Of a stretch of 64,000 nt of DNA, positions 1 to 64,000 are shown piece by piece. The notes under the pieces were generated by a model. It worked only from the letters and a program-made list of their open reading frames with translations. It ran no database searches and was not told the origin of the DNA. Made by a program: the position numbers and the translations under genes. The number at the start of each line of letters is the position of its first letter. Position 1 is the first letter of the stretch. This DNA is from Metallumcola ferriviriculae (lineage in GTDB: Bacteria; Bacillota; JADQBR01). The stretch covers positions 658,501-722,500 of the forward strand of contig NZ_CP121694.1 in assembly GCF_035573695.1 (NCBI RefSeq). Direction: 5' to 3'.

Positions 1-1
1 A

Positions 2-1045
2 AATGCGGCAAAAATGCGGCGTGCTTTTGGCGCAGGTGCAAAGAATATTTCTCACTTGAATATGGCCGAGGTCGGCAATGGCTTGCTGAATATTGGTGGT
101 GCGTGGGAATATCTTCGTCAGGCCGATGACCCGGGCCAATTAGGTGCTGTAACTTATAATGAATTTTACGGTATGGGCAGCGGTCTATATGCCCGGGATT
201 TTGTCCCTGGCCAACTGCCTTATCAGGTGCTTAATTATGGGGCAGAAAGCCGCAGCCTTACATGGAAGGCCACGGTGGATTGGATGAAACCTCTGTTTGA
301 TGAAACTACGTTAACTGCGGGACAGCATCGGGAACTGCCGGTGCGTTATGATATCCCTGATGAGCCAGGCCTTTACACCGGCTTGCTGATTGGCGATGAC
401 CCCGAAACTTATGGCAGGGACTTGGAGCTTCTTGGTACCGTAATCAGGCCCTACCGGCCGGCAGATGATGATGGTAAACTGAAAATGAGCGGGACTCTGG
501 GGGCGGGCCAGGTGAAACGGTATTTTGTTCAGGTACCGCCAGGAACGGAAAAGATTAACGCTCGCTTAGCGGTACCCCGTGCGGATGGTAAATATATGGG
601 CCGGGCGCGGATTCATTTGGTACAGCCGAACGGTGAAGAGAGAGTGATGACCGATTACGCCGGTAATGCGCCGCAGGGCTATCAAGCACAGGGCTTTATC
701 ACCGCGGAAATAGATGCACTGCTTCCCGGTGTCTGGGAAGTAGCTGTCTACAGCTCGGCAACTTTGAGTCTTTACGGGCAGGAAACATCCAGCTATGACT
801 TGACGGTTTCGCTGGAGGGTGGCGAAGGGTCGGCTGCTACATCGGAGAAGCCCGCATTGGTGGTGGGCGTAATCCCGGGAATGGCTTCCGGGCGGGAAAC
901 CGGCTTTATGGGATTAACCTTACGGGACTTTGACACCAAGCAGCCTTATGACGGAGTGGTGGAAGTGAACGGGCTGCTGTACAATGTCAGAGATGGCCGA
1001 TTGCGGCTTAAGGCCGAGGGCCCGTTGGTTTCGGTAAATATATAG
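2..1045 (+). CDS. Probable subtilisin-like (S8) serine protease, C-terminal part, 5' end outside window
   Basis: The reading frame is open to the first bases, so about 347 residues of a longer protein are visible and any internal ATG (such as at 14) is unlikely to be the true start. The visible N-terminus, ending in GNGLLNIGGAWEYL, resembles the last helix of a peptidase S8 catalytic domain. It is followed by about 300 residues of beta-rich sequence (GLYARDFVPGQLPYQVLNYG and later) like the domains that trail subtilases and tripeptidyl-peptidase-II-like proteins. The catalytic Asp, His and Ser lie upstream and cannot be checked, so the family call is inference. No membrane anchor or sorting signal is seen at the C-terminus. 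A hairpin follows the stop. Confidence 0.5.
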   Translation, partial: NAAKMRRAFGAGAKNISHLNMAEVGNGLLNIGGAWEYLRQADDPGQLGAVTYNEFYGMGSGLYARDFVPGQLPYQVLNYGAESRSLTWKATVDWMKPLFDETTLTAGQHRELPVRYDIPDEPGLYTGLLIGDDPETYGRDLELLGTVIRPYRPADDDGKLKMSGTLGAGQVKRYFVQVPPGTEKINARLAVPRADGKYMGRARIHLVQPNGEERVMTDYAGNAPQGYQAQGFITAEIDALLPGVWEVAVYSSATLSLYGQETSSYDLTVSLEGGEGSAATSEKPALVVGVIPGMASGRETGFMGLTLRDFDTKQPYDGVVEVNGLLYNVRDGRLRLKAEGPLVSVNI

Positions 1046-1060
1046 CGGTTAGTGAAATTC

Positions 1061-1087
1061 GGGGCACCTGGAAAGGTGTCCCTTCTC
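1061..1087 (+). terminator. Hairpin terminator candidate after the protease gene
   Basis: A nine-pair stem (GGGGCACCT / AGGTGTCCC) with a GGAA loop lies 16 bases after the stop. The following bases are only partly T-rich (TTCTCG), so termination may be weak. Confidence 0.5.
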
Positions 1088-1213
1088 GAATAATTTGCCG
1101 GGCGCTGGGTTACATTTAGCGGGGTTAATTTGCCGTGTGCTGGGCGGCTGGCGGATTAATCTGAGCGGCTTAGCAGCTGGATGAAATGGTATCCTGCATA
1201 CTGGTTAAACTAC

Positions 1214-1242
1214 TTGTGAGACAAGAGCAACACTGATAAAAT
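1214..1242 (+). promoter_or_regulatory. SigA-type promoter candidate for the DUF5693-csaB operon
   Basis: TTGTGA (1214-1219) and TAAAAT (1237-1242) are separated by 17 bases, about 35 bases before the ATG at 1277. Spacing and match are good. The stretch 1090-1170 just upstream holds imperfect repeats of an AATTTGCCGxGxGCTGGG unit and no gene. Confidence 0.45.
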
Positions 1243-1276
1243 AAGTTTGTCTTAAATAATTGCCGGGGGTATAAAG

Positions 1277-3181
1277 ATGAAAAAATGGTATCGTTACTTA
1301 TTATATGGTGTTATCTGTACGGCGGTGGTACTGGCAGGCTGGATGGGCTGGCAGCGGCACCTGCGCGAGGCAGCCAACAAGGAATTGGCTGTGGTAATTG
1401 ACTATGACCAAGTAGTACAATTGGCGTCCAGGGAAAACCTGCCGGTGCGGGACGTACTGCAGGAATTTGCTCAAATAGGTGTTACCGGGGTTCTTTTTAA
1501 AGAGCAGAATATGGTTGATTCTCCCTCGGTGTATAGGTCTATTTGGACCGCCACAGGCAACGAACTGCTTACCAACCCGGTGTTTGCTGGGGACTGGGCT
1601 GAGATTAAGCCAAACTACACTTATTTTCTGACTAGAAGCGGGGAAGAATTTGACCGGTTGGCAGCTAATTTGGAAATAAAGCTTAAGGGCGTACAAAAAT
1701 TAAGCGAACCTGCAGCGGGGCTCTATCTGGTTGGCGTACCGCTGCTGCCCGGTATGATTAAAGATGTGGGTATTGGCTTTCCTTCCGAAGGTTTGAAGCT
1801 TGTCAGCGATATGGGTTTGAGCATTCTACCTCAGATTCGTACTTGGCCGGGGGCGGATGCCACTGATATATCTCAGGTTTTTAGCCAATTCCAGGGGTAT
1901 AACAATATTGCCGCAGTTCTTTTCAATGATGGGCAATTACCGCCGCACACCGAAGTCATGGCGAAAGAAATTGATAAGATCGGCGCACCTTTGGCCGGAA
2001 TAGAATTTTTTCCACAGCAGGGTTTTAACAAGCTGGCTATGCTGATGGACAAAAATGTGGTGCGGCTGCACGCCATTTCCGCGGGCGAGATGGCCAAGAC
2101 AACGCCGCGAGAAGCGGTGGATAGGTTCTTGCTGGCAGCTACTGACCGAAACAATAGGATTTTATTTGCCCGGTTTTTCTTTAATCCCAATTCACCGGAT
2201 TGGCTGGGAGCCAATAAACAGTACCTGACCCAAGTGGTGGATGTTTTACAGCAGGAAGGGTTTGTCCTCGGACAGCCCAGCACATTTCCACCGATCATTA
2301 ACTCTCGGGTTATCCTTTTTATCATCGGTTTAGGGGGAATAGCCGGGGGGATGCTGCTGCTGGATGTGATGGGTTACCGCCGCTGGGGAATAGCTGCGGG
2401 TATTTTATTGGTGCTGCTTTATGCGCTGCTGCTGGCATCGGGCCATGTCTCTTTGGGCAGAAAATTATTTGCTTTAGGCGGCACGGTGGTTTTCCCCACG
2501 TTAGCGATGATAATCTTTATTCGGGAAAAACCGCGAAACATCATGGAAAGTATATTTGCCTTGATTGGTACCGCAGCCTTGAGCTTGATTGGCGCAGTAT
2601 TAATGGTGGGGCTGCTGGCAGATAAGAGTTTTATGCTTAAATTAGATCAATTTATGGGTGTAAAGGCTGCTTTTGCAGGGCCGCCGGTGTTGATATTTAT
2701 TTATTTGGCTTTTTTGCGTTACCGACGGGAGGACTGGGTGCCCAGAATTAAAGCAGTGCTGGAGAGCTATATTTCGGTTAAATATCTATTGTTGGTGGGT
2801 GTTCTTGGGCTGGTCGGACTGGTCTATATTATGCGCTCCGGCAATGAGGGAGTATTTGTCTCTGACCTCGAACTGCGCGTTCGCAGTCTCTTGGAGCAGA
2901 TATTGGTGGTGCGGCCCAGGACTAAGGAGTTCTTAATCGGGCACCCGTTATTGTTCTTAACTTTCTACTTGGGATATAAAGACTATTTACTGCCGGTGGT
3001 TGTACTGGCCTCCATTGGCCAGGTGTCTTTGGTAAATACTTTTGCCCACAGCTGGACGCCGCTGGCAATTTCCCTCTTTCGAACTTTTAACGGTCTGTGG
3101 CTGGGTATCTTGGGCGGTATAGCGTTGGTGCTGCTCTATCGGCTTTGGTTGTGGCTGGAAGCGAGGTATTTACGTGGGTAA
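1277..3181 (+). CDS. DUF5693 family membrane protein
   Basis: This 634-residue protein has an N-terminal membrane anchor (about residues 7-25), a soluble extracytoplasmic part of about 300 residues, and roughly eight hydrophobic segments in the C-terminal half. The layout and the start of the soluble domain (AVVIDYDQVVQLASRENLPV) match DUF5693 proteins, which in Bacillota are typically encoded next to csaB. It overlaps csaB by eight bases, so the two are translationally coupled. The molecular function is unknown; co-occurrence suggests a role in making or exporting the secondary cell-wall polymer that CsaB pyruvylates (inference). ATG is preceded by a GGGGG stretch. Confidence 0.75.
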   Translation: MKKWYRYLLYGVICTAVVLAGWMGWQRHLREAANKELAVVIDYDQVVQLASRENLPVRDVLQEFAQIGVTGVLFKEQNMVDSPSVYRSIWTATGNELLTNPVFAGDWAEIKPNYTYFLTRSGEEFDRLAANLEIKLKGVQKLSEPAAGLYLVGVPLLPGMIKDVGIGFPSEGLKLVSDMGLSILPQIRTWPGADATDISQVFSQFQGYNNIAAVLFNDGQLPPHTEVMAKEIDKIGAPLAGIEFFPQQGFNKLAMLMDKNVVRLHAISAGEMAKTTPREAVDRFLLAATDRNNRILFARFFFNPNSPDWLGANKQYLTQVVDVLQQEGFVLGQPSTFPPIINSRVILFIIGLGGIAGGMLLLDVMGYRRWGIAAGILLVLLYALLLASGHVSLGRKLFALGGTVVFPTLAMIIFIREKPRNIMESIFALIGTAALSLIGAVLMVGLLADKSFMLKLDQFMGVKAAFAGPPVLIFIYLAFLRYRREDWVPRIKAVLESYISVKYLLLVGVLGLVGLVYIMRSGNEGVFVSDLELRVRSLLEQILVVRPRTKEFLIGHPLLFLTFYLGYKDYLLPVVVLASIGQVSLVNTFAHSWTPLAISLFRTFNGLWLGILGGIALVLLYRLWLWLEARYLRG

Positions 3182-4244
3182 GGTGGTTTTATCCGGGTAT
3201 TTCGGTTTCAATAATTTGGGGGATGAGGCGGTACTGTGCGGTATGGTTCAGGGTATCCGCCGGGAAATTGAAGGAACGGATATTATTGTACTTTCCAATG
3301 CACCCGAAGAAACTGCCGTTAATTTGCGTGTTCAGGCAGTGAACCGCTGGAATCCCGTGCAGGTACTAAGTGCTATCCGCCAAAGTGATGTGTTGGTCAG
3401 CGGCGGCGGCAGCCTGCTGCAGGATGTTACCGGCGTAAAAAGCCTTTACTATTATCTGGGCATTATCACTTTGGCCAAGCGGCTGGGTAAACGGGTGATG
3501 GTTTTCGCTCAGGGAATGGGGCCGCTGCTAAGAGATAGCAGCCAGCGTAATACGGCCCGAATTTTGAACCGGGTTGATGCCATCACAGTGCGAGATGAGG
3601 ATTCATATGCACTGCTGTGCTCTATCGGTGTAAAAAATGAGGTGACGGTGACCGCAGACCCGGTGCTAGGCCTGACTGGCAGTACCGCTGCCCAAGGGTT
3701 ATCGGAAAAATATGGTTTAACCCAGGGGCGTTATATCTTGGTTTCGCCAAGGCGGTGGAAGGAAGATAATCACGTAGCACCGCTGGTGCAGGCGTTAAGA
3801 GATCTTCAAGATGAAGGATGGGATATCTGCCTCTTTCCCTTTCATAAACCCGAGGATACGCAGCTTTGCCGTGAAATTGCCAGGCAGCTGACTGGTGAAG
3901 TGCGGCTGTTGGAGGAACCTTTGTCTATGAATGTTATCCGCAGTATTTTCTCTGGGGCTGTTATGGTATTGGGGATGCGTCTTCACAGCTTGATTTTCGC
4001 GGCCGCAGGAAATACGCCCATGGTGGGAATTTCTTATGACCCAAAGGTCGACGCCTTTCTGCAGCGTGTGGAACAGCCCAATGCAGGGGCTGCGGGGACA
4101 CTATCCGGTGATATATTGATGGCGTCATGCAGACAGGTGATTGAAGCGGCGCCCCGGTACCGCCGGTTGTTGGCGAAACGGCAGCAGGAATTGGCATTAA
4201 TGGTTCAAGAAAATTACCGGCAGCTGGCGGAACTGGTTAAGTAG
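3174..4244 (+). CDS. csaB: Polysaccharide pyruvyl transferase CsaB
   Basis: This enzyme adds ketal-linked pyruvate to a cell-wall polysaccharide, creating the ligand that SLH domains bind. It has 356 residues and starts at GTG inside the end of the upstream gene. Visible family features are the N-terminal GYFGFNNLGDEAVL loop (about residues 7-20), the GGGSLLQDVTG segment near residue 77, and GMRLHSLIFAAAGNTP near residue 267 with the conserved Arg-Leu-His. The three-SLH protein encoded at 37466 is a plausible client. CsaB-SLH coupling is established in Bacillus; its operation here is inference. Confidence 0.9.
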   Translation: MGKVVLSGYFGFNNLGDEAVLCGMVQGIRREIEGTDIIVLSNAPEETAVNLRVQAVNRWNPVQVLSAIRQSDVLVSGGGSLLQDVTGVKSLYYYLGIITLAKRLGKRVMVFAQGMGPLLRDSSQRNTARILNRVDAITVRDEDSYALLCSIGVKNEVTVTADPVLGLTGSTAAQGLSEKYGLTQGRYILVSPRRWKEDNHVAPLVQALRDLQDEGWDICLFPFHKPEDTQLCREIARQLTGEVRLLEEPLSMNVIRSIFSGAVMVLGMRLHSLIFAAAGNTPMVGISYDPKVDAFLQRVEQPNAGAAGTLSGDILMASCRQVIEAAPRYRRLLAKRQQELALMVQENYRQLAELVK

Positions 4245-4368
4245 CTGTGCCGGCTAATTTTAGCGATCCTCTGCGGCAGAAGCTATCGGCGGGAACATTT
4301 TCCAGTGCCCGGTCGTCTATATCAAGGGAGAGATGGATAGCGCCATCCTCTTTAATTAGGTGAGTGAC

Positions 4369-5931
4369 ATGAAAAAAAGTAACACCATTGCCCGGGCTGC
4401 GGGCGTGGTGCTGATAATGAACTTAATCAGCAGAGTGCTTGGCTTTGGCCGGGATGCGGTGATTGCCGGCCAATACGGCGCATCCGCTGCTACTGATGCC
4501 TATTGGGTGGCTTATACCATCCCTTTTTTTCTGCAGGCAATTTTCGGTGTGGCTTTTGTTTCGGTAATGGTACCCATCTTTATGCCCTATATCTCCCCGG
4601 AAAAGAGAGAAGAAGGGTGGCAGGTGGCGGGTGGTATAGTCAACCTCACGGCAATCATTCTGCTCATCTTTACAATAGCAGGATATTTAGCTGCACCATG
4701 GTTGGTGCGCCTTACTGCACCAGGCTTTGAGGGGGAGCTGTTTACCCTTACCACTGATTTGACTCGAGTGATGTTTCCATCTATTGTCTTCATGGGTTTG
4801 GGGATGCTTGTTACTGGAATTCTCAATGCGTTTAAGATATTCGGTCTGCCTGCCTTTGCGCCCGGGGCCGCTAACTTGGTCATTATTGCGGCGGTGATAC
4901 TCTTCGGTGCATCCTATAATATTTATGCGGTGGCTTGGGGAACGGTGGCCGGTTTTATGGTATTTCTTTTGATACAACTGCCGGTGTTGAAAAGGCAGGG
5001 CTTTAACTACCGGCCAGGCTTTAACCTAGGTCATCCGGCGGTGCACCGCTTTATTACCAGTGTTTGGGCAGTGGTATTGGGTATGTCTGTCAATCAGATT
5101 TACCTGGCGCTGAACCGTGTCTTTGCTTCTAATTTGGAGGCGGGGAGCATCTCTGCGCTTAACTTTGCCTATCGTCTAATGACCCTTCCTTTAGGAATTT
5201 TTATAGCAGCAGTAGCCACAGCCATATTTCCCGCTTTGGCTCAGTATGCAGGAGAGGGGCAGCGTCAGCAAATGGCCCAAACGCTGCAGCGGGGTCTCCG
5301 CATGGTACTGCTGGTATCGATACCGGCAGCGGTGGGATTGGCTGTACTGAATGTGCCGCTGGTCAAAATATTATTTCAGCGCGGTGCTTTTAGTGCCGGG
5401 GATACATTAATGACTGCTGACTCTTTGTTTTACTTTGCTTTCGGCTTACCGGCTTTAGGTATTAATTTAGTAGCTACCAGGGTGTACTATGCTCTGGACG
5501 ATGTGCGCACTCCGCTATATACGGGAATGTTTTCTGTGCTGATAAATGTGATATTCAGCTTACTGCTGTTAGCACCGCTTCAGGCGGCAGGATTGGCATT
5601 AGCCGATACGCTGGCTGCTTTTACTAATGCGCTATTAATGCTTTACTTTTTGCAGCGCAAAGAAAAAGTATTTGCAGCCGCGCAGTTAGCCCGCCCGACA
5701 GCGAAAATAGTGGCCGTTTCTCTGATTATGGGTGCTGCTGCACTGGGCACTTTCGTCTGGGGCCAAGCTATTTTACCCTCTGCGACACTCTATTATTTGT
5801 TAAGCACTTTACTGGCGGTAGCTGCAGGTACCGTGCTGTTTGCCCTGGGGATGGTGCTGACCCGGGTGGAAGAAGCGGCGGAAGCATACCAAACGGTCAT
5901 CCGACGCCTAAAACCAAAGCGGCAACGATAG
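4369..5931 (+). CDS. murJ: Lipid II flippase MurJ (MviN family)
   Basis: This is a polytopic membrane protein of 520 residues from the chosen ATG, the usual length for MurJ, with about 14 hydrophobic segments. The N-terminus (AAGVVLIMNLISRVLGFGRD) carries the family signature, and charged residues line the first helices as expected for a lipid II translocase. A GTG at 4360 would add three residues, but AGGTGA there looks like the ribosome site for ATG 4369. MurJ flips undecaprenyl-PP-linked peptidoglycan precursor; a related MOP-family flippase for another polymer is the alternative. It lies in an envelope context between csaB and fabZ. Confidence 0.87.
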   Translation: MKKSNTIARAAGVVLIMNLISRVLGFGRDAVIAGQYGASAATDAYWVAYTIPFFLQAIFGVAFVSVMVPIFMPYISPEKREEGWQVAGGIVNLTAIILLIFTIAGYLAAPWLVRLTAPGFEGELFTLTTDLTRVMFPSIVFMGLGMLVTGILNAFKIFGLPAFAPGAANLVIIAAVILFGASYNIYAVAWGTVAGFMVFLLIQLPVLKRQGFNYRPGFNLGHPAVHRFITSVWAVVLGMSVNQIYLALNRVFASNLEAGSISALNFAYRLMTLPLGIFIAAVATAIFPALAQYAGEGQRQQMAQTLQRGLRMVLLVSIPAAVGLAVLNVPLVKILFQRGAFSAGDTLMTADSLFYFAFGLPALGINLVATRVYYALDDVRTPLYTGMFSVLINVIFSLLLLAPLQAAGLALADTLAAFTNALLMLYFLQRKEKVFAAAQLARPTAKIVAVSLIMGAAALGTFVWGQAILPSATLYYLLSTLLAVAAGTVLFALGMVLTRVEEAAEAYQTVIRRLKPKRQR

Positions 5932-5932
5932 A

Positions 5933-6040
5933 AATAAGTGACACTTGTTGCCGACACTCGGTGCCTGACACCAATAAGTGACACCAATAAGTGACACTTT
6001 TGACAACTGGTGCCTGACACCAATAAGTGACACCTTTGGT
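5933..6040 (+). repeat. Clustered short repeats: four AATAAGTGACAC units and two GGTGCCTGACACC palindromes
   Basis: Directly after the murJ stop, AATAAGTGACAC occurs at 5933, 5973, 5986 and 6022, and the near-palindrome GGTGCCTGACACC at 5960-5972 and 6009-6021. The 49-base step between the palindromes gives a two-copy composite (palindrome followed by AATAAGTGACAC). There is no nearby transposase and no spacer-repeat regularity of a CRISPR array. The rest of the gap to fabZ shows nothing else. Confidence 0.8.
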
Positions 6041-6139
6041 AATGAATGTAATTATGGTTATTTAAGCAGGACATTGGCGGGGTTTGTTGAAATAATTAAA
6101 TTTAGTGCGAGCTATAAAGCACTGTATGGAGGTATGTAA

Positions 6140-6568
6140 ATGATTTTGGATATAGAACAAATTAAGAAAATATTGCCTCACCGGTACCCCTTCTTATTAA
6201 TTGACCGGGTGTTGGAAATGGAGGAAGGAAAACGGGTAGTGGCTGTAAAGAATGTCACTGCGAACGAACCGTTTTTCCAGGGGCATTTCCCCGAATACTC
6301 GGTGATGCCGGGGGTTTTGATTATTGAGGCCATGGCCCAGACCGGTGCTGTGGGTCTTTTAAGCAAAGAGGAATTCCACGGTAAGATTGCGTTCTTCACA
6401 GGGATAGATAATGCAAAATTCCGTCGTCAGGTGGTACCCGGTGATCAACTGCGGTTGGAGGTTGAGTTTACCGCTTTACGCGGCGGCTTCGGTAAAGGGA
6501 AAGGTAAGGCTTTTGTGGGGGGCGAATTGGCTGCTGAAGCAGAAATTAAGTTTGCTGTTCAAAGTTAG
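6140..6568 (+). CDS. fabZ: (3R)-hydroxyacyl-ACP dehydratase FabZ
   Basis: FabZ dehydrates beta-hydroxyacyl-ACP in type II fatty-acid synthesis in the cytoplasm. The 142-residue protein has the usual length and hot-dog fold signatures: [11 protein letters not shown] near the N-terminus, and the catalytic His49 in FFQGHFPE and Glu63 in [17 protein letters not shown] precedes the ATG at good spacing. It stands alone, separated from murJ by a repeat cluster and from the next gene by its own promoter-like sequence. No other fatty-acid or lipid A gene is adjacent, so an Lpx-linked role as in diderm Firmicutes is not supported here. Confidence 0.95.
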
Positions 6569-6687
6569 TTAGCGCCAAATTGACAAACAAACTTAATAAA
6601 AGATGAAGTGATTTCAAGTACGGGAGTAGTAGTTATATTTGAAGGCTTCTTGTCATGGATTTTATTAATTGAGCGGCATAAAGGGTC

Positions 6688-6716
6688 TTGTAAACATACC
6701 TGATTGGCGGTACAAT
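6688..6716 (+). promoter_or_regulatory. SigA-type promoter candidate before the GT4-family phosphotransferase
   Basis: TTGTAA (6688-6693) and TACAAT (6711-6716) are separated by exactly 17 bases, placing a start site near 6723 and a leader of about 28 bases before ATG 6751. Confidence 0.5.
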
Positions 6717-6750
6717 AGGCTTGGTGCATTCTTAGGGAGAGGAAAATCAT

Positions 6751-7800
6751 ATGTATCTGATATTAGCAGCATTGGCTGTTGCATTTATAATTGTATATGT
6801 CCTTACACCGCATCTTATTAAAGTGGCGGGCCGGGTAGGTGCCATGGACAGCCCGGATGACCGCAAGGTTCACCAGCAGGCGATGCCCCGCATTGGCGGT
6901 TTGGCTATTTTTATCGGCTTTGTTAGCGCTGTGCTTTTATTTATCCCGCTGACAGGGGAGATTAAAGCCCTTTTGGTGGGCGGCGCCGTGGTGCTGCTTT
7001 TTGGTGTGGTGGATGATATCAAGGGGATATCACCTAAGGTGAAATTGTTTGGCCAGATTGCTGCGGCTATAATCGTTACCATGGGTGGGATACGGGTAGA
7101 CTTTATTACTAATCCTTTTGACGGAATGATTCTGCTGGGCAAACTGGCAGTACCGGTAACTGTCTTTTGGATAGTTGGTGTGACTAATGCCTTAAATTTA
7201 ATTGATGGGCTGGACGGCCTTGCCGCTGGTACTTCTGCCATTGCGGCAGTGACCATCTCTTTGGTAGCGGCGGTACAGGGTCAAACTGCGGTTGCGGTGA
7301 TGGCGTTAGTGTTGGCAGTGAGCATTATGGGCTTTTTGAAATATAACTTTCACCCGGCGCAGATTTTTATGGGTGACAGCGGTTCTATGTTTCTAGGATT
7401 TACACTGGCTTCCATGGCAGTGATGGGATTGACCAAGGGTGCTACAGTGATTTCCCTGTTTATCCCGATTGTGGTGTTAGGCATTCCTATTTTTGATACT
7501 TTTTTTGCAATCGTGCGGCGCTATCTTCAAGGGAAGCCGATTTTTCAGGCAGACAAGGGTCACTTGCACCACCGGCTGTTGGATATGGGCTTTAGCCATA
7601 AACAAACGGTGCTGGCTATTTACGGGGTTAATCTTACCTTAGGCGGCAGCGGAGTGCTACTATCCCTGGTTACCACCGAGCAAAGCCTTTGGATATTACT
7701 TGCTATCAGCGTGCTGGCGGTGATCGGTGCAAATAAGGTCGTGGTTGCCGGTAAGCGCAGTCTGCCAGACCATAGTTTCCGGCAAACTGAAAAATTTTAA
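6751..7800 (+). CDS. Undecaprenyl-phosphate N-acetylglucosaminyl-1-phosphate transferase (WecA/TagO family)
   Basis: This polytopic enzyme of 349 residues transfers a sugar-1-phosphate, usually GlcNAc-1-P, onto undecaprenyl phosphate to start teichoic acid or another glycan. Family motifs are visible in order: MDSPDDRKVH near residue 32, GVVDDIKGI, the NALNLIDGLDGLAAG aspartate loop, FMGDSGSMFLG, and the HLHHRL motif on the last cytoplasmic loop. MraY itself is less likely because the Mur context is absent. It may supply the primer for the glycan locus that begins at 8.3 kb, although a second initiating enzyme of another superfamily is encoded at 34691. Confidence 0.88.
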   Translation: MYLILAALAVAFIIVYVLTPHLIKVAGRVGAMDSPDDRKVHQQAMPRIGGLAIFIGFVSAVLLFIPLTGEIKALLVGGAVVLLFGVVDDIKGISPKVKLFGQIAAAIIVTMGGIRVDFITNPFDGMILLGKLAVPVTVFWIVGVTNALNLIDGLDGLAAGTSAIAAVTISLVAAVQGQTAVAVMALVLAVSIMGFLKYNFHPAQIFMGDSGSMFLGFTLASMAVMGLTKGATVISLFIPIVVLGIPIFDTFFAIVRRYLQGKPIFQADKGHLHHRLLDMGFSHKQTVLAIYGVNLTLGGSGVLLSLVTTEQSLWILLAISVLAVIGANKVVVAGKRSLPDHSFRQTEKF

Positions 7801-7869
7801 TTTCTATGTCAGGCAACCGGAGTTACTTTCGGTTAACCTGACTTTTATCTTGATTGGAGGTTTCCCAGG

Positions 7870-8139
7870 GTGAAGAAGTTTAAATGGTTATTGGTAGTCG
7901 TGATGCTGCCTACCGGTTTTTTAATGGGGACAGCAGTACAGGCCGGCTCTCCCTCACCAGGGTCTCAGGCGGACCCTTTGGTTTCCAAAGCCTATGTGCG
8001 TTATGCGGTGGATAATAAGATTATTGATTTGCAGCAGCAGGTGCAGGCAGCGCAGCAGCGTATTAATGAACTAAATGATAATATTGCCGCGCTCGAAGAA
8101 ATGGTCAGCAGCGGCAGTGCGGTGATTGAAGAGAAGTAA
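7870..8139 (+). CDS. Small secreted coiled-coil protein
   Basis: The product is 89 residues, starting at GTG with a GGAGG site. An N-terminal hydrophobic segment with positive residues before it and an AQA/AVQAGS-type cleavage region looks like a signal peptide. The mature part has DPLVSKAYVRYAVDNKI followed by a heptad-rich helix (LQQQVQAAQQRINELNDNIA). No enzymatic domain is seen. It is a single-gene unit with its own terminator. A role at the cell surface is inferred from the signal peptide; the function is unknown. Confidence 0.75.
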   Translation: MKKFKWLLVVVMLPTGFLMGTAVQAGSPSPGSQADPLVSKAYVRYAVDNKIIDLQQQVQAAQQRINELNDNIAALEEMVSSGSAVIEEK

Positions 8140-8167
8140 AACACCTTTGCGGGTGTTTTTCTATTTT
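8138..8167 (+). terminator. Rho-independent terminator
   Basis: AAAACACC pairs with GGTGTTTT around a TTTGCG loop and is followed by TTTTTCTATTTT. The stem starts within the stop codon of the small coiled-coil gene. Confidence 0.75.
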
Positions 8168-8354
8168 GACAGTCTTGTAATTTTCCCGACGGGTCTAGGG
8201 TTTTGCTTTCATTGTAAAATGATGCCAAAATTGAGGGGCGGTTTTTAAAGGGATTTTATAGGAAAATGTCGAAATGAAAAATGTTCAAGAATTAGTAAAA
8301 AGTAATGTTTATATCTGGCGCATCTTAGTGTTTGTAGATAGCCAGTTGGCTTTT

Positions 8355-9461
8355 ATGGGGGTGAGTGTAATTAAAGCAATGATTATGGCAGCCGGGGTGG
8401 GATCAAGGCTTGAGCCCTTAACACATGCGGTGCCAAAGCCCATGGTGCCAATATTGGATAAACCGGTAATGGAATACATAGTGCGTTTGCTGAAGCAACA
8501 TGGAGTAACTGACATTATAGCTAACTTGCACTATTTACCGGATAAAATTAAGGAGTATTTTTTTGATGGGTCTGATTTCGGAGTTAAGATGCATTACTCT
8601 TTGGAAGAGGAATTGCTGGGGACTGCGGGTGGAGTAAAGAATAATGAGTGGTTTCTGGATGAAACATTTATAGTAATTAGCGGTGACGCTTTGACTAATA
8701 TAGATATTACTGCTGCATACGCCTATCACAAGCGGAAGCAGGCCTTGGCGACAATCGTGCTAAAAGAAGTGGATGATGTCAGTCAGTTTGGTGTGGTTGC
8801 ATTAGATTCTCAAGGAAAGATTAGTCAATTTCAAGAGAAGCCGGCACCAGAACAAGCGATTAGCAATTTGGCGAACACTGGTATTTATATTTTCGAGCCG
8901 GAAATTTTTAAATATATTCCTCCAGCCACATTTTTTGATTTTGGTAAGGATCTTTTCCCTAAACTGGTGGAAAGAGAACTTCCTTTTTACGGCGTAGATA
9001 TCGGTCACTACTGGTCGGATATAGGCACTATTTTAAACTATATCCAGGGGAATTTTGATATGGCAGCGGGCAAGGTGCAGGGTATTAAAAAGGACATTAG
9101 TTTGTGGCACCCGGAAGCAGTAATAGAAGAACCCGGCGACATATTGGGACCGGTTTTTCTGGGCCGAGGTGCATATATCGAGCGCGGTGCCATTATATCC
9201 GGTCCTGCTGTTATTGGGGAGCACTGCCATATAAAATCCGGAACAGTGGTGGATAAAAGCATAATTTGGCCCCATACCAAGGTCGGTAATCAGTCTCAGC
9301 TATTCGGGTGTGTTGTAGGATATAAAGTCATCATCGGTGACAATGTCACTGTAAAGCATGGTGCAGTGCTGGGAAGTGGCTGCACCTTATCTGAGGAAAC
9401 AGTGGCTGCCGGTGATTTAGTATGGCCGAACAAAATGAATGTAAAGTCAGATTTAGCATAG
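8355..9461 (+). CDS. NDP-sugar pyrophosphorylase with C-terminal left-handed beta-helix
   Basis: The protein makes an NDP-hexose from hexose-1-phosphate. The N-terminal nucleotidyltransferase domain carries AAGVGSRLEPLT and the VPKPMVP lysine motif; the last 120 residues have hexapeptide-type repeats (GRGAYIERGAIISGPAVIG), the layout of mannose-1-phosphate guanylyltransferase and glucose-1-phosphate uridylyl/adenylyltransferase-like proteins. The substrate cannot be decided from motifs alone. The frame is open back to an ATG at 8274 with a possible AGGA site, but those 27 residues lie outside the family; 8355 or GTG 8361 keeps the standard N-terminus. It is the first gene of the glycan locus. 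Confidence 0.8.
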   Translation: MGVSVIKAMIMAAGVGSRLEPLTHAVPKPMVPILDKPVMEYIVRLLKQHGVTDIIANLHYLPDKIKEYFFDGSDFGVKMHYSLEEELLGTAGGVKNNEWFLDETFIVISGDALTNIDITAAYAYHKRKQALATIVLKEVDDVSQFGVVALDSQGKISQFQEKPAPEQAISNLANTGIYIFEPEIFKYIPPATFFDFGKDLFPKLVERELPFYGVDIGHYWSDIGTILNYIQGNFDMAAGKVQGIKKDISLWHPEAVIEEPGDILGPVFLGRGAYIERGAIISGPAVIGEHCHIKSGTVVDKSIIWPHTKVGNQSQLFGCVVGYKVIIGDNVTVKHGAVLGSGCTLSEETVAAGDLVWPNKMNVKSDLA

Positions 9462-9509
9462 TTATTTCCCAAGCAGGAAGCAAATGATGGTATAACAGGG
9501 GGTAACCTC

Positions 9510-11855
9510 ATGGGGAAGAAGTATCAATCTTCTTATAGAAAGAATTTAACATTTATGGATTTGCTGCTAATGAGTATTGTCATCTTTTCGCCCTTTTTTA
9601 GGGGCCTTTATTTTGAGGCGGAATTTTTATTCTTTCATCTGCTTACGGCAGCCACTTTCGTGTGGTTTGCCAAGCAAGCAGTTGACCGGAAGGCATTTAC
9701 TTTTTTTCGGGCAGCGCCTGATTTCTTCAGTGCGGGGCTGTTATTAGCTTATTTTATATCTTTCTTATTTGCTGTCAATCATCGTTTGGCAGTTATGGAA
9801 AGCATGAAGATGCTCACTTATTTCTTGGTATATTGGGTGGCTGCTTACGGGATAAATGACGGGATAAAGGTCAATAAGTATCTCCAAGCAATTTTTTGCA
9901 GCGGTACGATAGTTTCTTTGCTGGGTCTGGGCGCTGCCTTTGGTACTTTTAATCTGACCGCAGCAGTGATAGACGGCATCATTACTTCCACGCTGCAATA
10001 TAAAAATAGTTTTGGGATTTTTCTAGTAGTGATAAATTTGATTGGCCTATATTTTTTAATACGAGAAGAGAGCATGCTCAAAAGATACTTGTATGGCAGC
10101 GCTAATCTGCTAGTTTTTCTCGCGCTATTGGGAAGTCAGTCCCGAGGCGCATGGCTGATTTATCCTTTGGTTTTGCTGCTGGCTTTTGCGGGTATTGCCG
10201 GTGAGCACCGGCGTGTTTTTGTTCAGTCAGCTTTTATCCAATTCATTGCAGCTTTCGCGGTGGCTGCTCCAACATTTCGAGCTATAAGCAGTTCAGCAGC
10301 TGCGGGGTGGTTATGGGTATTAGCCGGGATAGTGTTGGTAATAGGACTCGAATTTGCTGCTGCTAAGCTTTTTGCTGGGCGCATGCTGACAGTACCGCGA
10401 ACAGCCGTAGTTATCTGCAGTGTTGCCGTGCTCATAGTAGTATTTTTCTTTATGGCCCGGCCCGAGGTAATTACCGTTACTGCTCAAAAAGTACTACCAA
10501 AGCAATTGGCCCAAAGGGTGCAAACCATAAATCTAAATGTGCACCAAGTACAGGAACGTTTTGCTTTTTATAAGGATGCTTTAAAAATTGTCAAAGAACA
10601 TCCGATCATAGGGATAGGCGGGCGCGGCTGGCGCACCGCTTATCAGGCATATCAAAGCTATTATTATGTTTCTAAAGAAATACACAGTTACTATTTTAAA
10701 GTATTAGTGGAAACCGGTTTTGTGGGTTTGACTATGCTTCTTGGCTGGTTATTTTCCGTAATCATTATAGGGTTTAAGAATACTTTCAAGACTAAGGGAG
10801 ACGAACGATCCCTAAATGCCATCTTAACCATTGCAATTATTACTATTGCTGCACATAGTATCATTGATTTTAACTTATCCTTGGGTGCCATTTCCATACT
10901 ACTTTGGTTTCTTGCCGGGTTATCTACAAGGTATAACCGGTTAAAACCGTCGAAACCTTCAAATGAAAAGGTTAAAGTACCCGAGGTGGTCCAATGGAGC
11001 GTCATAGGGCTGTTGGCTGCGCTGCTTATACTGATTCCCGGAAGTCTTGCGGTGGGCCGTCATTACGCGGGTGAAGCGGTAAGCGCTATGAGCAAGGGAA
11101 ATATCCAGGCCGCGGAGCGGTTGTTTGAAAAGGCGGCAGCATTTGACCCTTTAACAGCATCATATAAGGGGGACCTGGCCCAATTGGCCTATCAGCAGGG
11201 CCGTCTTGTCGTTCGGTCTGATAGAAAAAAAGCAGAGGAATACTTTCAATCTGCTTTGAAACTGGTGAACAGTGCGGTTAAGTTAGATCCGTATAATAGA
11301 GACATTCTTTATGTGAAGGCGGAGATATTATCGCCTACGGGGCAGGTGGACGAGGCTATTGCTGAAGTTAAAAAGGGGATTAGCTTAGGCCCTTATGTCA
11401 CTGACTCTTATACTAAACTAGCAAGGACTTATTTCATTGTAGCCCGCTACTCTATGGAGCGGGACCAGTATCCAAAAGCCTTAGAATACGCTAAGCAGTT
11501 GGTGGGTGTAGAAACATTGCTCAGGGACACAATGAATCAGGTGGAAGACAAGTATCTAAAGCTATGGGTAACTCAACCGCAGTTAAAGGTTACGCCGGAA
11601 TTGGCTTTATACTTGGGTCAGGCCTACGCCTTTCTTGGTAATTACCAGCGGGCTGCCGAAAATTTCGAAATCGCGGCAGCGGAGAAAAGCCTAAAAAATG
11701 AAGCCCTGCTTTGGTGGGGCGTGGCCCTTGAACAAGAGGGTAAAAAAGAAGCAGCTTCAGTTAAATTACGGCAGGTTTTTAAGCTGAACCCGGATCTAAA
11801 AGTTCAGCTGGGGGTAATACAAAATATGTTAAGAGAATTTGAGGAAGTGAGATAG
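9510..11855 (+). CDS. O-antigen ligase/polymerase-like membrane protein fused to TPR domain
   Basis: The 781-residue protein has about 12 hydrophobic segments in its first 480 residues. The long extracytoplasmic loop contains KEHPIIGIGGRGWR near residue 360 and the motif region before EIHSYYFKVLVETGFVGL, typical of the Wzy_C (WaaL/Wzy) family, which transfers or polymerises undecaprenyl-PP-linked glycans outside the membrane. From about residue 525 onward it is soluble, with TPR-like helices (GNIQAAERLFEKAAAFDP and YLGQAYAFLGNYQRAAENFE). In a bacterium without visible LPS genes a protein- or wall-glycan ligase role is plausible (inference). The next gene starts two bases after its stop. Confidence 0.82.
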   Translation: MGKKYQSSYRKNLTFMDLLLMSIVIFSPFFRGLYFEAEFLFFHLLTAATFVWFAKQAVDRKAFTFFRAAPDFFSAGLLLAYFISFLFAVNHRLAVMESMKMLTYFLVYWVAAYGINDGIKVNKYLQAIFCSGTIVSLLGLGAAFGTFNLTAAVIDGIITSTLQYKNSFGIFLVVINLIGLYFLIREESMLKRYLYGSANLLVFLALLGSQSRGAWLIYPLVLLLAFAGIAGEHRRVFVQSAFIQFIAAFAVAAPTFRAISSSAAAGWLWVLAGIVLVIGLEFAAAKLFAGRMLTVPRTAVVICSVAVLIVVFFFMARPEVITVTAQKVLPKQLAQRVQTINLNVHQVQERFAFYKDALKIVKEHPIIGIGGRGWRTAYQAYQSYYYVSKEIHSYYFKVLVETGFVGLTMLLGWLFSVIIIGFKNTFKTKGDERSLNAILTIAIITIAAHSIIDFNLSLGAISILLWFLAGLSTRYNRLKPSKPSNEKVKVPEVVQWSVIGLLAALLILIPGSLAVGRHYAGEAVSAMSKGNIQAAERLFEKAAAFDPLTASYKGDLAQLAYQQGRLVVRSDRKKAEEYFQSALKLVNSAVKLDPYNRDILYVKAEILSPTGQVDEAIAEVKKGISLGPYVTDSYTKLARTYFIVARYSMERDQYPKALEYAKQLVGVETLLRDTMNQVEDKYLKLWVTQPQLKVTPELALYLGQAYAFLGNYQRAAENFEIAAAEKSLKNEALLWWGVALEQEGKKEAASVKLRQVFKLNPDLKVQLGVIQNMLREFEEVR

Positions 11856-11857
11856 GC

Positions 11858-12694
11858 ATGAAGGTATTGGTTACAGGGGCTGGCGGTATGTTGGGTACGG
11901 ATATTATGCACGCCTTTAAGGAACATAATACCCTGGGTTTGACTAAACCAGAGCTTGATATCACCAAGATTGATCAGGTGACAAAAACTATTGGCCAATA
12001 CAAGCCGGATTTGGTAATAAATTGTGCCGCTTATACCAAAGTGGATGATTGCGAGATAAATAAGGACCTGGCATTTAAGGTTAATGCACTGGGACCAAGA
12101 AATTTGGCGATAGCCTGCCAAAGTCAAGCTGCCGCAATAGTGCATATAAGTACGGATTATGTCTTTGACGGCACCGCTAACCGGCCTTACACCGAATTTG
12201 ATAGTACCAAGCCGTTGGGAGTTTACGGACAGTCAAAGTTTGCCGGAGAACAACTTATTAAATCATTGATGACAAGACATTTTATCATCAGAACTTCATG
12301 GCTTTACGGAGCAAACGGGCCTAACTTCGTTGAGACGATGCTTAGGTTAGCCAAGGAATATTCGGAAATAAAGGTAGTTAATGACCAGCAAGGTTCGCCT
12401 ACTTATACAAAGGATTTGGCTCAAGCTGTGGTTGAGTTGATTAAAACACCCGCCTATGGGCTGTATCATCTGACCAACAGCGGAAATTGTACCTGGTATC
12501 AATTCGCTAAGGAAATATTTAGGATCGAAGGAATAGATATCAAAGTTAATCCCTGTACTACCGAAGCGTTCCCCAGGCCCGCGCCGCGGCCGAAGTATTC
12601 GGTAATGGAGAACTATTTCTGGAAACTTCACGGCAGGCCGCCTATGCGGGATTATAAAGAAGCATTAAAAGAATACCTAGATTCAAGGGGGTAA
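11858..12694 (+). CDS. rmlD: dTDP-4-dehydrorhamnose reductase RmlD
   Basis: RmlD performs the last NAD(P)H-dependent step to dTDP-L-rhamnose. The 278-residue protein has the N-terminal [12 protein letters not shown] dinucleotide loop, [10 protein letters not shown], and the catalytic YxxxK in [10 protein letters not shown]; its length matches the family. The order rmlD-rmlB-rmlA-rmlC with gaps of 4-31 bases indicates one operon dedicated to dTDP-rhamnose. It starts almost at the stop of the ligase-like gene, which ties rhamnose to the exported glycan. Confidence 0.93.
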
Positions 12695-12698
12695 TTTA

Positions 12699-13748
12699 GT
12701 GAGCAAGACTGTACTAGTTACCGGTGGCGCCGGCTTTATCGGTAGCAATTTTATTAAGTATCTACTGGGTCAGCTGAATGAAGTCAAGATAATTAACTTG
12801 GACTGCTTAACCTATGCAGGAAACCTTGAGAATTTGCAGGATGTAGCGCATGATTCTAATTATCGGTTTGTTAAAGGAGATATAAAAAATCAGCAGCTCG
12901 TAGATGAACTTATTGGACAAGGGGTAGACTGTGTAGTTAACTTTGCGGCCGAAAGCCATGTGGATAGGAGCATTTTAGGACCGGAGGAATTTGTGCAGAC
13001 AAACATAGTAGGGACTTTTAACCTGCTTGAGGCCTGCCGTAAACACTGGCAGGGTCAAGAGGGGAAAGTATTTCATCATGTCAGTACCGATGAAGTGTAC
13101 GGTTCTTTAGGTGATAGCGGGCTGTTTACTGAGGAAACAAGCTATGACCCCAGCAGTCCCTATTCCGCATCTAAAGCTGCCAGTGATCACTTGGTAAGGG
13201 CATATCACCGAACATATGGCTTGCCGGTCAAAATCACAAATTGTTCCAATAACTACGGACTATACCAATTTCCCGAAAAGCTGATTCCGATTATCATTAT
13301 GAAAGCCCTGGCAGGGGAGCCGCTTCCCATTTACGGCAAAGGTGAAAATGTCCGCGATTGGCTTTATGTTGAAGATCATTGTGAAGCCATTTGGACAGTA
13401 ATCGAAAAAGGTGAAGTGGGCAAAACCTACAATGTCGGCGGCAATAACGAGTGGAAGAACATTGATATAGTCAATAAGATATGCGAAGTGCTGGCGGAGG
13501 AGACGGGAAAAGAAGTCCGAAATTTCACAGACCTAATAACCTTCGTCAAAGACAGGCCCGGCCATGACCTGCGCTATGCCATAGATTCCAGCAAGATTCA
13601 AAGAGATCTGGGCTGGAAGCCTAAAGAAACTTTTGAGAGCGGTTTGCGAAAAACCGTCAGGTGGTACTTAGCAAACCAAGAATGGGTAGAAAACATCAAA
13701 AGTGGTGAGTATCAAAATTGGCTGGATAAGAACTACAGCGAACGCTGA
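12699..13748 (+). CDS. rmlB: dTDP-glucose 4,6-dehydratase RmlB
   Basis: RmlB converts dTDP-glucose to dTDP-4-keto-6-deoxyglucose with tightly bound NAD. The 349-residue extended SDR has [13 protein letters not shown] at the N-terminus, the STDEVYG motif, and [12 protein letters not shown] with the catalytic Tyr and Lys. The start is a GTG four bases after rmlD with an AAGGGGG site. Confidence 0.95.
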
Positions 13749-13779
13749 GAGAACTAGACCAATTATAAGGGGGAGCCAA

Positions 13780-14643
13780 ATGAAAGGAATAATTTTAGCC
13801 GGGGGAGCAGGAACTAGGTTATACCCCAGCACTATGGTAACCAGTAAGCAGCTATTACCGGTCTATGATAAACCAATGATTTACTATCCTTTATCAACGT
13901 TGATGCTCGCTGGAGTAAAAGAAGTGTTGATTATTTCCACACCCCAGGATACACCTAATTTTAAAGCTATTTTGGGTGACGGGCATCAAATCGGCATGAG
14001 CTTTTCCTATGCAGTCCAGGATAAACCAGAGGGAATTGCCCAGGCTTTTATCATTGCAGAGGAGTTTATCGGCGACGATAATGTCTGTCTGATATTAGGG
14101 GACAATCTATTCTACGGGCACGGTCTGCCTGAGATGTTAAGCGGCGCAGGAAAATTGGATAGTGGCGCTGTGGTATTTGGGTATTGGGTAAGCGACCCGG
14201 AGAGATATGGCGTGGTGGACTTTGATGAAAGTGGAAAAGTGCTTAGCATTGAGGAAAAGCCTAAAAAGCCAAAGTCCCATTATGCAGTACCAGGACTTTA
14301 TTTCTATGATAATCAGGTAGTGGAAATTTCTAAAAACCTAAAACCCTCTGCTCGAGGTGAGCTGGAAATAACTGATGTGAATTTGGAGTATTTAAACCAA
14401 GGCAAGCTAAGTGTCGAACTGATCGGCAGGGGTACTGCTTGGCTGGATACCGGTACGCCAGATAGTTTATTGGAAGCTTCGGAGTTTATCGCCACTATTG
14501 AGAAAAGACAGGGTTTAAAGATTGCCTGTATTGAGGAAATAGCTTACAGGCAAGGATATATAAACAAGGAACAGTTTATGGAATTGGTAGATACTCTACC
14601 GAACGGGAATTATAGCGATTACTTAAAAATGCTGGTAGGTTAA
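13780..14643 (+). CDS. rmlA: Glucose-1-phosphate thymidylyltransferase RmlA
   Basis: RmlA makes dTDP-glucose, the first step to dTDP-rhamnose. The 287-residue protein begins [18 protein letters not shown], followed by the [18 protein letters not shown] motif, both strongly conserved. The frame is open 26 codons further upstream into rmlB, but the AAGGGGGAG site just before ATG 13780 fixes the start. The length equals that of short RmlA enzymes. Confidence 0.95.
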
Positions 14644-14657
14644 AGGAGTTAAGAGAA

Positions 14658-15140
14658 ATGGAGTGGAAAAAAGGCACCATTGACGGAGTTATTACGCAAA
14701 AACTGGTAAAATATGTGGACGAGCGGGGTTTTCTAACGGAAACGGTGCGATTAGACCAGTTACCGGAAGGCCTGCAGCCGGTAATGAGTTATGTTTCGTA
14801 TACTGAACCCGGAGTAAGTAGAGGGCCCCATGAGCATGAGGAACAAACTGATATATTTGCTTTTATTGGTCCCGGTAATTTCAAGGTGAGGTTATGGGAT
14901 AACCGTGAAGGCAGCGAAACTTACGGTAAATACATGGAATTTTACGTGGGACAAGATAGTCCGACAACTGTTGTTATTCCGCCAGGGATAGTGCATGGAT
15001 ATAAAAATGTGTCAAAGACTGAACGGGGCATGGTTATAAACTACCCTGACAGACTTTTTATGGGTTGGGGCAAAAAAGAACTTATCGATGAAATTAGACA
15101 TGAAGATGACACAACAAGCCCATTTCAGATGGAGAGCTAG
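14658..15140 (+). CDS. rmlC: dTDP-4-dehydrorhamnose 3,5-epimerase family protein (RmlC-like)
   Basis: This 160-residue cupin has GPHEHEEQTDIFAFIGPGNF with metal-free RmlC-type His residues and VVIPPGIVHGYKNVS. It is shorter than typical RmlC (about 180-190 residues), and the N-terminus lacks the full usual extension, so it belongs to the short RmlC-like branch. Its position after rmlD, rmlB and rmlA supplies the only missing activity of the dTDP-rhamnose pathway, which supports the assignment. ABC-2 permease starts two bases after the stop. Confidence 0.82.
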   Translation: MEWKKGTIDGVITQKLVKYVDERGFLTETVRLDQLPEGLQPVMSYVSYTEPGVSRGPHEHEEQTDIFAFIGPGNFKVRLWDNREGSETYGKYMEFYVGQDSPTTVVIPPGIVHGYKNVSKTERGMVINYPDRLFMGWGKKELIDEIRHEDDTTSPFQMES

Positions 15141-15141
15141 C

Positions 15142-15951
15142 ATGCGGTATTTCAAAGAACTAGTATATTTCATCAATGATTTAATAAATAATAGAAAACT
15201 TTTGCTGGATTTAACAAAAAAAGATTTTACTGCAAATTATTTAGGCTCTTATCTGGGCATTATTTGGGCATTTGTCCAACCAACTGTTACGATACTAATC
15301 TTTTGGTTTGTTTTTCAAGTAGGGTTTAAGGCGAGACCGGTGGAAGACGTGCCATTTATTCTTTGGCTTATGTGCGGCATGATCCCATGGTTCTTCTTTT
15401 CTGAGGGCTTATTAACAGCTACAAATTCAATACTGGAAAAGCACTATCTTGTCAAGAACATAGTGTTCAGGGTAGCATTACTACCCATTATTAAGATTAT
15501 TTCAGCACTTTTTGTACATTTATTTTTTATTATATTTTTGATTATCATGTTTATTGCTTATGGTTACACCCCTAACCTATATTATCTGCAGCTTATCTAT
15601 TACTTAGTTGCAACGATATTGTTAGTGGTTGGGTTATCATGGATAACATCTTCTTTAGCAGTTTTTACTAAGGATGTCAGCCAGTTTGTAAATATGGTTC
15701 TTCAGTTTGGTTTTTGGTTGACGCCCATTTTTTGGTCATTAGATATGCTGCCGGAAAGATATCAGTTTCTGATAAAACTTAATCCTTTTTACTATATTGT
15801 AACAGGTTACCGGGACACATTAATTTATCACAGCTGGTTCTGGAACAGCCCGCAGCTAACCGTGTATTTTTGGGCCGTTACCTTTACTTTGTTACTGGTG
15901 GGAGCCGTACTATTCAGGCGGCTGAGACCCCATTTCGCTGACTTACTATGA
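15142..15951 (+). CDS. ABC-2 type polysaccharide exporter permease (Wzm/TagG family)
   Basis: This is a membrane protein of 269 residues with six hydrophobic segments and the ABC-2 N-terminus (LLLDLTKKDFTANYLGSYLG) followed by IIWAFVQPTVTILIFWFVF. Such permeases export complete undecaprenyl-PP-linked polysaccharide. An in-frame ATG at 15088 lies inside rmlC; ATG 15142, preceded by GGAGAG, is chosen. It pairs with the Wzt ATPase that follows after 16 bases. The permease shows that at least one polymer of this locus is exported by the ABC route. Confidence 0.92.
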   Translation: MRYFKELVYFINDLINNRKLLLDLTKKDFTANYLGSYLGIIWAFVQPTVTILIFWFVFQVGFKARPVEDVPFILWLMCGMIPWFFFSEGLLTATNSILEKHYLVKNIVFRVALLPIIKIISALFVHLFFIIFLIIMFIAYGYTPNLYYLQLIYYLVATILLVVGLSWITSSLAVFTKDVSQFVNMVLQFGFWLTPIFWSLDMLPERYQFLIKLNPFYYIVTGYRDTLIYHSWFWNSPQLTVYFWAVTFTLLLVGAVLFRRLRPHFADLL

Positions 15952-15967
15952 GGAGAACTGATTTATT

Positions 15968-17257
15968 ATGAGTCATTTAAATACGGTAATTAGAGTTAGC
16001 CAATTATCAAAAGTCTATAAATTATATGATAACCCCACGGACAGGTTAAAAGAATCATTAAGTCCCTTACGTAGGATATACCACAAAGAGTTCTACGCAC
16101 TAAAGGACATTTCTTTTAGCGTAAATAAGGGTGAGACAGTTGGGATTATTGGAAGGAACGGTTCGGGCAAATCTACGTTGCTTAAAGCTATTACCAATGT
16201 GATGACACCCACTTCAGGGCAAGTAAACGTCAGTGGGAAGGTTTCTGCATTATTAGAATTGGGCGCCGGTTTTAATCCCGATTTTACCGGTATGGAGAAC
16301 ATCTATCTTAACGGATCTATCATGGGCTTTTCCAAGGAAGAGATGGATAGTAAATTAGAGCAAATATTATCCTTTGCTGATATCGGTGATTTTATCAATC
16401 AACCTGTAAAGACCTATTCTAGCGGGATGTTTGTAAGGTTGGCATTTGGCGTAGCAATAAATGTTGACCCTGAGATACTAATCGTAGATGAGGCATTGGC
16501 GGTTGGAGATATTAGATTTCAACAAAAATGTTTTAGAAAAATAGAAGAACTTCAACAAGACAAAACAGTCTTGTTTGTGTCCCACGACATAGCGGCAGTT
16601 AATAAGTTTTGTAATAGAGTAATTTGGTTAAATGACGGGATGATAGTAGAGGATGGCGAACCGGAAGAAGTTGCGAAAAGATATCAAGCTTTTATGATAA
16701 ATTCCCAGCTCAAGAAATATGAGAGCATGAGTGAAAGCAAGGAAGAAACACCAGTACGCGATGATAGTTATGAGCAGGATATTGAGCCAATTGACCCAAG
16801 TTTGGATGTGCTTGGGGATAGTAAGGCTAAGATTATAGGGATTTCTTTAATAGACGCACCAAGTAACGAGAAAGTTACGGTAGTTCAACCAGGACAAAAA
16901 CTGAAGCTGTTTATTAAAGTAAAATACAATTGTGTCTTGCGATCGCCCATAATAGGGGCCTCCTTAAAAGACAGGCTGGGTAATATAGTTACTCAATTTA
17001 ACAGTTATGTGTTAGATAACACCTTGGATAATGTTGATGAAAATGATTTAAAGGACTACTGCTTTGAATTTCTTATGCCTCCATTGAAAAGCGGCTTTTA
17101 TTCAATATCGCCAGCGGTCGCTTCCGGCAGTCAAAGTGACCATGTACAGCATTGTTGGATTCATGATGCGCTAATCGTAAGAATGGAAGATGGACAAACC
17201 TATGACCTTCCTGGTTATATGTTTTTAGATGGTTTAAAATTTAGGGCTATAGATTGA
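15968..17257 (+). CDS. Polysaccharide ABC exporter ATP-binding protein with carbohydrate-binding tail (Wzt type)
   Basis: The first 250 residues are an ATPase with Walker A GRNGSGKSTLLKA near residue 60, signature YSSGM, Walker B PEILIVDEALAVGD and the H-loop VSHD. After an acidic linker, residues about 280-429 form a beta-sandwich tail (VVQPGQKLKLFIKVKYN and later) of the Wzt C-terminal type. In E. coli O8/O9a this tail recognises the modified non-reducing end of the polymer and gates export (known). TagH-type ATPases lack such a tail. The adjacent methyltransferase-containing fusion protein is the obvious candidate for making the recognised cap (inference). Confidence 0.92.
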   Translation: MSHLNTVIRVSQLSKVYKLYDNPTDRLKESLSPLRRIYHKEFYALKDISFSVNKGETVGIIGRNGSGKSTLLKAITNVMTPTSGQVNVSGKVSALLELGAGFNPDFTGMENIYLNGSIMGFSKEEMDSKLEQILSFADIGDFINQPVKTYSSGMFVRLAFGVAINVDPEILIVDEALAVGDIRFQQKCFRKIEELQQDKTVLFVSHDIAAVNKFCNRVIWLNDGMIVEDGEPEEVAKRYQAFMINSQLKKYESMSESKEETPVRDDSYEQDIEPIDPSLDVLGDSKAKIIGISLIDAPSNEKVTVVQPGQKLKLFIKVKYNCVLRSPIIGASLKDRLGNIVTQFNSYVLDNTLDNVDENDLKDYCFEFLMPPLKSGFYSISPAVASGSQSDHVQHCWIHDALIVRMEDGQTYDLPGYMFLDGLKFRAID

Positions 17258-17267
17258 GGGGTTATAG

Positions 17268-20200
17268 ATGAAGTTTACCGGTGAGAGATTTGTTCCCAAC
17301 GCATCAACAGATACGCAGTTAGAGATAGAGCATTATCAAAGATATTATTCGGCTGCAGATTTGGTTAAGGATAAAGTAGTAATTGATGCTGCTTGTGGGG
17401 AAGGCTACGGTTCCGAGATACTTTCACAACATGCGAAATTTGTTTATGGCTATGACATAAGCGATGAAGCAATAAATTATGCAAAAAGCAAATATAAGGG
17501 TAATAATTTAAATTTCGCCACTGCTTCAATTGATGCTTTGCCAAATGACGATAACTCTGTTGATGTGTTTATTTCTTTTGAGACAATAGAACACGTCAAT
17601 GAAGAGACCCAAACAAAGTTTTTAAAAGAGGTCTCAAGAGTATTAAGAGATGACGGCATTTTTATTATTTCCACACCGGATAAACGCACCTATTCTGATG
17701 CGCCAAATTACAAAAATGAATATCATATAAAAGAATTTTATGAAAGTGAATTCGTAGATTTTTTATCTAGATGTTTTAGGCATGTAAATGTATTTTATCA
17801 AAGGTTTGAAGTTACTTCCATAATAGGTAATAGCAAGGGCAGCGAATTAAGTATTCAGAAATGGAATCAACGGCCAAAAGAGACTGGTAAGTATCTAATC
17901 GCCGTATGCAGCAATAAACCAGTAGCGTCTCTAATGATGAACTCTGTGGTAATGGATACTGAGAATAGATACGGTACTATTATGAATCGGGTTATTACCC
18001 TTCAGGATGAAGTGGAGGAGAGAAGCAGGCATCTTGGCACATTGAATGAGCTAATAAACTCCAAAGACCAACTGATTACTGATTTGCAGCAGCAATTACA
18101 AAGCAGAGTTAACTTAGAAAAAGGACAGTTGGCGGATACATTAGATAACTATTCCACTGAGCTTAAGCAAGTTATAGAAACAAACCTGGAGAATGGCAAT
18201 GAAATTTCAACATTAATTGAAAAAATGGATGAGGTTGTCTTAGCCAAAGATGAGCAAATCAGTGAAAAAAATACTATCTTAATTGAACTTACCGAAGGGC
18301 ATCAGAGATTACTTGATGAGCTTGGAAAAAATAAAAAGCGGCACTACCAGGAACTGCAGCAAAAAAAAATAGCTATCGAAGACTTAGAGCAACAGGTTGA
18401 ACAGCGCGATCTATCAGTTGAGAACTTGCAACGAGATATTGAAGTGTTGACTGCGGCACACGAGGAACTGATTAATAATCTTAAAGAAATTAAAAAACAG
18501 CAAGAAGAGAAGCTTCAGGAGAAGAACTCAGTTATCGATGAACTAAAGCAGCAGATTGAACAGCGTGCTGAATATGTTGAGACTTTGAAACAAGATGTTG
18601 ACAGTTTGAATGTCACTATTAACAATCAAGAAGGCCATATTAATAAACTACTGCAGGATGAACGTAAGCTGAATAACATACTGCAATCAGATGGTTGGAA
18701 GCTGCTGACAAAATATTATAGGTTAAGGGATTACGTCTTACCTAATAACAGTAAGAGAAAGTTAGCAGCTAAACTGTTAGTAAAGACGCTTAAGCATCCG
18801 ACACAAATGCTAAAAAGTATGAATAAAGAAAATCTGCAAAAGTTTAGATTTTATTTTAGAACAGAAAATGCTGGGTTGTTAGAAAATAGAGTAGATGATT
18901 ATCTTGAAAAACATTCAGAAGTAAAGCCGCAGCCAATAGACATTTACGATATCACCGATGCAAACGATAAACCCAAAATAGTTTTTCCTGTTAGCGAGCG
19001 GCCCGTTGTCTCCATTATTATTCCAGTCTACAATCAGTGGGATTACACGTATTCATGTTTAAAATCTATTAAAGAAAACACACAAGATGTTGATTATGAA
19101 GTAATTATCGCTGATGATGTTTCATCTGACGAGACAATCAACATCAAGGATTATATAGAAAACATTACCGTGGTACGGAACAAAACCAACAAAGGGTTTT
19201 TATTAAACTGTAATAACGCTGCGAAATACGCAAAAGGTAAATATACTCATTTACTTAACAACGATACAAATGTACAAAAAGGTTGGCTAGCATCACTAGT
19301 TGAATTAATTGAAAGCGATAATAAGGTTGGTTTAGTTGGTTCCAAATTAGTCTACGGCGATGGAAAACTTCAAGAAGCCGGGGGCATTATTTGGCGTGAC
19401 GGCAGTGGTTGGAACTATGGCCGCCTGGACGACCCCGAAAAGCCGGAGTATAACTACGTCAAAGAAGTTGACTATATTTCCGGGGCTAGTATTATGGTTA
19501 GGTCCGATCTGTGGAATGAAATTGGTGGGTTTGATGAAACTTATGTTCCTGCTTACTTTGAAGATGCAGACTTGGCCTTTGAGATAAGAAGAAAAGGATA
19601 TAAAGTGATGTACCAGCCAAAATCTGTTGTTGTGCATTTTGAAGGGCAGTCGCATGGTACGGATATTAATAGTGGGATTAAGAGTTATCAGGCTAAGAAT
19701 AAAGAAAAGTTTATTGAAAAGTGGAGAAGTGAATTAGAACGCAGTCATTCTAACAATGGGCAAAATGTATTTCAGGCAAGGGATAGAAGTTCTGATAAAA
19801 AAACTATTCTTTTTGTAGATCATTACGTACCACATTTTGATAAAGACGCTGGCGGCAAATGCACGTACCATTATCTAAAATTGTTTAAACAAATGGGATT
19901 TAACGTCGTTTTTATAGGTGATAACTTTTATAAACATGAGCCATACACCACTAAACTACAGCAAATGGGAGTACAAGTCTTATACGGGAATTGGTATGCT
20001 CAAAACATTGAAAAATGGATTAAACAAAACGGCAATAATATCGACTATGCGTATCTTAATAGGCCTCATATTTCTATTAAGTATATAGACAAAATAAGAA
20101 ATCATACTGATGCAAAAATTATATATTTCGGACATGACCTGCATTATTTGCGAGAACTAAGAAACCACGAATTTGACAAAAATGACGAATTATTAAAATC

Positions 20201-20900
20201 ATCTAAGAGATGGAAACAGATTGAATTTGAGCTGTTTAATAAGGCAGACGTGATATACGTAGTTGGAAATTACGAGCAAAAGGTATTGCAGAAAGAATTT
20301 CCGTCTAAAGAGATTCGAAACATTCCAGTGTACATTTATGATGACTTCAAAAGCATATCCCCTCGAAACTTCCAAGATACAAAAGACATACTATTCGTGG
20401 GCGGCTTTAATCATAAACCTAACGGGGATGCAGTTTTATGGTTTGTCCGCGAAGTATTGCCTGGAATTAAGATAAGGTTGCCAAACGTCAAATTCTACAT
20501 AGTGGGTTCAAAACCACCAGAAGACATTAAACAGTTGCAGTCCGAAGACATAATAGTCACTGGCTTTGTTTCAGATGAAGAACTGGATGAGCTGTATAAA
20601 AAATGTAGAGTAGTAGTAGTGCCTTTGAGGTTTGGGGCCGGAGTGAAAGGGAAGGTTGTGGAGGCCCTTTATTATCGTGTTCCAATTGTAACAACTTCTA
20701 TAGGTGCTGAGGGCTTACCATCGGTTGAGAATAACCTTGTAATTGCTGATAATGAACAGGATTTTGCAAGTAGTGTGGTAGATTTATATTTTAATGAGGA
20801 ATTATGGAGCAAATTGGCTGCAAATTCAGGTGAATACATTGCTGAGTACTTTTCAAAAGAGGCTGCTTATCACATTACTTCCAAAGATTTTTTGGGATAA
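17268..20900 (+). CDS. Multidomain methyltransferase / coiled-coil / GT2 / GT4 glycan assembly protein
   Basis: The protein has 1210 residues in one uninterrupted frame. Residues 1-215 are a class I SAM methyltransferase beginning MKFTGERFVP, with motif I VVIDAACGEGYGSEI near 37 and FISFETIEHV. Residues about 240-485 are heptad-rich coiled coil ending in LQSDGWKLLTKYYRLRDYVL. Residues about 577-830 are a GT2 domain (VSIIIPVYNQ, LLNNDTNVQKGW, and the acidic YFEDADLAFEIRRKGYK motif). Residues about 842-1210 are a GT-B GT4 domain (GVKGKVVEALYYRVPIVTTS). It sits ten bases after Wzt. The layout resembles the WbdD terminator plus WbdA polymerase of O9a in one chain; a role in polymer extension and methyl capping is inference. 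Confidence 0.88.
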   Translation: MKFTGERFVPNASTDTQLEIEHYQRYYSAADLVKDKVVIDAACGEGYGSEILSQHAKFVYGYDISDEAINYAKSKYKGNNLNFATASIDALPNDDNSVDVFISFETIEHVNEETQTKFLKEVSRVLRDDGIFIISTPDKRTYSDAPNYKNEYHIKEFYESEFVDFLSRCFRHVNVFYQRFEVTSIIGNSKGSELSIQKWNQRPKETGKYLIAVCSNKPVASLMMNSVVMDTENRYGTIMNRVITLQDEVEERSRHLGTLNELINSKDQLITDLQQQLQSRVNLEKGQLADTLDNYSTELKQVIETNLENGNEISTLIEKMDEVVLAKDEQISEKNTILIELTEGHQRLLDELGKNKKRHYQELQQKKIAIEDLEQQVEQRDLSVENLQRDIEVLTAAHEELINNLKEIKKQQEEKLQEKNSVIDELKQQIEQRAEYVETLKQDVDSLNVTINNQEGHINKLLQDERKLNNILQSDGWKLLTKYYRLRDYVLPNNSKRKLAAKLLVKTLKHPTQMLKSMNKENLQKFRFYFRTENAGLLENRVDDYLEKHSEVKPQPIDIYDITDANDKPKIVFPVSERPVVSIIIPVYNQWDYTYSCLKSIKENTQDVDYEVIIADDVSSDETINIKDYIENITVVRNKTNKGFLLNCNNAAKYAKGKYTHLLNNDTNVQKGWLASLVELIESDNKVGLVGSKLVYGDGKLQEAGGIIWRDGSGWNYGRLDDPEKPEYNYVKEVDYISGASIMVRSDLWNEIGGFDETYVPAYFEDADLAFEIRRKGYKVMYQPKSVVVHFEGQSHGTDINSGIKSYQAKNKEKFIEKWRSELERSHSNNGQNVFQARDRSSDKKTILFVDHYVPHFDKDAGGKCTYHYLKLFKQMGFNVVFIGDNFYKHEPYTTKLQQMGVQVLYGNWYAQNIEKWIKQNGNNIDYAYLNRPHISIKYIDKIRNHTDAKIIYFGHDLHYLRELRNHEFDKNDELLKSSKRWKQIEFELFNKADVIYVVGNYEQKVLQKEFPSKEIRNIPVYIYDDFKSISPRNFQDTKDILFVGGFNHKPNGDAVLWFVREVLPGIKIRLPNVKFYIVGSKPPEDIKQLQSEDIIVTGFVSDEELDELYKKCRVVVVPLRFGAGVKGKVVEALYYRVPIVTTSIGAEGLPSVENNLVIADNEQDFASSVVDLYFNEELWSKLAANSGEYIAEYFSKEAAYHITSKDFLG

Positions 20901-20948
20901 CCGAGGCATCAGGCCTCTTATCACAGCTTATACTGGGGGAACATAGTA

Positions 20949-22928
20949 TTGATAGAACGAAGAAACATTGTCCAAAACAACAAAATTAGGTCTAGTAACG
21001 GTAAGGTGAAATTTATTTTAGCTAGTTTAGCCTTGTCAGTAATCGTGATTTATTTTTTTAGAGGTTTTCTAACTTACGGGATGGAATTCGACGAAGTGTT
21101 TAGAGCAAATAATTTATTGCCTTTCATAAACGAAAATGCGCATGAATGGAATCAAAGCATCTTTACCCTACCTTTGTTCAAACTACAAATACCATTAATG
21201 TACAAACAATATATTAGTTCTACTCCTTTGTTGAAGTATTTACCATTAATCTTCTTTGATAATTTTCTTATTGGAATCAGGTTTCTATATCTGATATATT
21301 TTTTAATTTCAATTACTGTTTTGTTTTATTTAGCTTCTAAATACAATTTTAATTTGGCATTAATTTTATCATTAATGATTATTACTTCTCCAATATTATA
21401 TCCCGAGATTACCTTTGGTTTTGTATCTACATTACATTTGTTATTTTTTTCAATAGCTGCTTTTCTAATGTATATCTACTTTAATAGGGATAGAAAGGCA
21501 CTGTATTTGTGGTGTGCGGTTTTTTTGTCCAGTTTTATGGTTAATCTGGAGTTTTACAGTTTGTGGATTTTGAGTTCTTTAGTTCTAACTAGTTTATTGT
21601 TTTTTTATCAAGAGTTTAAATCCTTGATGTCTGTCAAGAATGGAATTACAATAACTAGTGCCGTGTTTGTAGGCTTATTCAATTATATTATTTATAATGT
21701 CCTTACTGGTTTTGCGTCATTTAGGCCTTTATTTCTAAAGCTATTTATGCCAGATAAATACAATGCCAATCCAATAGACTATAAGAAGACTTTACCGTTG
21801 CAAAAAGAAGTGGCCTTAAAAATGGAACACGTTAGTAATTTTATGGGCAGTAGCTTTGATGTGTATTTGGTATTGTTTGGCTTGATAGTGATTCTGTATC
21901 TGATTGTTCTATATAAACTGGTATTATCGAAATCTGTGAAACAATATAAAATTTATTTTTTTCCAATAACAAATTTCTTGATAATATTTTTCTTTATACT
22001 AATAAGTCCGAATACTACCAGACCTGGCCATTATGCTTACCTATTACCTTTTTTTGAGCTTTCGTTACTTAGCTGTTTGGTTTTATTTTACAAAGTATAT
22101 AAAAATTCAAGTGGTCGCTTGGTAAAAATTCTTTGCTTGTTTTTACCTTTGGTTTTAATAAGTTCGAATTTCTTTGCGTCTAATAAAATTGTAACAAAAG
22201 CCAGTGAAGTTAACGGACTAGGTTATTTTAGTCCAGCTATTTTCCAGTTAAATAAGTATATAGTTTCAAACAATATAGATTTTAATCGAGTTGTACATTT
22301 GGAATGGGGTTTGTATTCTCAATTATATTTTTTAAATAAAGGGGAGGCTGATATACATTCTGTAGTGTTCCAATTAAAGAACGCAAGAAATGAGGGAGAG
22401 AGGGAAGAAGTGCTCAAAAAAGAATTAACATCTCCTTGGTTTTTGGATGTTAAAGAACTGTATTTTCCACTTTATTCCGATTTAGATAAGGAAGTAGCTA
22501 AAACTTTTTTCCCTTTAATGGAAAGTCTAGATGGAGAAATACAAAAAGTTAAAGAGTTCTATGAGACAAATGGTAAGGAGGTTTTTGCTTTATATAAGCT
22601 TGCTAATTATAGTGATGTAAGAAAGAGATTATTATCGACCTTTCAAAATGTTAAAATATCTCCGAGCCTTAAAATACTAAAATTTGGGGCAAACGTAAAA
22701 AACATAAACCCCTCCAAAGACTTTGCAATGTGGTTTATTACCTTGGGTCATACCAGAAATACATCTGTAATTCTTAATAATTTCCAATTGGAAACTGTAT
22801 ATTATGCTGACCACTTAACAGCTACAGTTCCAAAAGAATTATTAAGTAAGGGAATAACTTATGAACTATATCTTTATGATTCCGCTAAAGGTGTTAAGTC
22901 TAATCCGGTTGTTTTTGACTTGCAGTAA
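20949..22928 (+). CDS. Large membrane protein, possible GT-C glycosyltransferase
   Basis: This protein of 659 residues has about 11 hydrophobic segments in the first 430 residues and a soluble C-terminal part of about 220 residues. After the first helix, GMEFDEVFRANN carries the acidic pair in the first extracytoplasmic loop that is characteristic of GT-C enzymes using polyprenyl-phosphate sugars. No closer family is recognised. The start is TTG after GGGGGA. The gene is markedly AT-rich compared with the rml genes and opens a block of similar composition (to about 29.7 kb), which suggests horizontal acquisition. The polyprenyl-phosphate GT2 at 26680 could supply its donor (inference). Confidence 0.62.
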   Translation: MIERRNIVQNNKIRSSNGKVKFILASLALSVIVIYFFRGFLTYGMEFDEVFRANNLLPFINENAHEWNQSIFTLPLFKLQIPLMYKQYISSTPLLKYLPLIFFDNFLIGIRFLYLIYFLISITVLFYLASKYNFNLALILSLMIITSPILYPEITFGFVSTLHLLFFSIAAFLMYIYFNRDRKALYLWCAVFLSSFMVNLEFYSLWILSSLVLTSLLFFYQEFKSLMSVKNGITITSAVFVGLFNYIIYNVLTGFASFRPLFLKLFMPDKYNANPIDYKKTLPLQKEVALKMEHVSNFMGSSFDVYLVLFGLIVILYLIVLYKLVLSKSVKQYKIYFFPITNFLIIFFFILISPNTTRPGHYAYLLPFFELSLLSCLVLFYKVYKNSSGRLVKILCLFLPLVLISSNFFASNKIVTKASEVNGLGYFSPAIFQLNKYIVSNNIDFNRVVHLEWGLYSQLYFLNKGEADIHSVVFQLKNARNEGEREEVLKKELTSPWFLDVKELYFPLYSDLDKEVAKTFFPLMESLDGEIQKVKEFYETNGKEVFALYKLANYSDVRKRLLSTFQNVKISPSLKILKFGANVKNINPSKDFAMWFITLGHTRNTSVILNNFQLETVYYADHLTATVPKELLSKGITYELYLYDSAKGVKSNPVVFDLQ

Positions 22929-23003
22929 AGTTGTGCTTTATTCTTAGAAATTATTTTATATCTTAACCGATTAAGGTGTGAAGATATTCATTGAGGTGAT
23001 TTC

Positions 23004-23544
23004 ATAAGAGAGTTTTGTTTATTACTAGGAAATATCCTCCGCAAGTAGGAGGGATGGAACAGCATAGTTACCACATCACTACGGGAATAGATTGCGAAAA
23101 GAAAATCCTAGCTTTGGGAAAGAGTCAGATTCATTTACTATGGTTTATACCGTATAGTTTAATACATGTATTGTTAACCCGTAACAAGTGGGATGTTATT
23201 CATTTAGGGGATTTTGTACTAGCGTTGGTTGGTTTTCCAAACTAGTGTCTCCCAAAACAAAGGTTGTTGCACAACTCCATGGCTTAGATATTACATATAA
23301 AAATTGTACCAGAAAGATTATGCAAGACGTTGAGTTTTATTTTAATGGGAAAAAAGTAGATTATGTAGTGAATAACTCGGATGAATTGGAATATGACATG
23401 TTCATCGATAAACGATTGCTAAATAAAGGGGTTCACCAAGAATTAACAATTAAACAAATAATCTATGGAATCCGATTAACTATGGGTATTCTGATAATAA
23501 AGACCAAGTATTGGCTACTGATTGGGTTAGAATTGAAACGTTAG
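23004..23544 (+). pseudogene. Broken GT4-family glycosyltransferase gene
   Basis: A good ribosome site (GAGGTGAT, 22993-23000) precedes CAT-AAGAGAGTT, where deletion of one G has removed the expected ATG; in that frame follow RVLFITRKYPPQVGGMEQHS and DVIHLGDFVLALVG, the N-terminus of a GT4 glycosyltransferase. The frame stops at 23245, but the homology continues in another frame (WFSKLVSPKTKVVAQLHGLD) from about 23225. After GLDITYKN the sequence loses resemblance, and the C-terminal GT-B domain is missing. Start loss, frameshift and truncation together mark a pseudogene. Confidence 0.8.
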
Positions 23545-23613
23545 AGTAACGACTGCTAAAATGTTGAAAAGTTTGTCTATGCGAATTCAAATAGTGCGGT
23601 GGTGATTATACTA

Positions 23614-24762
23614 ATGGATAATGCAAAAAGGAAAATAGTAATTGTTGGGCCCGTTTATCCCTATAAAGGAGGTATTGCCCATTATACCAGTCTATTATAT
23701 AAAGCATTAAACAAAAAATATGATGTAAAATTAATATCATTTAAGTTTCAATATCCAACCTTTCTTTATCCTGGTCAAGAACAAAAGGATTATGCAAACG
23801 ATCAGTTTAAGGTTGAAAATACTTGCTTTTTGATAAATACGATTCATCCAGGGAGTTGGATAAGGACGGTATATCAAATAAAAAAGTATGGACCAGATGT
23901 TATAATACTTCAATGGTGGAATCCGTTTTTTGCGCCTTCTTATTTTGTTATATCTTTATTGTCAAGGATACTTACTAAAACAAAGATAATATTTACTTGT
24001 CATAATGTTTTGCCACACGATAGAATGCCGTTTGATAAACAGATGACTCGTTTAACGCTAGGCGTAGGACACCACTTTATTGTTCAGTCAGGGGATGATG
24101 AAAATAAGCTTCTGGCGTTACTGCCTAAAGCAAACTATAAGAGGGCTTTTCACCCAACATACAATGTTTTTAAAATTGAAGATTTGCCAAAGGTTCGGGC
24201 GAGAGAAATGTTAGGAATTGGTGCAAGAGAAAGAGTCCTACTTTTCTTCGGCTTTATTAGGGAGTACAAGGGTTTGCAATATTTAATAAGGGCCATGCCC
24301 CAAGTATTTCAATTTTATGAAGATATTAAGCTACTAATAGTTGGTGATTTTTATGATAATAAACAAAAATATGTTGAAGATGTACGTTCGCTTGGGCTAA
24401 CTAATAATGTCAAAATTTATGATGGGTATATACCAGACAAGGAGGTAGGCAAATTTTTCGCTGCGTCTGATATTGTAGTGCTACCATATATCTCAGCTAC
24501 ACAAAGTGGGATTGTGCAGATTGCGTACGGATTTGAGCGTCCTGTTATAGTTACGAACGTCGGAGGCTTACCTGATGTAGTGGCGGACAATAGGACTGGG
24601 TATGTGGTTGAACCACACAATTCTGCTCAACTCGCTGATGCAATAATTAAATATTTTGCTAAAAATAAGGAAAGAACATTAACAAAAAACATAAAAAATG
24701 ACCAGGAAAAATATTCGTGGGACCGAATGGTGGAAGTAGTTGAAGCACTACTTAATTGGTAA
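23614..24762 (+). CDS. GT4-family glycosyltransferase
   Basis: The product is a GT-B fold enzyme of 382 residues. The N-terminal domain begins KRKIVIVGPVYPYKGGIAHY, whose Gly-rich loop is typical of GT4. The C-terminal donor domain has LLFFGFIREYKGLQYLIRA and the SATQSGIVQIAYGFERPVIV segment, equivalent to the family EX7E region in which the first position is replaced (SG-IVQIA), so donor-phosphate contacts may be atypical. A GTG at 23599 is in frame, but GGTGGTGAT sits at good distance from ATG 23614. The sugar is unknown. Confidence 0.85.
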   Translation: MDNAKRKIVIVGPVYPYKGGIAHYTSLLYKALNKKYDVKLISFKFQYPTFLYPGQEQKDYANDQFKVENTCFLINTIHPGSWIRTVYQIKKYGPDVIILQWWNPFFAPSYFVISLLSRILTKTKIIFTCHNVLPHDRMPFDKQMTRLTLGVGHHFIVQSGDDENKLLALLPKANYKRAFHPTYNVFKIEDLPKVRAREMLGIGARERVLLFFGFIREYKGLQYLIRAMPQVFQFYEDIKLLIVGDFYDNKQKYVEDVRSLGLTNNVKIYDGYIPDKEVGKFFAASDIVVLPYISATQSGIVQIAYGFERPVIVTNVGGLPDVVADNRTGYVVEPHNSAQLADAIIKYFAKNKERTLTKNIKNDQEKYSWDRMVEVVEALLNW

Positions 24763-24841
24763 AGTATGGATTTTGCGTCTTTACATGTTGTAAGGCGTCT
24801 GAGGGTTCCCCACACTTTATTAGACCAAAATAAGCTTTTCT

Positions 24842-24867
24842 ATATTGGGTGATTGTCAACCCAATAT
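24842..24867 (+). other. Perfect nine-pair hairpin in intergenic sequence
   Basis: ATATTGGGT (24842-24850) pairs with ACCCAATAT (24859-24867) around an eight-base loop, between the GT4 and methyltransferase genes. No T-run follows, so it is not a standard terminator. Confidence 0.5.
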
Positions 24868-24950
24868 CAAGATTTAAAGACAAAACCATTTTGTGGCTAC
24901 TATTGAATTGACCAGACGCTAATTTCATGTTACAAGGAAGTGAAGGGGAA

Positions 24951-25727
24951 ATGAGAGACTATCAACGTAATTATTCCCAAACCAATAAGGAAATGTTAAA
25001 TTATCGAAAGAGACGGGAAAAAGCAAAAAAAATCTATAAAGTTTTGCATGACTTTTCAACTGATAGGTCAAAAGAACTAACTGACGGTATTTGCCTAGAC
25101 GTTGGTTGTTCAGGTGGTATTATAACGAGTTACTTGGCAGACTATTTTGAGTCAGTGGTCGGTTGTGATATAGACGAAGAGGCAATCAAGGTTGCCAATG
25201 CAAGTAATTCCCAACCAAATTGTAGTTTTATTGTTGGGGACTCGATGAAATTGCCATTTAACGATAATTCATTTGATGTTGTAATATGCAATCACGTTTA
25301 TGAGCATGTCCCTGATGTAAATGTTTTAATGAACGAATTATACCGGGTGCTGAAGAAAAATGGTGTTTGTTATTTTGGCGTAGGTAATAAATGGATCATT
25401 ATTGAGCCACATTACAAACTGCCCTTTTTGTCCTGGTTGCCTAAAAACATTGCAGATAAATACATTAAAACGTTCACATCTAATGATGAGTATTACGAAA
25501 AATTTTTAACCTATAAACAAACTTTGAATTTATTTTCTATTCATGGATTTAAGCATGTTGATTATACTGTAAAAATACTTAGTAAGCCGATGGAATTTAA
25601 TGTAACAAACAATAAATTATTTCTGATAATTCTCAAAGTCGTTCCTAAATGGATATGGTCTTTAGGGCATTCTCTGATTCCAACATACATTTTTGTCTTA
25701 AAAAAGGCAAAGGAAACCAAAGCCTGA
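24951..25727 (+). CDS. Class I SAM-dependent methyltransferase
   Basis: This 258-residue Methyltransf_11-like enzyme has motif I CLDVGCSGGIITSYLADYF near residue 45, the acidic VGCDIDEEAIKVAN loop, FVVGDS-type motif and the CNHVYEHVPD segment. The C-terminal half has a hydrophobic stretch before the end, seen in sugar- or lipid-modifying methyltransferases of glycan loci. An ATG at 24927 is in frame, but AGGAAG/AAGGGG before ATG 24951 favours the shorter form. It overlaps the next gene (TGATG). It is the second methyltransferase of the locus and would also use SAM from the MetK encoded at 32508. Confidence 0.85.
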   Translation: MRDYQRNYSQTNKEMLNYRKRREKAKKIYKVLHDFSTDRSKELTDGICLDVGCSGGIITSYLADYFESVVGCDIDEEAIKVANASNSQPNCSFIVGDSMKLPFNDNSFDVVICNHVYEHVPDVNVLMNELYRVLKKNGVCYFGVGNKWIIIEPHYKLPFLSWLPKNIADKYIKTFTSNDEYYEKFLTYKQTLNLFSIHGFKHVDYTVKILSKPMEFNVTNNKLFLIILKVVPKWIWSLGHSLIPTYIFVLKKAKETKA

Positions 25728-26650
25728 TGAAAAACTTTATTAAGAATAAAGTGATAAAAAGAACTATCTTATATTTTTTTGGTGTCCTTATTTTATTGTT
25801 TATTGGAAAATCGTTATACAGTAATTGGGCCCAAATTAAAGGCCTAGCTATTACCATGGATTACTCTCTTTTGATCCTTTCTTTATTTTTGTATATTTTT
25901 TACTTATTTCTTGACGGAATAGGTTGGAATTTTATTCTGCATGCATTAAACGTGAAACTACGATATAGAGATTCCATAACTATTTTTTATTTGTCCCAAA
26001 TGGCACGCTACTTGCCTGGAGGGGTAATAAATATCTTTGGACGAGTATATCTGGCCCAGAAGAAAAATATTTCTAAGACTCATTCTGGAGCTAGTATTGT
26101 TTTAGAAATGTTTATGAAAGTATTCTCTGCCTTCGTATTATCCCTATTCTTTTTGGGCCATTTATACAGGGAATGGCTCTGGGGATTTCTGGTCTTATTG
26201 TTGGTGATTTTTCTTGTTTTTTTTGATCTAAGATTACTCAATTATTTACTAAATGTATTTTCTAATAAATTTGGGAACAAGTTTGTTTTTAGTTTACAAA
26301 GAAAAACTTTCCTGGGCATATTATTTTATTATATTTCATCATGGTTTATATTCGGAATGGCTTTTAAAGTTTTTTGTAATAGTCTGGGTATCTATGGCAA
26401 AAGCCTGGTATTAGTTAGTGTTTTTCCTGCTTCGTGGATAGCAGGTTTCCTTAGTCCAATTCCCGGCGGTATTGGGGTTAGAGAAGGGGTTTTAAGCTAT
26501 TTTCTTTCGTTTTATTTTGATAAACAGCTTGCATATATAATGGCATTATTGTCAAGGGTCTGGCTTATTGTTGGAGAATTATCAGCTGGTTTAGTTGTTT
26601 TTGTATTTTACAGCATTGTGTCTAAACTAATGGCAAAACAAAACAAATAA
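25727..26650 (+). CDS. Lysylphosphatidylglycerol-synthase-type (AglD/UPF0104) membrane protein
   Basis: The protein has 307 residues with eight or nine hydrophobic segments. Conserved stretches of the family are visible: MARYLPGGVINIFGRVYLA with its Arg/Pro/Gly pattern near residue 90, and SPIPGGIGVREGVL in the C-terminal third. Members of this family (MprF N-terminal-like, AglD) act as lipid or polyprenyl-linked substrate flippases or as accessory factors in glycosylation; which applies here is unknown. The frame extends upstream to 25649 but the start codon ATG 25727 overlaps the upstream stop. Confidence 0.8.
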   Translation: MKNFIKNKVIKRTILYFFGVLILLFIGKSLYSNWAQIKGLAITMDYSLLILSLFLYIFYLFLDGIGWNFILHALNVKLRYRDSITIFYLSQMARYLPGGVINIFGRVYLAQKKNISKTHSGASIVLEMFMKVFSAFVLSLFFLGHLYREWLWGFLVLLLVIFLVFFDLRLLNYLLNVFSNKFGNKFVFSLQRKTFLGILFYYISSWFIFGMAFKVFCNSLGIYGKSLVLVSVFPASWIAGFLSPIPGGIGVREGVLSYFLSFYFDKQLAYIMALLSRVWLIVGELSAGLVVFVFYSIVSKLMAKQNK

Positions 26651-26679
26651 GTTTTTTCACAGCAACAGGGGGGATGGCG

Positions 26680-27717
26680 TTGAAGCTTATTATTCAAATA
26701 CCATGTTATAACGAAGAAAAGACGTTACCAATTACATTGAAAGATTTGCCTAGGGAAATCTTTGGGGTAGATACAATTGAATATTTGATAATAAATGATG
26801 GTAGCAACGACAGAACCATAGAAGTCGCGAAAAAGTTGGGAGTACATCATATAGTAAGTTTCCCTAATAATAGGGGATTAGCGAAGGGCTTTATGGCGGG
26901 AATTGATGCATGCTTAAGGCTAGATGCAGATATTATTGTTAATACAGATGGTGATAACCAGTATAAGGGTCAGGATATACCTAAATTAGTAAAGCCCATC
27001 TTAGATGGAAGGGCTGAAGTTGTGGTGGGAGATAGACAGACTGATACTATAGAGCATTTTTCACCGCTTAAGAAAAAACTGCAGAAGCTTGGCAGTTGGG
27101 TTGTGAGATTAGCATCAGATACCAATGTCAATGATACTACCAGCGGATTCAGGGCTTATGCTAGAGAAGCTGCCATGAAACTAAACGTGATTTCAGAGTA
27201 TAGTTACACATTGGAAACCATTATTGATACGGGCAGAAGGAAAATTGCCATAGAAAATGTTCCTATAGGCACCAATGAACAGCTAAGAGAGTCAAGACTG
27301 TTTAAAAGCATTAGGGGATACATCCAAAGGTCAGCAACAACAATAATTAGGATTTATACTATGTACAGGCCTATGAAAGTTTTTTTGACTTTGGGTTCCA
27401 TTGTCTTCCTGTTAGGATTGTTAGTGGGCTTTCGGTACATGTATTTCTTCTTTAGTGGGCAAGGCGATGGGCATGTACAATCCCTGATATTAACTTCAAT
27501 TTTTTTGAGTTCAGGTGTACAAATTATTATGTTCGGTTTACTGGCTGATGCGATATCCGCAAACAGGAAAGTAAACGATGAGATTTTATATAGGATAAAA
27601 AGAATCGAGTATGATAAGGTCGACAAAATAAAGGGTTACGAGAACTCAAACGTGAAAGTTGATATTGATTATTTATTGGAAACTGCAGTAACAATCGAAG
27701 AAAATGAAAAAGCATAG
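26680..27717 (+). CDS. GT2 polyprenyl-phosphate glycosyltransferase (DPM1/GtrB-like)
   Basis: The 345-residue protein has a cytoplasmic GT2 domain (IIQIPCYNEEKTLPITL at the N-terminus, NDGSNDRT, and the VNTDGDNQYKGQDIP metal-binding DxD region) followed by two C-terminal membrane helices (about residues 233-255 and 268-290). This layout is that of dolichyl/undecaprenyl-phosphate sugar synthases, which make the donor for GT-C enzymes. TTG 26680 is chosen because GGGGGG sits six bases upstream; ATG 26674 touches that site. Together with the GT-C-like protein (20949) it could form an extracytoplasmic glycosylation pair (inference). Confidence 0.85.
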   Translation: MKLIIQIPCYNEEKTLPITLKDLPREIFGVDTIEYLIINDGSNDRTIEVAKKLGVHHIVSFPNNRGLAKGFMAGIDACLRLDADIIVNTDGDNQYKGQDIPKLVKPILDGRAEVVVGDRQTDTIEHFSPLKKKLQKLGSWVVRLASDTNVNDTTSGFRAYAREAAMKLNVISEYSYTLETIIDTGRRKIAIENVPIGTNEQLRESRLFKSIRGYIQRSATTIIRIYTMYRPMKVFLTLGSIVFLLGLLVGFRYMYFFFSGQGDGHVQSLILTSIFLSSGVQIIMFGLLADAISANRKVNDEILYRIKRIEYDKVDKIKGYENSNVKVDIDYLLETAVTIEENEKA

Positions 27718-27732
27718 AGAGGAGCAGTTTTC

Positions 27733-29025
27733 ATGAAACTTTCAGTGATTGGAACGGGGTATGTGGGCTTAGTGTCAGGGGTTTGTTTTGCAGAGCTAGG
27801 TAATCAGGTAATTTGTGTTGATAAAGATTCAGAAAAAATTAAAATGTTAAACAATCTGGAAATGCCAATATATGAGCCAGGACTAAAAGAATTGGTTCAG
27901 AACAACGTTCAGGAAAGTAGGATTAGCTTTACTTCTGATATCAAAGAAGCAGTCGCGAGTTCAGACGTTATTTTTATAGCAGTTGGTACACCGCCTTTAC
28001 CAAATGGGCAAGCGGATTTAAGATTTATTGAAGCAGTAGCGGCAAGTATTGGCAAATACATGAATGACTATAAATTAATTGTCAACAAAAGCACGGTACC
28101 GGTAGGGACGGGTGATTTCGTTCGGGAAATAGTAATGAAACACCAAGCAGAACCTGTTGATTTTGATATAGTTTCGGTGCCTGAGTTTTTAAGAGAGGGA
28201 AATGCTATTCAGGATTCTATGAACCCGGATAGAGTGATAATCGGTGCAAGTTCTAACAAAGCGGCCGAAATTATGAAAAAATTGCATGAACCTTTTAATG
28301 CGCCAGTTTTAATTACTGATGTTAAGAGTGCAGAAATGATTAAATATGCTTCTAACGCATTTTTAGCAACAAAAATCTCATTTATTAACGAGATAGCTAA
28401 CATCTGTGAAAAGGTGGGCGCTAACGTCAAAGAAGTGGCTAAAGGTATGGGATATGATAAAAGAATAGGCGATAAGTTTTTAAACGCCGGTATTGGGTAC
28501 GGCGGCTCTTGTTTCCCCAAAGATACAACGGCATTAGTAGAAATTGCCGCTAGTGTTGATTATGATTTTAAAATTTTAAAGTCTGTAGTTGATGTGAATA
28601 AAAAACAGCGATTTAAAGTTATAGACAGCTTAAAACAGATTTATGATAACTTAGATGGAAAAAAAGTGGCCGTTTTAGGCTTGGCATTCAAACCCAACAC
28701 AGATGACTTACGGGAAGCGCCATCTATAAATATAATCGAGGAACTGATAGCAAAAAATGTTCATGTAAAAGCCTACGACCCTATAGCTATGAATAATGCT
28801 ACAAAGATTATTCGAAATACAATAACCTATAGTAGCTCGGTTTTGGAAGCAGTTGAAGGGGTAGACGCCATCATATTAGTCACAGAATGGCATGAACTAA
28901 TTGAAGCAGATTGGTTCACAATAGGCAATCTGGTAAATAAAAAAATTATTATTGATGGAAGAAACGTTATTGATAGTGATTTAGTTGAGAGCTTAGGTTT
29001 TATTTACAAGGGTATAGGCGTGTAG
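27733..29025 (+). CDS. UDP-glucose/UDP-sugar 6-dehydrogenase (Ugd/TuaD family)
   Basis: This enzyme oxidises UDP-glucose (or a related NDP-sugar) to the uronic acid with two NAD+. The 430-residue protein has the N-terminal VIGTGYVGLVSGVCFAELG Rossmann loop, the STVPVGTGD segment, and the catalytic Cys260 in GYGGSCFPKDT, followed by the C-terminal LGLAFKPNTDDLREAPS. The length is normal. It implies a uronic acid in the glycan. GDP-mannose dehydrogenase is less likely but belongs to the same superfamily. GAGAGGAG precedes the ATG. Confidence 0.92.
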   Translation: MKLSVIGTGYVGLVSGVCFAELGNQVICVDKDSEKIKMLNNLEMPIYEPGLKELVQNNVQESRISFTSDIKEAVASSDVIFIAVGTPPLPNGQADLRFIEAVAASIGKYMNDYKLIVNKSTVPVGTGDFVREIVMKHQAEPVDFDIVSVPEFLREGNAIQDSMNPDRVIIGASSNKAAEIMKKLHEPFNAPVLITDVKSAEMIKYASNAFLATKISFINEIANICEKVGANVKEVAKGMGYDKRIGDKFLNAGIGYGGSCFPKDTTALVEIAASVDYDFKILKSVVDVNKKQRFKVIDSLKQIYDNLDGKKVAVLGLAFKPNTDDLREAPSINIIEELIAKNVHVKAYDPIAMNNATKIIRNTITYSSSVLEAVEGVDAIILVTEWHELIEADWFTIGNLVNKKIIIDGRNVIDSDLVESLGFIYKGIGV

Positions 29026-29079
29026 ATTGTTCGGCGGCCATTGTTAAAACAAAAACTGCAAACTAAAAAAGGTGTTAAT

Positions 29080-29430
29080 ATGGACTTATCTATAGTTATT
29101 GTAAGTTATACTTTTAATATGCTATTATATGATGCTTTAGTATCAATACCTCTTGGGGTCCCAAAGTTAGTTCGTGTGAAATATTCATAGTTAATAACAA
29201 TTCTTCTGATGGCACTACGGAAATGATAAAGGACAAATTTCCCGATGTTATTAAAGCCCCAGGGGAGTTCATCCTGCTTCTTAACCCTGATACTGTGGTT
29301 TTGCCGGAAGCGCTGGATAGATTGGTGGACTATTTACGCTAAAATAATTATGTGGAGCAGTTGGACATAAAGTTGAGTTACGGGATGGAACCTTGGACAA
29401 GGCATGTATGGTTCTATTTTATATATACGC
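29080..29430 (+). pseudogene. Decayed GT2 rhamnosyltransferase-like gene, remnant
   Basis: ATG 29080 opens MDLSIVIVSYTFNMLLYDAL, very close to MDLTIIIVNYNVKNLLYQAL of the intact gene at 33814. The frame stops at about 29190. In the next frames come EIFIVNNNSSDGTTEMIKDK, then FILLLNPDTVVLPEALDRLV, then GAVGHKVELRDGTLDKAC, each matching the intact GT2 in order, with an internal deletion where NVGYAKANNQAIRKA should be. Frameshifts, stops and deletions make it non-functional. Confidence 0.85.
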
Positions 29431-29530
29431 CTCAGCGGTCCAATATGTTTTTTGGTGAATTATGTAATTTTTAAAGAGCAATGTACTAGGCCTAATTGTC
29501 ATTAGACGATGTTGTTAATATGGTACTAAC

Positions 29531-29630
29531 GTTTATTTGATATTTTAATTTCAGCGTTAGTTTTAATTCTTTGTGCGCCTTTGTTTCTCGTTGTGGCCAT
29601 AGCCTAAGTATATGGTCAAACACCAATGGG
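29531..29630 (+). pseudogene. Decayed phosphoglycosyltransferase gene, remnant
   Basis: At 29539 one frame gives DILISALVLILCAPLFLVVA, 11 of 20 positions identical to the membrane helix of the enzyme at 34691 (DISISLVVLIICSPLLLMIA). A stop follows, and the next frame gives KYMVKH, matching KYMVKHH near the C-terminus of that enzyme; the catalytic region between is gone. It follows the decayed GT2 in the same order as the intact pair. The remaining bases up to 29678 show no further gene. Confidence 0.65.
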
Positions 29631-29678
29631 ACTTGAGTGACAAACACTACAACAGAATGTTGATGGGGGGACTGACTA

Positions 29679-31058
29679 ATGAAAGTAATTATTTTGGCTG
29701 GTGGAAGTGGTACTAGGTTGTGGCCACTAAGCCGGGATCGCTATCCTAAGCAATTTATCAAATTGCAAGGAAAGGAAGAATCTTTGTTTCAGGAAACATT
29801 TATTAGAAGTCTATTATTAGCGGATATCGATGATATATTTGTTGTTACAAATGAGAAATATAAGTTCTTAGTGATGGGTGAAGTTGAAGAACTAGGTTAT
29901 GATTACAAAGAGAATAATATTCTAGTTGAACCTGAGGCAAAGAATACTTTACCTGCCATTTACGCAGGTGTTCATGAGATCACAAAAAAAGGACATGATT
30001 CAGTATTAGTTTTTCCTTCAGATCATAAGATTGCTGAAGGCAGCCGCTTTGCTGGACTAAGTTGGGCTTCAGAAGAGCTAACAAAAGACTATTTGATTAC
30101 CTTTGGCATTAAACCGGACGGCCCAAATACCGGTTATGGATACATCTCGCCTGGGGAAGCTAAAGGCAATGGTTACGTTGTTAAGGAATTTAAAGAAAAA
30201 CCTAATTATGATACAGCAGTGGAGTACATAAAAAAGGGTTACTATTGGAACAGTGGAATCTTTCTTTTTGACTCAAAGTTATTTACTGAAGAGGTTAAAA
30301 TATATGCATCTGAAGTATTTGACGCCTTTGAATCAAGCTCGGATCTCGAGGGTGCTTTTTCAAAAATTCAGACAAAAATTTCCATAGACTGCGGCATTAT
30401 GGAAAAAAGTTCAAGAGTGGCTGTGGTGCCTGCAGAGATTGGTTGGAATGATTTGGGTAGTTTTGATTCTTTGTATGAAGTGCTTGAGAAAAATTCATCC
30501 AACAATATTACGAACCAAAATAATATATTACTTGATACAACAAATACATTTGTACATTCGCAAGTTGGGAAATTGGTGGCAACTGTTAATGTTGACGATT
30601 TAATTATAATTGATAACCGCGATGCCTTATTAATCTGCAAAAAAGGCGAGTCTCAAAAAGTTAAAGAGATTGTAGATATTCTAAAAGAACAACAAGATTC
30701 AAGAACGGAATACCACGTGCAAGACTATCGCCCCTGGGGTCATTACAAGGTGCTAGAGGAAGAAAAGGACTCGTTTAAAATTAAAAGGATTACGGTTAAT
30801 CAAGGGAAAAGGGTAAGCTACCAGCTTCATCATCATAGAAGTGAGCACTGGATCGTTGTTAAAGGAATGGCCAAAGTAACTATAGATGACGATGTGAAAT
30901 TTGTTCGCCCTGGCGAGAGTATATTTGTGAAAGCGGGCCAAAAGCACCGACTTGAGAACCCTGGGAAATTCCCTCTTAAAATTATTGAAGTGCAAATGGG
31001 TGATTACTTGGAAGAAGACGATATTATAAGGTTTGATGATGATTATGGTAGAGAATGA
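29679..31058 (+). CDS. manC: Mannose-1-phosphate guanylyltransferase / mannose-6-phosphate isomerase (type II, ManC)
   Basis: The bifunctional enzyme provides GDP-mannose. The 459-residue protein has the pyrophosphorylase domain (VIILAGGSGTRLWPLSRDRY then PKQFIKL; FPSDHKI; FKEKPN) and, from about residue 345, a C-terminal cupin of type II phosphomannose isomerase (RPWGHYKVLEE, QLHHHRSEHWIVVKG, with the metal-binding His and Glu). The length fits. No phosphomannomutase or GDP-sugar-converting gene lies in the window, so GDP-mannose is probably used directly. GGGGGG precedes the ATG. Confidence 0.93.
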   Translation: MKVIILAGGSGTRLWPLSRDRYPKQFIKLQGKEESLFQETFIRSLLLADIDDIFVVTNEKYKFLVMGEVEELGYDYKENNILVEPEAKNTLPAIYAGVHEITKKGHDSVLVFPSDHKIAEGSRFAGLSWASEELTKDYLITFGIKPDGPNTGYGYISPGEAKGNGYVVKEFKEKPNYDTAVEYIKKGYYWNSGIFLFDSKLFTEEVKIYASEVFDAFESSSDLEGAFSKIQTKISIDCGIMEKSSRVAVVPAEIGWNDLGSFDSLYEVLEKNSSNNITNQNNILLDTTNTFVHSQVGKLVATVNVDDLIIIDNRDALLICKKGESQKVKEIVDILKEQQDSRTEYHVQDYRPWGHYKVLEEEKDSFKIKRITVNQGKRVSYQLHHHRSEHWIVVKGMAKVTIDDDVKFVRPGESIFVKAGQKHRLENPGKFPLKIIEVQMGDYLEEDDIIRFDDDYGRE

Positions 31059-31217
31059 AACCGGATTTAAGAGAAAAATCGTGTTTGTGGCAAGTAAAAT
31101 TTGATAACACAGGAGTATGTTTTCGAAAAATAGGGAATAAGTAGAACCTTAAAAATTAAAGAATATGACAAATGAAATTACTATTACTTTCATTGGTAAA
31201 AAAATGGAGTGGTTAAA

Positions 31218-32477
31218 ATGTCAAAAGTATCTGGTTCAGTCATCAAGGATATTAATCTAGCACCTGAAGGCAAACTAAAGCTAGACTGGGTAAAGGCACA
31301 TATGCCTTTGCTAAATACCATTGAAGAACAGTTTAAAATGGAACAACCTTTTACAGGTTCTAAGGTCTCTATCTGTTTGCATCTTGAAGCCAAAACAGGA
31401 TATTTGGCCCAAGTAATCCAAGCGGGCGGTGCTGAAGTAGCGGTTTGCGGTAGTAATCCGCTATCCACTCAAGATGATGTTGTCGCCGCGCTGGTTGAAA
31501 GTGGGATAACGGCATATGCTTGGTATAATGTTACTGATGAAGAATATCATGAGCATATTAATAAGGTCCTAGATTTTAAACCTGATGCTATCATTGATGA
31601 CGGTGGAGATCTAGTAGGTACTTTACATAGCGAACGTATCGAACAGGCGAAGGAAATACTTGGCGGCTGTGAGGAGACAACGACAGGCATCGTAAGACTT
31701 AAAGCTTTAGACAACGAAGGTAAGCTTTTATTCCCCATGATGGCCGTGAATGATGCTTACTGTAAATATCTGTTCGACAATCGGTATGGTACAGGCCAAT
31801 CGGTTTGGGACGGCATTATGCGTACTACAAATCTTGTTATTGCTGGGAAAACCGTTGTGGTTGTAGGATATGGTTGGTGTGGGAAAGGTGTAGCAATGCG
31901 CGCGAAAGGTTTAGGTGCCAAAATCGTTGTCACAGAAGTTGATCCAATTAAGGCAACAGAGGCTTTTATGGATGGGTTTGAAGTGGTGCCTATGTTGGAA
32001 GCGGCTAAAAGAGGGGACATATTTGTTACGGTTACCGGTAATTGTGATGTTATCGCGGACGAGCACTTTGAAGTAATGAAAGATAGAGCAGTAATGTGCA
32101 ACGCGGGGCACTTTGATATAGAAGTGAATAAGAACGATTTGGCTAATAGAGCTGAAAGTGTCAGAGAGGTTCGTAAAAACATTGAGGAATTTCAAATGAA
32201 AGATGGACGGAAGTTGTATTTACTAGCCGGTGGGAGATTAGTCAATCTTGCTGCAGGGGATGGCCATCCGGTGGAAGTAATGGATATGACTTTTGCACTT
32301 CAGGCACTGGCTTTAAAGCATATTGTGGAGCATGGTAAAAAGATGGAGCCTCAAGTACATACGGTGCCGGCAGATATTGATAATTACGTTGCCAAATTGC
32401 GGCTTGATACATGGGGAGTAGATATTGATAAGCTTACAAATAAGCAAATAGAATATTTAGCTAGTTGGGGAGAATAA
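31218..32477 (+). CDS. ahcY: S-adenosylhomocysteine hydrolase
   Basis: This enzyme splits SAH to adenosine and homocysteine with bound NAD and so removes the product inhibitor of methyltransferases. The 419-residue protein has SICLHLEAKTGYLAQVIQAG near residue 50, DDGGDLVGTLH, the NAD-binding VVVGYGWCGKGVAMRAKGLG near residue 210 and NAGHFDIEV. It belongs to the short prokaryotic form without the roughly 40-residue insertion. An upstream GTG (31209) is in frame; GGAG before ATG 31218 decides. It sits between manC and metK in a glycan locus, an unusual place that suggests service to the local methyltransferases (inference). Confidence 0.93.
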   Translation: MSKVSGSVIKDINLAPEGKLKLDWVKAHMPLLNTIEEQFKMEQPFTGSKVSICLHLEAKTGYLAQVIQAGGAEVAVCGSNPLSTQDDVVAALVESGITAYAWYNVTDEEYHEHINKVLDFKPDAIIDDGGDLVGTLHSERIEQAKEILGGCEETTTGIVRLKALDNEGKLLFPMMAVNDAYCKYLFDNRYGTGQSVWDGIMRTTNLVIAGKTVVVVGYGWCGKGVAMRAKGLGAKIVVTEVDPIKATEAFMDGFEVVPMLEAAKRGDIFVTVTGNCDVIADEHFEVMKDRAVMCNAGHFDIEVNKNDLANRAESVREVRKNIEEFQMKDGRKLYLLAGGRLVNLAAGDGHPVEVMDMTFALQALALKHIVEHGKKMEPQVHTVPADIDNYVAKLRLDTWGVDIDKLTNKQIEYLASWGE

Positions 32478-32507
32478 ACATATTTTTAAGTGGAGAGGTG
32501 AAGGAAG

Positions 32508-33734
32508 ATGGGAAATAGAAGATTATTTACATCGGAATCAGTGACTGAGGGGCACCCTGATAAAATCGCGGACCAGATTTCAGATTCTGTTTTAGATGCT
32601 ATTTATCAAAAGGACCCTATGGCAAGAGTTGCGTGTGAGACTGCCATTACTACCGGGATGGTACTGGTAGCGGGAGAAATTACTACGAGTTGTTATGTAG
32701 ATATTCCTAAAGTGGTTAGGCAAACCATTCAAGATATTGGCTATACGAGGGCAAAATACGGATTTGATAGTGAAACTTGTGCCGTATTGACTTCCATCGA
32801 TGAACAATCGTCAGATATTGCTATGGGTGTAGATAAGGCTTTGGAAGCAAAAGAAGGCAGCATGAATGATGGGGAAATAGAGGCTATTGGCGCGGGTGAC
32901 CAGGGGATGATGTTTGGGTATGCGACTAATGAAACGCCGGAAATGATGCCTATGCCTATTTTCTTGGCACATAAGTTAACTAAGAGGTTGGCCGAAGTTC
33001 GTAAGCAGGGGACGCTCCCCTACTTAAGACCTGACGGAAAGTCTCAGGTTACTGTTGAATATGAAGATAATAAACCTATTAGAGTTGATACTGTTGTTAT
33101 ATCTACTCAGCATAGTGCTGATATTTCCATGGATGTCTTAAAAAAAGATATAATTGAGCAGGTCATCAAACCAGTGATACCAGCGGAGTTTATGGATGAA
33201 AATATAAGATACTTAGTTAACCCAACCGGGCGGTTTGTTATTGGGGGGCCTCAGGGCGATGCCGGGCTTACCGGACGAAAAATCATTGTAGACACATACG
33301 GTGGTATGGCCTGTCATGGTGGCGGTGCATTTAGCGGTAAGGACCCCACTAAGGTTGACCGGTCTGCGGCTTATGCGGCCCGGTATGTGGCTAAAAACAT
33401 CGTTGCAGCAAAGTTGGCTGAACGTTGTGAGGTGCAATTGGCCTATGCAATTGGAGTAGCTGAACCAGTATCCATCATGGTTGATACTTACGGAACAGGC
33501 ACAATAAGTGAGGAAATTTTAGTCAAAATGGTACGTAAGTATTTTGACCTTCGCCCAGCAGGTATCATTAAAATGCTTGATCTTCGCCGCCCCATATTTA
33601 AGCAAGTTGCGGCGTACGGTCATTTTGGGCGTGATGATTTAGATTTAACTTGGGAACGAACTGATAAAGTTGAAGATTTACAACGAGAAGCAGAACGGTT
33701 ATCTGCGGAGAGCCAAGTAGCTGCAACTAAATAA
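32508..33734 (+). CDS. metK: S-adenosylmethionine synthetase MetK
   Basis: MetK makes SAM from methionine and ATP. The 408-residue protein has the hallmark [18 protein letters not shown] near residue 127, the phosphate-binding [19 protein letters not shown], and [20 protein letters not shown] at the N-terminus. It is 31 bases after the SAH hydrolase stop with a GGTGAAGGAAG site, so the two form one unit. No S-box riboswitch is visible upstream of the pair. A second metK may exist elsewhere; this cannot be seen here. Confidence 0.95.
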
Positions 33735-33741
33735 ATTAGCA

Positions 33742-33779
33742 AACCTAAGTATTCTTTTCTATGAAAGAATGTTTGGGTT
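33742..33779 (+). other. Two-part hairpin between metK and the GT2 gene
   Basis: AACCTAA pairs with TTGGGTT and, inside it, ATTCTTT with AAAGAAT, closing a six-base loop. No T-run follows. It could be a weak terminator or an RNA-processing/stability site. Confidence 0.45.
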
Positions 33780-33813
33780 ACCTGCATATATTATGGTTTG
33801 AGAAAGGGCTACA

Positions 33814-34719
33814 ATGGACTTAACTATTATTATTGTCAACTATAACGTTAAAAACCTGCTTTACCAGGCTCTCAAAAGCATACCACGGGGAATAAGCCAT
33901 ATTTCTTACGAAGTGCAAGTGGTAGACAACCATTCGACCGATGGCAGTCAAGAGATGGTATTACGAGATTTTCCTGAAGTAGACCTGATTCAAAATAAGG
34001 AGAACGTGGGTTATGCCAAAGCCAATAATCAAGCTATACGTAAGGCTAAAGGAAAATATATTTTACTGCTAAATCCGGATACGGTTATTTTGCCAGGTGC
34101 TATAGATAAGTTAATGGATTATTTGTCTAAGCATAAACAAGTCGGCGCTATCGGGCCGAAAATTGAAATGGCTGATGGCAACTTAGACAAAGCGTGTAAG
34201 CGCGGCTTTCCAACACCATTAAACTCACTATTTAAAACGGTAGGCTTAGATAAGCTTTTTCCAAATTCAAGGTTGTTTGGCAGCTATAATCTAACGTATT
34301 TAAACAATGATATGGAACATTTGATAGACTGTTTAGTGGGAGCATGTATGCTTGTTCGCAGGGAAGTAATCGAAAAAGTGGGGATGTTGGACGAGCAGTT
34401 TTTCATGTACGGAGAGGACATTGACTGGTGTTATCGAATCAAAGATGCAGGATGGTATATTGTCTATTATCCGGAAGCAAAAATAATTCACTATAAACGT
34501 GCCAGTAGTTCTAAGCGGAAGCTAAAAACTACCTATGAATTTCATCGAGCAATGGTTTTATATTTTAAAAAACATTACTCCGAGAGATACAATGTTTTGA
34601 TAATGTGGTTAGTTTACCTTGGAATTGGTGCCAGCTACTTAGTGTCACTATTAAAACTGCTTGTACTTGGTTTCAAAGGGGGAGGACCAAGTGATACGGG
34701 AGTATCAGAAGATACTTAA
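33814..34719 (+). CDS. GT2 glycosyltransferase, rhamnosyltransferase-like (WbbL type)
   Basis: This cytoplasmic GT-A enzyme of 301 residues begins LTIIIVNYNVKNLL and shows VVDNHSTDGSQEMV, the ILLLNPDTVILPG metal-binding segment near residue 90 and FFMYGEDIDWCYRIKDAGW with the conserved acidic residues. The closest known layout is that of WbbL-type rhamnosyltransferases acting on undecaprenyl-PP-sugar; with rmlABCD in the locus, dTDP-rhamnose is the likely donor (inference). The C-terminus has a hydrophobic stretch. Remnants of a close paralogue lie at 29080-29430. It overlaps the next gene by 29 bases. Confidence 0.86.
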   Translation: MDLTIIIVNYNVKNLLYQALKSIPRGISHISYEVQVVDNHSTDGSQEMVLRDFPEVDLIQNKENVGYAKANNQAIRKAKGKYILLLNPDTVILPGAIDKLMDYLSKHKQVGAIGPKIEMADGNLDKACKRGFPTPLNSLFKTVGLDKLFPNSRLFGSYNLTYLNNDMEHLIDCLVGACMLVRREVIEKVGMLDEQFFMYGEDIDWCYRIKDAGWYIVYYPEAKIIHYKRASSSKRKLKTTYEFHRAMVLYFKKHYSERYNVLIMWLVYLGIGASYLVSLLKLLVLGFKGGGPSDTGVSEDT

Positions 34720-36094
34720 TAGAATACTTATTCTGACGGATATCATTATAATAGGAATTTCTTTATTTATTGCTTATTGGTTTAAATTTACAAGTGGGCT
34801 TTTTCTTAAGGTTGACCACTTAAGTGCCGCCGAGTATGCCCAGGGACTCTTAATTTTTATACCGGTTTTTATTGTGATTAATTATTTGTTTGAACTTTAT
34901 ACCTCTCAGAGGGGAACTAGGTTTTTTAAGGAATTATTATCAGTTATAAAGAGTAACCTTTTGGCACTGCTGTTTGTTATGAGCTTTCTATTTGTATTTA
35001 AGGAAGTTCATTATTCGCGTTTTGTGCTGCTGCTGTTTGTAATGTTAAACACGCTGCTTAGTGCCGGTGTTAGGTATATTGGCAGAGCTTTTTTACGCTC
35101 GATGCGTAAACAAGGATATAACAAAAAGTTCCTGTTAATCTTAGGTGCCGGGAATTTGGGGAAAACCATGCTTACTAAGATCCGCCAGAACAAGGAATTT
35201 GGCTATGAAGTAATCGGGTTCCTGGATGACGATGAGAAAAAACAGGGGCAGGACATTGATGACGTAAGAGTAATTGGCCAATTAAATGATATTGAAAGAG
35301 TTACTGAAAGCCATCTAGTGGATGAAGCAATAGTGGCTTTACCTCTAAACGCTTACGACAGGCTGCAGGGAATTATCAATACCTGTGAAAAAATTGGCTT
35401 GAAGATGTTAATTATTCCGGATTATTTCGATTATATACCGGCACGTCCCAAGGTTGTGGAGTTTGCCGATATTCCACTGCTAAATGTTAGGCATGTCCCC
35501 TTGGATGATATCGCTAATATGGTTCTTAAGCGTGCTATTGACATAAGCATATCCCTAGTTGTGCTTATTATCTGCAGTCCTTTACTGCTGATGATAGCGT
35601 TGGGTATCAAGGTGACCTCTCCCGGGCCGGTAATTTTTAGACAGGAAAGAGTGGGGCTGCATAGAAAACCTTTTACCATGTATAAGTTCAGAACTATGAG
35701 GGTTCAGAAAAAGAAACAGGAAGACCAGAACTGGACCACCAAGGGGGATAGCCGCAAAACCAAGTTTGGTTCTTTTTTGCGGAAAACCAGTTTGGATGAA
35801 CTGCTGCAGTTTTTCAATGTACTTAAGGGTGATATGAGTATCATTGGGCCAAGACCGGAAAGACCGCATTTTGTGGAACAATTTAAGGAAAAGATACCCA
35901 AGTATATGGTGAAGCATCATGTGCGGCCGGGTATTACCGGGTGGGCCCAGGTCAACGGCTGGCGAGGGGATACTTCCATTGCAGAGCGAATAAAATGTGA
36001 CCTTTACTATGTAGAAAACTGGACTTGGACTTTGGAATGGAAAATATTCATCATGACTTTTTATGCTGGGTTTATTAATAAAAATGCTTACTAG
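34691..36094 (+). CDS. Polyprenyl-phosphate phosphoglycosyltransferase (WbaP/WcaJ-type)
   Basis: This 467-residue enzyme starts glycan assembly by placing a sugar-1-phosphate on undecaprenyl phosphate. It has four N-terminal membrane helices, a Rossmann-like cytoplasmic domain (LLILGAGNLGKTMLTKI), a re-entrant helix (about residue 280), and the catalytic module VTSPGPVIFRQERVGLHRKP, SLDELLQFFNVLKGDMS and IGPRPERP with the Asp-Glu pair. The start is GTG 34691 behind GGGGGAGG, inside the upstream gene. It is in a different superfamily from the WecA/TagO enzyme at 6751, so the window encodes two different initiating transferases. Confidence 0.92.
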   Translation: MIREYQKILNRILILTDIIIIGISLFIAYWFKFTSGLFLKVDHLSAAEYAQGLLIFIPVFIVINYLFELYTSQRGTRFFKELLSVIKSNLLALLFVMSFLFVFKEVHYSRFVLLLFVMLNTLLSAGVRYIGRAFLRSMRKQGYNKKFLLILGAGNLGKTMLTKIRQNKEFGYEVIGFLDDDEKKQGQDIDDVRVIGQLNDIERVTESHLVDEAIVALPLNAYDRLQGIINTCEKIGLKMLIIPDYFDYIPARPKVVEFADIPLLNVRHVPLDDIANMVLKRAIDISISLVVLIICSPLLLMIALGIKVTSPGPVIFRQERVGLHRKPFTMYKFRTMRVQKKKQEDQNWTTKGDSRKTKFGSFLRKTSLDELLQFFNVLKGDMSIIGPRPERPHFVEQFKEKIPKYMVKHHVRPGITGWAQVNGWRGDTSIAERIKCDLYYVENWTWTLEWKIFIMTFYAGFINKNAY

Positions 36095-36103
36095 GGTGAG
36101 GAT

Positions 36104-37090
36104 ATGTCAAAGGTATTAGTTACCGGGGGCGCCGGTTATATCGGTAGTCATGTGGCAAAGGCCTTGTTACAGCAGGGATACGATATAATTATTTATGATA
36201 ATATGGAAAATGGCTGCGAAAGTGCAATAGTTGGCGGCACTTTGGTTAAGGCGGACTTAGCAGATGAGACTTCATTGAGTGAGGTTTTTAGCAAAGCTAA
36301 GGTTAATGCGGTTATTCATTTTGCAGGTTACAGCCTGGTGGCCGAATCTATGGCCGCGCCTCAGGAATATTATTATAATAATGTGGTCAATGGATTGAAC
36401 CTTCTTAAGGTCATGCGCAGATATAATGTTAAAAAGTTTGTATTTTCTTCTTCAGCGGCGGTGTACGGGGAACCACTTAAGTTACCGATAACAGAGAAAC
36501 ATCCCACTTCGCCTACTAATACTTACGGTGAAACCAAATTAATTTTTGAAAAGGTGTTGGAGCGCTATGCCGGAAGTTATGGATTGGCAAGTGTTTCTTT
36601 AAGGTACTTTAACGCTGCCGGTGCTGACCCGGAAGGTCAAATAGGTGAGAACCATAATCCCGAAACCCACCTTATTCCCTTATTATTACAACGAGTGCTA
36701 AAAGGGGACCGCTCTGAGTTTTCAATTTTTGGTGATGGTTACAATACTCCCGACGGAACCTGCATACGGGACTATGTTCATGTTACTGATCTGGCCCGGG
36801 CACATGCTTTAGCGCTGGAAGCATTGGAAACTCCTAAGAAGAAGTTTTCGGTATATAATTTGGGCTGCGGTACCGGCTATTCCGTGCTGCAGGTGCTAAA
36901 AGCGGTTGAAAGAGTAACCGGCTCTAATATTCCCTATAAAATTTGTGCGCCTAGGACGGGAGATCCGGCCGTGCTGGTGGCTGGTTGGGAAAAAATAAAA
37001 TGCGACTTGGGTTGGGTGCCGGAGTTTAACGATTTAGACAAGATAATAGCAACCGCCTGGTGTTGGTTAAAAAAATCAAGGCGGGTATAG
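36104..37090 (+). CDS. galE: UDP-glucose 4-epimerase GalE
   Basis: GalE interconverts UDP-glucose and UDP-galactose (or the HexNAc forms). The 328-residue SDR has VTGGAGYIGSHVAKAL at the N-terminus, FSSSAAVYGEP and the catalytic YGETK, then LRYFNAAGADPEGQIGE. It starts nine bases after the phosphoglycosyltransferase and closes the glycan locus; a mobile-element-like palindrome and a terminator follow. Confidence 0.93.
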   Translation: MSKVLVTGGAGYIGSHVAKALLQQGYDIIIYDNMENGCESAIVGGTLVKADLADETSLSEVFSKAKVNAVIHFAGYSLVAESMAAPQEYYYNNVVNGLNLLKVMRRYNVKKFVFSSSAAVYGEPLKLPITEKHPTSPTNTYGETKLIFEKVLERYAGSYGLASVSLRYFNAAGADPEGQIGENHNPETHLIPLLLQRVLKGDRSEFSIFGDGYNTPDGTCIRDYVHVTDLARAHALALEALETPKKKFSVYNLGCGTGYSVLQVLKAVERVTGSNIPYKICAPRTGDPAVLVAGWEKIKCDLGWVPEFNDLDKIIATAWCWLKKSRRV

Positions 37091-37125
37091 GTGGCGGATT
37101 AGAAAAATAAAATACATATAGAGGA

Positions 37126-37271
37126 TGTTCAAAAAGTCCATCGCAGGTGAGCGGCGAATTTCTGCGTTGCTCAGTCTTTGAGACTGCTCACGTACGCCAC
37201 CAGTACGCTCCGCGTCTCAAAGCCTTCGCGCCTTGAACTTCTTGCTCCTGCTACGATGGTCTTTTTGAACA
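37126..37271. mobile_element. MITE-like palindromic element, 146 bp
   Basis: The ends are inverted repeats: TGTTCAAAAAGTCCATCG at the left and, read on the other strand, TGTTCAAAAAGACCATCG at the right, 17 of 18 matching. Inside, CTTTGAGAC and GTCTCAAAG form a second inverted repeat. There is no coding capacity. The element lies between galE and its terminator. Its structure is that of a small non-autonomous element or repetitive palindrome; no matching transposase is in the window, and target-site duplication is not clear. Confidence 0.65.
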
Positions 37272-37300
37272 CGCACATATAGTAAATGAAGCTGATAACG

Positions 37301-37322
37301 CACCTTTTTAAGGTGTTTTTTT
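37301..37322 (+). terminator. Rho-independent terminator of the glycan locus
   Basis: CACCTT pairs with AAGGTG around TTT and is followed by seven T residues. It lies downstream of galE, beyond the MITE-like element. The rest of the gap to 37466 holds only the leader of the next gene. Confidence 0.8.
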
Positions 37323-37465
37323 ATGACCTAAAAAGGATATAATCAAATTTCCCTGTCATTAACGCCTGACCTGGGCCATAAATTAGTGGTAGTGAGAGTT
37401 TGTTGAGAAAGGGTGGTGGGGGTAAAGATGATTTTGGGGCCTACCAAGGAAGGAGGGCTGACGGG

Positions 37466-38716
37466 GTGAGGAAATATGCAGTGTTGTTGATGCTGCCGGT
37501 ATTGTGGTTATTATTAACGGGGTGTGCTTTTGCTGCAGATCTGTTTCCACCGCCGTCCCAATATTTTTACGGAACGGTGGCTGTGGAAGCGGATGGCACC
37601 GAATCACCTGCTCCGCCGGGAACTGTGGTTATGGTGAAACAAAAAGGGCAGGACCGGTTATTGGCAATTTATGCTTTGTGGCGCACCGGTACCATCGGTA
37701 ATGTCCGTTCAAAGGGACGTTGTTTGACTGTCAGCAACCGGGCGTTGAATAATGGCGATATTTTGGAATTTTACGTTAACGGCCGCCGTACCGCTACCGA
37801 GGCGGTATTTCGGCGTGGGGTGATGGCAGAAATAAATATTGGCGCGAATTATAGACAAGAAACTGTATTGACAGAAGTTGAGCCGCTGCAGCAAGAGGAA
37901 GAGAAAGTTCAGAGGCAGCCTGAGCCAATTGGTGCGGAAGCGGGTGGTGCCAAAAGGGAGAATGACGCAGGGGAACAAGTGATACCAAGCACCGTAGAGG
38001 AACAAACTGTGCCGCAGGCCTTAGAGGAACAAACCACCACTGATGCTGCAGGGGAAAAAGCGGGCTTGGATGTCGCTGCACCGGATAGTTCAGTGACTGA
38101 GGGAGCAGCCGGCAGTGATAGGTTAAACGAGCAGCAGCCGGCAAAAGACGAGGCGCGGCCCGAAGAACAGGCGGAGCCAGCGGTGACATTTGCTGATATT
38201 AAGGGACACCCTTTGCAGCAGGAAATCGAGCAGGCCGCTGCTAGTGGACTGGTGGCGGGAGTTACCGAGACGGAGTTTGAACCTGACAGACCGGTAACTC
38301 GGGCGGAGTTTATCGTCATGCTGGTGAAGGCACTAGATATCAAAGGAAAAGAAACCCAGTTTACTTTCATGGATGTATACAGCACGGATTGGTTTTATCC
38401 GGCGTTAAAAAAAGCATATTCTACGGGAATTATTAAGGGCTACAACAGCGTGGAATTTAAACCAGAGGAAGCCATTAACCGTCAGCAGGCAGCTGCTATA
38501 GCGGCTAAGGCACTGCAGCTGCTTAACAAGGCACCGCTAGTGGATCGGCAAATCTTAAAGAAGTATAAAGATGCCGGTGAGCTTGAACCCTATGCAAATG
38601 CGGGGATGGCCATTAGCCTGCAGCTGAACTTACTGGAACCGATAAACAATAAATTGATGCCCCGGGATAAGGTTACCCGGGCCCAGGCGGCAGCCATGTT
38701 GGTACGTATTAAATAA
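37466..38716 (+). CDS. SLH-domain surface protein with three C-terminal SLH repeats
   Basis: The 416-residue protein starts at GTG with AGGAGGG eight to ten bases upstream; the frame is open further back but without a signal peptide. The N-terminal hydrophobic segment ends LLLTGCAFAAD, which fits both a lipobox (LTGC) and a type I signal site (AFA-AD). Residues about 35-130 form a small beta domain, about 140-250 a Glu/Pro/Ala-rich linker, and about 252-416 three SLH repeats (VTRAEFIVMLVKAL, INRQQAAAIAAKAL, VTRAQAAAMLVRIK). SLH domains bind pyruvylated wall polymer, which links it to CsaB (3174). Confidence 0.88.
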   Translation: MRKYAVLLMLPVLWLLLTGCAFAADLFPPPSQYFYGTVAVEADGTESPAPPGTVVMVKQKGQDRLLAIYALWRTGTIGNVRSKGRCLTVSNRALNNGDILEFYVNGRRTATEAVFRRGVMAEINIGANYRQETVLTEVEPLQQEEEKVQRQPEPIGAEAGGAKRENDAGEQVIPSTVEEQTVPQALEEQTTTDAAGEKAGLDVAAPDSSVTEGAAGSDRLNEQQPAKDEARPEEQAEPAVTFADIKGHPLQQEIEQAAASGLVAGVTETEFEPDRPVTRAEFIVMLVKALDIKGKETQFTFMDVYSTDWFYPALKKAYSTGIIKGYNSVEFKPEEAINRQQAAAIAAKALQLLNKAPLVDRQILKKYKDAGELEPYANAGMAISLQLNLLEPINNKLMPRDKVTRAQAAAMLVRIK

Positions 38717-38839
38717 AAATATATATTTAAAGCGGTACCACTTAAAAGGCAGCAATAATGGTGGGGAATTTTGCCGGCGAAAAAGCTGCTCGGAAATCCA
38801 GAAGGAGTTTAAGAAGGTTGTAAGCAAGAAAAAATTTGT

Positions 38840-38873
38840 GAGAGAAGCATTATTTATAATGTTTCTCTCTTTT
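38840..38873 (+). terminator. Rho-independent terminator
   Basis: GAGAGAAGCATTA pairs with TAATGTTTCTCTC (one mismatch) around a four-base loop, followed by a short T-run. It lies about 125 bases after the SLH gene and could serve it; the intervening bases show no gene. Confidence 0.7.
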
Positions 38874-38985
38874 GAATTTAAAAGCTGAATTTATCAGTAT
38901 AAAACTTGCATTATATTTTTAAAATACATACTAACAAGAAATCTAACAAATAATTAGATTATAGCTAGGCAAAGGAGTTCTCATA

Positions 38986-39963
38986 ATGTTTCCGATTTTG
39001 ACGGGTAACAAAGAAAAAAAGAATGCATTGTTAAATGCAGCGGAAGCGTTCCATCTCTGGGATGTTACCAAGTCTAAATATGCAGCATTAGAAAGGGTGG
39101 GAGTTTGGGGGAACTTCGTGCATGACAAAGAACTTCTGCGTTATCTTGATTTATATATTAGTTCAACGAAAGAATTCACTAAAATTTTGGAACAAAATTT
39201 AGAGAAATACGGGCTCAAAGGGCCGGACTCTCATACCTTTGCGGTACGCACGAAAATAAATTCAGATATAATCCGGGACCAACTTATTGCCTTTGATATG
39301 TTTACTCTAATGCAGGAATTTATTGAAATGCTTTTGACCGCTATTGTAAGTTCTACCACTAATGACGAACTGCGGGCCCTCTATATCAAACAGGCGAAAA
39401 TAGACATTGATCGAATTAGCTTAATTGTCAAATATTTAAAAGTTAAAGGATGGTTAGGTATACCCCCTATTTACCCCCTTGTGCCAACGAACTCTGGTTC
39501 AAAGCTTGATGCCGGTGAAGCAGCTAGCTTGTGGAGTCATCTTACCTATCGTTACGATAATATACAATTGACGGAAATATTTTTGGCTCTCGCAAATGAT
39601 GGTGATTTCAAAGCGATGTTAAAGGTGGGTCAGCGGATGCTGATTAAACAGGCAAGGAAGCTGGAAAAAGAGCTTGAAAATTTCTGTATCCCAGCTCCTG
39701 TTAAGCCTGCTAGTGTTATGGCTCAGGGTAACACCCAATTTGAGAATGACGACACCTTATTTCGGAGTATTTTTTCCGGTGTAACCGGTGCTTTGTCAGT
39801 TCATGCCAAAGCACTAAAACAAGCGACAACCAATGATAGGATAGCAACTCTTTTTAAGGACCTGCTGATAGATGAGATAGATACCTTTGATAAACTTGTA
39901 AAGTTTGGCAAGCTAAAGGGATGGCTTAACCCAACTCCCAGTTTCGGAATTTTTAAGCAGTAA
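38986..39963 (+). CDS. DUF3231 family protein (two tandem domains)
   Basis: The 325-residue helical protein contains two copies of a domain: the first starts AAEAFHLWDVTKSKYAAL and ends VKGWLGIPPIYP, the second starts AGEAASLWSHLTYRYDNI and ends LKGWLNPTPSF. This tandem helical-bundle arrangement is that of DUF3231 proteins, common in spore-forming Bacillota and of unknown biochemical role; a sporulation or spore-coat link is inferred from family distribution. It is a single gene with an AAAGGAG site. No signal peptide is seen. Confidence 0.75.
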   Translation: MFPILTGNKEKKNALLNAAEAFHLWDVTKSKYAALERVGVWGNFVHDKELLRYLDLYISSTKEFTKILEQNLEKYGLKGPDSHTFAVRTKINSDIIRDQLIAFDMFTLMQEFIEMLLTAIVSSTTNDELRALYIKQAKIDIDRISLIVKYLKVKGWLGIPPIYPLVPTNSGSKLDAGEAASLWSHLTYRYDNIQLTEIFLALANDGDFKAMLKVGQRMLIKQARKLEKELENFCIPAPVKPASVMAQGNTQFENDDTLFRSIFSGVTGALSVHAKALKQATTNDRIATLFKDLLIDEIDTFDKLVKFGKLKGWLNPTPSFGIFKQ

Positions 39964-40115
39964 ATTTACGAGTAAAGAGAAAGGCATAACTTTTCTGGGC
40001 CAAGGCCATGTTCTTTTATCAACTGTATTTAACAGCCCCAAAACGCGCCGATAGCTAATGGGGACATATTCTTTCGCCCAAAAGTAAATGATAGGGTAAG
40101 AGGAGGCATAATGAA

Positions 40116-40208
40116 ATGAGCTTATTGCTGGAGGTAATTCTTACTTTGCTGTTTATATTTTTTGGTACTATTTTACTTTACCATCTCTCTAAACAAGAAA
40201 AGCTATAA
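40116..40208 (+). CDS. 30-residue single-pass membrane peptide upstream of DUF421 gene
   Basis: ATG 40116 lies nine bases after a perfect AGGAGG (40101-40106). The 30 codons encode MSLLLEVILTLLFIFFGTIL followed by LYHLSKQEKL: one membrane helix and a short charged tail. It ends 52 bases before the DUF421 gene. The ribosome site and amino-acid pattern support translation; it is too short for homology judgement. An alternative ATG at 40111 gives only two codons before a stop. Confidence 0.55.
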   Translation: MSLLLEVILTLLFIFFGTILLYHLSKQEKL

Positions 40209-40260
40209 GTTTTTACGCCGTTGAATTATTTGCTATTTGTTTAAAGAGGAGTTGACATAT

Positions 40261-40983
40261 ATGCAGGCTTTCGAAGTATTTGTGCAGACTTTATTGGCAT
40301 TTTCCGCAATTTTCATTTATGCCCGTATTTTAGGTAAGCAGTTGGTCAGTCAACTGACCTTTTTTGAATATGTTACCGGTATTACATTTGGCAGTATTGC
40401 GGCCACCATAGCCACGGATGTGAATCAGCGTACTATTACCCATTTCATTGGTTTGACTATTTTTTCCCTGTTGACGTACCTGATGCAGGTAATAACGCTG
40501 AAAAATCGCCCGGCCCGAAAGATTATTGAAGGTGAACCGGTGGTGGTGATTCAAAACGGTAAGCTGCTGGAGGATAAGATGGCGGTTATGCACTATAACG
40601 TGGATGAATTGCAGATGCAGCTGCGTAGTAAGGGGTATTTTAACATTAACGATGTGGAATATGCTATCATGGAGCCCAACGGAGAATTAAGCGTATTGGC
40701 TAAATCTCAAAAACGGCCGGTCACACCGGAGGATTTACAGCTATCAACTGATTATGAAGGTATTGATTTGGAACTGATAATAGATGGTGAGGTCATTTAT
40801 CAAAATTTAAGTCAGGATAATTTGGATATGGATTGGCTGAAGGATCAGCTCAGGCAGCGAGGGGTACAGGATCTCAATCAAGTTGTCTATGCCGGGCTGG
40901 ACTGCCAAGGGAATTTATTTCTGGACCTTGTTGATGACAGCAAAGTAAATAATGTTGATGTAACAGATAACCCGCCGGATTGA
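40261..40983 (+). CDS. DUF421 (YetF/YcaP) family membrane protein
   Basis: The 240-residue protein has three N-terminal membrane helices (ending near residue 75) with the family segment YARILGKQLVSQLTFFEYVT and GITFGSIAATIATD, then a cytoplasmic alpha/beta part containing the RPARKIIEGEPVVVIQNGKL motif. In Bacillus the family includes spore-associated and stress-related members; the molecular function is not settled. ATG 40261 has AGAGGAG ten bases upstream; the longer frame to 40237 lacks one. A stem (AACCCGCC/GGCGGGTT, 40969-40992) overlaps the stop. Confidence 0.87.
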   Translation: MQAFEVFVQTLLAFSAIFIYARILGKQLVSQLTFFEYVTGITFGSIAATIATDVNQRTITHFIGLTIFSLLTYLMQVITLKNRPARKIIEGEPVVVIQNGKLLEDKMAVMHYNVDELQMQLRSKGYFNINDVEYAIMEPNGELSVLAKSQKRPVTPEDLQLSTDYEGIDLELIIDGEVIYQNLSQDNLDMDWLKDQLRQRGVQDLNQVVYAGLDCQGNLFLDLVDDSKVNNVDVTDNPPD

Positions 40984-41028
40984 CGGCGGGTTAAGTAATA
41001 TTTGCGTCGGATATTGAATGTTTGACAT

Positions 41029-41193
41029 TTAATCAAGATAGTTTCGTAGTTCCTCCTCATTGAGGTTTCTATAACATTCCGGGCATAATTCCATGCCACC
41101 TTTCATTTTTACCGGGGCATATTCCGGTGGGAAGCTTTCCATAAGTTGAAAATTCTGGCCGCAGCGATGGCAGCAGTTATCTTGTTTGCTCAT
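41029..41193 (-). CDS. 54-residue zinc-ribbon protein (only minus-strand gene)
   Basis: On the minus strand, AAGGAGG lies seven bases before an ATG whose 54 codons give MSKQDNCCHRCGQNFQLMES at the start and KGGMELCPECYRNLNEEEL near the end. The paired CxxC motifs (CHRC and CPEC) predict a zinc ribbon. It has no signal peptide or membrane segment. It is convergent with the DUF421 gene and divergent from the following plus-strand gene. Function unknown; the strong ribosome site and metal-site spacing argue for a real gene. Confidence 0.75.
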   Translation of the reverse strand: MSKQDNCCHRCGQNFQLMESFPPEYAPVKMKGGMELCPECYRNLNEEELRNYLD

Positions 41194-41300
41194 GTTAAAA
41201 ACCTCCTTCTCACATTATTATTTCTTGAAATGGGGAACTATTATTCCCGTTTTGGCGTTAAGTGCATATGATATGTCACAAAAACGCTGGGGGGATTTTG

Positions 41301-41783
41301 ATGGAGCGGATAGCAGATTTAACAATCGCTTTTTTAGCTGTATACGGTATGATTATGCTGGCGAAGCGTTTTAATCACTGGCTTTATCGTAAGAGTCTCG
41401 AAAATAAGGATACTACTGTTAGTTGGGTACTGATGGTAAAAGACCAGGAAAAGGCAGTAGAGGGCTTGCTGCGCCAATTAGTGGCCATTTATCGGGAAGA
41501 TCTTCAGATTGCTGACCTTTATGTAATGGATTTAGGATCTGCAGATGCTACGGTTGACATAATCCGGCGGCTGAGCAAAAGTAACCGAGAATTTATTGTG
41601 GTGGAAAGAAGGGACGGCGCGGGTTGGGATGAGGTGATCACACAATGCCGTGGTCGAGCAATTTGTATTCTTGATTTGAAACAGATGGATACTGCTGATT
41701 TACCGCATGTGGCTCTTAAATTGTCTAAAAAGATATCAGCTAACAGAAATTTACAACGAAAAACCCAGTTTAGCAGGAATTAG
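41301..41783 (+). CDS. Small membrane-tethered GT-A-like protein
   Basis: The 160-residue protein has an N-terminal membrane helix (about residues 6-22) and then a short glycosyltransferase-2-like fold: WVLMVKDQEKAVEGLLRQL, VMDLGSADATVDIIRRLS, and AICILDLKQMD at the position of the nucleotide-binding aspartates. It lacks the acceptor half of a GT2 enzyme, so catalysis is doubtful. GGGGGGA precedes ATG 41301. It is directly upstream of a membrane diguanylate cyclase. Similarity to GT2 is my reading of the motif pattern, not a confirmed match. Confidence 0.65.
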   Translation: MERIADLTIAFLAVYGMIMLAKRFNHWLYRKSLENKDTTVSWVLMVKDQEKAVEGLLRQLVAIYREDLQIADLYVMDLGSADATVDIIRRLSKSNREFIVVERRDGAGWDEVITQCRGRAICILDLKQMDTADLPHVALKLSKKISANRNLQRKTQFSRN

Positions 41784-41868
41784 TTATAATAAAGGCGAAA
41801 TATACAGGCGATTCAAGGGTTTTAAAGCCAAAGAATTTAGCTGGGTAAAGTGGAAGCGGTGGCCTTCG

Positions 41869-42996
41869 ATGTTTCGATCTACGGAAAAAAAACTGTGGTA
41901 TATAATCGCTTTTGCGGGTATTCCGTACCTGTTCTTGCTTTTGATGCTCAAAACCATACAAACAAATATGCGCCCGCTTTTCTTTTTAGTCGCCTTTGTA
42001 TTTATTTTTGACTGGATATTTATACCGTTCTATTTTTTTCAGAATAGATTTACTTGGTGGAAGAAGCTTATTACCGTCGGGTTAAATGTGGTATTGTCCT
42101 TTGTGTTTATTGAGTTTACCGGTGGAGCGGCCAGCGTCTTTTATCCGGGATTTTATTACCTGCCCGTTTTGATCGCCTGTGTCTATGGGGGGTTGTGGGA
42201 AAGTCTTGCTACAGCGATATTGGTAATTGTATTAAGCATTTATGGTTTTGAATGGCAGATACTGTATAGCGGTTATTATTTGGCTGCTCATTCGCTTACT
42301 CTATTTTTGGTGGCCGTAGTGCTGGGATTTGTCATTGGTGAAGAAAAGAAACAGCGGTGGGAGAATGAAAGAATGGCCCGGAAGCTGAAGCTCGCCTATG
42401 AGGAGCTCAGCTCTTCACATTCACAACTGAAAGCTTATACGGAAATAGTAGAAGATATGAATGACGAAATGGAACACCTGGCAGTTACTGATGACCTTAC
42501 GTTACTATATAATTACCGATATTTCCAAAACTGCTTGGAACGGATGATCCGGCAAAAAAATACCCATCCCATCGCTTTGATAATGCTTGATATAGACCAT
42601 TTTAAAAAGGTCAACGATGGTTGGGGTCACTTGGTGGGGAATAAGGTGTTGGTTCGTATTGCGGAGATTATTCGCAGCTTGGTGCGGGACAATGATGTGG
42701 TGGTACGCTACGGCGGTGAAGAATTTGCCATTTTACTGCCTAATACGGGTAGCAAAGGTGCTCATATGGTTGCCGAAAGAATCCGAGAAACTGTCGCCGG
42801 GGAAGTTTTTTATGAATTGGATGGTGAGGAACTGCGGGGAACGGTGAGCCAGGGAATTACAATCTTTCCTGAGGAGGCTGCGGACCCCAGTGTTCTTATT
42901 AGTAACGCTGATAAGGCGATGTATTGCGCCAAGAAAATGGGGCGTAACCGGGTAGTTTTATTTAAAGATATCGACGATAAGCAGCAATCACGATAA
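41869..42996 (+). CDS. Membrane-bound diguanylate cyclase (GGDEF)
   Basis: The enzyme makes c-di-GMP from two GTP. It has five or six membrane helices in the first 170 residues, a coiled-coil linker (ARKLKLAYEELSSSHSQLKA) and a complete GGDEF domain from about residue 215: the active-site motif is GGEEF, the inhibitory site RDND stands five residues before it, and LDIDHFKKVND carries a metal ligand. The frame is open back to 41707; ATG 41869 gives a clean membrane-protein N-terminus but only a weak ribosome site, so the start is uncertain. An HD-GYP protein for the opposite reaction is encoded at 49896. Confidence 0.88.
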   Translation: MFRSTEKKLWYIIAFAGIPYLFLLLMLKTIQTNMRPLFFLVAFVFIFDWIFIPFYFFQNRFTWWKKLITVGLNVVLSFVFIEFTGGAASVFYPGFYYLPVLIACVYGGLWESLATAILVIVLSIYGFEWQILYSGYYLAAHSLTLFLVAVVLGFVIGEEKKQRWENERMARKLKLAYEELSSSHSQLKAYTEIVEDMNDEMEHLAVTDDLTLLYNYRYFQNCLERMIRQKNTHPIALIMLDIDHFKKVNDGWGHLVGNKVLVRIAEIIRSLVRDNDVVVRYGGEEFAILLPNTGSKGAHMVAERIRETVAGEVFYELDGEELRGTVSQGITIFPEEAADPSVLISNADKAMYCAKKMGRNRVVLFKDIDDKQQSR

Positions 42997-43042
42997 AACT
43001 GCTGCGTTTCCTAACTTAATTAAATGTGTTGTGAGACTGATT

Positions 43043-43065
43043 AGCGGCTTAACGCCGCTTTTTTT
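43043..43065 (+). terminator. Rho-independent terminator
   Basis: AGCGGC pairs with GCCGCT around TTAAC and is followed by seven T residues, 46 bases after the diguanylate cyclase stop. Confidence 0.85.
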
Positions 43066-43148
43066 GTTTGCGAGGCACGTTGCCGAGCCAAGCCCCCGCT
43101 TTTCCGCGAGAATATGGTCGTTTTTTGTCAGGAGGAAAAGGGAGACAG

Positions 43149-43176
43149 TTGTAGAACAAAAGTGCAAAAGTATAAA
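43149..43176 (+). promoter_or_regulatory. SigA-like promoter candidate before comFA
   Basis: TTGTAG and TATAAA are separated by 16 bases. The predicted start would leave a leader of only about 10 bases, barely including the GGGGGC ribosome site, so this is tentative. Confidence 0.25.
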
Positions 43177-43193
43177 TTGCCGGGGGCAATAAT

Positions 43194-45098
43194 ATGTCTA
43201 GCTTGAAGTGTTTCCTGTACATAGCCTGGAGCGACGCAGCTTATCGGGTGGGAATCAGCCATGACCCCATGTTAGATTTAAAGTTCTTACAACAAAAAGG
43301 ATACAGGCAGATGCAGATCCTATCCCAAGCCATACCGATCGGCTTGGCAGATTTTCTTCTGGGTCAAGTTGCTAATGAGCGCCAGCGCTTGGGACAACCA
43401 TATATTAATCAAGCCTTGGCCAATCACAGACCGCTGGTTAAACAGGCGGTAAAAATGTGGTTGAAATATGAATGGCGGCACCCGATTGAAGAAGTAGTGG
43501 AAAGTATCTACAAAAAATTGCGGAAATTAGGAGATAAACTTCAGGTAGATATTCTGTCACGACGGGAAGAAATTGCTGGAGCGGAAGTTGCTGATTGCTC
43601 ACTGCCTGAAGACATGGACTTAGATAGTTTGCGCCAGGTGTTAGACGGCAGGCTTCTTTTTCTGGAAGAAATAGAGCAGGTGTTATTGGAAAGAAAAATT
43701 CGTCTGCAGGCAGACCTAGAAACAGTGCTGCAGTGTCTCTTTCTGCAGGGGGATATTGACTTTATTCCGGGTATTACTTGGGAAGGGGAACATTTACGCT
43801 GTCAGCGCTGCGGGCAGAGTGATAATATTCGTCAAACCCAGTGTTTCAGCTGTGGGGAATATCATTGTTATTATTGTGAGGGTTGTCTTTCCACCGGAGA
43901 ATCAAGATTATGTAAACCTCTCTATGGTAAAAGGGCTGGATGCCGTGGTGTGCAGGGTGAGGCGATTTCCGTACGCTTGGATTTTTCCCTCTCCCGGGCC
44001 CAAAAGGACACGGCTTCGGCGTTAAAGACCTTTGTACGAAATGATAAGGAAAGATACTGCCTGGTGTGGGCGGTGTGCGGTGCCGGTAAGACAGAGGTCA
44101 GTTTTTGGGCAGTGGCCGAGGCACTGAATAATGGTGGTAAAGTGCTTTATGTTTCGCCGCGCAAGGGCGTGGTCACGGAACTGCTGCCTCGTTTCAAGAA
44201 AGCATTTCCCGGTATTCAGCCTGCGCTTCTGCACGGGGGCATTAGGGAGAAATATACCGATTCGCCGCTGACCTTCGCTACAACCCATCAAACTATTCGA
44301 TTTTACCGCCGTTTTGACCTGGTGATATTGGATGAGGTGGATGCTTATCCCTATCAGGGTGCTGCCGTACTACATCATGCGGTTCAGCGGGCAACCAGAG
44401 AGACAGGAAAAACTATTTATCTGACAGCCACCCCAACCTCTGATCTAATGCGAAGAGTCAATACCGGAGAAGTAAAACTAGTACGCATACCAGCTCGCTA
44501 TCACGGTTATCCACTCCCTGAGCCGGAAATTTTGGTGGAGAAGGCTTTACACTCAGATAATGATGGGCAGGTGGTGCTACCTCAGGCGGTATTAGAACTA
44601 ATCCATCTGACGGTGGAGGGTGACTTGGCTCAGTTATTTGTGTTTGTGCCGTCGGTTTTTTTGGCCCAAAGAGTAGGAGAAACCCTGCAGCAGTTGGTGG
44701 GTAAGCCGCCATTTAACGACTTCGCCGGCGAATGGGTGCAGTATAGTCATTCTAAAGATCCGCTGCGGGAGGAGAAAAGAAAACGGTTTTCTCGGGGCGA
44801 TTTTCCTATTTTTGTTTCCACTACCATTATGGAGAGGGGTATTACGGTTCCGCGCACAAATGTAGTGGTTTTGTTTGCGGAAAAGGACCGGATATTTGAT
44901 ACCGGTACCTTAGTTCAGATGGCCGGTCGTGCCGGGCGGTCCGCGGAAAACCCTTTTGGGCGTGTATGGTTTGTCGGAGCAAGGACTACACCGAGTATGA
45001 AAACTGCTGTGGAGTGGGTTAAAAACATGAATCAGGAGGCTTATCAGTTAGGGTATTTACGGGAAGATTTGTACCGCAGCACTGGTGAGAGGGGGTAG
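43194..45098 (+). CDS. comFA: ComFA-type DNA helicase/translocase
   Basis: ComFA is the ATP-driven motor for single-strand DNA uptake in natural competence. This protein of 634 residues is longer than Bacillus ComFA (about 460) because of an N-terminal region of about 190 residues without recognised motifs. A zinc finger follows (CQRCGQ, CFSCGEYHCYYCEGC, residues about 203-230), then helicase motifs: Walker A VCGAGKTEVS near residue 295, motif II ILDEVDAYPYQ, TATPTSD, and the C-terminal STTIMERGITVPRTNVVV and QMAGRAGRSAENP. comFC follows five bases after the stop. Confidence 0.88.
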   Translation: MSSLKCFLYIAWSDAAYRVGISHDPMLDLKFLQQKGYRQMQILSQAIPIGLADFLLGQVANERQRLGQPYINQALANHRPLVKQAVKMWLKYEWRHPIEEVVESIYKKLRKLGDKLQVDILSRREEIAGAEVADCSLPEDMDLDSLRQVLDGRLLFLEEIEQVLLERKIRLQADLETVLQCLFLQGDIDFIPGITWEGEHLRCQRCGQSDNIRQTQCFSCGEYHCYYCEGCLSTGESRLCKPLYGKRAGCRGVQGEAISVRLDFSLSRAQKDTASALKTFVRNDKERYCLVWAVCGAGKTEVSFWAVAEALNNGGKVLYVSPRKGVVTELLPRFKKAFPGIQPALLHGGIREKYTDSPLTFATTHQTIRFYRRFDLVILDEVDAYPYQGAAVLHHAVQRATRETGKTIYLTATPTSDLMRRVNTGEVKLVRIPARYHGYPLPEPEILVEKALHSDNDGQVVLPQAVLELIHLTVEGDLAQLFVFVPSVFLAQRVGETLQQLVGKPPFNDFAGEWVQYSHSKDPLREEKRKRFSRGDFPIFVSTTIMERGITVPRTNVVVLFAEKDRIFDTGTLVQMAGRAGRSAENPFGRVWFVGARTTPSMKTAVEWVKNMNQEAYQLGYLREDLYRSTGERG

Positions 45099-45102
45099 TC
45101 CG

Positions 45103-45867
45103 GTGACTTGGCAGGATTTATGGAAAGTTTTATTGGACCTGGTATATGGGCATGACGGTTACTGTACTCTATGTGGGCGTAAAATACGCGAAAAAGAACC
45201 GGTCTGCAGTATTTGCCGGCGAAATCTGGCGTATCTGCGTGCGGGATACGAAAAGTGCACATTGTGCGGGCGTTTTATTTTGCATGGGAAATTATGTGTA
45301 GATTGTGGAGAAGCGGCACCCGTTTTTTTAGCCGTTCGAACATTGGGTCCTTATCGGGGTGAGCTAAAAGAAACTCTGCAGCGCTTTAAATACCGCGGCC
45401 AGCGAAGTATAGCCGCTGGCTTTGCGTATCTGATGGCGGAAACACTGCAATCTTACTTGACCCAGCACAGGGTAGATCTGATTATTCCCGTACCAATGTA
45501 CTGGCGCAAACAACAGAGCAGGAACTACAATCAGGCCAATTTGTTGGCCAGGGAATTGGCGCATTACTTAAAAGTGCCTTTGGCTGACAGTATCCTGCTT
45601 AAGGTGAAAGATAACCCGTCTCAAACAAAACTTGCTAAAGAACAAAGAATGGCCAATGTATCTGGCGTTTTTCGCGTGGCTTCATCGGGGGCGGTTAAAG
45701 ATAAGAATATTTTGCTGGTGGATGATATTATTACCACTGGCAGTACCATCTCAGAATGCGCTAAAATGTTAACTTTTGCCGGAGCGAAGGAAATAAATGT
45801 GGTTAGTGTTGCTGCGGGTATTACTGCATCTAAAGAAGAGAGCGATTTCGACATTGGGCCAGCATAA
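45103..45867 (+). CDS. comFC: ComFC-type phosphoribosyltransferase-like protein
   Basis: This 254-residue protein has an N-terminal four-Cys zinc motif (CTLCGRKIREKEPVCSICRR), a second CTLC/CVDC set, and a C-terminal phosphoribosyltransferase fold with the PRPP-binding loop ILLVDDIITTGSTISECAKM. ComFC acts with ComFA in DNA uptake and binds single-stranded DNA (known for homologues). The frame is open to GTG 45085, but GAGAGGGGG before GTG 45103 decides the start. Confidence 0.9.
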   Translation: MTWQDLWKVLLDLVYGHDGYCTLCGRKIREKEPVCSICRRNLAYLRAGYEKCTLCGRFILHGKLCVDCGEAAPVFLAVRTLGPYRGELKETLQRFKYRGQRSIAAGFAYLMAETLQSYLTQHRVDLIIPVPMYWRKQQSRNYNQANLLARELAHYLKVPLADSILLKVKDNPSQTKLAKEQRMANVSGVFRVASSGAVKDKNILLVDDIITTGSTISECAKMLTFAGAKEINVVSVAAGITASKEESDFDIGPA

Positions 45868-45893
45868 GTTCATGGGAATATGACAAAATTCTC

Positions 45894-45981
45894 ATGTCCA
45901 CATTTTTATCCACAAGAAAAAAGCTGATAACAGGGCTTATTAACAGGGTTATCCACATTGTCCACAGGATTTTATTCCACA
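45894..45981 (+). other. Cluster of five DnaA-box-like sites
   Basis: Same-orientation sites: ATGTCCACA (45894), TTATCCACA (45906), TTATCCACA (45949), TTGTCCACA (45958, directly abutting) and TATTCCACA (45973). Two are perfect consensus and one differs by one base. They fill 88 bases of the 395-base gap after comFC. No dnaA, dnaN or AT-rich unwinding element is adjacent, so this is a DnaA-binding cluster rather than a recognisable origin. Confidence 0.7.
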
Positions 45982-46119
45982 TAAAAGGATGGAGAAACCT
46001 GTTTTCGACATCTATTTGCTGGCCTAGGCGGACACGATTGCCGGAAAAATGACATAAAACTAACTTTGGTTGGGGTAATTTCCCAGTATAATCCTGGAAG
46101 AATTTGAAGGAAGATTGTC

Positions 46120-46148
46120 TTGAATAATCATTCACCACGGTGTATAAT
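46120..46148 (+). promoter_or_regulatory. SigA-type promoter candidate for the amino-acid ABC genes
   Basis: TTGAAT (46120-46125) and a perfect TATAAT (46143-46148) are separated by 17 bases. The start near 46155 leaves a leader of about 108 bases, which contains GGGGGGGTGA (46164-46173) but no convincing ORF. Confidence 0.65.
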
Positions 46149-46262
46149 AAAACCTAGCTTTTGGGGGGGTGACGCTTTAAATTGGTAAAGGAAATTAGGA
46201 TGGGACATAATTTCAGGCAAAATATTATTTGTCAATAAATTATTTTTGAAGGGGGTCTTCAT

Positions 46263-47027
46263 ATGAAAAAGTATACTAAGTTAGTATTGTTGGCCATGTT
46301 GGCTTTAGGTTTGATAGTATTTGCTGCGGGATGCGGCGGCGAGAAGGCTGCAGAAGGGGACAAGGTTATAGTGGGCACTGAAGCTGCCTATGCTCCTTTT
46401 GAATGGCAGGAAGACGGCGAAATCCTGGGTTTCGATGCTGAAATAATTCAGGCAATTGTTAAAGAAATGGGTGCGGAGTTAGAGCATAATCATGTTGCCT
46501 GGGATGCTCTTTATCCTTCTTTGAACAATGGTTCAATTGAGGCAGTTATTTCCGCTATGACCATTACTGAGGAAAGAGAAGAAGAAGTAGATTTCTCTGA
46601 TCCTTATTTTGAGGCTATGCAGATCATTGCCCTTCCGGATGGTTCCACCATTGCCGGGCTGGAAGACCTGGTAGGCAAGAAAGTAGGCGTTCAGGCCAAT
46701 ACTACCGGTCAATACGCACTGGAAGAATTGGATGGCATGAAGGATGGGGATATCCAAAAGTACCCAACTACCCCTGATGCGATGATGGCTTTAGCTACCG
46801 GCGAACTTGCTGCGGTTGTGGCAGACAGCCCGGTAGTGCTGAATTACATCAAGACTAACCCTGAAGCCAATTTAAAGACGGTGACCGACGATTTTGACAA
46901 AGAATATTATGGCATCGCTGTCAAGCAGGGTAACACAGAGTTATTGGAAAAAATCAATGCCGCTCTGAGTACGATCAAGGAGAACGGCAAATATGACGAA
47001 ATCTATAATAAGTACTTTGGCGAATAA
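46263..47027 (+). CDS. Polar amino-acid ABC transporter substrate-binding lipoprotein
   Basis: This 254-residue protein has a lipoprotein signal with lipobox LIVFAAGC (Cys near residue 22) and a bacterial extracellular solute-binding family 3 fold: VIVGTEAAYAPFEWQEDGE, the ligand-binding AMTITEEREEEVDFSDPYF, KVGVQANTTGQYAL and ADSPVVLNYIK. The conserved Arg in EREEEVDFSDPY-type motifs contacts the alpha-carboxylate. Which amino acid is bound is not determined. An intergenic hairpin separates it from the permease. Confidence 0.92.
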   Translation: MKKYTKLVLLAMLALGLIVFAAGCGGEKAAEGDKVIVGTEAAYAPFEWQEDGEILGFDAEIIQAIVKEMGAELEHNHVAWDALYPSLNNGSIEAVISAMTITEEREEEVDFSDPYFEAMQIIALPDGSTIAGLEDLVGKKVGVQANTTGQYALEELDGMKDGDIQKYPTTPDAMMALATGELAAVVADSPVVLNYIKTNPEANLKTVTDDFDKEYYGIAVKQGNTELLEKINAALSTIKENGKYDEIYNKYFGE

Positions 47028-47063
47028 ACTGTTATTCTAGACAGTGGGTAACATTCAAGATAT

Positions 47064-47107
47064 AATAAGTGCGTACTGCGTATAATGCAGGCGCACTTAT
47101 TTTTTTG
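47064..47107 (+). terminator. Intra-operon terminator/attenuator between binding protein and permease
   Basis: AATAAGTGCG pairs with CGCACTTATT, with an inner CTGC/GCAG stem, followed by seven T residues. It probably lets only some transcripts reach the permease, giving excess binding protein. Confidence 0.8.
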
Positions 47108-47126
47108 AGGAGGAGAAATAGCACTT

Positions 47127-47798
47127 ATGGATTTTAAATGGGACTTTGTGGTTGACATACTGCCAAGGCTGCTATACGGCTCCGTACTTTCCATGGAACT
47201 GACTATAATTGGTATATTTATTGGCATTTTTATCGGTCTGGTTATCAGCCTTTTTCGTTTATCCAGCGCCTTGCCGTTAAAGTGGGTGGCCAAGGGGTAT
47301 GTAGATTTCTTTCGGGGTACGCCGCTGCTGGTGCAGATAATGATTATTCATTTCGCTCTGCCATTGGTCTTTGGCTATACACCCGTAAAGTTTATTTCTG
47401 GTATAGCGGCACTGGGTGTTAACAGCGGTGCCTATATTGCGGAAATATTCCGCGCCGGAATCCAGGCGGTAAACAAAGGTCAGACGGAAGCTGCACGTTC
47501 ATTGGGAATGACATGGGGACAATCCATGCGTTACGTTATTCTGCCCCAGGCATTTAAAATTAGTATCCCGCCTTTGGGTAACGAATTTATTGCCTTACTG
47601 AAGGACTCATCGCTTGTTTTTGCAATTTCCGTGGAGGAACTGATGACCACCGGGCGGTTGATTATCGGGGCTAAACCCCGTCCCACAGAGGTGTGGATCA
47701 CCGTTGCAGTCCTTTACTTAATTATGACCCGTACTATTTCATTATTGGTTAACTGGACGGAAAAGAGATTTAATACCGGTAATGATGTAAGACTATAG
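47127..47798 (+). CDS. Amino-acid ABC transporter permease (HisM/GlnP family)
   Basis: The 223-residue permease has five hydrophobic segments, the family N-terminus (LYGSVLSMELTIIGIFIGIF), FFRGTPLLVQIMI, and the cytoplasmic coupling EAARSLGMTWGQSMRYVILPQA (EAA loop). GGAGGAG precedes the ATG. The gene after it encodes a cold-shock protein; no ATPase subunit is nearby, so the transporter must borrow one encoded elsewhere. Confidence 0.93.
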   Translation: MDFKWDFVVDILPRLLYGSVLSMELTIIGIFIGIFIGLVISLFRLSSALPLKWVAKGYVDFFRGTPLLVQIMIIHFALPLVFGYTPVKFISGIAALGVNSGAYIAEIFRAGIQAVNKGQTEAARSLGMTWGQSMRYVILPQAFKISIPPLGNEFIALLKDSSLVFAISVEELMTTGRLIIGAKPRPTEVWITVAVLYLIMTRTISLLVNWTEKRFNTGNDVRL

Positions 47799-47853
47799 GG
47801 ATTGTATGGCGGCTGAGGTCTTTTCTTTATAATGCAACAAATTACAGAAAGGT

Positions 47854-47883
47854 TTGACACTGCTGGGTTAAATATAGTATAAT
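47854..47883 (+). promoter_or_regulatory. SigA-type promoter of the cold-shock gene
   Basis: TTGACA (47854-47859) and TATAAT (47878-47883), both perfect consensus, are separated by 18 bases. The leader is about 55 bases with a GGAGGA site before ATG 47945. Confidence 0.8.
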
Positions 47884-47944
47884 TGCATTGCTTTTGGGCA
47901 ATAAATGACCCTGAAGATAGTTTAATTTTAGGAGGAATGTTTTA

Positions 47945-48142
47945 ATGCAAGGCAAAGTTAAGTGGTTCGATGCAAAAAAGGGCTTTGGATTTATTGAGAG
48001 AGAAGATGGTGACGATGTATTCGTACACTTCTCCGCTATTCAGGACGAAGGTTTCAAGAGCCTGAACGAAGGCGAAGAGGTAGAATTTGAAATCGTTGAA
48101 GGCCCTAGAGGACCTCAAGCTGCTAACGTGGTCAAATTATAA
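47945..48142 (+). CDS. Cold-shock protein (CspA family)
   Basis: The 65-residue protein is a single cold-shock domain that binds single-stranded RNA/DNA and melts secondary structure. RNP1 KGFGFIERE and RNP2 VFVHFSAI are present, starting from [16 protein letters not shown]. It is a monocistronic gene with a consensus promoter and a strong terminator, the usual arrangement for a highly expressed csp. Confidence 0.97.
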
Positions 48143-48184
48143 ATCTTAATATAGATTTGTATTTTAAATAGTTAGCAACATCGA

Positions 48185-48206
48185 CCCCCGGTTTCCGGGG
48201 GTTTTT
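48185..48206 (+). terminator. Rho-independent terminator of csp
   Basis: CCCCCGG pairs with CCGGGGG around TTT and is followed by five T residues. Confidence 0.9.
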
Positions 48207-48317
48207 CGTTTTACTAAAAAATTTATAGATAAATCCAACCGTGAAAGAATAATGGGCAGGAATTATAGATATTTTAATGAATAATATAGTTAAAGCGCGG
48301 AAAGGGGTTGAGTTTTT

Positions 48318-48851
48318 GTGAATATCATTGTTCGAGGCAAGCAGGTAAATGTCACCAATGCCCTGCGCCAACACGTAGAAAAACGAGTGGGCAAACTGGA
48401 GAAGTATTTGGACGAGTTGGAAGAAGCTCAGGTAACCCTATCGGTAGAAAAGGATCGGCACCGGGTAGAGGTGACAATACCGGTTAAGGGCATAATTATC
48501 CGGGGGGAAGAAGAGTCAGGGGATATGTATGGCTCAGTCGATGCGGTAATTGAAAAACTGGAAAAACAAATTAAGAAATATAAGACCAAGCTGGCTAAAA
48601 AGACCCGCCTTAACGGTCTACGGGAGCTTGTCGCCCAGAGTCAGGGAAACGGCGCTGATGAAGAAGAGGAGCCTCAGGTACTGCGCACCAAACGATTTGC
48701 CATCAAACCAATGCCGGTGGATGAAGCTATCATGCAGATGAACTTGTTGGGACATAATTTCTTCGTTTTCTCTAATGCGGAAACCGAGCAGGTCAATGTG
48801 GTTTACCAACGTAAAGATGGTAATTACGGCTTAATAGAACCAGAATTTTAG
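48318..48851 (+). CDS. hpf: Ribosome hibernation promoting factor, long form
   Basis: Long HPF dimerises 70S ribosomes to 100S in stationary phase. The 177-residue protein has the N-terminal S30AE domain (NIIVRGKQVNVTNALRQHVE to about residue 100), a variable acidic linker, and the C-terminal dimerisation domain (KRFAIKPMPVDEAIMQMNLL, then VVYQRKDGNYGLIEP). It starts at GTG after AAAGGGG. Confidence 0.95.
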   Translation: MNIIVRGKQVNVTNALRQHVEKRVGKLEKYLDELEEAQVTLSVEKDRHRVEVTIPVKGIIIRGEEESGDMYGSVDAVIEKLEKQIKKYKTKLAKKTRLNGLRELVAQSQGNGADEEEEPQVLRTKRFAIKPMPVDEAIMQMNLLGHNFFVFSNAETEQVNVVYQRKDGNYGLIEPEF

Positions 48852-48860
48852 AATTTACAG

Positions 48861-48888
48861 GTGCCGCGAATATTGCGGCACTTTTTTT
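48861..48888 (+). terminator. Rho-independent terminator of hpf
   Basis: GTGCCGC pairs with GCGGCAC around seven bases and is followed by seven T residues, nine bases after the stop. Confidence 0.9.
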
Positions 48889-48977
48889 ATTTACTTAAAA
48901 TTATGGTTATTACAGGAAATTATGGAATCGGTGTCGAATGGAGAATGAAATCAGACGGTTAACGGGGAGTAGATGCA

Positions 48978-49619
48978 ATGGCGATTGAAAAAAGTTTAAA
49001 CGAAAACCTAGTAGCCGAAATGGAAGACGTAATTAATCAAGTGGACGGTGTCTTGTCCAGCAGAATTATTTGGGCTGAAGAGGAGATATCCGAAGTTCAC
49101 GTGCTGTCAAGCAAGGGACGTAACCCGAAGCAGTTGGTTCGGGATATTGAAACCGTGTTACAGGTACGTGGGGGCATCAACGTTGACCATAAAAAAATAA
49201 GCATTGCTCAGGTGTCCCAGGGAAAGCAGTCGTTTATTCGGCCAAAATTGACTAACGTCAATGTGGAAAGTGCGAATATCACGGCAGTTGTAAGGGTATC
49301 CATCAAACATGAAGAAGAAACCTTTACAGCAGAAGTGGAAGGGGCGAAGTCCGAGAAGAATGTTCTGCGTTTAGCAGCGCAGGCGACATTGGTAGCCCTA
49401 GAGCAGGCGATAAGTGCAGACATTAGATTTGCGGTTGACCAAGTTATGGTAATGCCTGTGGAAATGTCACAACTGGTATCCGTATCGGTAACGGCGGTAA
49501 CGTCCGCCGGAGAAGATAACCTGCTTGGGTCCGCGTATGCCCGGGGTAACGCCAGGGAAGCGGCCTGTAAAGCGGCGCTGGACGCAGTAAACCGTCGTTT
49601 GCTGCGTTTGGCTGAGTAG
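48978..49619 (+). CDS. Unrecognised two-part cytoplasmic protein
   Basis: The 213-residue protein has no signal peptide or membrane segment. Its first half contains SSRIIWAEEEISEVHVLSSK and VRDIETVLQVRGGINVDHKK, reading as a small beta-alpha-beta domain; its second half (VNVESANITAVVRVSIKHEE, and later AAQATLVALEQAI) reads as a second alpha/beta domain with a repeated beta-hairpin/helix. I do not recognise the family. It lies between hpf and the HD-GYP unit. Length, good start (GGGGAGT before ATG) and normal composition support a real gene. Confidence 0.7.
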   Translation: MAIEKSLNENLVAEMEDVINQVDGVLSSRIIWAEEEISEVHVLSSKGRNPKQLVRDIETVLQVRGGINVDHKKISIAQVSQGKQSFIRPKLTNVNVESANITAVVRVSIKHEEETFTAEVEGAKSEKNVLRLAAQATLVALEQAISADIRFAVDQVMVMPVEMSQLVSVSVTAVTSAGEDNLLGSAYARGNAREAACKAALDAVNRRLLRLAE

Positions 49620-49696
49620 TTATCAGTCGCATGATTAAACTAACAATGCTAAAAATTTGGGCCGACAGTTTGTTTTACGGGATTAGTTAGCGGAGC

Positions 49697-49773
49697 GGAA
49701 ATACCCATGAGCGGAGCGGTATTCCTGCAGCCATTAGCGGGGCTGTAGAGATGTACCGTGAAGGGGGTATTTC
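49697..49773 (+). promoter_or_regulatory. Leader with mutually exclusive hairpins over a ribosome-binding site
   Basis: GAAATACCC (49698-49706) is a perfect nine-base complement of GGGTATTTC (49765-49773), which overlaps the AAGGGGG ribosome site of the 24-codon ORF. The same segment can instead pair with GGTATTCC (49718-49725, one bulge), and a third stem, CTGCAGCC/GGCTGTAG (49725-49732 with 49741-49748), lies between. The two pairings exclude each other, the pattern of an on/off translational switch. No ligand class is recognised. Confidence 0.45.
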
Positions 49774-49775
49774 TA

Positions 49776-49850
49776 ATGGCAAGACTGATTGCGATTTTTA
49801 CAACACTGGCTACATTAATTTTGGCCGGTGGCGCCAGCCATCGTTGGTAA
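49776..49850 (+). CDS. 24-residue hydrophobic peptide before HD-GYP gene
   Basis: ATG 49776 follows AAGGGGG (49761-49767) by eight bases. The 24 codons encode MARLIAIFTTLATLILAGGA plus SHRW: one membrane helix with a short polar end. It ends 45 bases before the start of the HD-GYP gene. It may be a small membrane protein or a leader peptide coupled to the next gene; the sequence cannot separate these. Confidence 0.55.
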   Translation: MARLIAIFTTLATLILAGGASHRW

Positions 49851-49895
49851 GTAGTTTTACTGTCGGTCCAAAAAACATATTTGGAAGTGGCGTTC

Positions 49896-51290
49896 ATGTC
49901 AGAAATTCCATTGAAAGCAAGAGCATACATAATTGGCATGATTATATCAGCAGTTGGAATAGTCCCGCTGCTATATTACTATGTAGAACCTGCGGTCAAC
50001 ACAAGCTTGGTTGATCTTTTTGTTTTTTTTATCGCAACGCTAATCGCAGAATTATTGCCGGTAAAATTGCCTCATGGGACAAAAGTCTCAGTTGGTTTGG
50101 CTATTTGGTTTGCCAATATTATCCTTTTTACACCGTTTGAGGCCACTGTAATTACCAGCGCGGCCTTTGGTGTGGCGATGATCTTTGACGAGGATCAAAA
50201 TATTGTAAAAACTTCTTTTAATATTGCCCAAACAGTCATTACAATCGCGGTCTCAAGCATTTTGTTACATCAAATACTGATGATAGTCCCTGAAAGAGGA
50301 GCCGCATATATTTTAAGTTTAATAGCAGTAATGCTGTTTTGTTCAATATTAAACTTATTTTTCGTCATAATTGTGGTTAGTTTGGTTACCAATGTTACGT
50401 TTATGCGCATTTGGAAAACCAACCATCGATGGGAAATATCCAATATAGTTGCATTAATCCCGCTGGGTTTTTTGATTTCTATGGTTTATAAGGTTACCGG
50501 GGTGACAGGGGTACTGCTTTTTTTGGTACCATTATTGATTGCCCGCCGTTCATTTCAGCTATACATAGACATGCGTCGGGCATACATGGAGACTGTCGAA
50601 AGCTTAGCAAATACCATCGACGCGAAGGACCGCTATACCAGGGGGCATTCGGACCGGGTGGCCCGTTATAGTATCGCATTAGCCGGGCAGCTGGGTTTGC
50701 CCGATGATCGAATCGAAATAATAAAATCCTTGGCACTGCTGCACGACACCGGTAAGGTGGGGGTAAACGAAAGTATTCTAAATAAACCCGGTCGCTTGGA
50801 TGACGATGAATTTGCTATGATGAAGAAACATTCCGAGGTCGGGGCACAGATCGTCAAGGGGATAACGTTCTTAAAAGATGGCCACGAGACGATTAAGCAC
50901 CACCACGAGCGGTGGGACGGCAGAGGCTATCCGTCAGGACTTGTGGGAAAGGAGACACCACTTGGGGCTCGGATAATAGCTGTGGCGGATGCGTTTGATG
51001 CCATGAGTTCCGACCGCCCATACAGGAATGCGATGACACCGCAGCAGGCATACGATGAGATCGTATCCGGCTCCGGCAGCCAATTTGACCCGCAGGTTGT
51101 GGAGGCATTTAGAACTGTCTATCCTGACCTTGTAGAGGTAATACAGGAAAAAACGCGGCAGGATACATCGCTGTTGGCGGAGCAGGATGAAATAGCCGAA
51201 GAAATTAACGATATGGATGAAAGTGGCGAAAGTAAGGAAGATATAAAAGATGACGACATGGTGGAAGGTGATGTCGGCAATGTTTATTGA
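49896..51290 (+). CDS. Membrane-anchored HD-GYP phosphodiesterase
   Basis: The 464-residue protein is predicted to hydrolyse c-di-GMP. Residues about 1-225 contain seven or so hydrophobic segments forming a sensory membrane domain. From about residue 232 the HD-GYP domain has DAKDRYTRGHSDRVARYSIA, the catalytic LLHDTGKVGV, HHHERWDGRGYPSGL and ADAFDAMSSDRPYR, all intact, then an acidic tail (about 60 residues, rich in Asp/Glu). The frame reaches a TTG at 49881; GGAAGTGG fits ATG 49896 better. It overlaps the DUF5317 gene. Confidence 0.9.
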   Translation: MSEIPLKARAYIIGMIISAVGIVPLLYYYVEPAVNTSLVDLFVFFIATLIAELLPVKLPHGTKVSVGLAIWFANIILFTPFEATVITSAAFGVAMIFDEDQNIVKTSFNIAQTVITIAVSSILLHQILMIVPERGAAYILSLIAVMLFCSILNLFFVIIVVSLVTNVTFMRIWKTNHRWEISNIVALIPLGFLISMVYKVTGVTGVLLFLVPLLIARRSFQLYIDMRRAYMETVESLANTIDAKDRYTRGHSDRVARYSIALAGQLGLPDDRIEIIKSLALLHDTGKVGVNESILNKPGRLDDDEFAMMKKHSEVGAQIVKGITFLKDGHETIKHHHERWDGRGYPSGLVGKETPLGARIIAVADAFDAMSSDRPYRNAMTPQQAYDEIVSGSGSQFDPQVVEAFRTVYPDLVEVIQEKTRQDTSLLAEQDEIAEEINDMDESGESKEDIKDDDMVEGDVGNVY

Positions 51291-51846
51291 AGCAGCAGTA
51301 ATAGGACTTGTGGTGGGATACATTCGTGGTGGTAGGTTAAGTAACTTGAAAAATCTATCAATTAAGCGGGGCTGGGCAGTATTGATTGCGTTTCTGCTTC
51401 AATTTGGCCTTGGACGCCTGCCGCTTGGCGTGGGCTCACTCCATTATGCAGTGCACATGTTATCATATCTGCTGCTGTTTTATTTTGTTTGGGTGAATTT
51501 CCAGCCGTGGGGCATTAGACTTATTGGCCTTGGCATAATGCTAAATTTTGTGGTGATAGCAGCTAATAACGGAATTATGCCGGTTGGTACGGCGGGGATG
51601 TCCCAAGAATTCAGCTACAATTTGCAAACGGTAAGTGACGGCATTCACGGTTTGTTGACCGGGGCTACTAGGTTACCCATATTGGCAGATATAATAAAAG
51701 TAAAAAACCCCCTAACAGGTTCGGGGGGATGGTACAGCATCGGTGATATTGTCATGGACCTAGGTATTATTGTATTAATTAGCAGTATTATGGCAAATAT
51801 TTCTTCTTATTATAAGGTTGTCTCAGTAAAGGGCGGCAGGAGTTGA
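51280..51846 (+). CDS. DUF5317 family membrane protein
   Basis: The 188-residue protein has about five hydrophobic segments, with GYIRGGRLSNLKNLSIKRGW near the N-terminus and ANNGIMPVGTAGM in the middle, both typical of DUF5317. It begins inside the end of the HD-GYP gene (ATG 51280 with GGAAGGTGA upstream; ATG 51271 is the alternative), so translation is coupled. Function unknown; its pairing with HD-GYP proteins suggests a shared membrane process (inference). Confidence 0.78.
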   Translation: MFIEAAVIGLVVGYIRGGRLSNLKNLSIKRGWAVLIAFLLQFGLGRLPLGVGSLHYAVHMLSYLLLFYFVWVNFQPWGIRLIGLGIMLNFVVIAANNGIMPVGTAGMSQEFSYNLQTVSDGIHGLLTGATRLPILADIIKVKNPLTGSGGWYSIGDIVMDLGIIVLISSIMANISSYYKVVSVKGGRS

Positions 51847-51945
51847 AGGAAGGAATTATAAGTGATAAAATAACTTGATAAGAATTTTTATATGGGGGAT
51901 CCGGGTTGGATTCCTTATTTAATTATTGTGGGAGGAGCTTGATCA

Positions 51946-54543
51946 ATGCTGAAGATGCTTCGCAGCCTACTAGATGAAAACGCGAAAGTTATAAAGAAGC
52001 TTTCTAAAATGGTCAATCAGATTAATGACCTGGAAGAGGACATGCTTGCTTTGACTGAAGATGAGCTAAAGGATAAGACGGCTGAATTTCGCAGCCGGCT
52101 TGAAGAAGGCGAAACGTTGGACGACCTTCTGCCCGAGGCCTTCGCAGTGGTGCGTCAAGCGTCCCAAAGAGTATTGGGGATGCGGCACTTTGATGTCCAA
52201 TTGATGGGTGGTATGGTGCTGCACCAGGGCAGGATTGCCGAGATGAAGACTGGTGAGGGTAAAACCCTAGTCGCTACTTTACCAGTCTATCTTAATGCGC
52301 TGGCGGGCAGTGTGCACGTTGTTACTGTAAATGATTATCTTGCCAGCCGGGACAGCGAATGGATGGGTCAGCTGTATAAATATTTGGGTCTAACTGTCGG
52401 TCTGATAGTACATGGTTTAGACCATGAGCAGCGGCGGGAGGCCTATGCCTGTGATGTGGTATACGGTACCAATAATGAATTTGGTTTCGATTACCTGCGG
52501 GATAATATGGCCATGTATGGTGATCAATTGGTTCAGGGCGATTTGAACTATGCCATTATTGACGAGGTGGACAGTATCCTCATTGATGAGGCACGGACAC
52601 CATTAATTATTTCCGGTCAGTCAGATAAGGCAACAGACCTTTATTATACCGTTACCAAGATTATTCCCCGGTTGAAAAAAGAAGAACATTACACCATGGA
52701 CGAAAAGGCCAATGTAGTCACCCTCACCGAAGAAGGGGTGGCGAAGGTTGAGCAGATGCTGGGCGTTGAGAACCTCTATGACGATAAGCATATGGAATTG
52801 AGCCATCACGTCAATCAGGCCTTAAGAGCCCATGTAATGATGAAACGTGACCGTGACTATGTGGTTAAGGATGGTCAGGTAGTAATTGTAGATGAATTTA
52901 CCGGTCGTTTGATGTTTGGACGACGGTTCAGCGAAGGGCTGCACCAATCGATTGAAGCTAAGGAAGGCGTCAAGATTGAGCGGGAATCTCAGACTCTGGC
53001 AACCATTACCTTCCAGAACTTTTTCCGAATGTATAATAAGCTGGCGGGTATGACCGGTACCGCTGAAACAGAGGAACAGGAATTTAGGAAAATTTACGGT
53101 CTTGATGTTGTGGTGATGCCCACCAACGAGCCGATGATTCGTGAGGATTTATCTGATCTGGTCTATCGTACCGAACAGGGCAAATTTAACGCAGCAGTGG
53201 AAGAAATTGCAGAAAAACATGAAATAGGGCAGCCGGTATTGGTAGGTACCATTTCTATTGAGTTTTCAGAACATCTTAGTAAGCTGTTGAAACAAAGAGG
53301 TGTTCCGCACAATGTTCTTAACGCTAAGCATCATGAAAAAGAGGCGGAAATTGTGGCCCAGGCGGGTAGGTTCGGTTCGGTAACCATTGCTACCAATATG
53401 GCCGGCAGGGGTACTGACATTGTGCTGGGAGGTAATGCGGAGTTTTTGGCTCAACAGGAACTGCCGGAAGGTGCGGAGCCGGATGAAATGGCGGCGCTGA
53501 TTGAAAAGAAAAAGGAAACTGCTAAAGTGGAACGGGAAAAGGTATTAGCTGCCGGCGGTCTGCATATTATCGGTACTGAAAGGCATGAAAGTCGCCGCAT
53601 TGATAATCAGCTGCGGGGTCGTTCCGGGCGTCAGGGTGACCCGGGTTCCAGCCGCTTCTATGTTTCTCTTGAAGATGATTTGATGCGGTTGTTTGGGTCT
53701 GATAATATTTCCGGCATTATGGATAAACTGGGAATGGATGATTCAACACCTATTGACCATCCTCTGATATCCCGGTCTATTGAATCAGCCCAGAAAAAAG
53801 TGGAAGCCAGAAACTTCGATATTCGTAAACATGTGCTTGAATATGATGATGTAATGAATCAGCAGCGGGAAGTTATTTATGACCAGCGTCTCAAGGTGCT
53901 GATGGGTAATAATCTGAAAGAAACTGTAATAGGTATGATTGAAACAGTAATTGACGGCACAGTTGATTTGTATGGAGCAGAGAGCAATTTCCCGGAAAAC
54001 TGGGATTTGAAGAGTATGCTCGATTATGTGGAACAGCTGTTTTTACCTGGACATGACTTGACGGAAGACCAGATGAAAAATATGGATAAAGAAGATGTTC
54101 GCGAGATGTTCAAGGAAAGGGCCCTGGCTCTTTATGAGCAGCGGGAAGAGGAACTAAGCGCCGAGACGATGCGCGAACTGGAACGAATGGTAATTCTTAA
54201 GGTTGTAGACGCTAAGTGGATGGATCATTTGGATGCCATGGACCAATTGCGTCAGGGTATCGGTCTGAGGGCAGTGGGTCAGCAGGACCCATTAGTTGCC
54301 TATAAAAAAGAGGGCTACGAAATGTTTAATGATATGATTGCCAGCATTCAGGATGATGTGGTGCGTTACGTGTATCGGGTGAAAGTGGTGGAAAGACCGG
54401 AGGAACGACAGAATGTGGTAGAAAATAGATACTCCGAGGACCAGGAGATGCGTCCGGTAAGGAATGAAAATAAGGTTGGCCGCAACGACCCTTGTCCTTG
54501 TGGCAGCGGTAAAAAATATAAAAAGTGCTGCGGTAGAAATTAA
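51946..54543 (+). CDS. secA: Preprotein translocase ATPase SecA
   Basis: SecA drives protein export through SecYEG. The 865-residue protein has Walker A in [20 protein letters not shown] near residue 100, the DEAD-type [17 protein letters not shown] near 205, the preprotein cross-linking domain, [17 protein letters not shown] of motif VI, and a C-terminal SEC-C zinc motif ([13 protein letters not shown]). GGAGGAG lies before the ATG. prfB follows 11 bases after the stop, the common Bacillota order. Confidence 0.98.
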
Positions 54544-54554
54544 GGAGGGTGAGC

Positions 54555-55647
54555 ATGTTAGCAGAGCTCAAAACGGAACTGGAAAAGCTAAGCAAAAGAA
54601 TTGAGGAACTGAGGGTTTCTCTTTGACGTAGCGGGAAACCAAGAGCGGCTGAAAGAGTTAGAGGCGGCAATGGCCAAACCTAATTTTTGGGATGATGCTG
54701 AGCAGGCCCCAAAAATGACCCGTGAAGTGGCTGCGGTAAAAGAGGAGCTCGAAACCTACAGTAAGCTTGCTTACAAGGTGGAGGAATTGGAAGTGCTGCT
54801 TGAACTTGGCCAAGAGGATGAAGATCTGGCTCGGGAGAGTACCCGGGCAGTGCAGGAATTAAAAATTAAGCTGGAGCAGGTGGAAATGGCCGTGCTTCTC
54901 TCCGGCCCATATGATAAAAATAATGCCATTGTCTCACTTCACCCCGGTGCCGGCGGTACTGAATCTCAGGACTGGGTTGAGATGCTCTTTCGCATGTATC
55001 AGCGTTGGGCTGAGATAAGCGGTTATCAGGTGGAGGTCATCGATCTGATGCCCGGAGATGAAGCTGGTATCAAGAGTGCCACTTTTATAGTCAAAGGGAT
55101 TAATGCTTATGGTTATATAAGGGCGGAACGGGGCGTCCACCGCTTGGTGCGCATCTCTCCTTTTGATACTTCCGGCAGAAGGCATACTTCATTTGCGTCT
55201 GTAGATGTTACACCGGAAGTGGAGCAGGATGACGAGATTGATATTGACGAGAGTGATTTGAAAATTGATACCTATCGTTCCGGCGGCGCCGGTGGTCAGC
55301 ACGTCAATAAAACAGACTCTGCCGTACGAATTACGCACCAGCCTTCGGGCATTGTGGTTCAGTGCCAGAAGGAACGGTCCCAGCATGCTAATCGACTTAC
55401 CGCGATGCGTATTTTGAGGGCCAAGCTTTTTGAACAGAAGATGCGGCAGCAGGAGGAAGAAATGGCAGCGATAAGGGGCCAGCAGAAGGAAATTGCCTGG
55501 GGCAGCCAGATACGTTCCTATGTATTTCATCCGTACTCGATGGTAAAAGACCATCGTACTAATGTTGAAGTGGGAAATGTGGATGCAGTAATGGATGGTA
55601 AGTTGGATAAACTTATCTTTGCCTTTCTCAGACAGCAGTCAAGGTAA
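54555..55647 (+). CDS. prfB: Peptide chain release factor 2, expressed by +1 programmed frameshift
   Basis: RF2 releases peptides at UGA and UAA. ATG 54555 opens MLAELKTELEKLSKRIEELR; after 23 codons the frame meets UGA at 54624-54626 in CTT-TGA-C. Skipping T54624 continues in the frame from 54625 (DVAGNQERLKELEAAM) to 55647, giving 363 residues, the normal RF2 length. The GGQ motif in GGAGGQHVNKTDSAVRI and the RF2-type SPF anticodon tripeptide (ISPFDTSGRR) are present. The upstream AGGG in GAGGGTTTCT acts as the stimulatory ribosome site. Annotating from 54670 alone would lose the N-terminus. Confidence 0.97.
54612..54627 (+). promoter_or_regulatory. RF2 programmed frameshift site
   Basis: AGGG, five bases, then CTTTGAC: the in-frame UGA is read poorly when RF2 is low and ribosomes slip +1 on CTT to UUU, an autoregulatory loop well known for prfB. 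The spacing to AGGG is slightly longer than the canonical three bases. Confidence 0.95.
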
Positions 55648-55662
55648 TGAATTTGTTCTAAG

Positions 55663-55684
55663 CACCGCCTGAATTAAGGCGGTG
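55663..55684 (+). terminator. Hairpin after prfB, weak terminator
   Basis: CACCGCCT pairs with AGGCGGTG around six bases; the following TATAGTTTT is only partly T-rich. Confidence 0.5.
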
Positions 55685-55711
55685 TATAGTTTTGTACCGG
55701 GGGAATGGATC

Positions 55712-56410
55712 ATGAAATTAAGATGGCGGTTGGTGCTGCTGCTGGTAGCATTCTTGGCTGTCGGGCAGTTTCTGCTTCCGGATGCGGCGGAGTGGGGGAT
55801 TAAGAATGCTATGGTGGGCACTTATCCTAATCTGAGCCAAGCCAGGGTGGAGGTGGTCGCTCGGCCCGGCGTTAAAGTCTTAGCCGGCAGGATGGATAGG
55901 GTGCGGCTTCACGCTGAGGAGGTTGATTTTGGCTCAATTCAGGCTGCTTCAGTTGATTTAGAATTGGAGCAGGCTCGCTTGGATTTGCGTAAACTATTGT
56001 TAGACAAAAAGTTGTTTTTTAGTGCCCGTTCCCGCCGCTTAGAAGTAGAATTAAAAGAAGAAGGTATAAACCGATATTTACGGCAGGTGAATGTACCGTT
56101 AATCGGCGAGCCTACTATAGAAATTAAGGCGAAAGAAGCGTTGCTTTCTGGCAAGGTTACGCTGGTAGGCAGGGAAGTTAATATCGGCGTCCGCGGTGCC
56201 TTGACTTTAGAAGACGGCAAACTGAAATATAAGCCGGAAAGAGTATCTTTTAATGGTAAAGAGCTTGCTCCTGCCATGCAGCAGCGGCTGCTTAGCCGCA
56301 TTGCATTTATTATGCCGCTAAGCAGCATGCCCGTAGAGGCATATTTTTCGAAAATGAGACAGTATCAAGGCAGGGTAATCTTAGTTTCAGAGGGAACCGG
56401 CATTCATTAG
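55712..56410 (+). CDS. DUF2993 (LmeA-like) family protein
   Basis: The 232-residue protein has an N-terminal membrane anchor or uncleaved signal (residues about 6-22) and an extracytoplasmic beta-rich domain with the DUF2993 pattern: VKVLAGRMDRVRLHAEEVDF, EEGINRYLRQVNVP, GALTLEDGKLKYKPERVSFN. Members in other bacteria handle lipids or glycolipids at the envelope; the function here is unknown. ATG 55712 is chosen because GGGGGAATGG is upstream; the frame extends ten codons further. Confidence 0.75.
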   Translation: MKLRWRLVLLLVAFLAVGQFLLPDAAEWGIKNAMVGTYPNLSQARVEVVARPGVKVLAGRMDRVRLHAEEVDFGSIQAASVDLELEQARLDLRKLLLDKKLFFSARSRRLEVELKEEGINRYLRQVNVPLIGEPTIEIKAKEALLSGKVTLVGREVNIGVRGALTLEDGKLKYKPERVSFNGKELAPAMQQRLLSRIAFIMPLSSMPVEAYFSKMRQYQGRVILVSEGTGIH

Positions 56411-56448
56411 TGTTGGTATAGTAAGCCATATTTGGAGGGATAAATAAA

Positions 56449-56469
56449 CCATACACTGGTGTATGGAGG
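56449..56469 (+). promoter_or_regulatory. Perfect inverted repeat overlapping the ferredoxin ribosome site
   Basis: CCATACAC and GTGTATGG (56449-56456, 56459-56466) are separated by TG. The last GG is part of GGAGG (56465-56469). It could be an operator or a hairpin limiting ribosome access; the two-base loop suggests a protein-binding palindrome in DNA. Confidence 0.45.
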
Positions 56470-56478
56470 TATTCTGGT

Positions 56479-56706
56479 ATGGCTTATGAAATCACATCTG
56501 ATTGTATAGCCTGCGGCAGCTGTACTGTAGTATGCCCCAACGGTGCTGTAGACGATGGTTATGGCAGCGATTATACCGGAAAAGGGAATTCGGCAGCTGA
56601 GGGCAGCTCAATGGGAATCCCGCATTACCGTCTCACGGATGGTTGTGACGGTTGTGGTGACTGTCTTGAGGTCTGCCCTACCGGGGCAATAATTGTAGAA
56701 ACTTAG
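56479..56706 (+). CDS. 2[4Fe-4S] ferredoxin
   Basis: The 75-residue electron carrier has two complete cluster motifs, CIACGSCTVVCP and CDGCGDCLEVCP. The insert between them (about 30 residues, Gly/Ser-rich) is longer than in classical clostridial ferredoxin (about 55 residues in total). GGAGGT precedes the ATG. It is a single gene. The partner enzyme is unknown. Confidence 0.95.
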   Translation: MAYEITSDCIACGSCTVVCPNGAVDDGYGSDYTGKGNSAAEGSSMGIPHYRLTDGCDGCGDCLEVCPTGAIIVET

Positions 56707-56786
56707 TGAAAAAACGTGATTGGGGCAGGAGTTTGTCGGCAAATTATAGAAGAATAGAGCTTTAAATAATTGGTGAGGTCTGTTTT

Positions 56787-57638
56787 ATGAGATTAAAAGG
56801 TTTAATTAACATGTTGGGAATTACCCTGGGCGCTCTTATTACTGCTCTTGGGCTGATATTATTTTTAATTCCAAATAAGATTGCTGCTGGTGGTGTCAGC
56901 GGTCTTGCCACCGTCATTTTTTATGTGCTGAACCTGCCGGTGGGCCTTACCATGCTGGTTATTAATATACCTTTATTTCTGATCAGCCTGCGGCAGTTGG
57001 GTGTGCGTTTTGGTATCAAGACCCTTTTCGGCACGGTAATGTTGTCTGTTTTTACCGATGGACTCAACCCATTATTTACTCCTCTGACTTCCGACCCGCT
57101 GCTGGCAGCGATTTACGGCGGCATCAGTACCGGTTTGGGCTTAGGTTTGGTATTTAAGTTTGGCGCTACTACCGGCGGTACTGATTTGGCGGCACAGTTA
57201 ATTCACAAGTACATAAAAGTCAGCGTTGGTAAGGGGTTACTGCTGATTGATGCCATGGTGGTAATTTTGGCAGGGATTGTTTTTGATGTGGAATTGGCCC
57301 TCTATGCATTAATTGCCTTGTTTGCTACCACCAAGATGATTGACTTGGTGCAGGAGGGGTTGGGATATGTCAAAGCTGCATTAATTATCTCTGATAAATC
57401 GGAAGAATTGGGGCGGGTCATTATTACCAAGTTAGATCGGGGGGCAACTGCTTTACATGGCCGCGGTCTCTATACCGGTAAGGACAGGGATGTCATTCTG
57501 GTGGTTCTCAGCCGCACTGAGGTTGCCAAAATAAAGGGAATGGTGCAGGCTGTTGACCCCAAGGCATTTGTTATTGTCACCAATGTCAATGAGGCGTTGG
57601 GTGAGGGATTTAAAGATATGTCCCATGAAGTCATCTAA
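56787..57638 (+). CDS. YitT family membrane protein (DUF161/DUF2179)
   Basis: The 283-residue protein has five or six hydrophobic segments, including [20 protein letters not shown] and [19 protein letters not shown], and a C-terminal cytoplasmic DUF2179 domain ([20 protein letters not shown]). Transport is presumed; the substrate is unknown. Confidence 0.9.
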
Positions 57639-57705
57639 TTTTGGCTCAAAAAAGCTACATATTAAAAAGGATTATATAGTAAAACAAATTCGGGGAGGTT
57701 GCTGT

Positions 57706-58518
57706 ATGAAGGACAACCAAAAGCTAGAGGATTTAGCGCGCAGCATTAGAAGGCATATCGTTGAGATGGTTGGTGAAGCAGGGTCCGGACATCCCGGCGG
57801 TTCTCTTTCCGCTGCGGATATTGTGACCGCGCTTTATTTTCGGGAAATGCGTCTTGACCCAGAGCGACCGGATTGGCCGGAACGGGATCGTTTTGTACTT
57901 TCTAAAGGGCATGCTGCACCGGTGCTTTATGCTACATTGGCGGAGAGAGGTTATTTTCCCCAAAAAGAGCTGCTGACTTTGCGCAAACTGGGCAGCCGGC
58001 TGCAGGGGCACCCGGATTCCAAACATCTACCCGGGGTAGAAATGGCTACCGGCTCACTGGGACAGGGGCTGTCTGCTGCTAATGGTATGGCTTTAGCAGC
58101 TAGGTTAGACGGGCAGGAAACAAGGGTATATGCACTGGTGGGCGACGGTGAAATTCAAGAGGGGCAGATTTGGGAAGCTGCCATGGCTGCGGCTCATTAT
58201 AAATTGGACAACCTGGCAGCGTTTTTAGACCATAACGGGCTGCAAATTGATGGAGAAAACCGGGAAGTGATGGGTGTGGAACCGGTTGATGCCAAATGGC
58301 GTGCCTTCGGCTGGCATGTGATTGGCATTGACGGGCATGATTTCGATCAGATTTTTGCTGCTTTGGAGGAAGCCAAAAAGACCAAAGGTAAGCCGACGAT
58401 GATTATTGCTAAAACCATTAAAGGCAAGGGTGTTTCTTATATGGAAAATGAGGTGGGTTGGCACGGCAATGCGCCCAAAACTGACCAAGTGGAAAAAGCT
58501 CTAGCTGAGCTTGTCTGA
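57706..58518 (+). CDS. Transketolase, N-terminal (thiamine-PP-binding) subunit
   Basis: The 270-residue subunit binds Th[22 protein letters not shown] near residue 20, [40 protein letters not shown] and the [20 protein letters not shown] metal-ThDP motif. Split transketolases divide the enzyme into this and the next gene. GGGGAGG precedes ATG 57706, excluding the longer frame that runs into YitT. Confidence 0.95.
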
Positions 58519-58531
58519 GGAGGTAGAGATA

Positions 58532-59473
58532 ATGACTGAAAAAATAGCGACCAGGGAAGCTTACGGCAAAGCATTAGTGGAGCTGGGCAAGAGTAATGGG
58601 AATGTGGTGGTGTTGGATGCGGACTTGTCCAAATCCACCAAGACGGCATTATTTGCCAAGGAATTCCCCGAGCGTTTCTTTGATATGGGGATTGCCGAAC
58701 AGAACATGATTGGCACCGCAGCAGGGTTGGCCCAAGGCGGCAAGATTCCCTTTGCCAGTTCCTTTGCGGTTTTTGCTACCGGCCGGGCATTTGAGCAAGT
58801 GCGCAATTCGGTCTGTTATCCGAAGGTCAATGTGAAAATCGCCGCTACCCATGCCGGGGTTACCGTAGGTGAAGATGGGGGCTCTCATCAGAGTATAGAG
58901 GATATTGCCATCATGCGGGTTCTGCCCAATATGACGGTAATTGTCCCCGCTGATGCCGAAGAAGCGAAACAAGCGGTTTTCCATGCTGCGGAAACTGAAG
59001 GACCTTTTTATATTCGGTTGGGACGTTCGGGCGTGCCGGTAATCCATGGTGGGCAGTATCGTTTCCAATTAGGTAAAGCGGAGGTCATGAAACAGGGTAA
59101 GGATGCTGCCGTGGTTGCTTGCGGGTTGATGGTGGCGGAAGCATTGGCTGCAGCTGATATGTTAGCAGCAGACGGCATTGATATTGAGGTAATCAACTCG
59201 GCAACCATCAAGCCTCTGGATGGAAAGACTATTGCCGCTGCCGCTGAGAAAACCGGGGCTGTAGTGACTGCCGAAGAGCATAGCATTATTGGCGGTCTGG
59301 GCAGTGCGGTGAGTGAACTGCTGGGTGAATGCTGTCCGGTGCCTGTGGAAAGGGTGGGTGTTACCGATAAATTTGGCGAATCCGGTGCGCCGGGTGAACT
59401 GCTTGAGCACTTTGGTTTGACAGCCGATGAAATTGCCAAGGCAGTAAAACGCGTGCTGAAAAGAAAGGCATAA
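58532..59473 (+). CDS. Transketolase, C-terminal (pyrimidine-binding) subunit
   Basis: The 313-residue subunit carries the PYR and C-terminal domains: FDMGIAEQNMIGTAAGLAQG with the catalytic Glu, ATHAGVTVGEDGGSHQSIED, and AEEHSIIGGLGSAVSELL. It completes the two-subunit transketolase of the non-oxidative pentose phosphate pathway. ATG 58532 lies after GAGGAGG, 13 bases behind the preceding stop. Confidence 0.95.
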   Translation: MTEKIATREAYGKALVELGKSNGNVVVLDADLSKSTKTALFAKEFPERFFDMGIAEQNMIGTAAGLAQGGKIPFASSFAVFATGRAFEQVRNSVCYPKVNVKIAATHAGVTVGEDGGSHQSIEDIAIMRVLPNMTVIVPADAEEAKQAVFHAAETEGPFYIRLGRSGVPVIHGGQYRFQLGKAEVMKQGKDAAVVACGLMVAEALAAADMLAADGIDIEVINSATIKPLDGKTIAAAAEKTGAVVTAEEHSIIGGLGSAVSELLGECCPVPVERVGVTDKFGESGAPGELLEHFGLTADEIAKAVKRVLKRKA

Positions 59474-59524
59474 TTATCCAGTTTAATATTGACATATTAT
59501 GCAAGGAAAATGCCTGCTGCTGTC

Positions 59525-59557
59525 GAAACAACTCTTTATGGGTTGTTTCTTTTTTTA
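59525..59557 (+). terminator. Rho-independent terminator of the transketolase operon
   Basis: GAAACAAC pairs with GTTGTTTC around nine bases and is followed by eight T residues. It lies upstream of the true ftsE start, confirming that the longer ftsE frame is not translated. Confidence 0.85.
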
Positions 59558-59599
59558 CCCGATTTTGATTTTGATAATGGCGAGATAGGAGTGTTAACG

Positions 59600-60280
59600 T
59601 TGATACAGATGTACAGTGTTTTTAAAGAATATCCCAACGGGGTTAAAGCGTTGGCAAGGTTAAACCTACATATAACCAAGGGCGAGTTTGTCTTTTTGGT
59701 TGGCGCCAGTGGTGCTGGTAAGTCATCGCTTATCAGGTTAGTTTTTCGAGAGGAACTGCCCAGTCGGGGGCAGGTGATCATCGGCGGCAAAAGCATTGCT
59801 CGGCTGCGTGCTTCCCAGGTGGCAAAGCTTCGCCGCAATATCGGCGTGGTCTTTCAGGATTTTCGTCTGTTGATGGACCGAACCGCTTTTGACAATGTGG
59901 CTTTTGCCCTGCGGGTACTGCAGTATTCCGGCAAAGAAATCAAGGCCCGGGTCCCCGAGGTGCTGGCTATGGTCGGCCTAAAAGGCAAGGAACAGTGCTA
60001 TCCCAATCAACTATCCGGCGGCGAACAGCAGCGTCTGGCTATTGCCCGGGCAGTGGTCAATAACCCCAAAATTTTGGTGGCGGATGAACCCACTGGAAAT
60101 TTGGACCCTGATACTTCCTGGGAGATTATGCATCTGCTGGATGAAATAAATCAGCGGGGAACCACTTTGGTGATGGCTACTCACGACCAAAGTATAGTGG
60201 ACAATATGAAACGGCGCACCTTGGTGCTGAAGAAAGGTATTGTTATTGACGACCGGCGTGAAGGAGGGTACATATTATGA
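59600..60280 (+). CDS. ftsE: Cell-division ATP-binding protein FtsE
   Basis: The 226-residue ABC ATPase has Walker A GASGAGKSSLIRL near residue 38, the Q-loop VFQDFRLL, signature LSGGEQQRLAIARA and Walker B ILVADEPTGNLD. With FtsX it regulates peptidoglycan hydrolases. Start: TTG 59600 with AGGAG eight bases upstream gives the standard IQMYSVFKEYPNGVKAL beginning; the frame continues back across the terminator at 59525. It overlaps ftsX by four bases. Confidence 0.95.
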   Translation: MIQMYSVFKEYPNGVKALARLNLHITKGEFVFLVGASGAGKSSLIRLVFREELPSRGQVIIGGKSIARLRASQVAKLRRNIGVVFQDFRLLMDRTAFDNVAFALRVLQYSGKEIKARVPEVLAMVGLKGKEQCYPNQLSGGEQQRLAIARAVVNNPKILVADEPTGNLDPDTSWEIMHLLDEINQRGTTLVMATHDQSIVDNMKRRTLVLKKGIVIDDRREGGYIL

Positions 60281-61164
60281 AATTTAGTACCTTCGGTTTT
60301 CTCGGCGGTCAAGCAGTCTCGTCTATCAGGAGAAATGGGCTGATGAGTTTGGCCTCAATTGGAATCGTTGCCGTATCCTTGTTTTTATTGGGGACATTTT
60401 TAATGATGGCCCTCAATGCGAATATGATGGCCACTGCTATCGAAACCGATGTGGAAATTGCGGTGCTGTTAGACAGTAATGCTTCTGCTGCGCAGGTGCA
60501 GTCTGTCTCGGACGATGTTTCCGCTCTCGGTGAGGTAATTAATGTTACTCATATTGCCAAGGACCAAGCGCTTGATAGCATGGAAATGCGCTTTGGGGAG
60601 GAGCATGATCTCCTTCAGTCGTTGGGAGGTATCAATCCTCTGCCGGACAGTCTGATAGTTAAGGTAAGGGAACCCCGGTTGGTGGGGGAGGTTGCCGACA
60701 CCATCGGCAGGTTTAATTTTGTGGATAAGGTGCGTTACGGCCAGGGATGGGTGGAGCAGTTGTTTGCGGTTCTTGATTGGGTTCGTTGGCTGGGCGCCGG
60801 GGTGGTAGTGTTATTATCCCTGGCAGCGGTGTTTCTGATAGCGATTACGGTGCGGTTGACTGTCTTTGCTCGGAAGGATGAGATTGCTATCATGAAGTAT
60901 GTAGGTGCAACCAACTGGTTTATCCGGCTGCCCTTTTTCGTTGAGGGTTTGCTGCTTGGCACATTTGGGTCGTTACTGGCCGGTATCGGTTTGTATTTCG
61001 GTTACAGCCAACTGGTGGGGTATGTCGCGGCCACGGTTAATTTTGTGCCGATGATAACTGATATGGGCTACCTGCTCAATATCTTGGTTTATCTGCTGGC
61101 GGGCGGTGCGCTGCTGGGTGCCTGCGGCAGCGCTGTATCTGTTCGCAAGTTCTTAAAGGTTTAA
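60277..61164 (+). CDS. ftsX: Cell-division membrane protein FtsX
   Basis: The 295-residue protein has the FtsX topology: one N-terminal helix, an extracytoplasmic domain of about 110 residues (residues about 50-160), and three further helices. Family patterns include MSLASIGIVAVSLFLLGTFL and the coupling segment RKDEIAIMKYVGATNWFIRL. An ATGA overlap couples it to ftsE. The extracellular loop probably engages a peptidoglycan hydrolase not encoded nearby. Confidence 0.95.
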   Translation: MKFSTFGFLGGQAVSSIRRNGLMSLASIGIVAVSLFLLGTFLMMALNANMMATAIETDVEIAVLLDSNASAAQVQSVSDDVSALGEVINVTHIAKDQALDSMEMRFGEEHDLLQSLGGINPLPDSLIVKVREPRLVGEVADTIGRFNFVDKVRYGQGWVEQLFAVLDWVRWLGAGVVVLLSLAAVFLIAITVRLTVFARKDEIAIMKYVGATNWFIRLPFFVEGLLLGTFGSLLAGIGLYFGYSQLVGYVAATVNFVPMITDMGYLLNILVYLLAGGALLGACGSAVSVRKFLKV

Positions 61165-61197
61165 AAAATTCTATGGGCTGCACAGCGTTAGACTTAG

Positions 61198-61245
61198 CAA
61201 GAAAGGCGATTTCTTTTTACCGCTGAAATCGCTTTCTTGTATTTG
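61198..61245 (+). terminator. Long-stem terminator after ftsX
   Basis: CAAGAAAGGCGATTTC pairs with GAAATCGCTTTCTTG (one bulge/mismatch) around about 11 bases, followed by a T-rich stretch. Confidence 0.75.
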
Positions 61246-61310
61246 TATTTATATTATTGTAACATAATACATATAAATTAGATGTATAAAGCAAAGAAAG
61301 CAGGTGGCTT

Positions 61311-62483
61311 ATGATAAGACGCTCCATACCGCGTATTCTGACCACAGTAATTATCCTACTGTTGCTGATTACCGGGGTTTTTGGCTATGTAATTGCAACA
61401 GATTTTATGCATTTAGGCAGAATGTTAAAGGTGATTGGCTTTATCGAGACTCAGGCCATGGACCCGGTACCGATAGTAGACCTGGTGGATGGGGCTTTGG
61501 CGGGCATGGTTGACTCCTTGGAGGACCCTTATTCGGTTTATATGGAACCCAAGGTATATAAGGATTTATCTGCCCATATTAAAGGGTCCTACGGCGGTGT
61601 AGGGCTGCTTATTACGATGAAAGATAAGCAGTTGGTGGTATTATCACCTTTTAAAGGAACACCGGCGCATAAAGCCGGTATTAAGGCAGAGGATATCATC
61701 ACCAAAATTGACGGTAAGGAAACAACGGGGATGACTTTGGATGATGCGGCGGAATTGATGAAGGGTAAACCCGGTACGGAAGTGGTGCTGACAGTATCCA
61801 GGGAGGGAACTGAGCCTAAGGATTATCCCATCGTCCGAGAGGAAATCGATTTACCTACAGTTACCGGTGAAATGCTGAAAACAGCTGAAGTCGATGGCAT
61901 CGGCTATATAAATATTTCCATGTTTAGCGATACTACGGGCAAGGATCTGAATAAAACGCTAACAGACTTGCAGTCTAAGGGTCTTAAGGCGGTTGTGCTG
62001 GACCTTCGTAATAATCCCGGCGGTGCGTTAAATGCTGCCGTTGATGTGGCCGAAGCGTTTGTGCCTAAGGGACCGATAGTGCATATTGTCGGACGAGAAG
62101 GCACCAATGTCTATGAAGCGGATAGTGAATACCTGAATCTGCCTCTGGTGGTGCTGGTGAATAAGGGCAGCGCTAGTGCATCTGAAATTGTATCCGGTGC
62201 CATTAAGGATACCGGTACTGGCACAATTGTCGGAACAACCACTTTTGGTAAGGGCCTGGTGCAGACTGTTTACCCATTAGGTAAAGGGGCAGCGGTAAAA
62301 CTAACCACCGCTAAGTATCTTACTCCTGATAAAAGAGACATTAACGAAAAGGGGATTGTCCCTGATGTGATAGTGGAGCTGGATGCGGAAACGGAACAGG
62401 AAGCGCTGCTGACCGCGCCCAATCTAGAAAAGGATTCCCAGCTGCAGAAAGCCGTAGAAATACTGGCGGGTAAACTTAAATAG
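61311..62483 (+). CDS. Carboxyl-terminal processing protease (S41, CtpA/CtpB family)
   Basis: The 390-residue protein has an N-terminal membrane anchor (about residues 12-27), a PDZ domain (GGVGLLITMKDKQLVVLSPF, about 95-175), and an S41 catalytic domain with the Ser in KGSASASEIVSGAI and the general-base Lys in TTTFGKGLVQTVYPLG. The anchor places it outside the membrane. Next to ftsEX and a PDZ membrane protein, as in Bacillus ctpB, it may process envelope or sporulation regulators (inference). Confidence 0.93.
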   Translation: MIRRSIPRILTTVIILLLLITGVFGYVIATDFMHLGRMLKVIGFIETQAMDPVPIVDLVDGALAGMVDSLEDPYSVYMEPKVYKDLSAHIKGSYGGVGLLITMKDKQLVVLSPFKGTPAHKAGIKAEDIITKIDGKETTGMTLDDAAELMKGKPGTEVVLTVSREGTEPKDYPIVREEIDLPTVTGEMLKTAEVDGIGYINISMFSDTTGKDLNKTLTDLQSKGLKAVVLDLRNNPGGALNAAVDVAEAFVPKGPIVHIVGREGTNVYEADSEYLNLPLVVLVNKGSASASEIVSGAIKDTGTGTIVGTTTFGKGLVQTVYPLGKGAAVKLTTAKYLTPDKRDINEKGIVPDVIVELDAETEQEALLTAPNLEKDSQLQKAVEILAGKLK

Positions 62484-62593
62484 CGACATGGGCTGTGGGG
62501 CTGTCGGTTCCACGGCCTTTATTTCTTGTATAGGAAGCCGAAATGCTTTTGTTCTTTGCAGCATGGAAATCAACGGATTAGGAGTGATATCTA

Positions 62594-63844
62594 ATGCAGG
62601 AGTTTTTACCCGTGGTACCAAAGATACTGCAGGCCTTTTGGCAGATGCTGATAAATCCTATTTTTTGGCTGGTGGTAATATTTGTCGCTTATCAGTACCG
62701 CCGTTATTCGCGTATGAAGGAGGACCTTTTCGGAGTCAAAGGCGAGCCCATTTGGCAGCATACCCTGCTGGCTACGGGTCATGGGATTATCGGCGGCTTG
62801 GTGGGTAGTTTTTTAATGGTACTGGTGGGCATATCTCTTGGCGATATTGGTATCGGTTATCTATGGTTGTTGGCTGTATTGCTGATGTTTGTCAGCCCAA
62901 GGTTCCTGTGTTTTTCCTATTCCGGCGGCATTATTTCTTTAAGTTACCTGCTATTGGGCTGGCCGCGGGTGGATGTACCGCAGTTAATGGGCCTGGTGGC
63001 TATTTTACATATGGTAGAGTCGGTGTTGATACTGGTGAGTGGTCATCTGGGGGCCATGCCAATCTACACCAGGGCTAAAGACGGTCGCGTGGTGGGTGGC
63101 TTCAACCTGCAGAAGTTTTGGCCTATTCCCATTGTCGGTATGCTGCTGATGCAGCTGCCCGGGAGCCAAGTAGTGCAGGGAATGGTATCTATGCCTGAAT
63201 GGTGGCCGCTGATCAAACCGAGCCTGGTGGCAAATTTGGATAATGTGGTGTATTTGATACTACCGGTGGTAGCCGGTCTTGGCTACGGCGATCTGGCCTT
63301 GACTTCCGTGCCGGAAAAGAAAAGCCGACGTACCGCTGTTTTTCTAAATATCTACAGCTTGGTGCTGCTTTTATTGGCCATTGCTGCGTCTTATTGGCCC
63401 ATATTGGCAATTTCCGCCGCCTTATTCGCGCCCCTGGGGCATGAATATGTCATTAAGCTGGGGCGGCAGTCGGAATTGAAGGGTGAACCTCTTTATGTTT
63501 CCCCGGAAGAAGGGGTTATGGTGCTTGATGTACTGCGTGGGACTGCCGCTGCCAGAGCCGGTCTTAAAAGCAGTGACATTATAAAAACCATGAACGGGGC
63601 GTCCATTAATAATGGTTCCGACCTGCGCATGGTGCTGGAAAAAATAGATGAACCGCGGTTGGAGATTAGTTATATCAACCGCAGCGGTCAAAGTGTGCGC
63701 AAAGTGGTGGCGAAAGATGATCGGGAACCGTTTGGTACCATTTTGGTGCCTGAGCCCTATCAGCAGCCTCAAGTGGAATTTGGTTCAGCGGGATTGTTGG
63801 TGAGATGGTGGCGTCGACTAATGGGAAAATTAGGGCGCGGCTAA
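62594..63844 (+). CDS. Polytopic PDZ-domain membrane protein (MinJ-like)
   Basis: The 416-residue protein has about eight hydrophobic segments in the first 300 residues and a C-terminal PDZ domain (VMVLDVLRGTAAARAGLKSS, about residues 310-400). In Bacillus subtilis a comparable topology and the same neighbourhood (ftsE-ftsX-ctpB) belong to MinJ, the adaptor between DivIVA and MinD; sequence identity cannot be judged here, so MinJ-like is by topology and position. The C-terminus is basic. Confidence 0.72.
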   Translation: MQEFLPVVPKILQAFWQMLINPIFWLVVIFVAYQYRRYSRMKEDLFGVKGEPIWQHTLLATGHGIIGGLVGSFLMVLVGISLGDIGIGYLWLLAVLLMFVSPRFLCFSYSGGIISLSYLLLGWPRVDVPQLMGLVAILHMVESVLILVSGHLGAMPIYTRAKDGRVVGGFNLQKFWPIPIVGMLLMQLPGSQVVQGMVSMPEWWPLIKPSLVANLDNVVYLILPVVAGLGYGDLALTSVPEKKSRRTAVFLNIYSLVLLLLAIAASYWPILAISAALFAPLGHEYVIKLGRQSELKGEPLYVSPEEGVMVLDVLRGTAAARAGLKSSDIIKTMNGASINNGSDLRMVLEKIDEPRLEISYINRSGQSVRKVVAKDDREPFGTILVPEPYQQPQVEFGSAGLLVRWWRRLMGKLGRG

Positions 63845-63884
63845 TATCTGAGGGGGCCGGGCGTATGTCTGGAATAGCAGAATA

Positions 63885-63893
63885 TGATATAAT
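63885..63893 (+). promoter_or_regulatory. Extended -10 promoter candidate for uvrB
   Basis: TGATATAAT is a perfect extended -10 (TGnTATAAT); the -35 region is poor, which such promoters tolerate. The start near 63900 leaves a 40-base leader. No LexA box is evident. Confidence 0.5.
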
Positions 63894-63939
63894 GTGCTGA
63901 TAGCCCGGAATGGGCTGGGATTTGGAGGTGGTGAGACCA

Positions 63940-64000
63940 TGGCAGGATTTAAGTTAAAATCCGAATACCAACCCCGGGGAGACCAACCTAAGGCAATAGA
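63940..64000 (+). CDS. uvrB: Excinuclease ABC subunit B (UvrB), first 20 codons
   Basis: GGAGGTGGTGAGACC precedes the ATG, and the 20 visible codons read MAGFKLKSEYQPRGDQPKAI, the highly conserved UvrB N-terminus ahead of the Walker A helicase motif. The rest lies beyond the window. UvrB verifies DNA damage and recruits UvrC in nucleotide-excision repair. Confidence 0.9.

What the first reader, a model, noticed from the sequence alone, without database searches (positions are those of the whole stretch)
17268..20900. Methyltransferase, coiled coil, GT2 and GT4 in one protein beside Wzt: a possible single-chain polymerase and methyl terminator
Seen: four modules in one uninterrupted 1210-residue frame, ten bases after a Wzt with carbohydrate-binding tail. 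Known: in E. coli O8/O9a, WbdD (methyltransferase/kinase plus coiled coil) caps the chain and its coil sets chain length, WbdA extends, and the Wzt tail binds the cap before export. Inferred: here extension, ruler and cap are fused, with no separate polymerase needed. A kinase domain was not seen, so the cap would be methyl only.
Basis: partly seen in the sequence, partly recalled or inferred. Interest (0 to 1): 0.75.

Follow-up and report, generated by a model that had tools for sequence, protein, structure and literature searches.

The report
Fused sugar-chain builder with methyl cap
One large bacterial enzyme very probably both builds a surface sugar chain and ends it with a methyl cap that the neighbouring exporter recognises; this design is already known from a few bacteria, but the comparison made here gives unusually clear natural evidence that cap-making and export switch together.

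Summary
In detail: window 17268-20900 (+) is one 1210-residue frame with a SAM methyltransferase, a ~240-residue coiled coil, a GT2 and a GT4 module, ten bases after a Wzt with a carbohydrate-binding tail. The reading is largely right but not new. G. stearothermophilus WsaE (methyltransferase plus two rhamnosyltransferase domains, caps its own polymer), K. pneumoniae O7 ORF6 and O12 WbbB are published fused polymerase-terminators. 'No separate polymerase needed' is unproven: WsaE and ORF6-O7 each need a partner transferase.

New support: 24 loci with this methyltransferase-GT2-GT4 set all have a Wzt tail of the window's type. Relatives that keep GT2 and GT4 but carry another head (kinase-like, sulfotransferase, pyruvyltransferase, GT) have other tails or none; three proteins with this methyltransferase but other polymerase modules keep a related tail. 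In one close pair cap head and exporter were replaced together while GT4 stayed 98% identical. The methyl pocket known from the Aquifex exporter (Ala348/Trp362) is present in the window and in E. coli O8 (methyl cap), but is Gly/Arg in E. coli O9 (methyl-phosphate cap) and kinase-type loci. A methyl-only cap, read by the Wzt tail, is the best explanation. No biochemistry was done.

The parts
17268..20900 (+). 1210-aa fused protein: methyltransferase - coiled coil - GT2 - GT4
   Evidence: full-length relatives at 48-61% identity of the best segment
17268..17912 (+). class I SAM methyltransferase head (residues 1-215), predicted cap-forming module
   Evidence: PF08241 4.9e-21; SAM motif DAACGEGYGS with D40 G44 E45 G46 G48 invariant in the window and six relatives; Foldseek class I MTs; similar to E. 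coli O8 WbdD (3e-10) more than O9 WbdD (6e-4)
17952..18692 (+). coiled coil (residues 229-475), predicted ruler
   Evidence: heptad periodicity, 0 of 2000 shuffles; AF2 helices 234-309 and 314-472
18948..19847 (+). GT2 module (residues 561-860), predicted rhamnosyltransferase
   Evidence: PF00535; AF2 and Foldseek GT-A fold; rml genes in the cluster
19908..20897 (+). GT4 module (residues 881-1210), predicted to use a GDP-manno-type donor
   Evidence: PF13692; GT-B fold hits MshA, PimA, 7qsg; subfamily follows ManC versus heptose genes
15968..17257 (+). Wzt, ABC exporter ATPase with C-terminal cap-binding tail
   Evidence: PF00005 and PF14524
16733..17254 (+). Wzt tail (residues 256-429), carbohydrate-binding domain of the methyl type (Asn/Ser/Ala/Trp pocket)
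   Evidence: profile matches Aquifex Wzt CBD 8dky/6o14, 3e-10; pocket residues
15088..15951 (+). Wzm, exporter permease
   Evidence: PF01061
11858..15140 (+). rmlD, rmlB, rmlA and an rmlC-like gene: dTDP-rhamnose supply
   Evidence: Pfam and NCBIfam; the rmlC-like protein (160 aa) is below the TIGR01221 cut-off
29679..31058 (+). ManC, GDP-mannose pyrophosphorylase/isomerase
   Evidence: PF01050 and PF00483; ManC lies in 17 of the relatives' loci
9510..11855 (+). O-antigen-ligase-like membrane protein with TPR tail, predicted glycan ligase
   Evidence: PF04932 1.6e-14
31209..33734 (+). S-adenosylhomocysteine hydrolase and S-adenosylmethionine synthetase, inside the cluster
   Evidence: Pfam

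Best explanation
The protein is a fused polymerase-terminator of the ABC-transporter-dependent (Wzm/Wzt) pathway, of the WsaE type. The C-terminal GT2 and GT4 modules extend a lipid-linked chain, probably of rhamnose and a manno-type sugar (mannose, from the ManC gene). The coiled coil holds the methyltransferase head away from the growing end until the chain is long enough. The head then puts a methyl group, without phosphate, on the terminal sugar, which stops growth. The tail of the neighbouring Wzt binds that methyl cap and licenses export by Wzm/Wzt. Shown by sequence: the modules, their integrity, the absence of a kinase, the methyl-type pocket of the tail, and the co-switching of cap module and exporter. 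Inferred: catalysis, ruler function, sugars, and the methylated position.
For: Module finding and models. Invariant SAM motif in relatives. Published precedents with the same order: WsaE caps its own chain, with wzm-wzt-wsaE closely linked; ORF6-O7 and WbbB. In 24 of 24 loci with this methyltransferase-GT2-GT4 set the Wzt tail is of the window's type (122-185 bits in the others). Heads swapped for a kinase-like module (L089, L095, L102) go with a different tail: tail identity 24% against 45% within the methyl group, at equal GT2 identity (73 and 72%). Three proteins with this methyltransferase and other polymerase modules keep a related tail (38-70 bits). L089 and L093: WaaL 99%, GT4 98%, ManC 95% identical, but head unrelated, Wzm 57%, Wzt NBD 62%, tail 25%. 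On the polymerase tree the kinase head needs 3 separate changes. Methyl pocket of Aquifex Wzt (Thr346/Ala348/Trp362, plus Asn313): Ala348 27/27, Trp362 24/27 in methyltransferase-type tails; Gly 16/16 and Arg 15/16 in kinase-type tails. E. coli O8 (methyl) has Ala/Trp, E. coli O9 (methyl-phosphate) Gly/Arg, as expected.
Against: No enzyme assay or glycan structure. On the Wzt tree the cap types need only 4 changes, so the counts are not independent. L049 and L113 have a relative of this methyltransferase with a tail-less Wzt. Three of 27 methyltransferase-type tails lack Trp362 (Y, L, L), and His350, which contacts the cap in Aquifex, is Ala here. The coil segment is modelled only at pLDDT of about 45-85. 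[quoted passage not shown]
Confidence: 0.82

Rival explanations
1. The methyltransferase decorates internal repeat sugars, or is dispensable, and the Wzt tail recognises the repeat rather than the cap.
For: Many surface glycans carry internal O-methyl groups (general knowledge); a second methyltransferase, SAM synthetase and SAH hydrolase lie in the cluster, which could mean bulk methylation.
Against: The tail type changes when the head changes while GT4 stays 98% identical, and stays related when the head stays with another polymerase. The tail has the methyl-cap pocket of Aquifex and E. coli O8.
Confidence: 0.1
2. Polymerisation needs a further transferase, as WsaE needs WsaF and ORF6-O7 needs ORF7; the fused protein makes only part of the repeat. 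(Compatible with the best explanation; it rejects only 'no separate polymerase needed'.)
For: Both closest experimental relatives need a partner. Three other transferases lie downstream: 23599-24762, 26674-27717, 33814-34719.
Against: In the close pair L089/L093 the core recognised around the fused gene is Wzm, Wzt, ManC, WaaL and RmlA, with no further GT2 or GT4 hit in the fetched stretch. Two GT modules suffice for a two-sugar repeat, as in WbbB. No WsaF_C domain was found in the genome, but the control also found none, so this is weak.
Confidence: 0.35
3. The cap is methyl-phosphate as in E. coli O9, with the kinase supplied by another gene.
For: In kinase-type loci the methyltransferase and the kinase-like protein can be separate genes.
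Against: No kinase-like module in the head and no room for one. The tail has Ala/Trp instead of the Gly/Arg of O9 and kinase-type tails. The methyltransferase is closer to O8 WbdD than to O9 WbdD.
Confidence: 0.05

Closest known systems
WsaE, Geobacillus stearothermophilus NRS 2004/3a (PMC2943079, PMC3898925)
   Same: N-terminal methyltransferase plus two rhamnosyltransferase domains in one chain; gene closely follows wzm-wzt; rml genes; Gram-positive; methylates the terminal sugar.
   Different: WsaE sequence not held here, so homology was not scored; WsaE works with WsaF; a coil is not discussed in the passages read; its cap is 2-O-methyl-rhamnose, unknown here.
ORF6 of Klebsiella pneumoniae O7 (PMC11231755)
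   Same: Methyltransferase - coiled coil - two C-terminal GT modules, encoded with Wzm/Wzt.
   Different: Has an added kinase domain and a CBM-like domain (methyl-phosphate cap); both GTs are GT2; needs a ribofuranosyltransferase.
WbbB of Klebsiella O12 (PMC11231755)
   Same: Single-chain polymerase with two GTs near the C-terminus, coil as ruler, N-terminal terminator; Wzt tail reads the cap.
   Different: Terminator is a Kdo transferase, not a methyltransferase.
WbdD of E. coli O8
   Same: Methyl-only terminator; partner Wzt tail has Ala348/Trp362 like the window.
   Different: Polymerase WbdA is a separate protein; sequence similarity of the methyltransferase is weak (3e-10 in a two-sequence search).
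Wzt of Aquifex aeolicus (PMC9445017; 6o14, 8dky, 8dl0)
   Same: Best solved match to the Wzt tail; methyl pocket residues shared.
   Different: His350 is Ala in the window; trap loop two residues longer in the profile alignment; the ligand there is 3-O-methyl-D-mannose.

Membership tests
Fused polymerase-terminator of the Wzm/Wzt pathway (WsaE / ORF6-O7 / WbbB kind) | Terminator module, coiled coil and at least two GT modules in one chain, in that order | tested here: met
Fused polymerase-terminator of the Wzm/Wzt pathway (WsaE / ORF6-O7 / WbbB kind) | Encoded with Wzm and a Wzt that carries a cap-binding tail | tested here: met
   24 of 24 loci with this set
Fused polymerase-terminator of the Wzm/Wzt pathway (WsaE / ORF6-O7 / WbbB kind) | Catalyses polymerisation and capping | not testable with these tools
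   needs enzymology
WsaE orthologue | Sequence homology to WsaE over its full length | not tested
   the WsaE sequence was in none of the collections reached
WsaE orthologue | Works with a WsaF beta-1,2-rhamnosyltransferase | tested here: inconclusive
   no WsaF_C domain in the genome, but the control genomes gave none either
WbdD methyltransferase-kinase terminators (O9/O3, O7) | Kinase domain beside the methyltransferase | tested here: not met
   methyltransferase ends near 215, coil starts near 230; tail lacks the Gly/Arg of this class
Methyl-cap-reading Wzt tail (Aquifex, E. coli O8) | Pocket residues Asn313, Thr/Ser346, Ala348, Trp362 | tested here: met
   window has N, S, A, W
Methyl-cap-reading Wzt tail (Aquifex, E. 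coli O8) | His350 contacts the C2 hydroxyl of the cap sugar | tested here: not met
   Ala in all 27 methyltransferase-type tails; would fit a cap methylated at O2, as in WsaE, but that is inference

The most novel reading that the evidence does not exclude
The window belongs to a wide modular system in which the GT2-GT4 polymerase stays and the cap-forming head is exchanged as one block with Wzm-Wzt. The residues at the positions of Aquifex Wzt 348 and 362 report the cap chemistry: Ala/Trp for methyl, Gly/Arg for phosphate or sulfate. The sulfotransferase-, pyruvyltransferase- and GT-headed forms would be terminators that were not found described in the papers read.
Probability: 0.5. Interest if true: 0.62.

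Novelty: new member of a known kind. Interest (0 to 1): 0.42.

Why it matters
Chain length and export of many bacterial surface glycans rest on an end cap that the exporter reads. Here the rule can be read from sequence: cap enzyme and exporter tail switch together, independently of the polymerase, and two pocket residues separate methyl from methyl-phosphate systems. That makes cap chemistry predictable for uncharacterised clusters and gives ready-made natural swap pairs for testing how the exporter recognises a finished chain.

Tried and rejected
Chance-frame artefact: rejected, full-length relatives occur in several families of Bacillota. WsaF-like GT4: not supported (no WsaF domain in Pfam or by genome search; the control was silent, so weak). 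Order and class searches around the window genome were nearly empty (3 genomes each). A profile of the kinase-like head found nothing in the PDB and Pfam does not name it: the kinase call rests on the motifs N-x-DLTF-x-N and VIDYEW and on the linked methyltransferase gene. Plasmid hits show the full architecture in Pseudodesulfovibrio, but without a Wzt in the stretch read, so they do not test the tail rule.

Full report
What is there. Window 17268-20900 (+) is a single open frame of 1210 residues. Pfam finds a class I SAM methyltransferase (residues 40-134), a GT2 (582-716) and a GT4 (1039-1174), each far above its cut-off. Residues 229-475 have the hydrophobic period of a coiled coil (0 of 2000 shuffles as strong, no proline). 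AlphaFold2 gives a methyltransferase fold up to about residue 215, then helices 234-309 and 314-472, and a model of the second half whose Foldseek matches are retaining GT4 enzymes such as MshA and PimA together with GT-A enzymes. The head matches class I methyltransferases. The gene starts ten bases after a Wzt whose tail is a Wzt_C domain.

Surroundings. Upstream lie Wzm, rmlD/B/A, an rmlC-like gene, an O-antigen-ligase-like protein with TPRs, a GMP-type pyrophosphorylase and a WecA-like transferase. Downstream are an unnamed 659-residue membrane protein, a GT4, a methyltransferase, a GT2, UDP-glucose dehydrogenase, ManC, S-adenosylhomocysteine hydrolase, S-adenosylmethionine synthetase, a GT2, a WbaP-like transferase and an SLH-domain protein. 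G+C falls from about 50% to 32% across the cluster. The layout resembles S-layer glycosylation clusters.

Is the methyltransferase intact, and is a kinase missing? In the window and six relatives aligned over the head the SAM motif (D40, A41, A42, G44, E45, G46, Y47, G48), D63 and the SFET-EH motif are invariant. Only about 15 residues lie between the methyltransferase and the coil, so the hidden kinase found in K. pneumoniae O7 ORF6 (223 residues) cannot be there. The head is more similar to the methyl-only WbdD of E. coli O8 (3e-10) than to the O9 enzyme (6e-4).

What does the Wzt tail read? Its profile matches the cap-binding domain of Aquifex aeolicus Wzt (3e-10) and, less well, E. coli O9a Wzt (4e-4). 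The Aquifex domain binds 3-O-methyl-mannose and not mannose, with the methyl group in a pocket of Leu300, Thr346, Ala348 and Trp362 (PMC9445017). The window has Ser, Ser, Ala and Trp there and keeps Asn313.

Does the tail follow the cap or the polymerase? In 24 of 24 loci with this methyltransferase-GT2-GT4 set (one with the frame split, one cut by its contig end), the Wzt carries the window's tail type. Where GT2 and GT4 are kept but the head is different, the tail is different or absent: a kinase-like head in L089, L095 and L102, a GT head in L101, a sulfotransferase head in L042, and tail-less Wzt in L008, L009 and L041. Three proteins with this methyltransferase but other polymerase modules (L114-L116) have a related tail. 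Median tail identity is 45% within the methyl group and 24% between methyl and kinase groups, with no overlap (33-90 against 18-30), although GT2 identity is the same (72 and 73%).

The clearest case is L089 against L093, two genomes of one genus. WaaL is 99%, GT4 98% and ManC 95% identical, but the head is unrelated, Wzm is 57%, the Wzt ATPase 62% and the tail 25% identical. Cap head and exporter were exchanged as a block under the same polymerase. On the polymerase tree the kinase head needs three separate changes, all forced by well-supported branches. The caution is that on the tree of the Wzt ATPase the cap types need only four changes: the exporter moves with the cap, and the counts below are not independent.

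A test on systems of known chemistry. Kinase-type loci also include 13 free-standing kinase-coil proteins; in the loci inspected a SAM methyltransferase gene lies just upstream of the kinase gene, so a methyl-phosphate cap is likely. Kinase-type tails have Gly at position 348 (16/16) and Arg at 362 (15/16), where the methyltransferase type has Ala (27/27) and Trp (24/27). The two sulfotransferase loci, which are near-copies, also have Gly and Arg. The rule, made from Firmicutes and Aquifex (with the O9a structure already in view), predicts Ala/Trp for E. coli O8 (methyl cap) and Gly/Arg for O9 (methyl-phosphate cap). The O8 Wzt of strain IAI1 indeed has Ala and Trp; the O9 Wzt of strain HS has Gly and Arg. 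Only O8 was a blind test. Tails of other classes (L101, L047, L019) align poorly at these positions and are not counted.

Which sugars? Loci of this family carry either ManC or the GDP-manno-heptose genes. The GT4 module divides accordingly (404-510 bits against the window in ManC loci, 258-404 in heptose loci), while GT2 hardly differs among the fused Paenibacillales proteins. On the polymerase tree the donor label changes once, and the window lies in the ManC clade. With the rml genes this suggests a rhamnose-mannose chain: GT2 for rhamnose, GT4 for the manno sugar. This is inference.

Coil length. The stretch between methyltransferase and GT2 varies from 214 to 450 residues and is 345 in the window. 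If the coil is a ruler, as shown for other systems (PMC11231755), the window's chains should be longer than those of the Paenibacillus relatives. This was not tested.

Comparison with the known. WsaE of G. stearothermophilus has the same plan and is known to methylate the end of its own chain; wzm, wzt and wsaE are closely linked there. ORF6-O7 has methyltransferase-kinase, coil and two GTs, and WbbB joins polymerase, coil and Kdo terminator in one chain. The finding is thus a new member of a known kind. WsaE itself could not be aligned because no collection reached held its sequence.

Noticed in passing
window 22990-23545: Remains of a GT4 gene: two overlapping short frames (23015-23245, 23188-23544) whose start reads ITRKYPPQVGGMEQHSYHI, apparently frame-shifted. 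Judged by eye only.
   Followed up: partly
window 31209-33734: S-adenosylhomocysteine hydrolase and S-adenosylmethionine synthetase genes sit inside the glycan cluster, as if to feed methylation locally.
   Followed up: no
window 6751-7800 and 34661-36094: Two different initiating transferases (WecA-like and WbaP-like) flank the cluster, so two glycans or a choice of first sugar are possible.
   Followed up: no
window 20949-22928: 659-residue membrane protein directly after the fused gene, with no family above a curated cut-off in Pfam or NCBIfam; no relative of it was seen beside the homologous loci.
   Followed up: partly
L041 8610-12578 (-): Relative with a polysaccharide pyruvyltransferase head (PF04230, 2.6e-27) in place of the methyltransferase, beside a tail-less Wzt: a possible pyruvyl terminator.
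   Followed up: partly
L008 6624-10466, L010 83-3418, L042 9160-12684: Relatives with a sulfotransferase-like head (weak Pfam Sulfotransfer_3) before GT2 and GT4: a possible sulfate terminator.
   Followed up: partly
L103-L109: Headless GT2-GT4 proteins of about 700-720 residues, six of seven beside GDP-manno-heptose genes, without Wzm/Wzt in the stretch read, so the polymerase half also exists alone.
   Followed up: partly
L181 5453-9082 (Pseudodesulfovibrio profundus plasmid): The full methyltransferase-to-GT4 protein (39.5% identity over residues 4-1208) on a plasmid of a Gram-negative sulfate reducer, beside a GHMP kinase.
   Followed up: partly
L005 7983-11212: In Romboutsia the protein is split into two frames (methyltransferase-coil and GT2-GT4); gene split or frameshift not decided.
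   Followed up: no
L049, L113: Methyltransferase of this family followed by an extra domain and a short coil, with a Wzt that has no tail: an exception to the pairing rule.
   Followed up: partly
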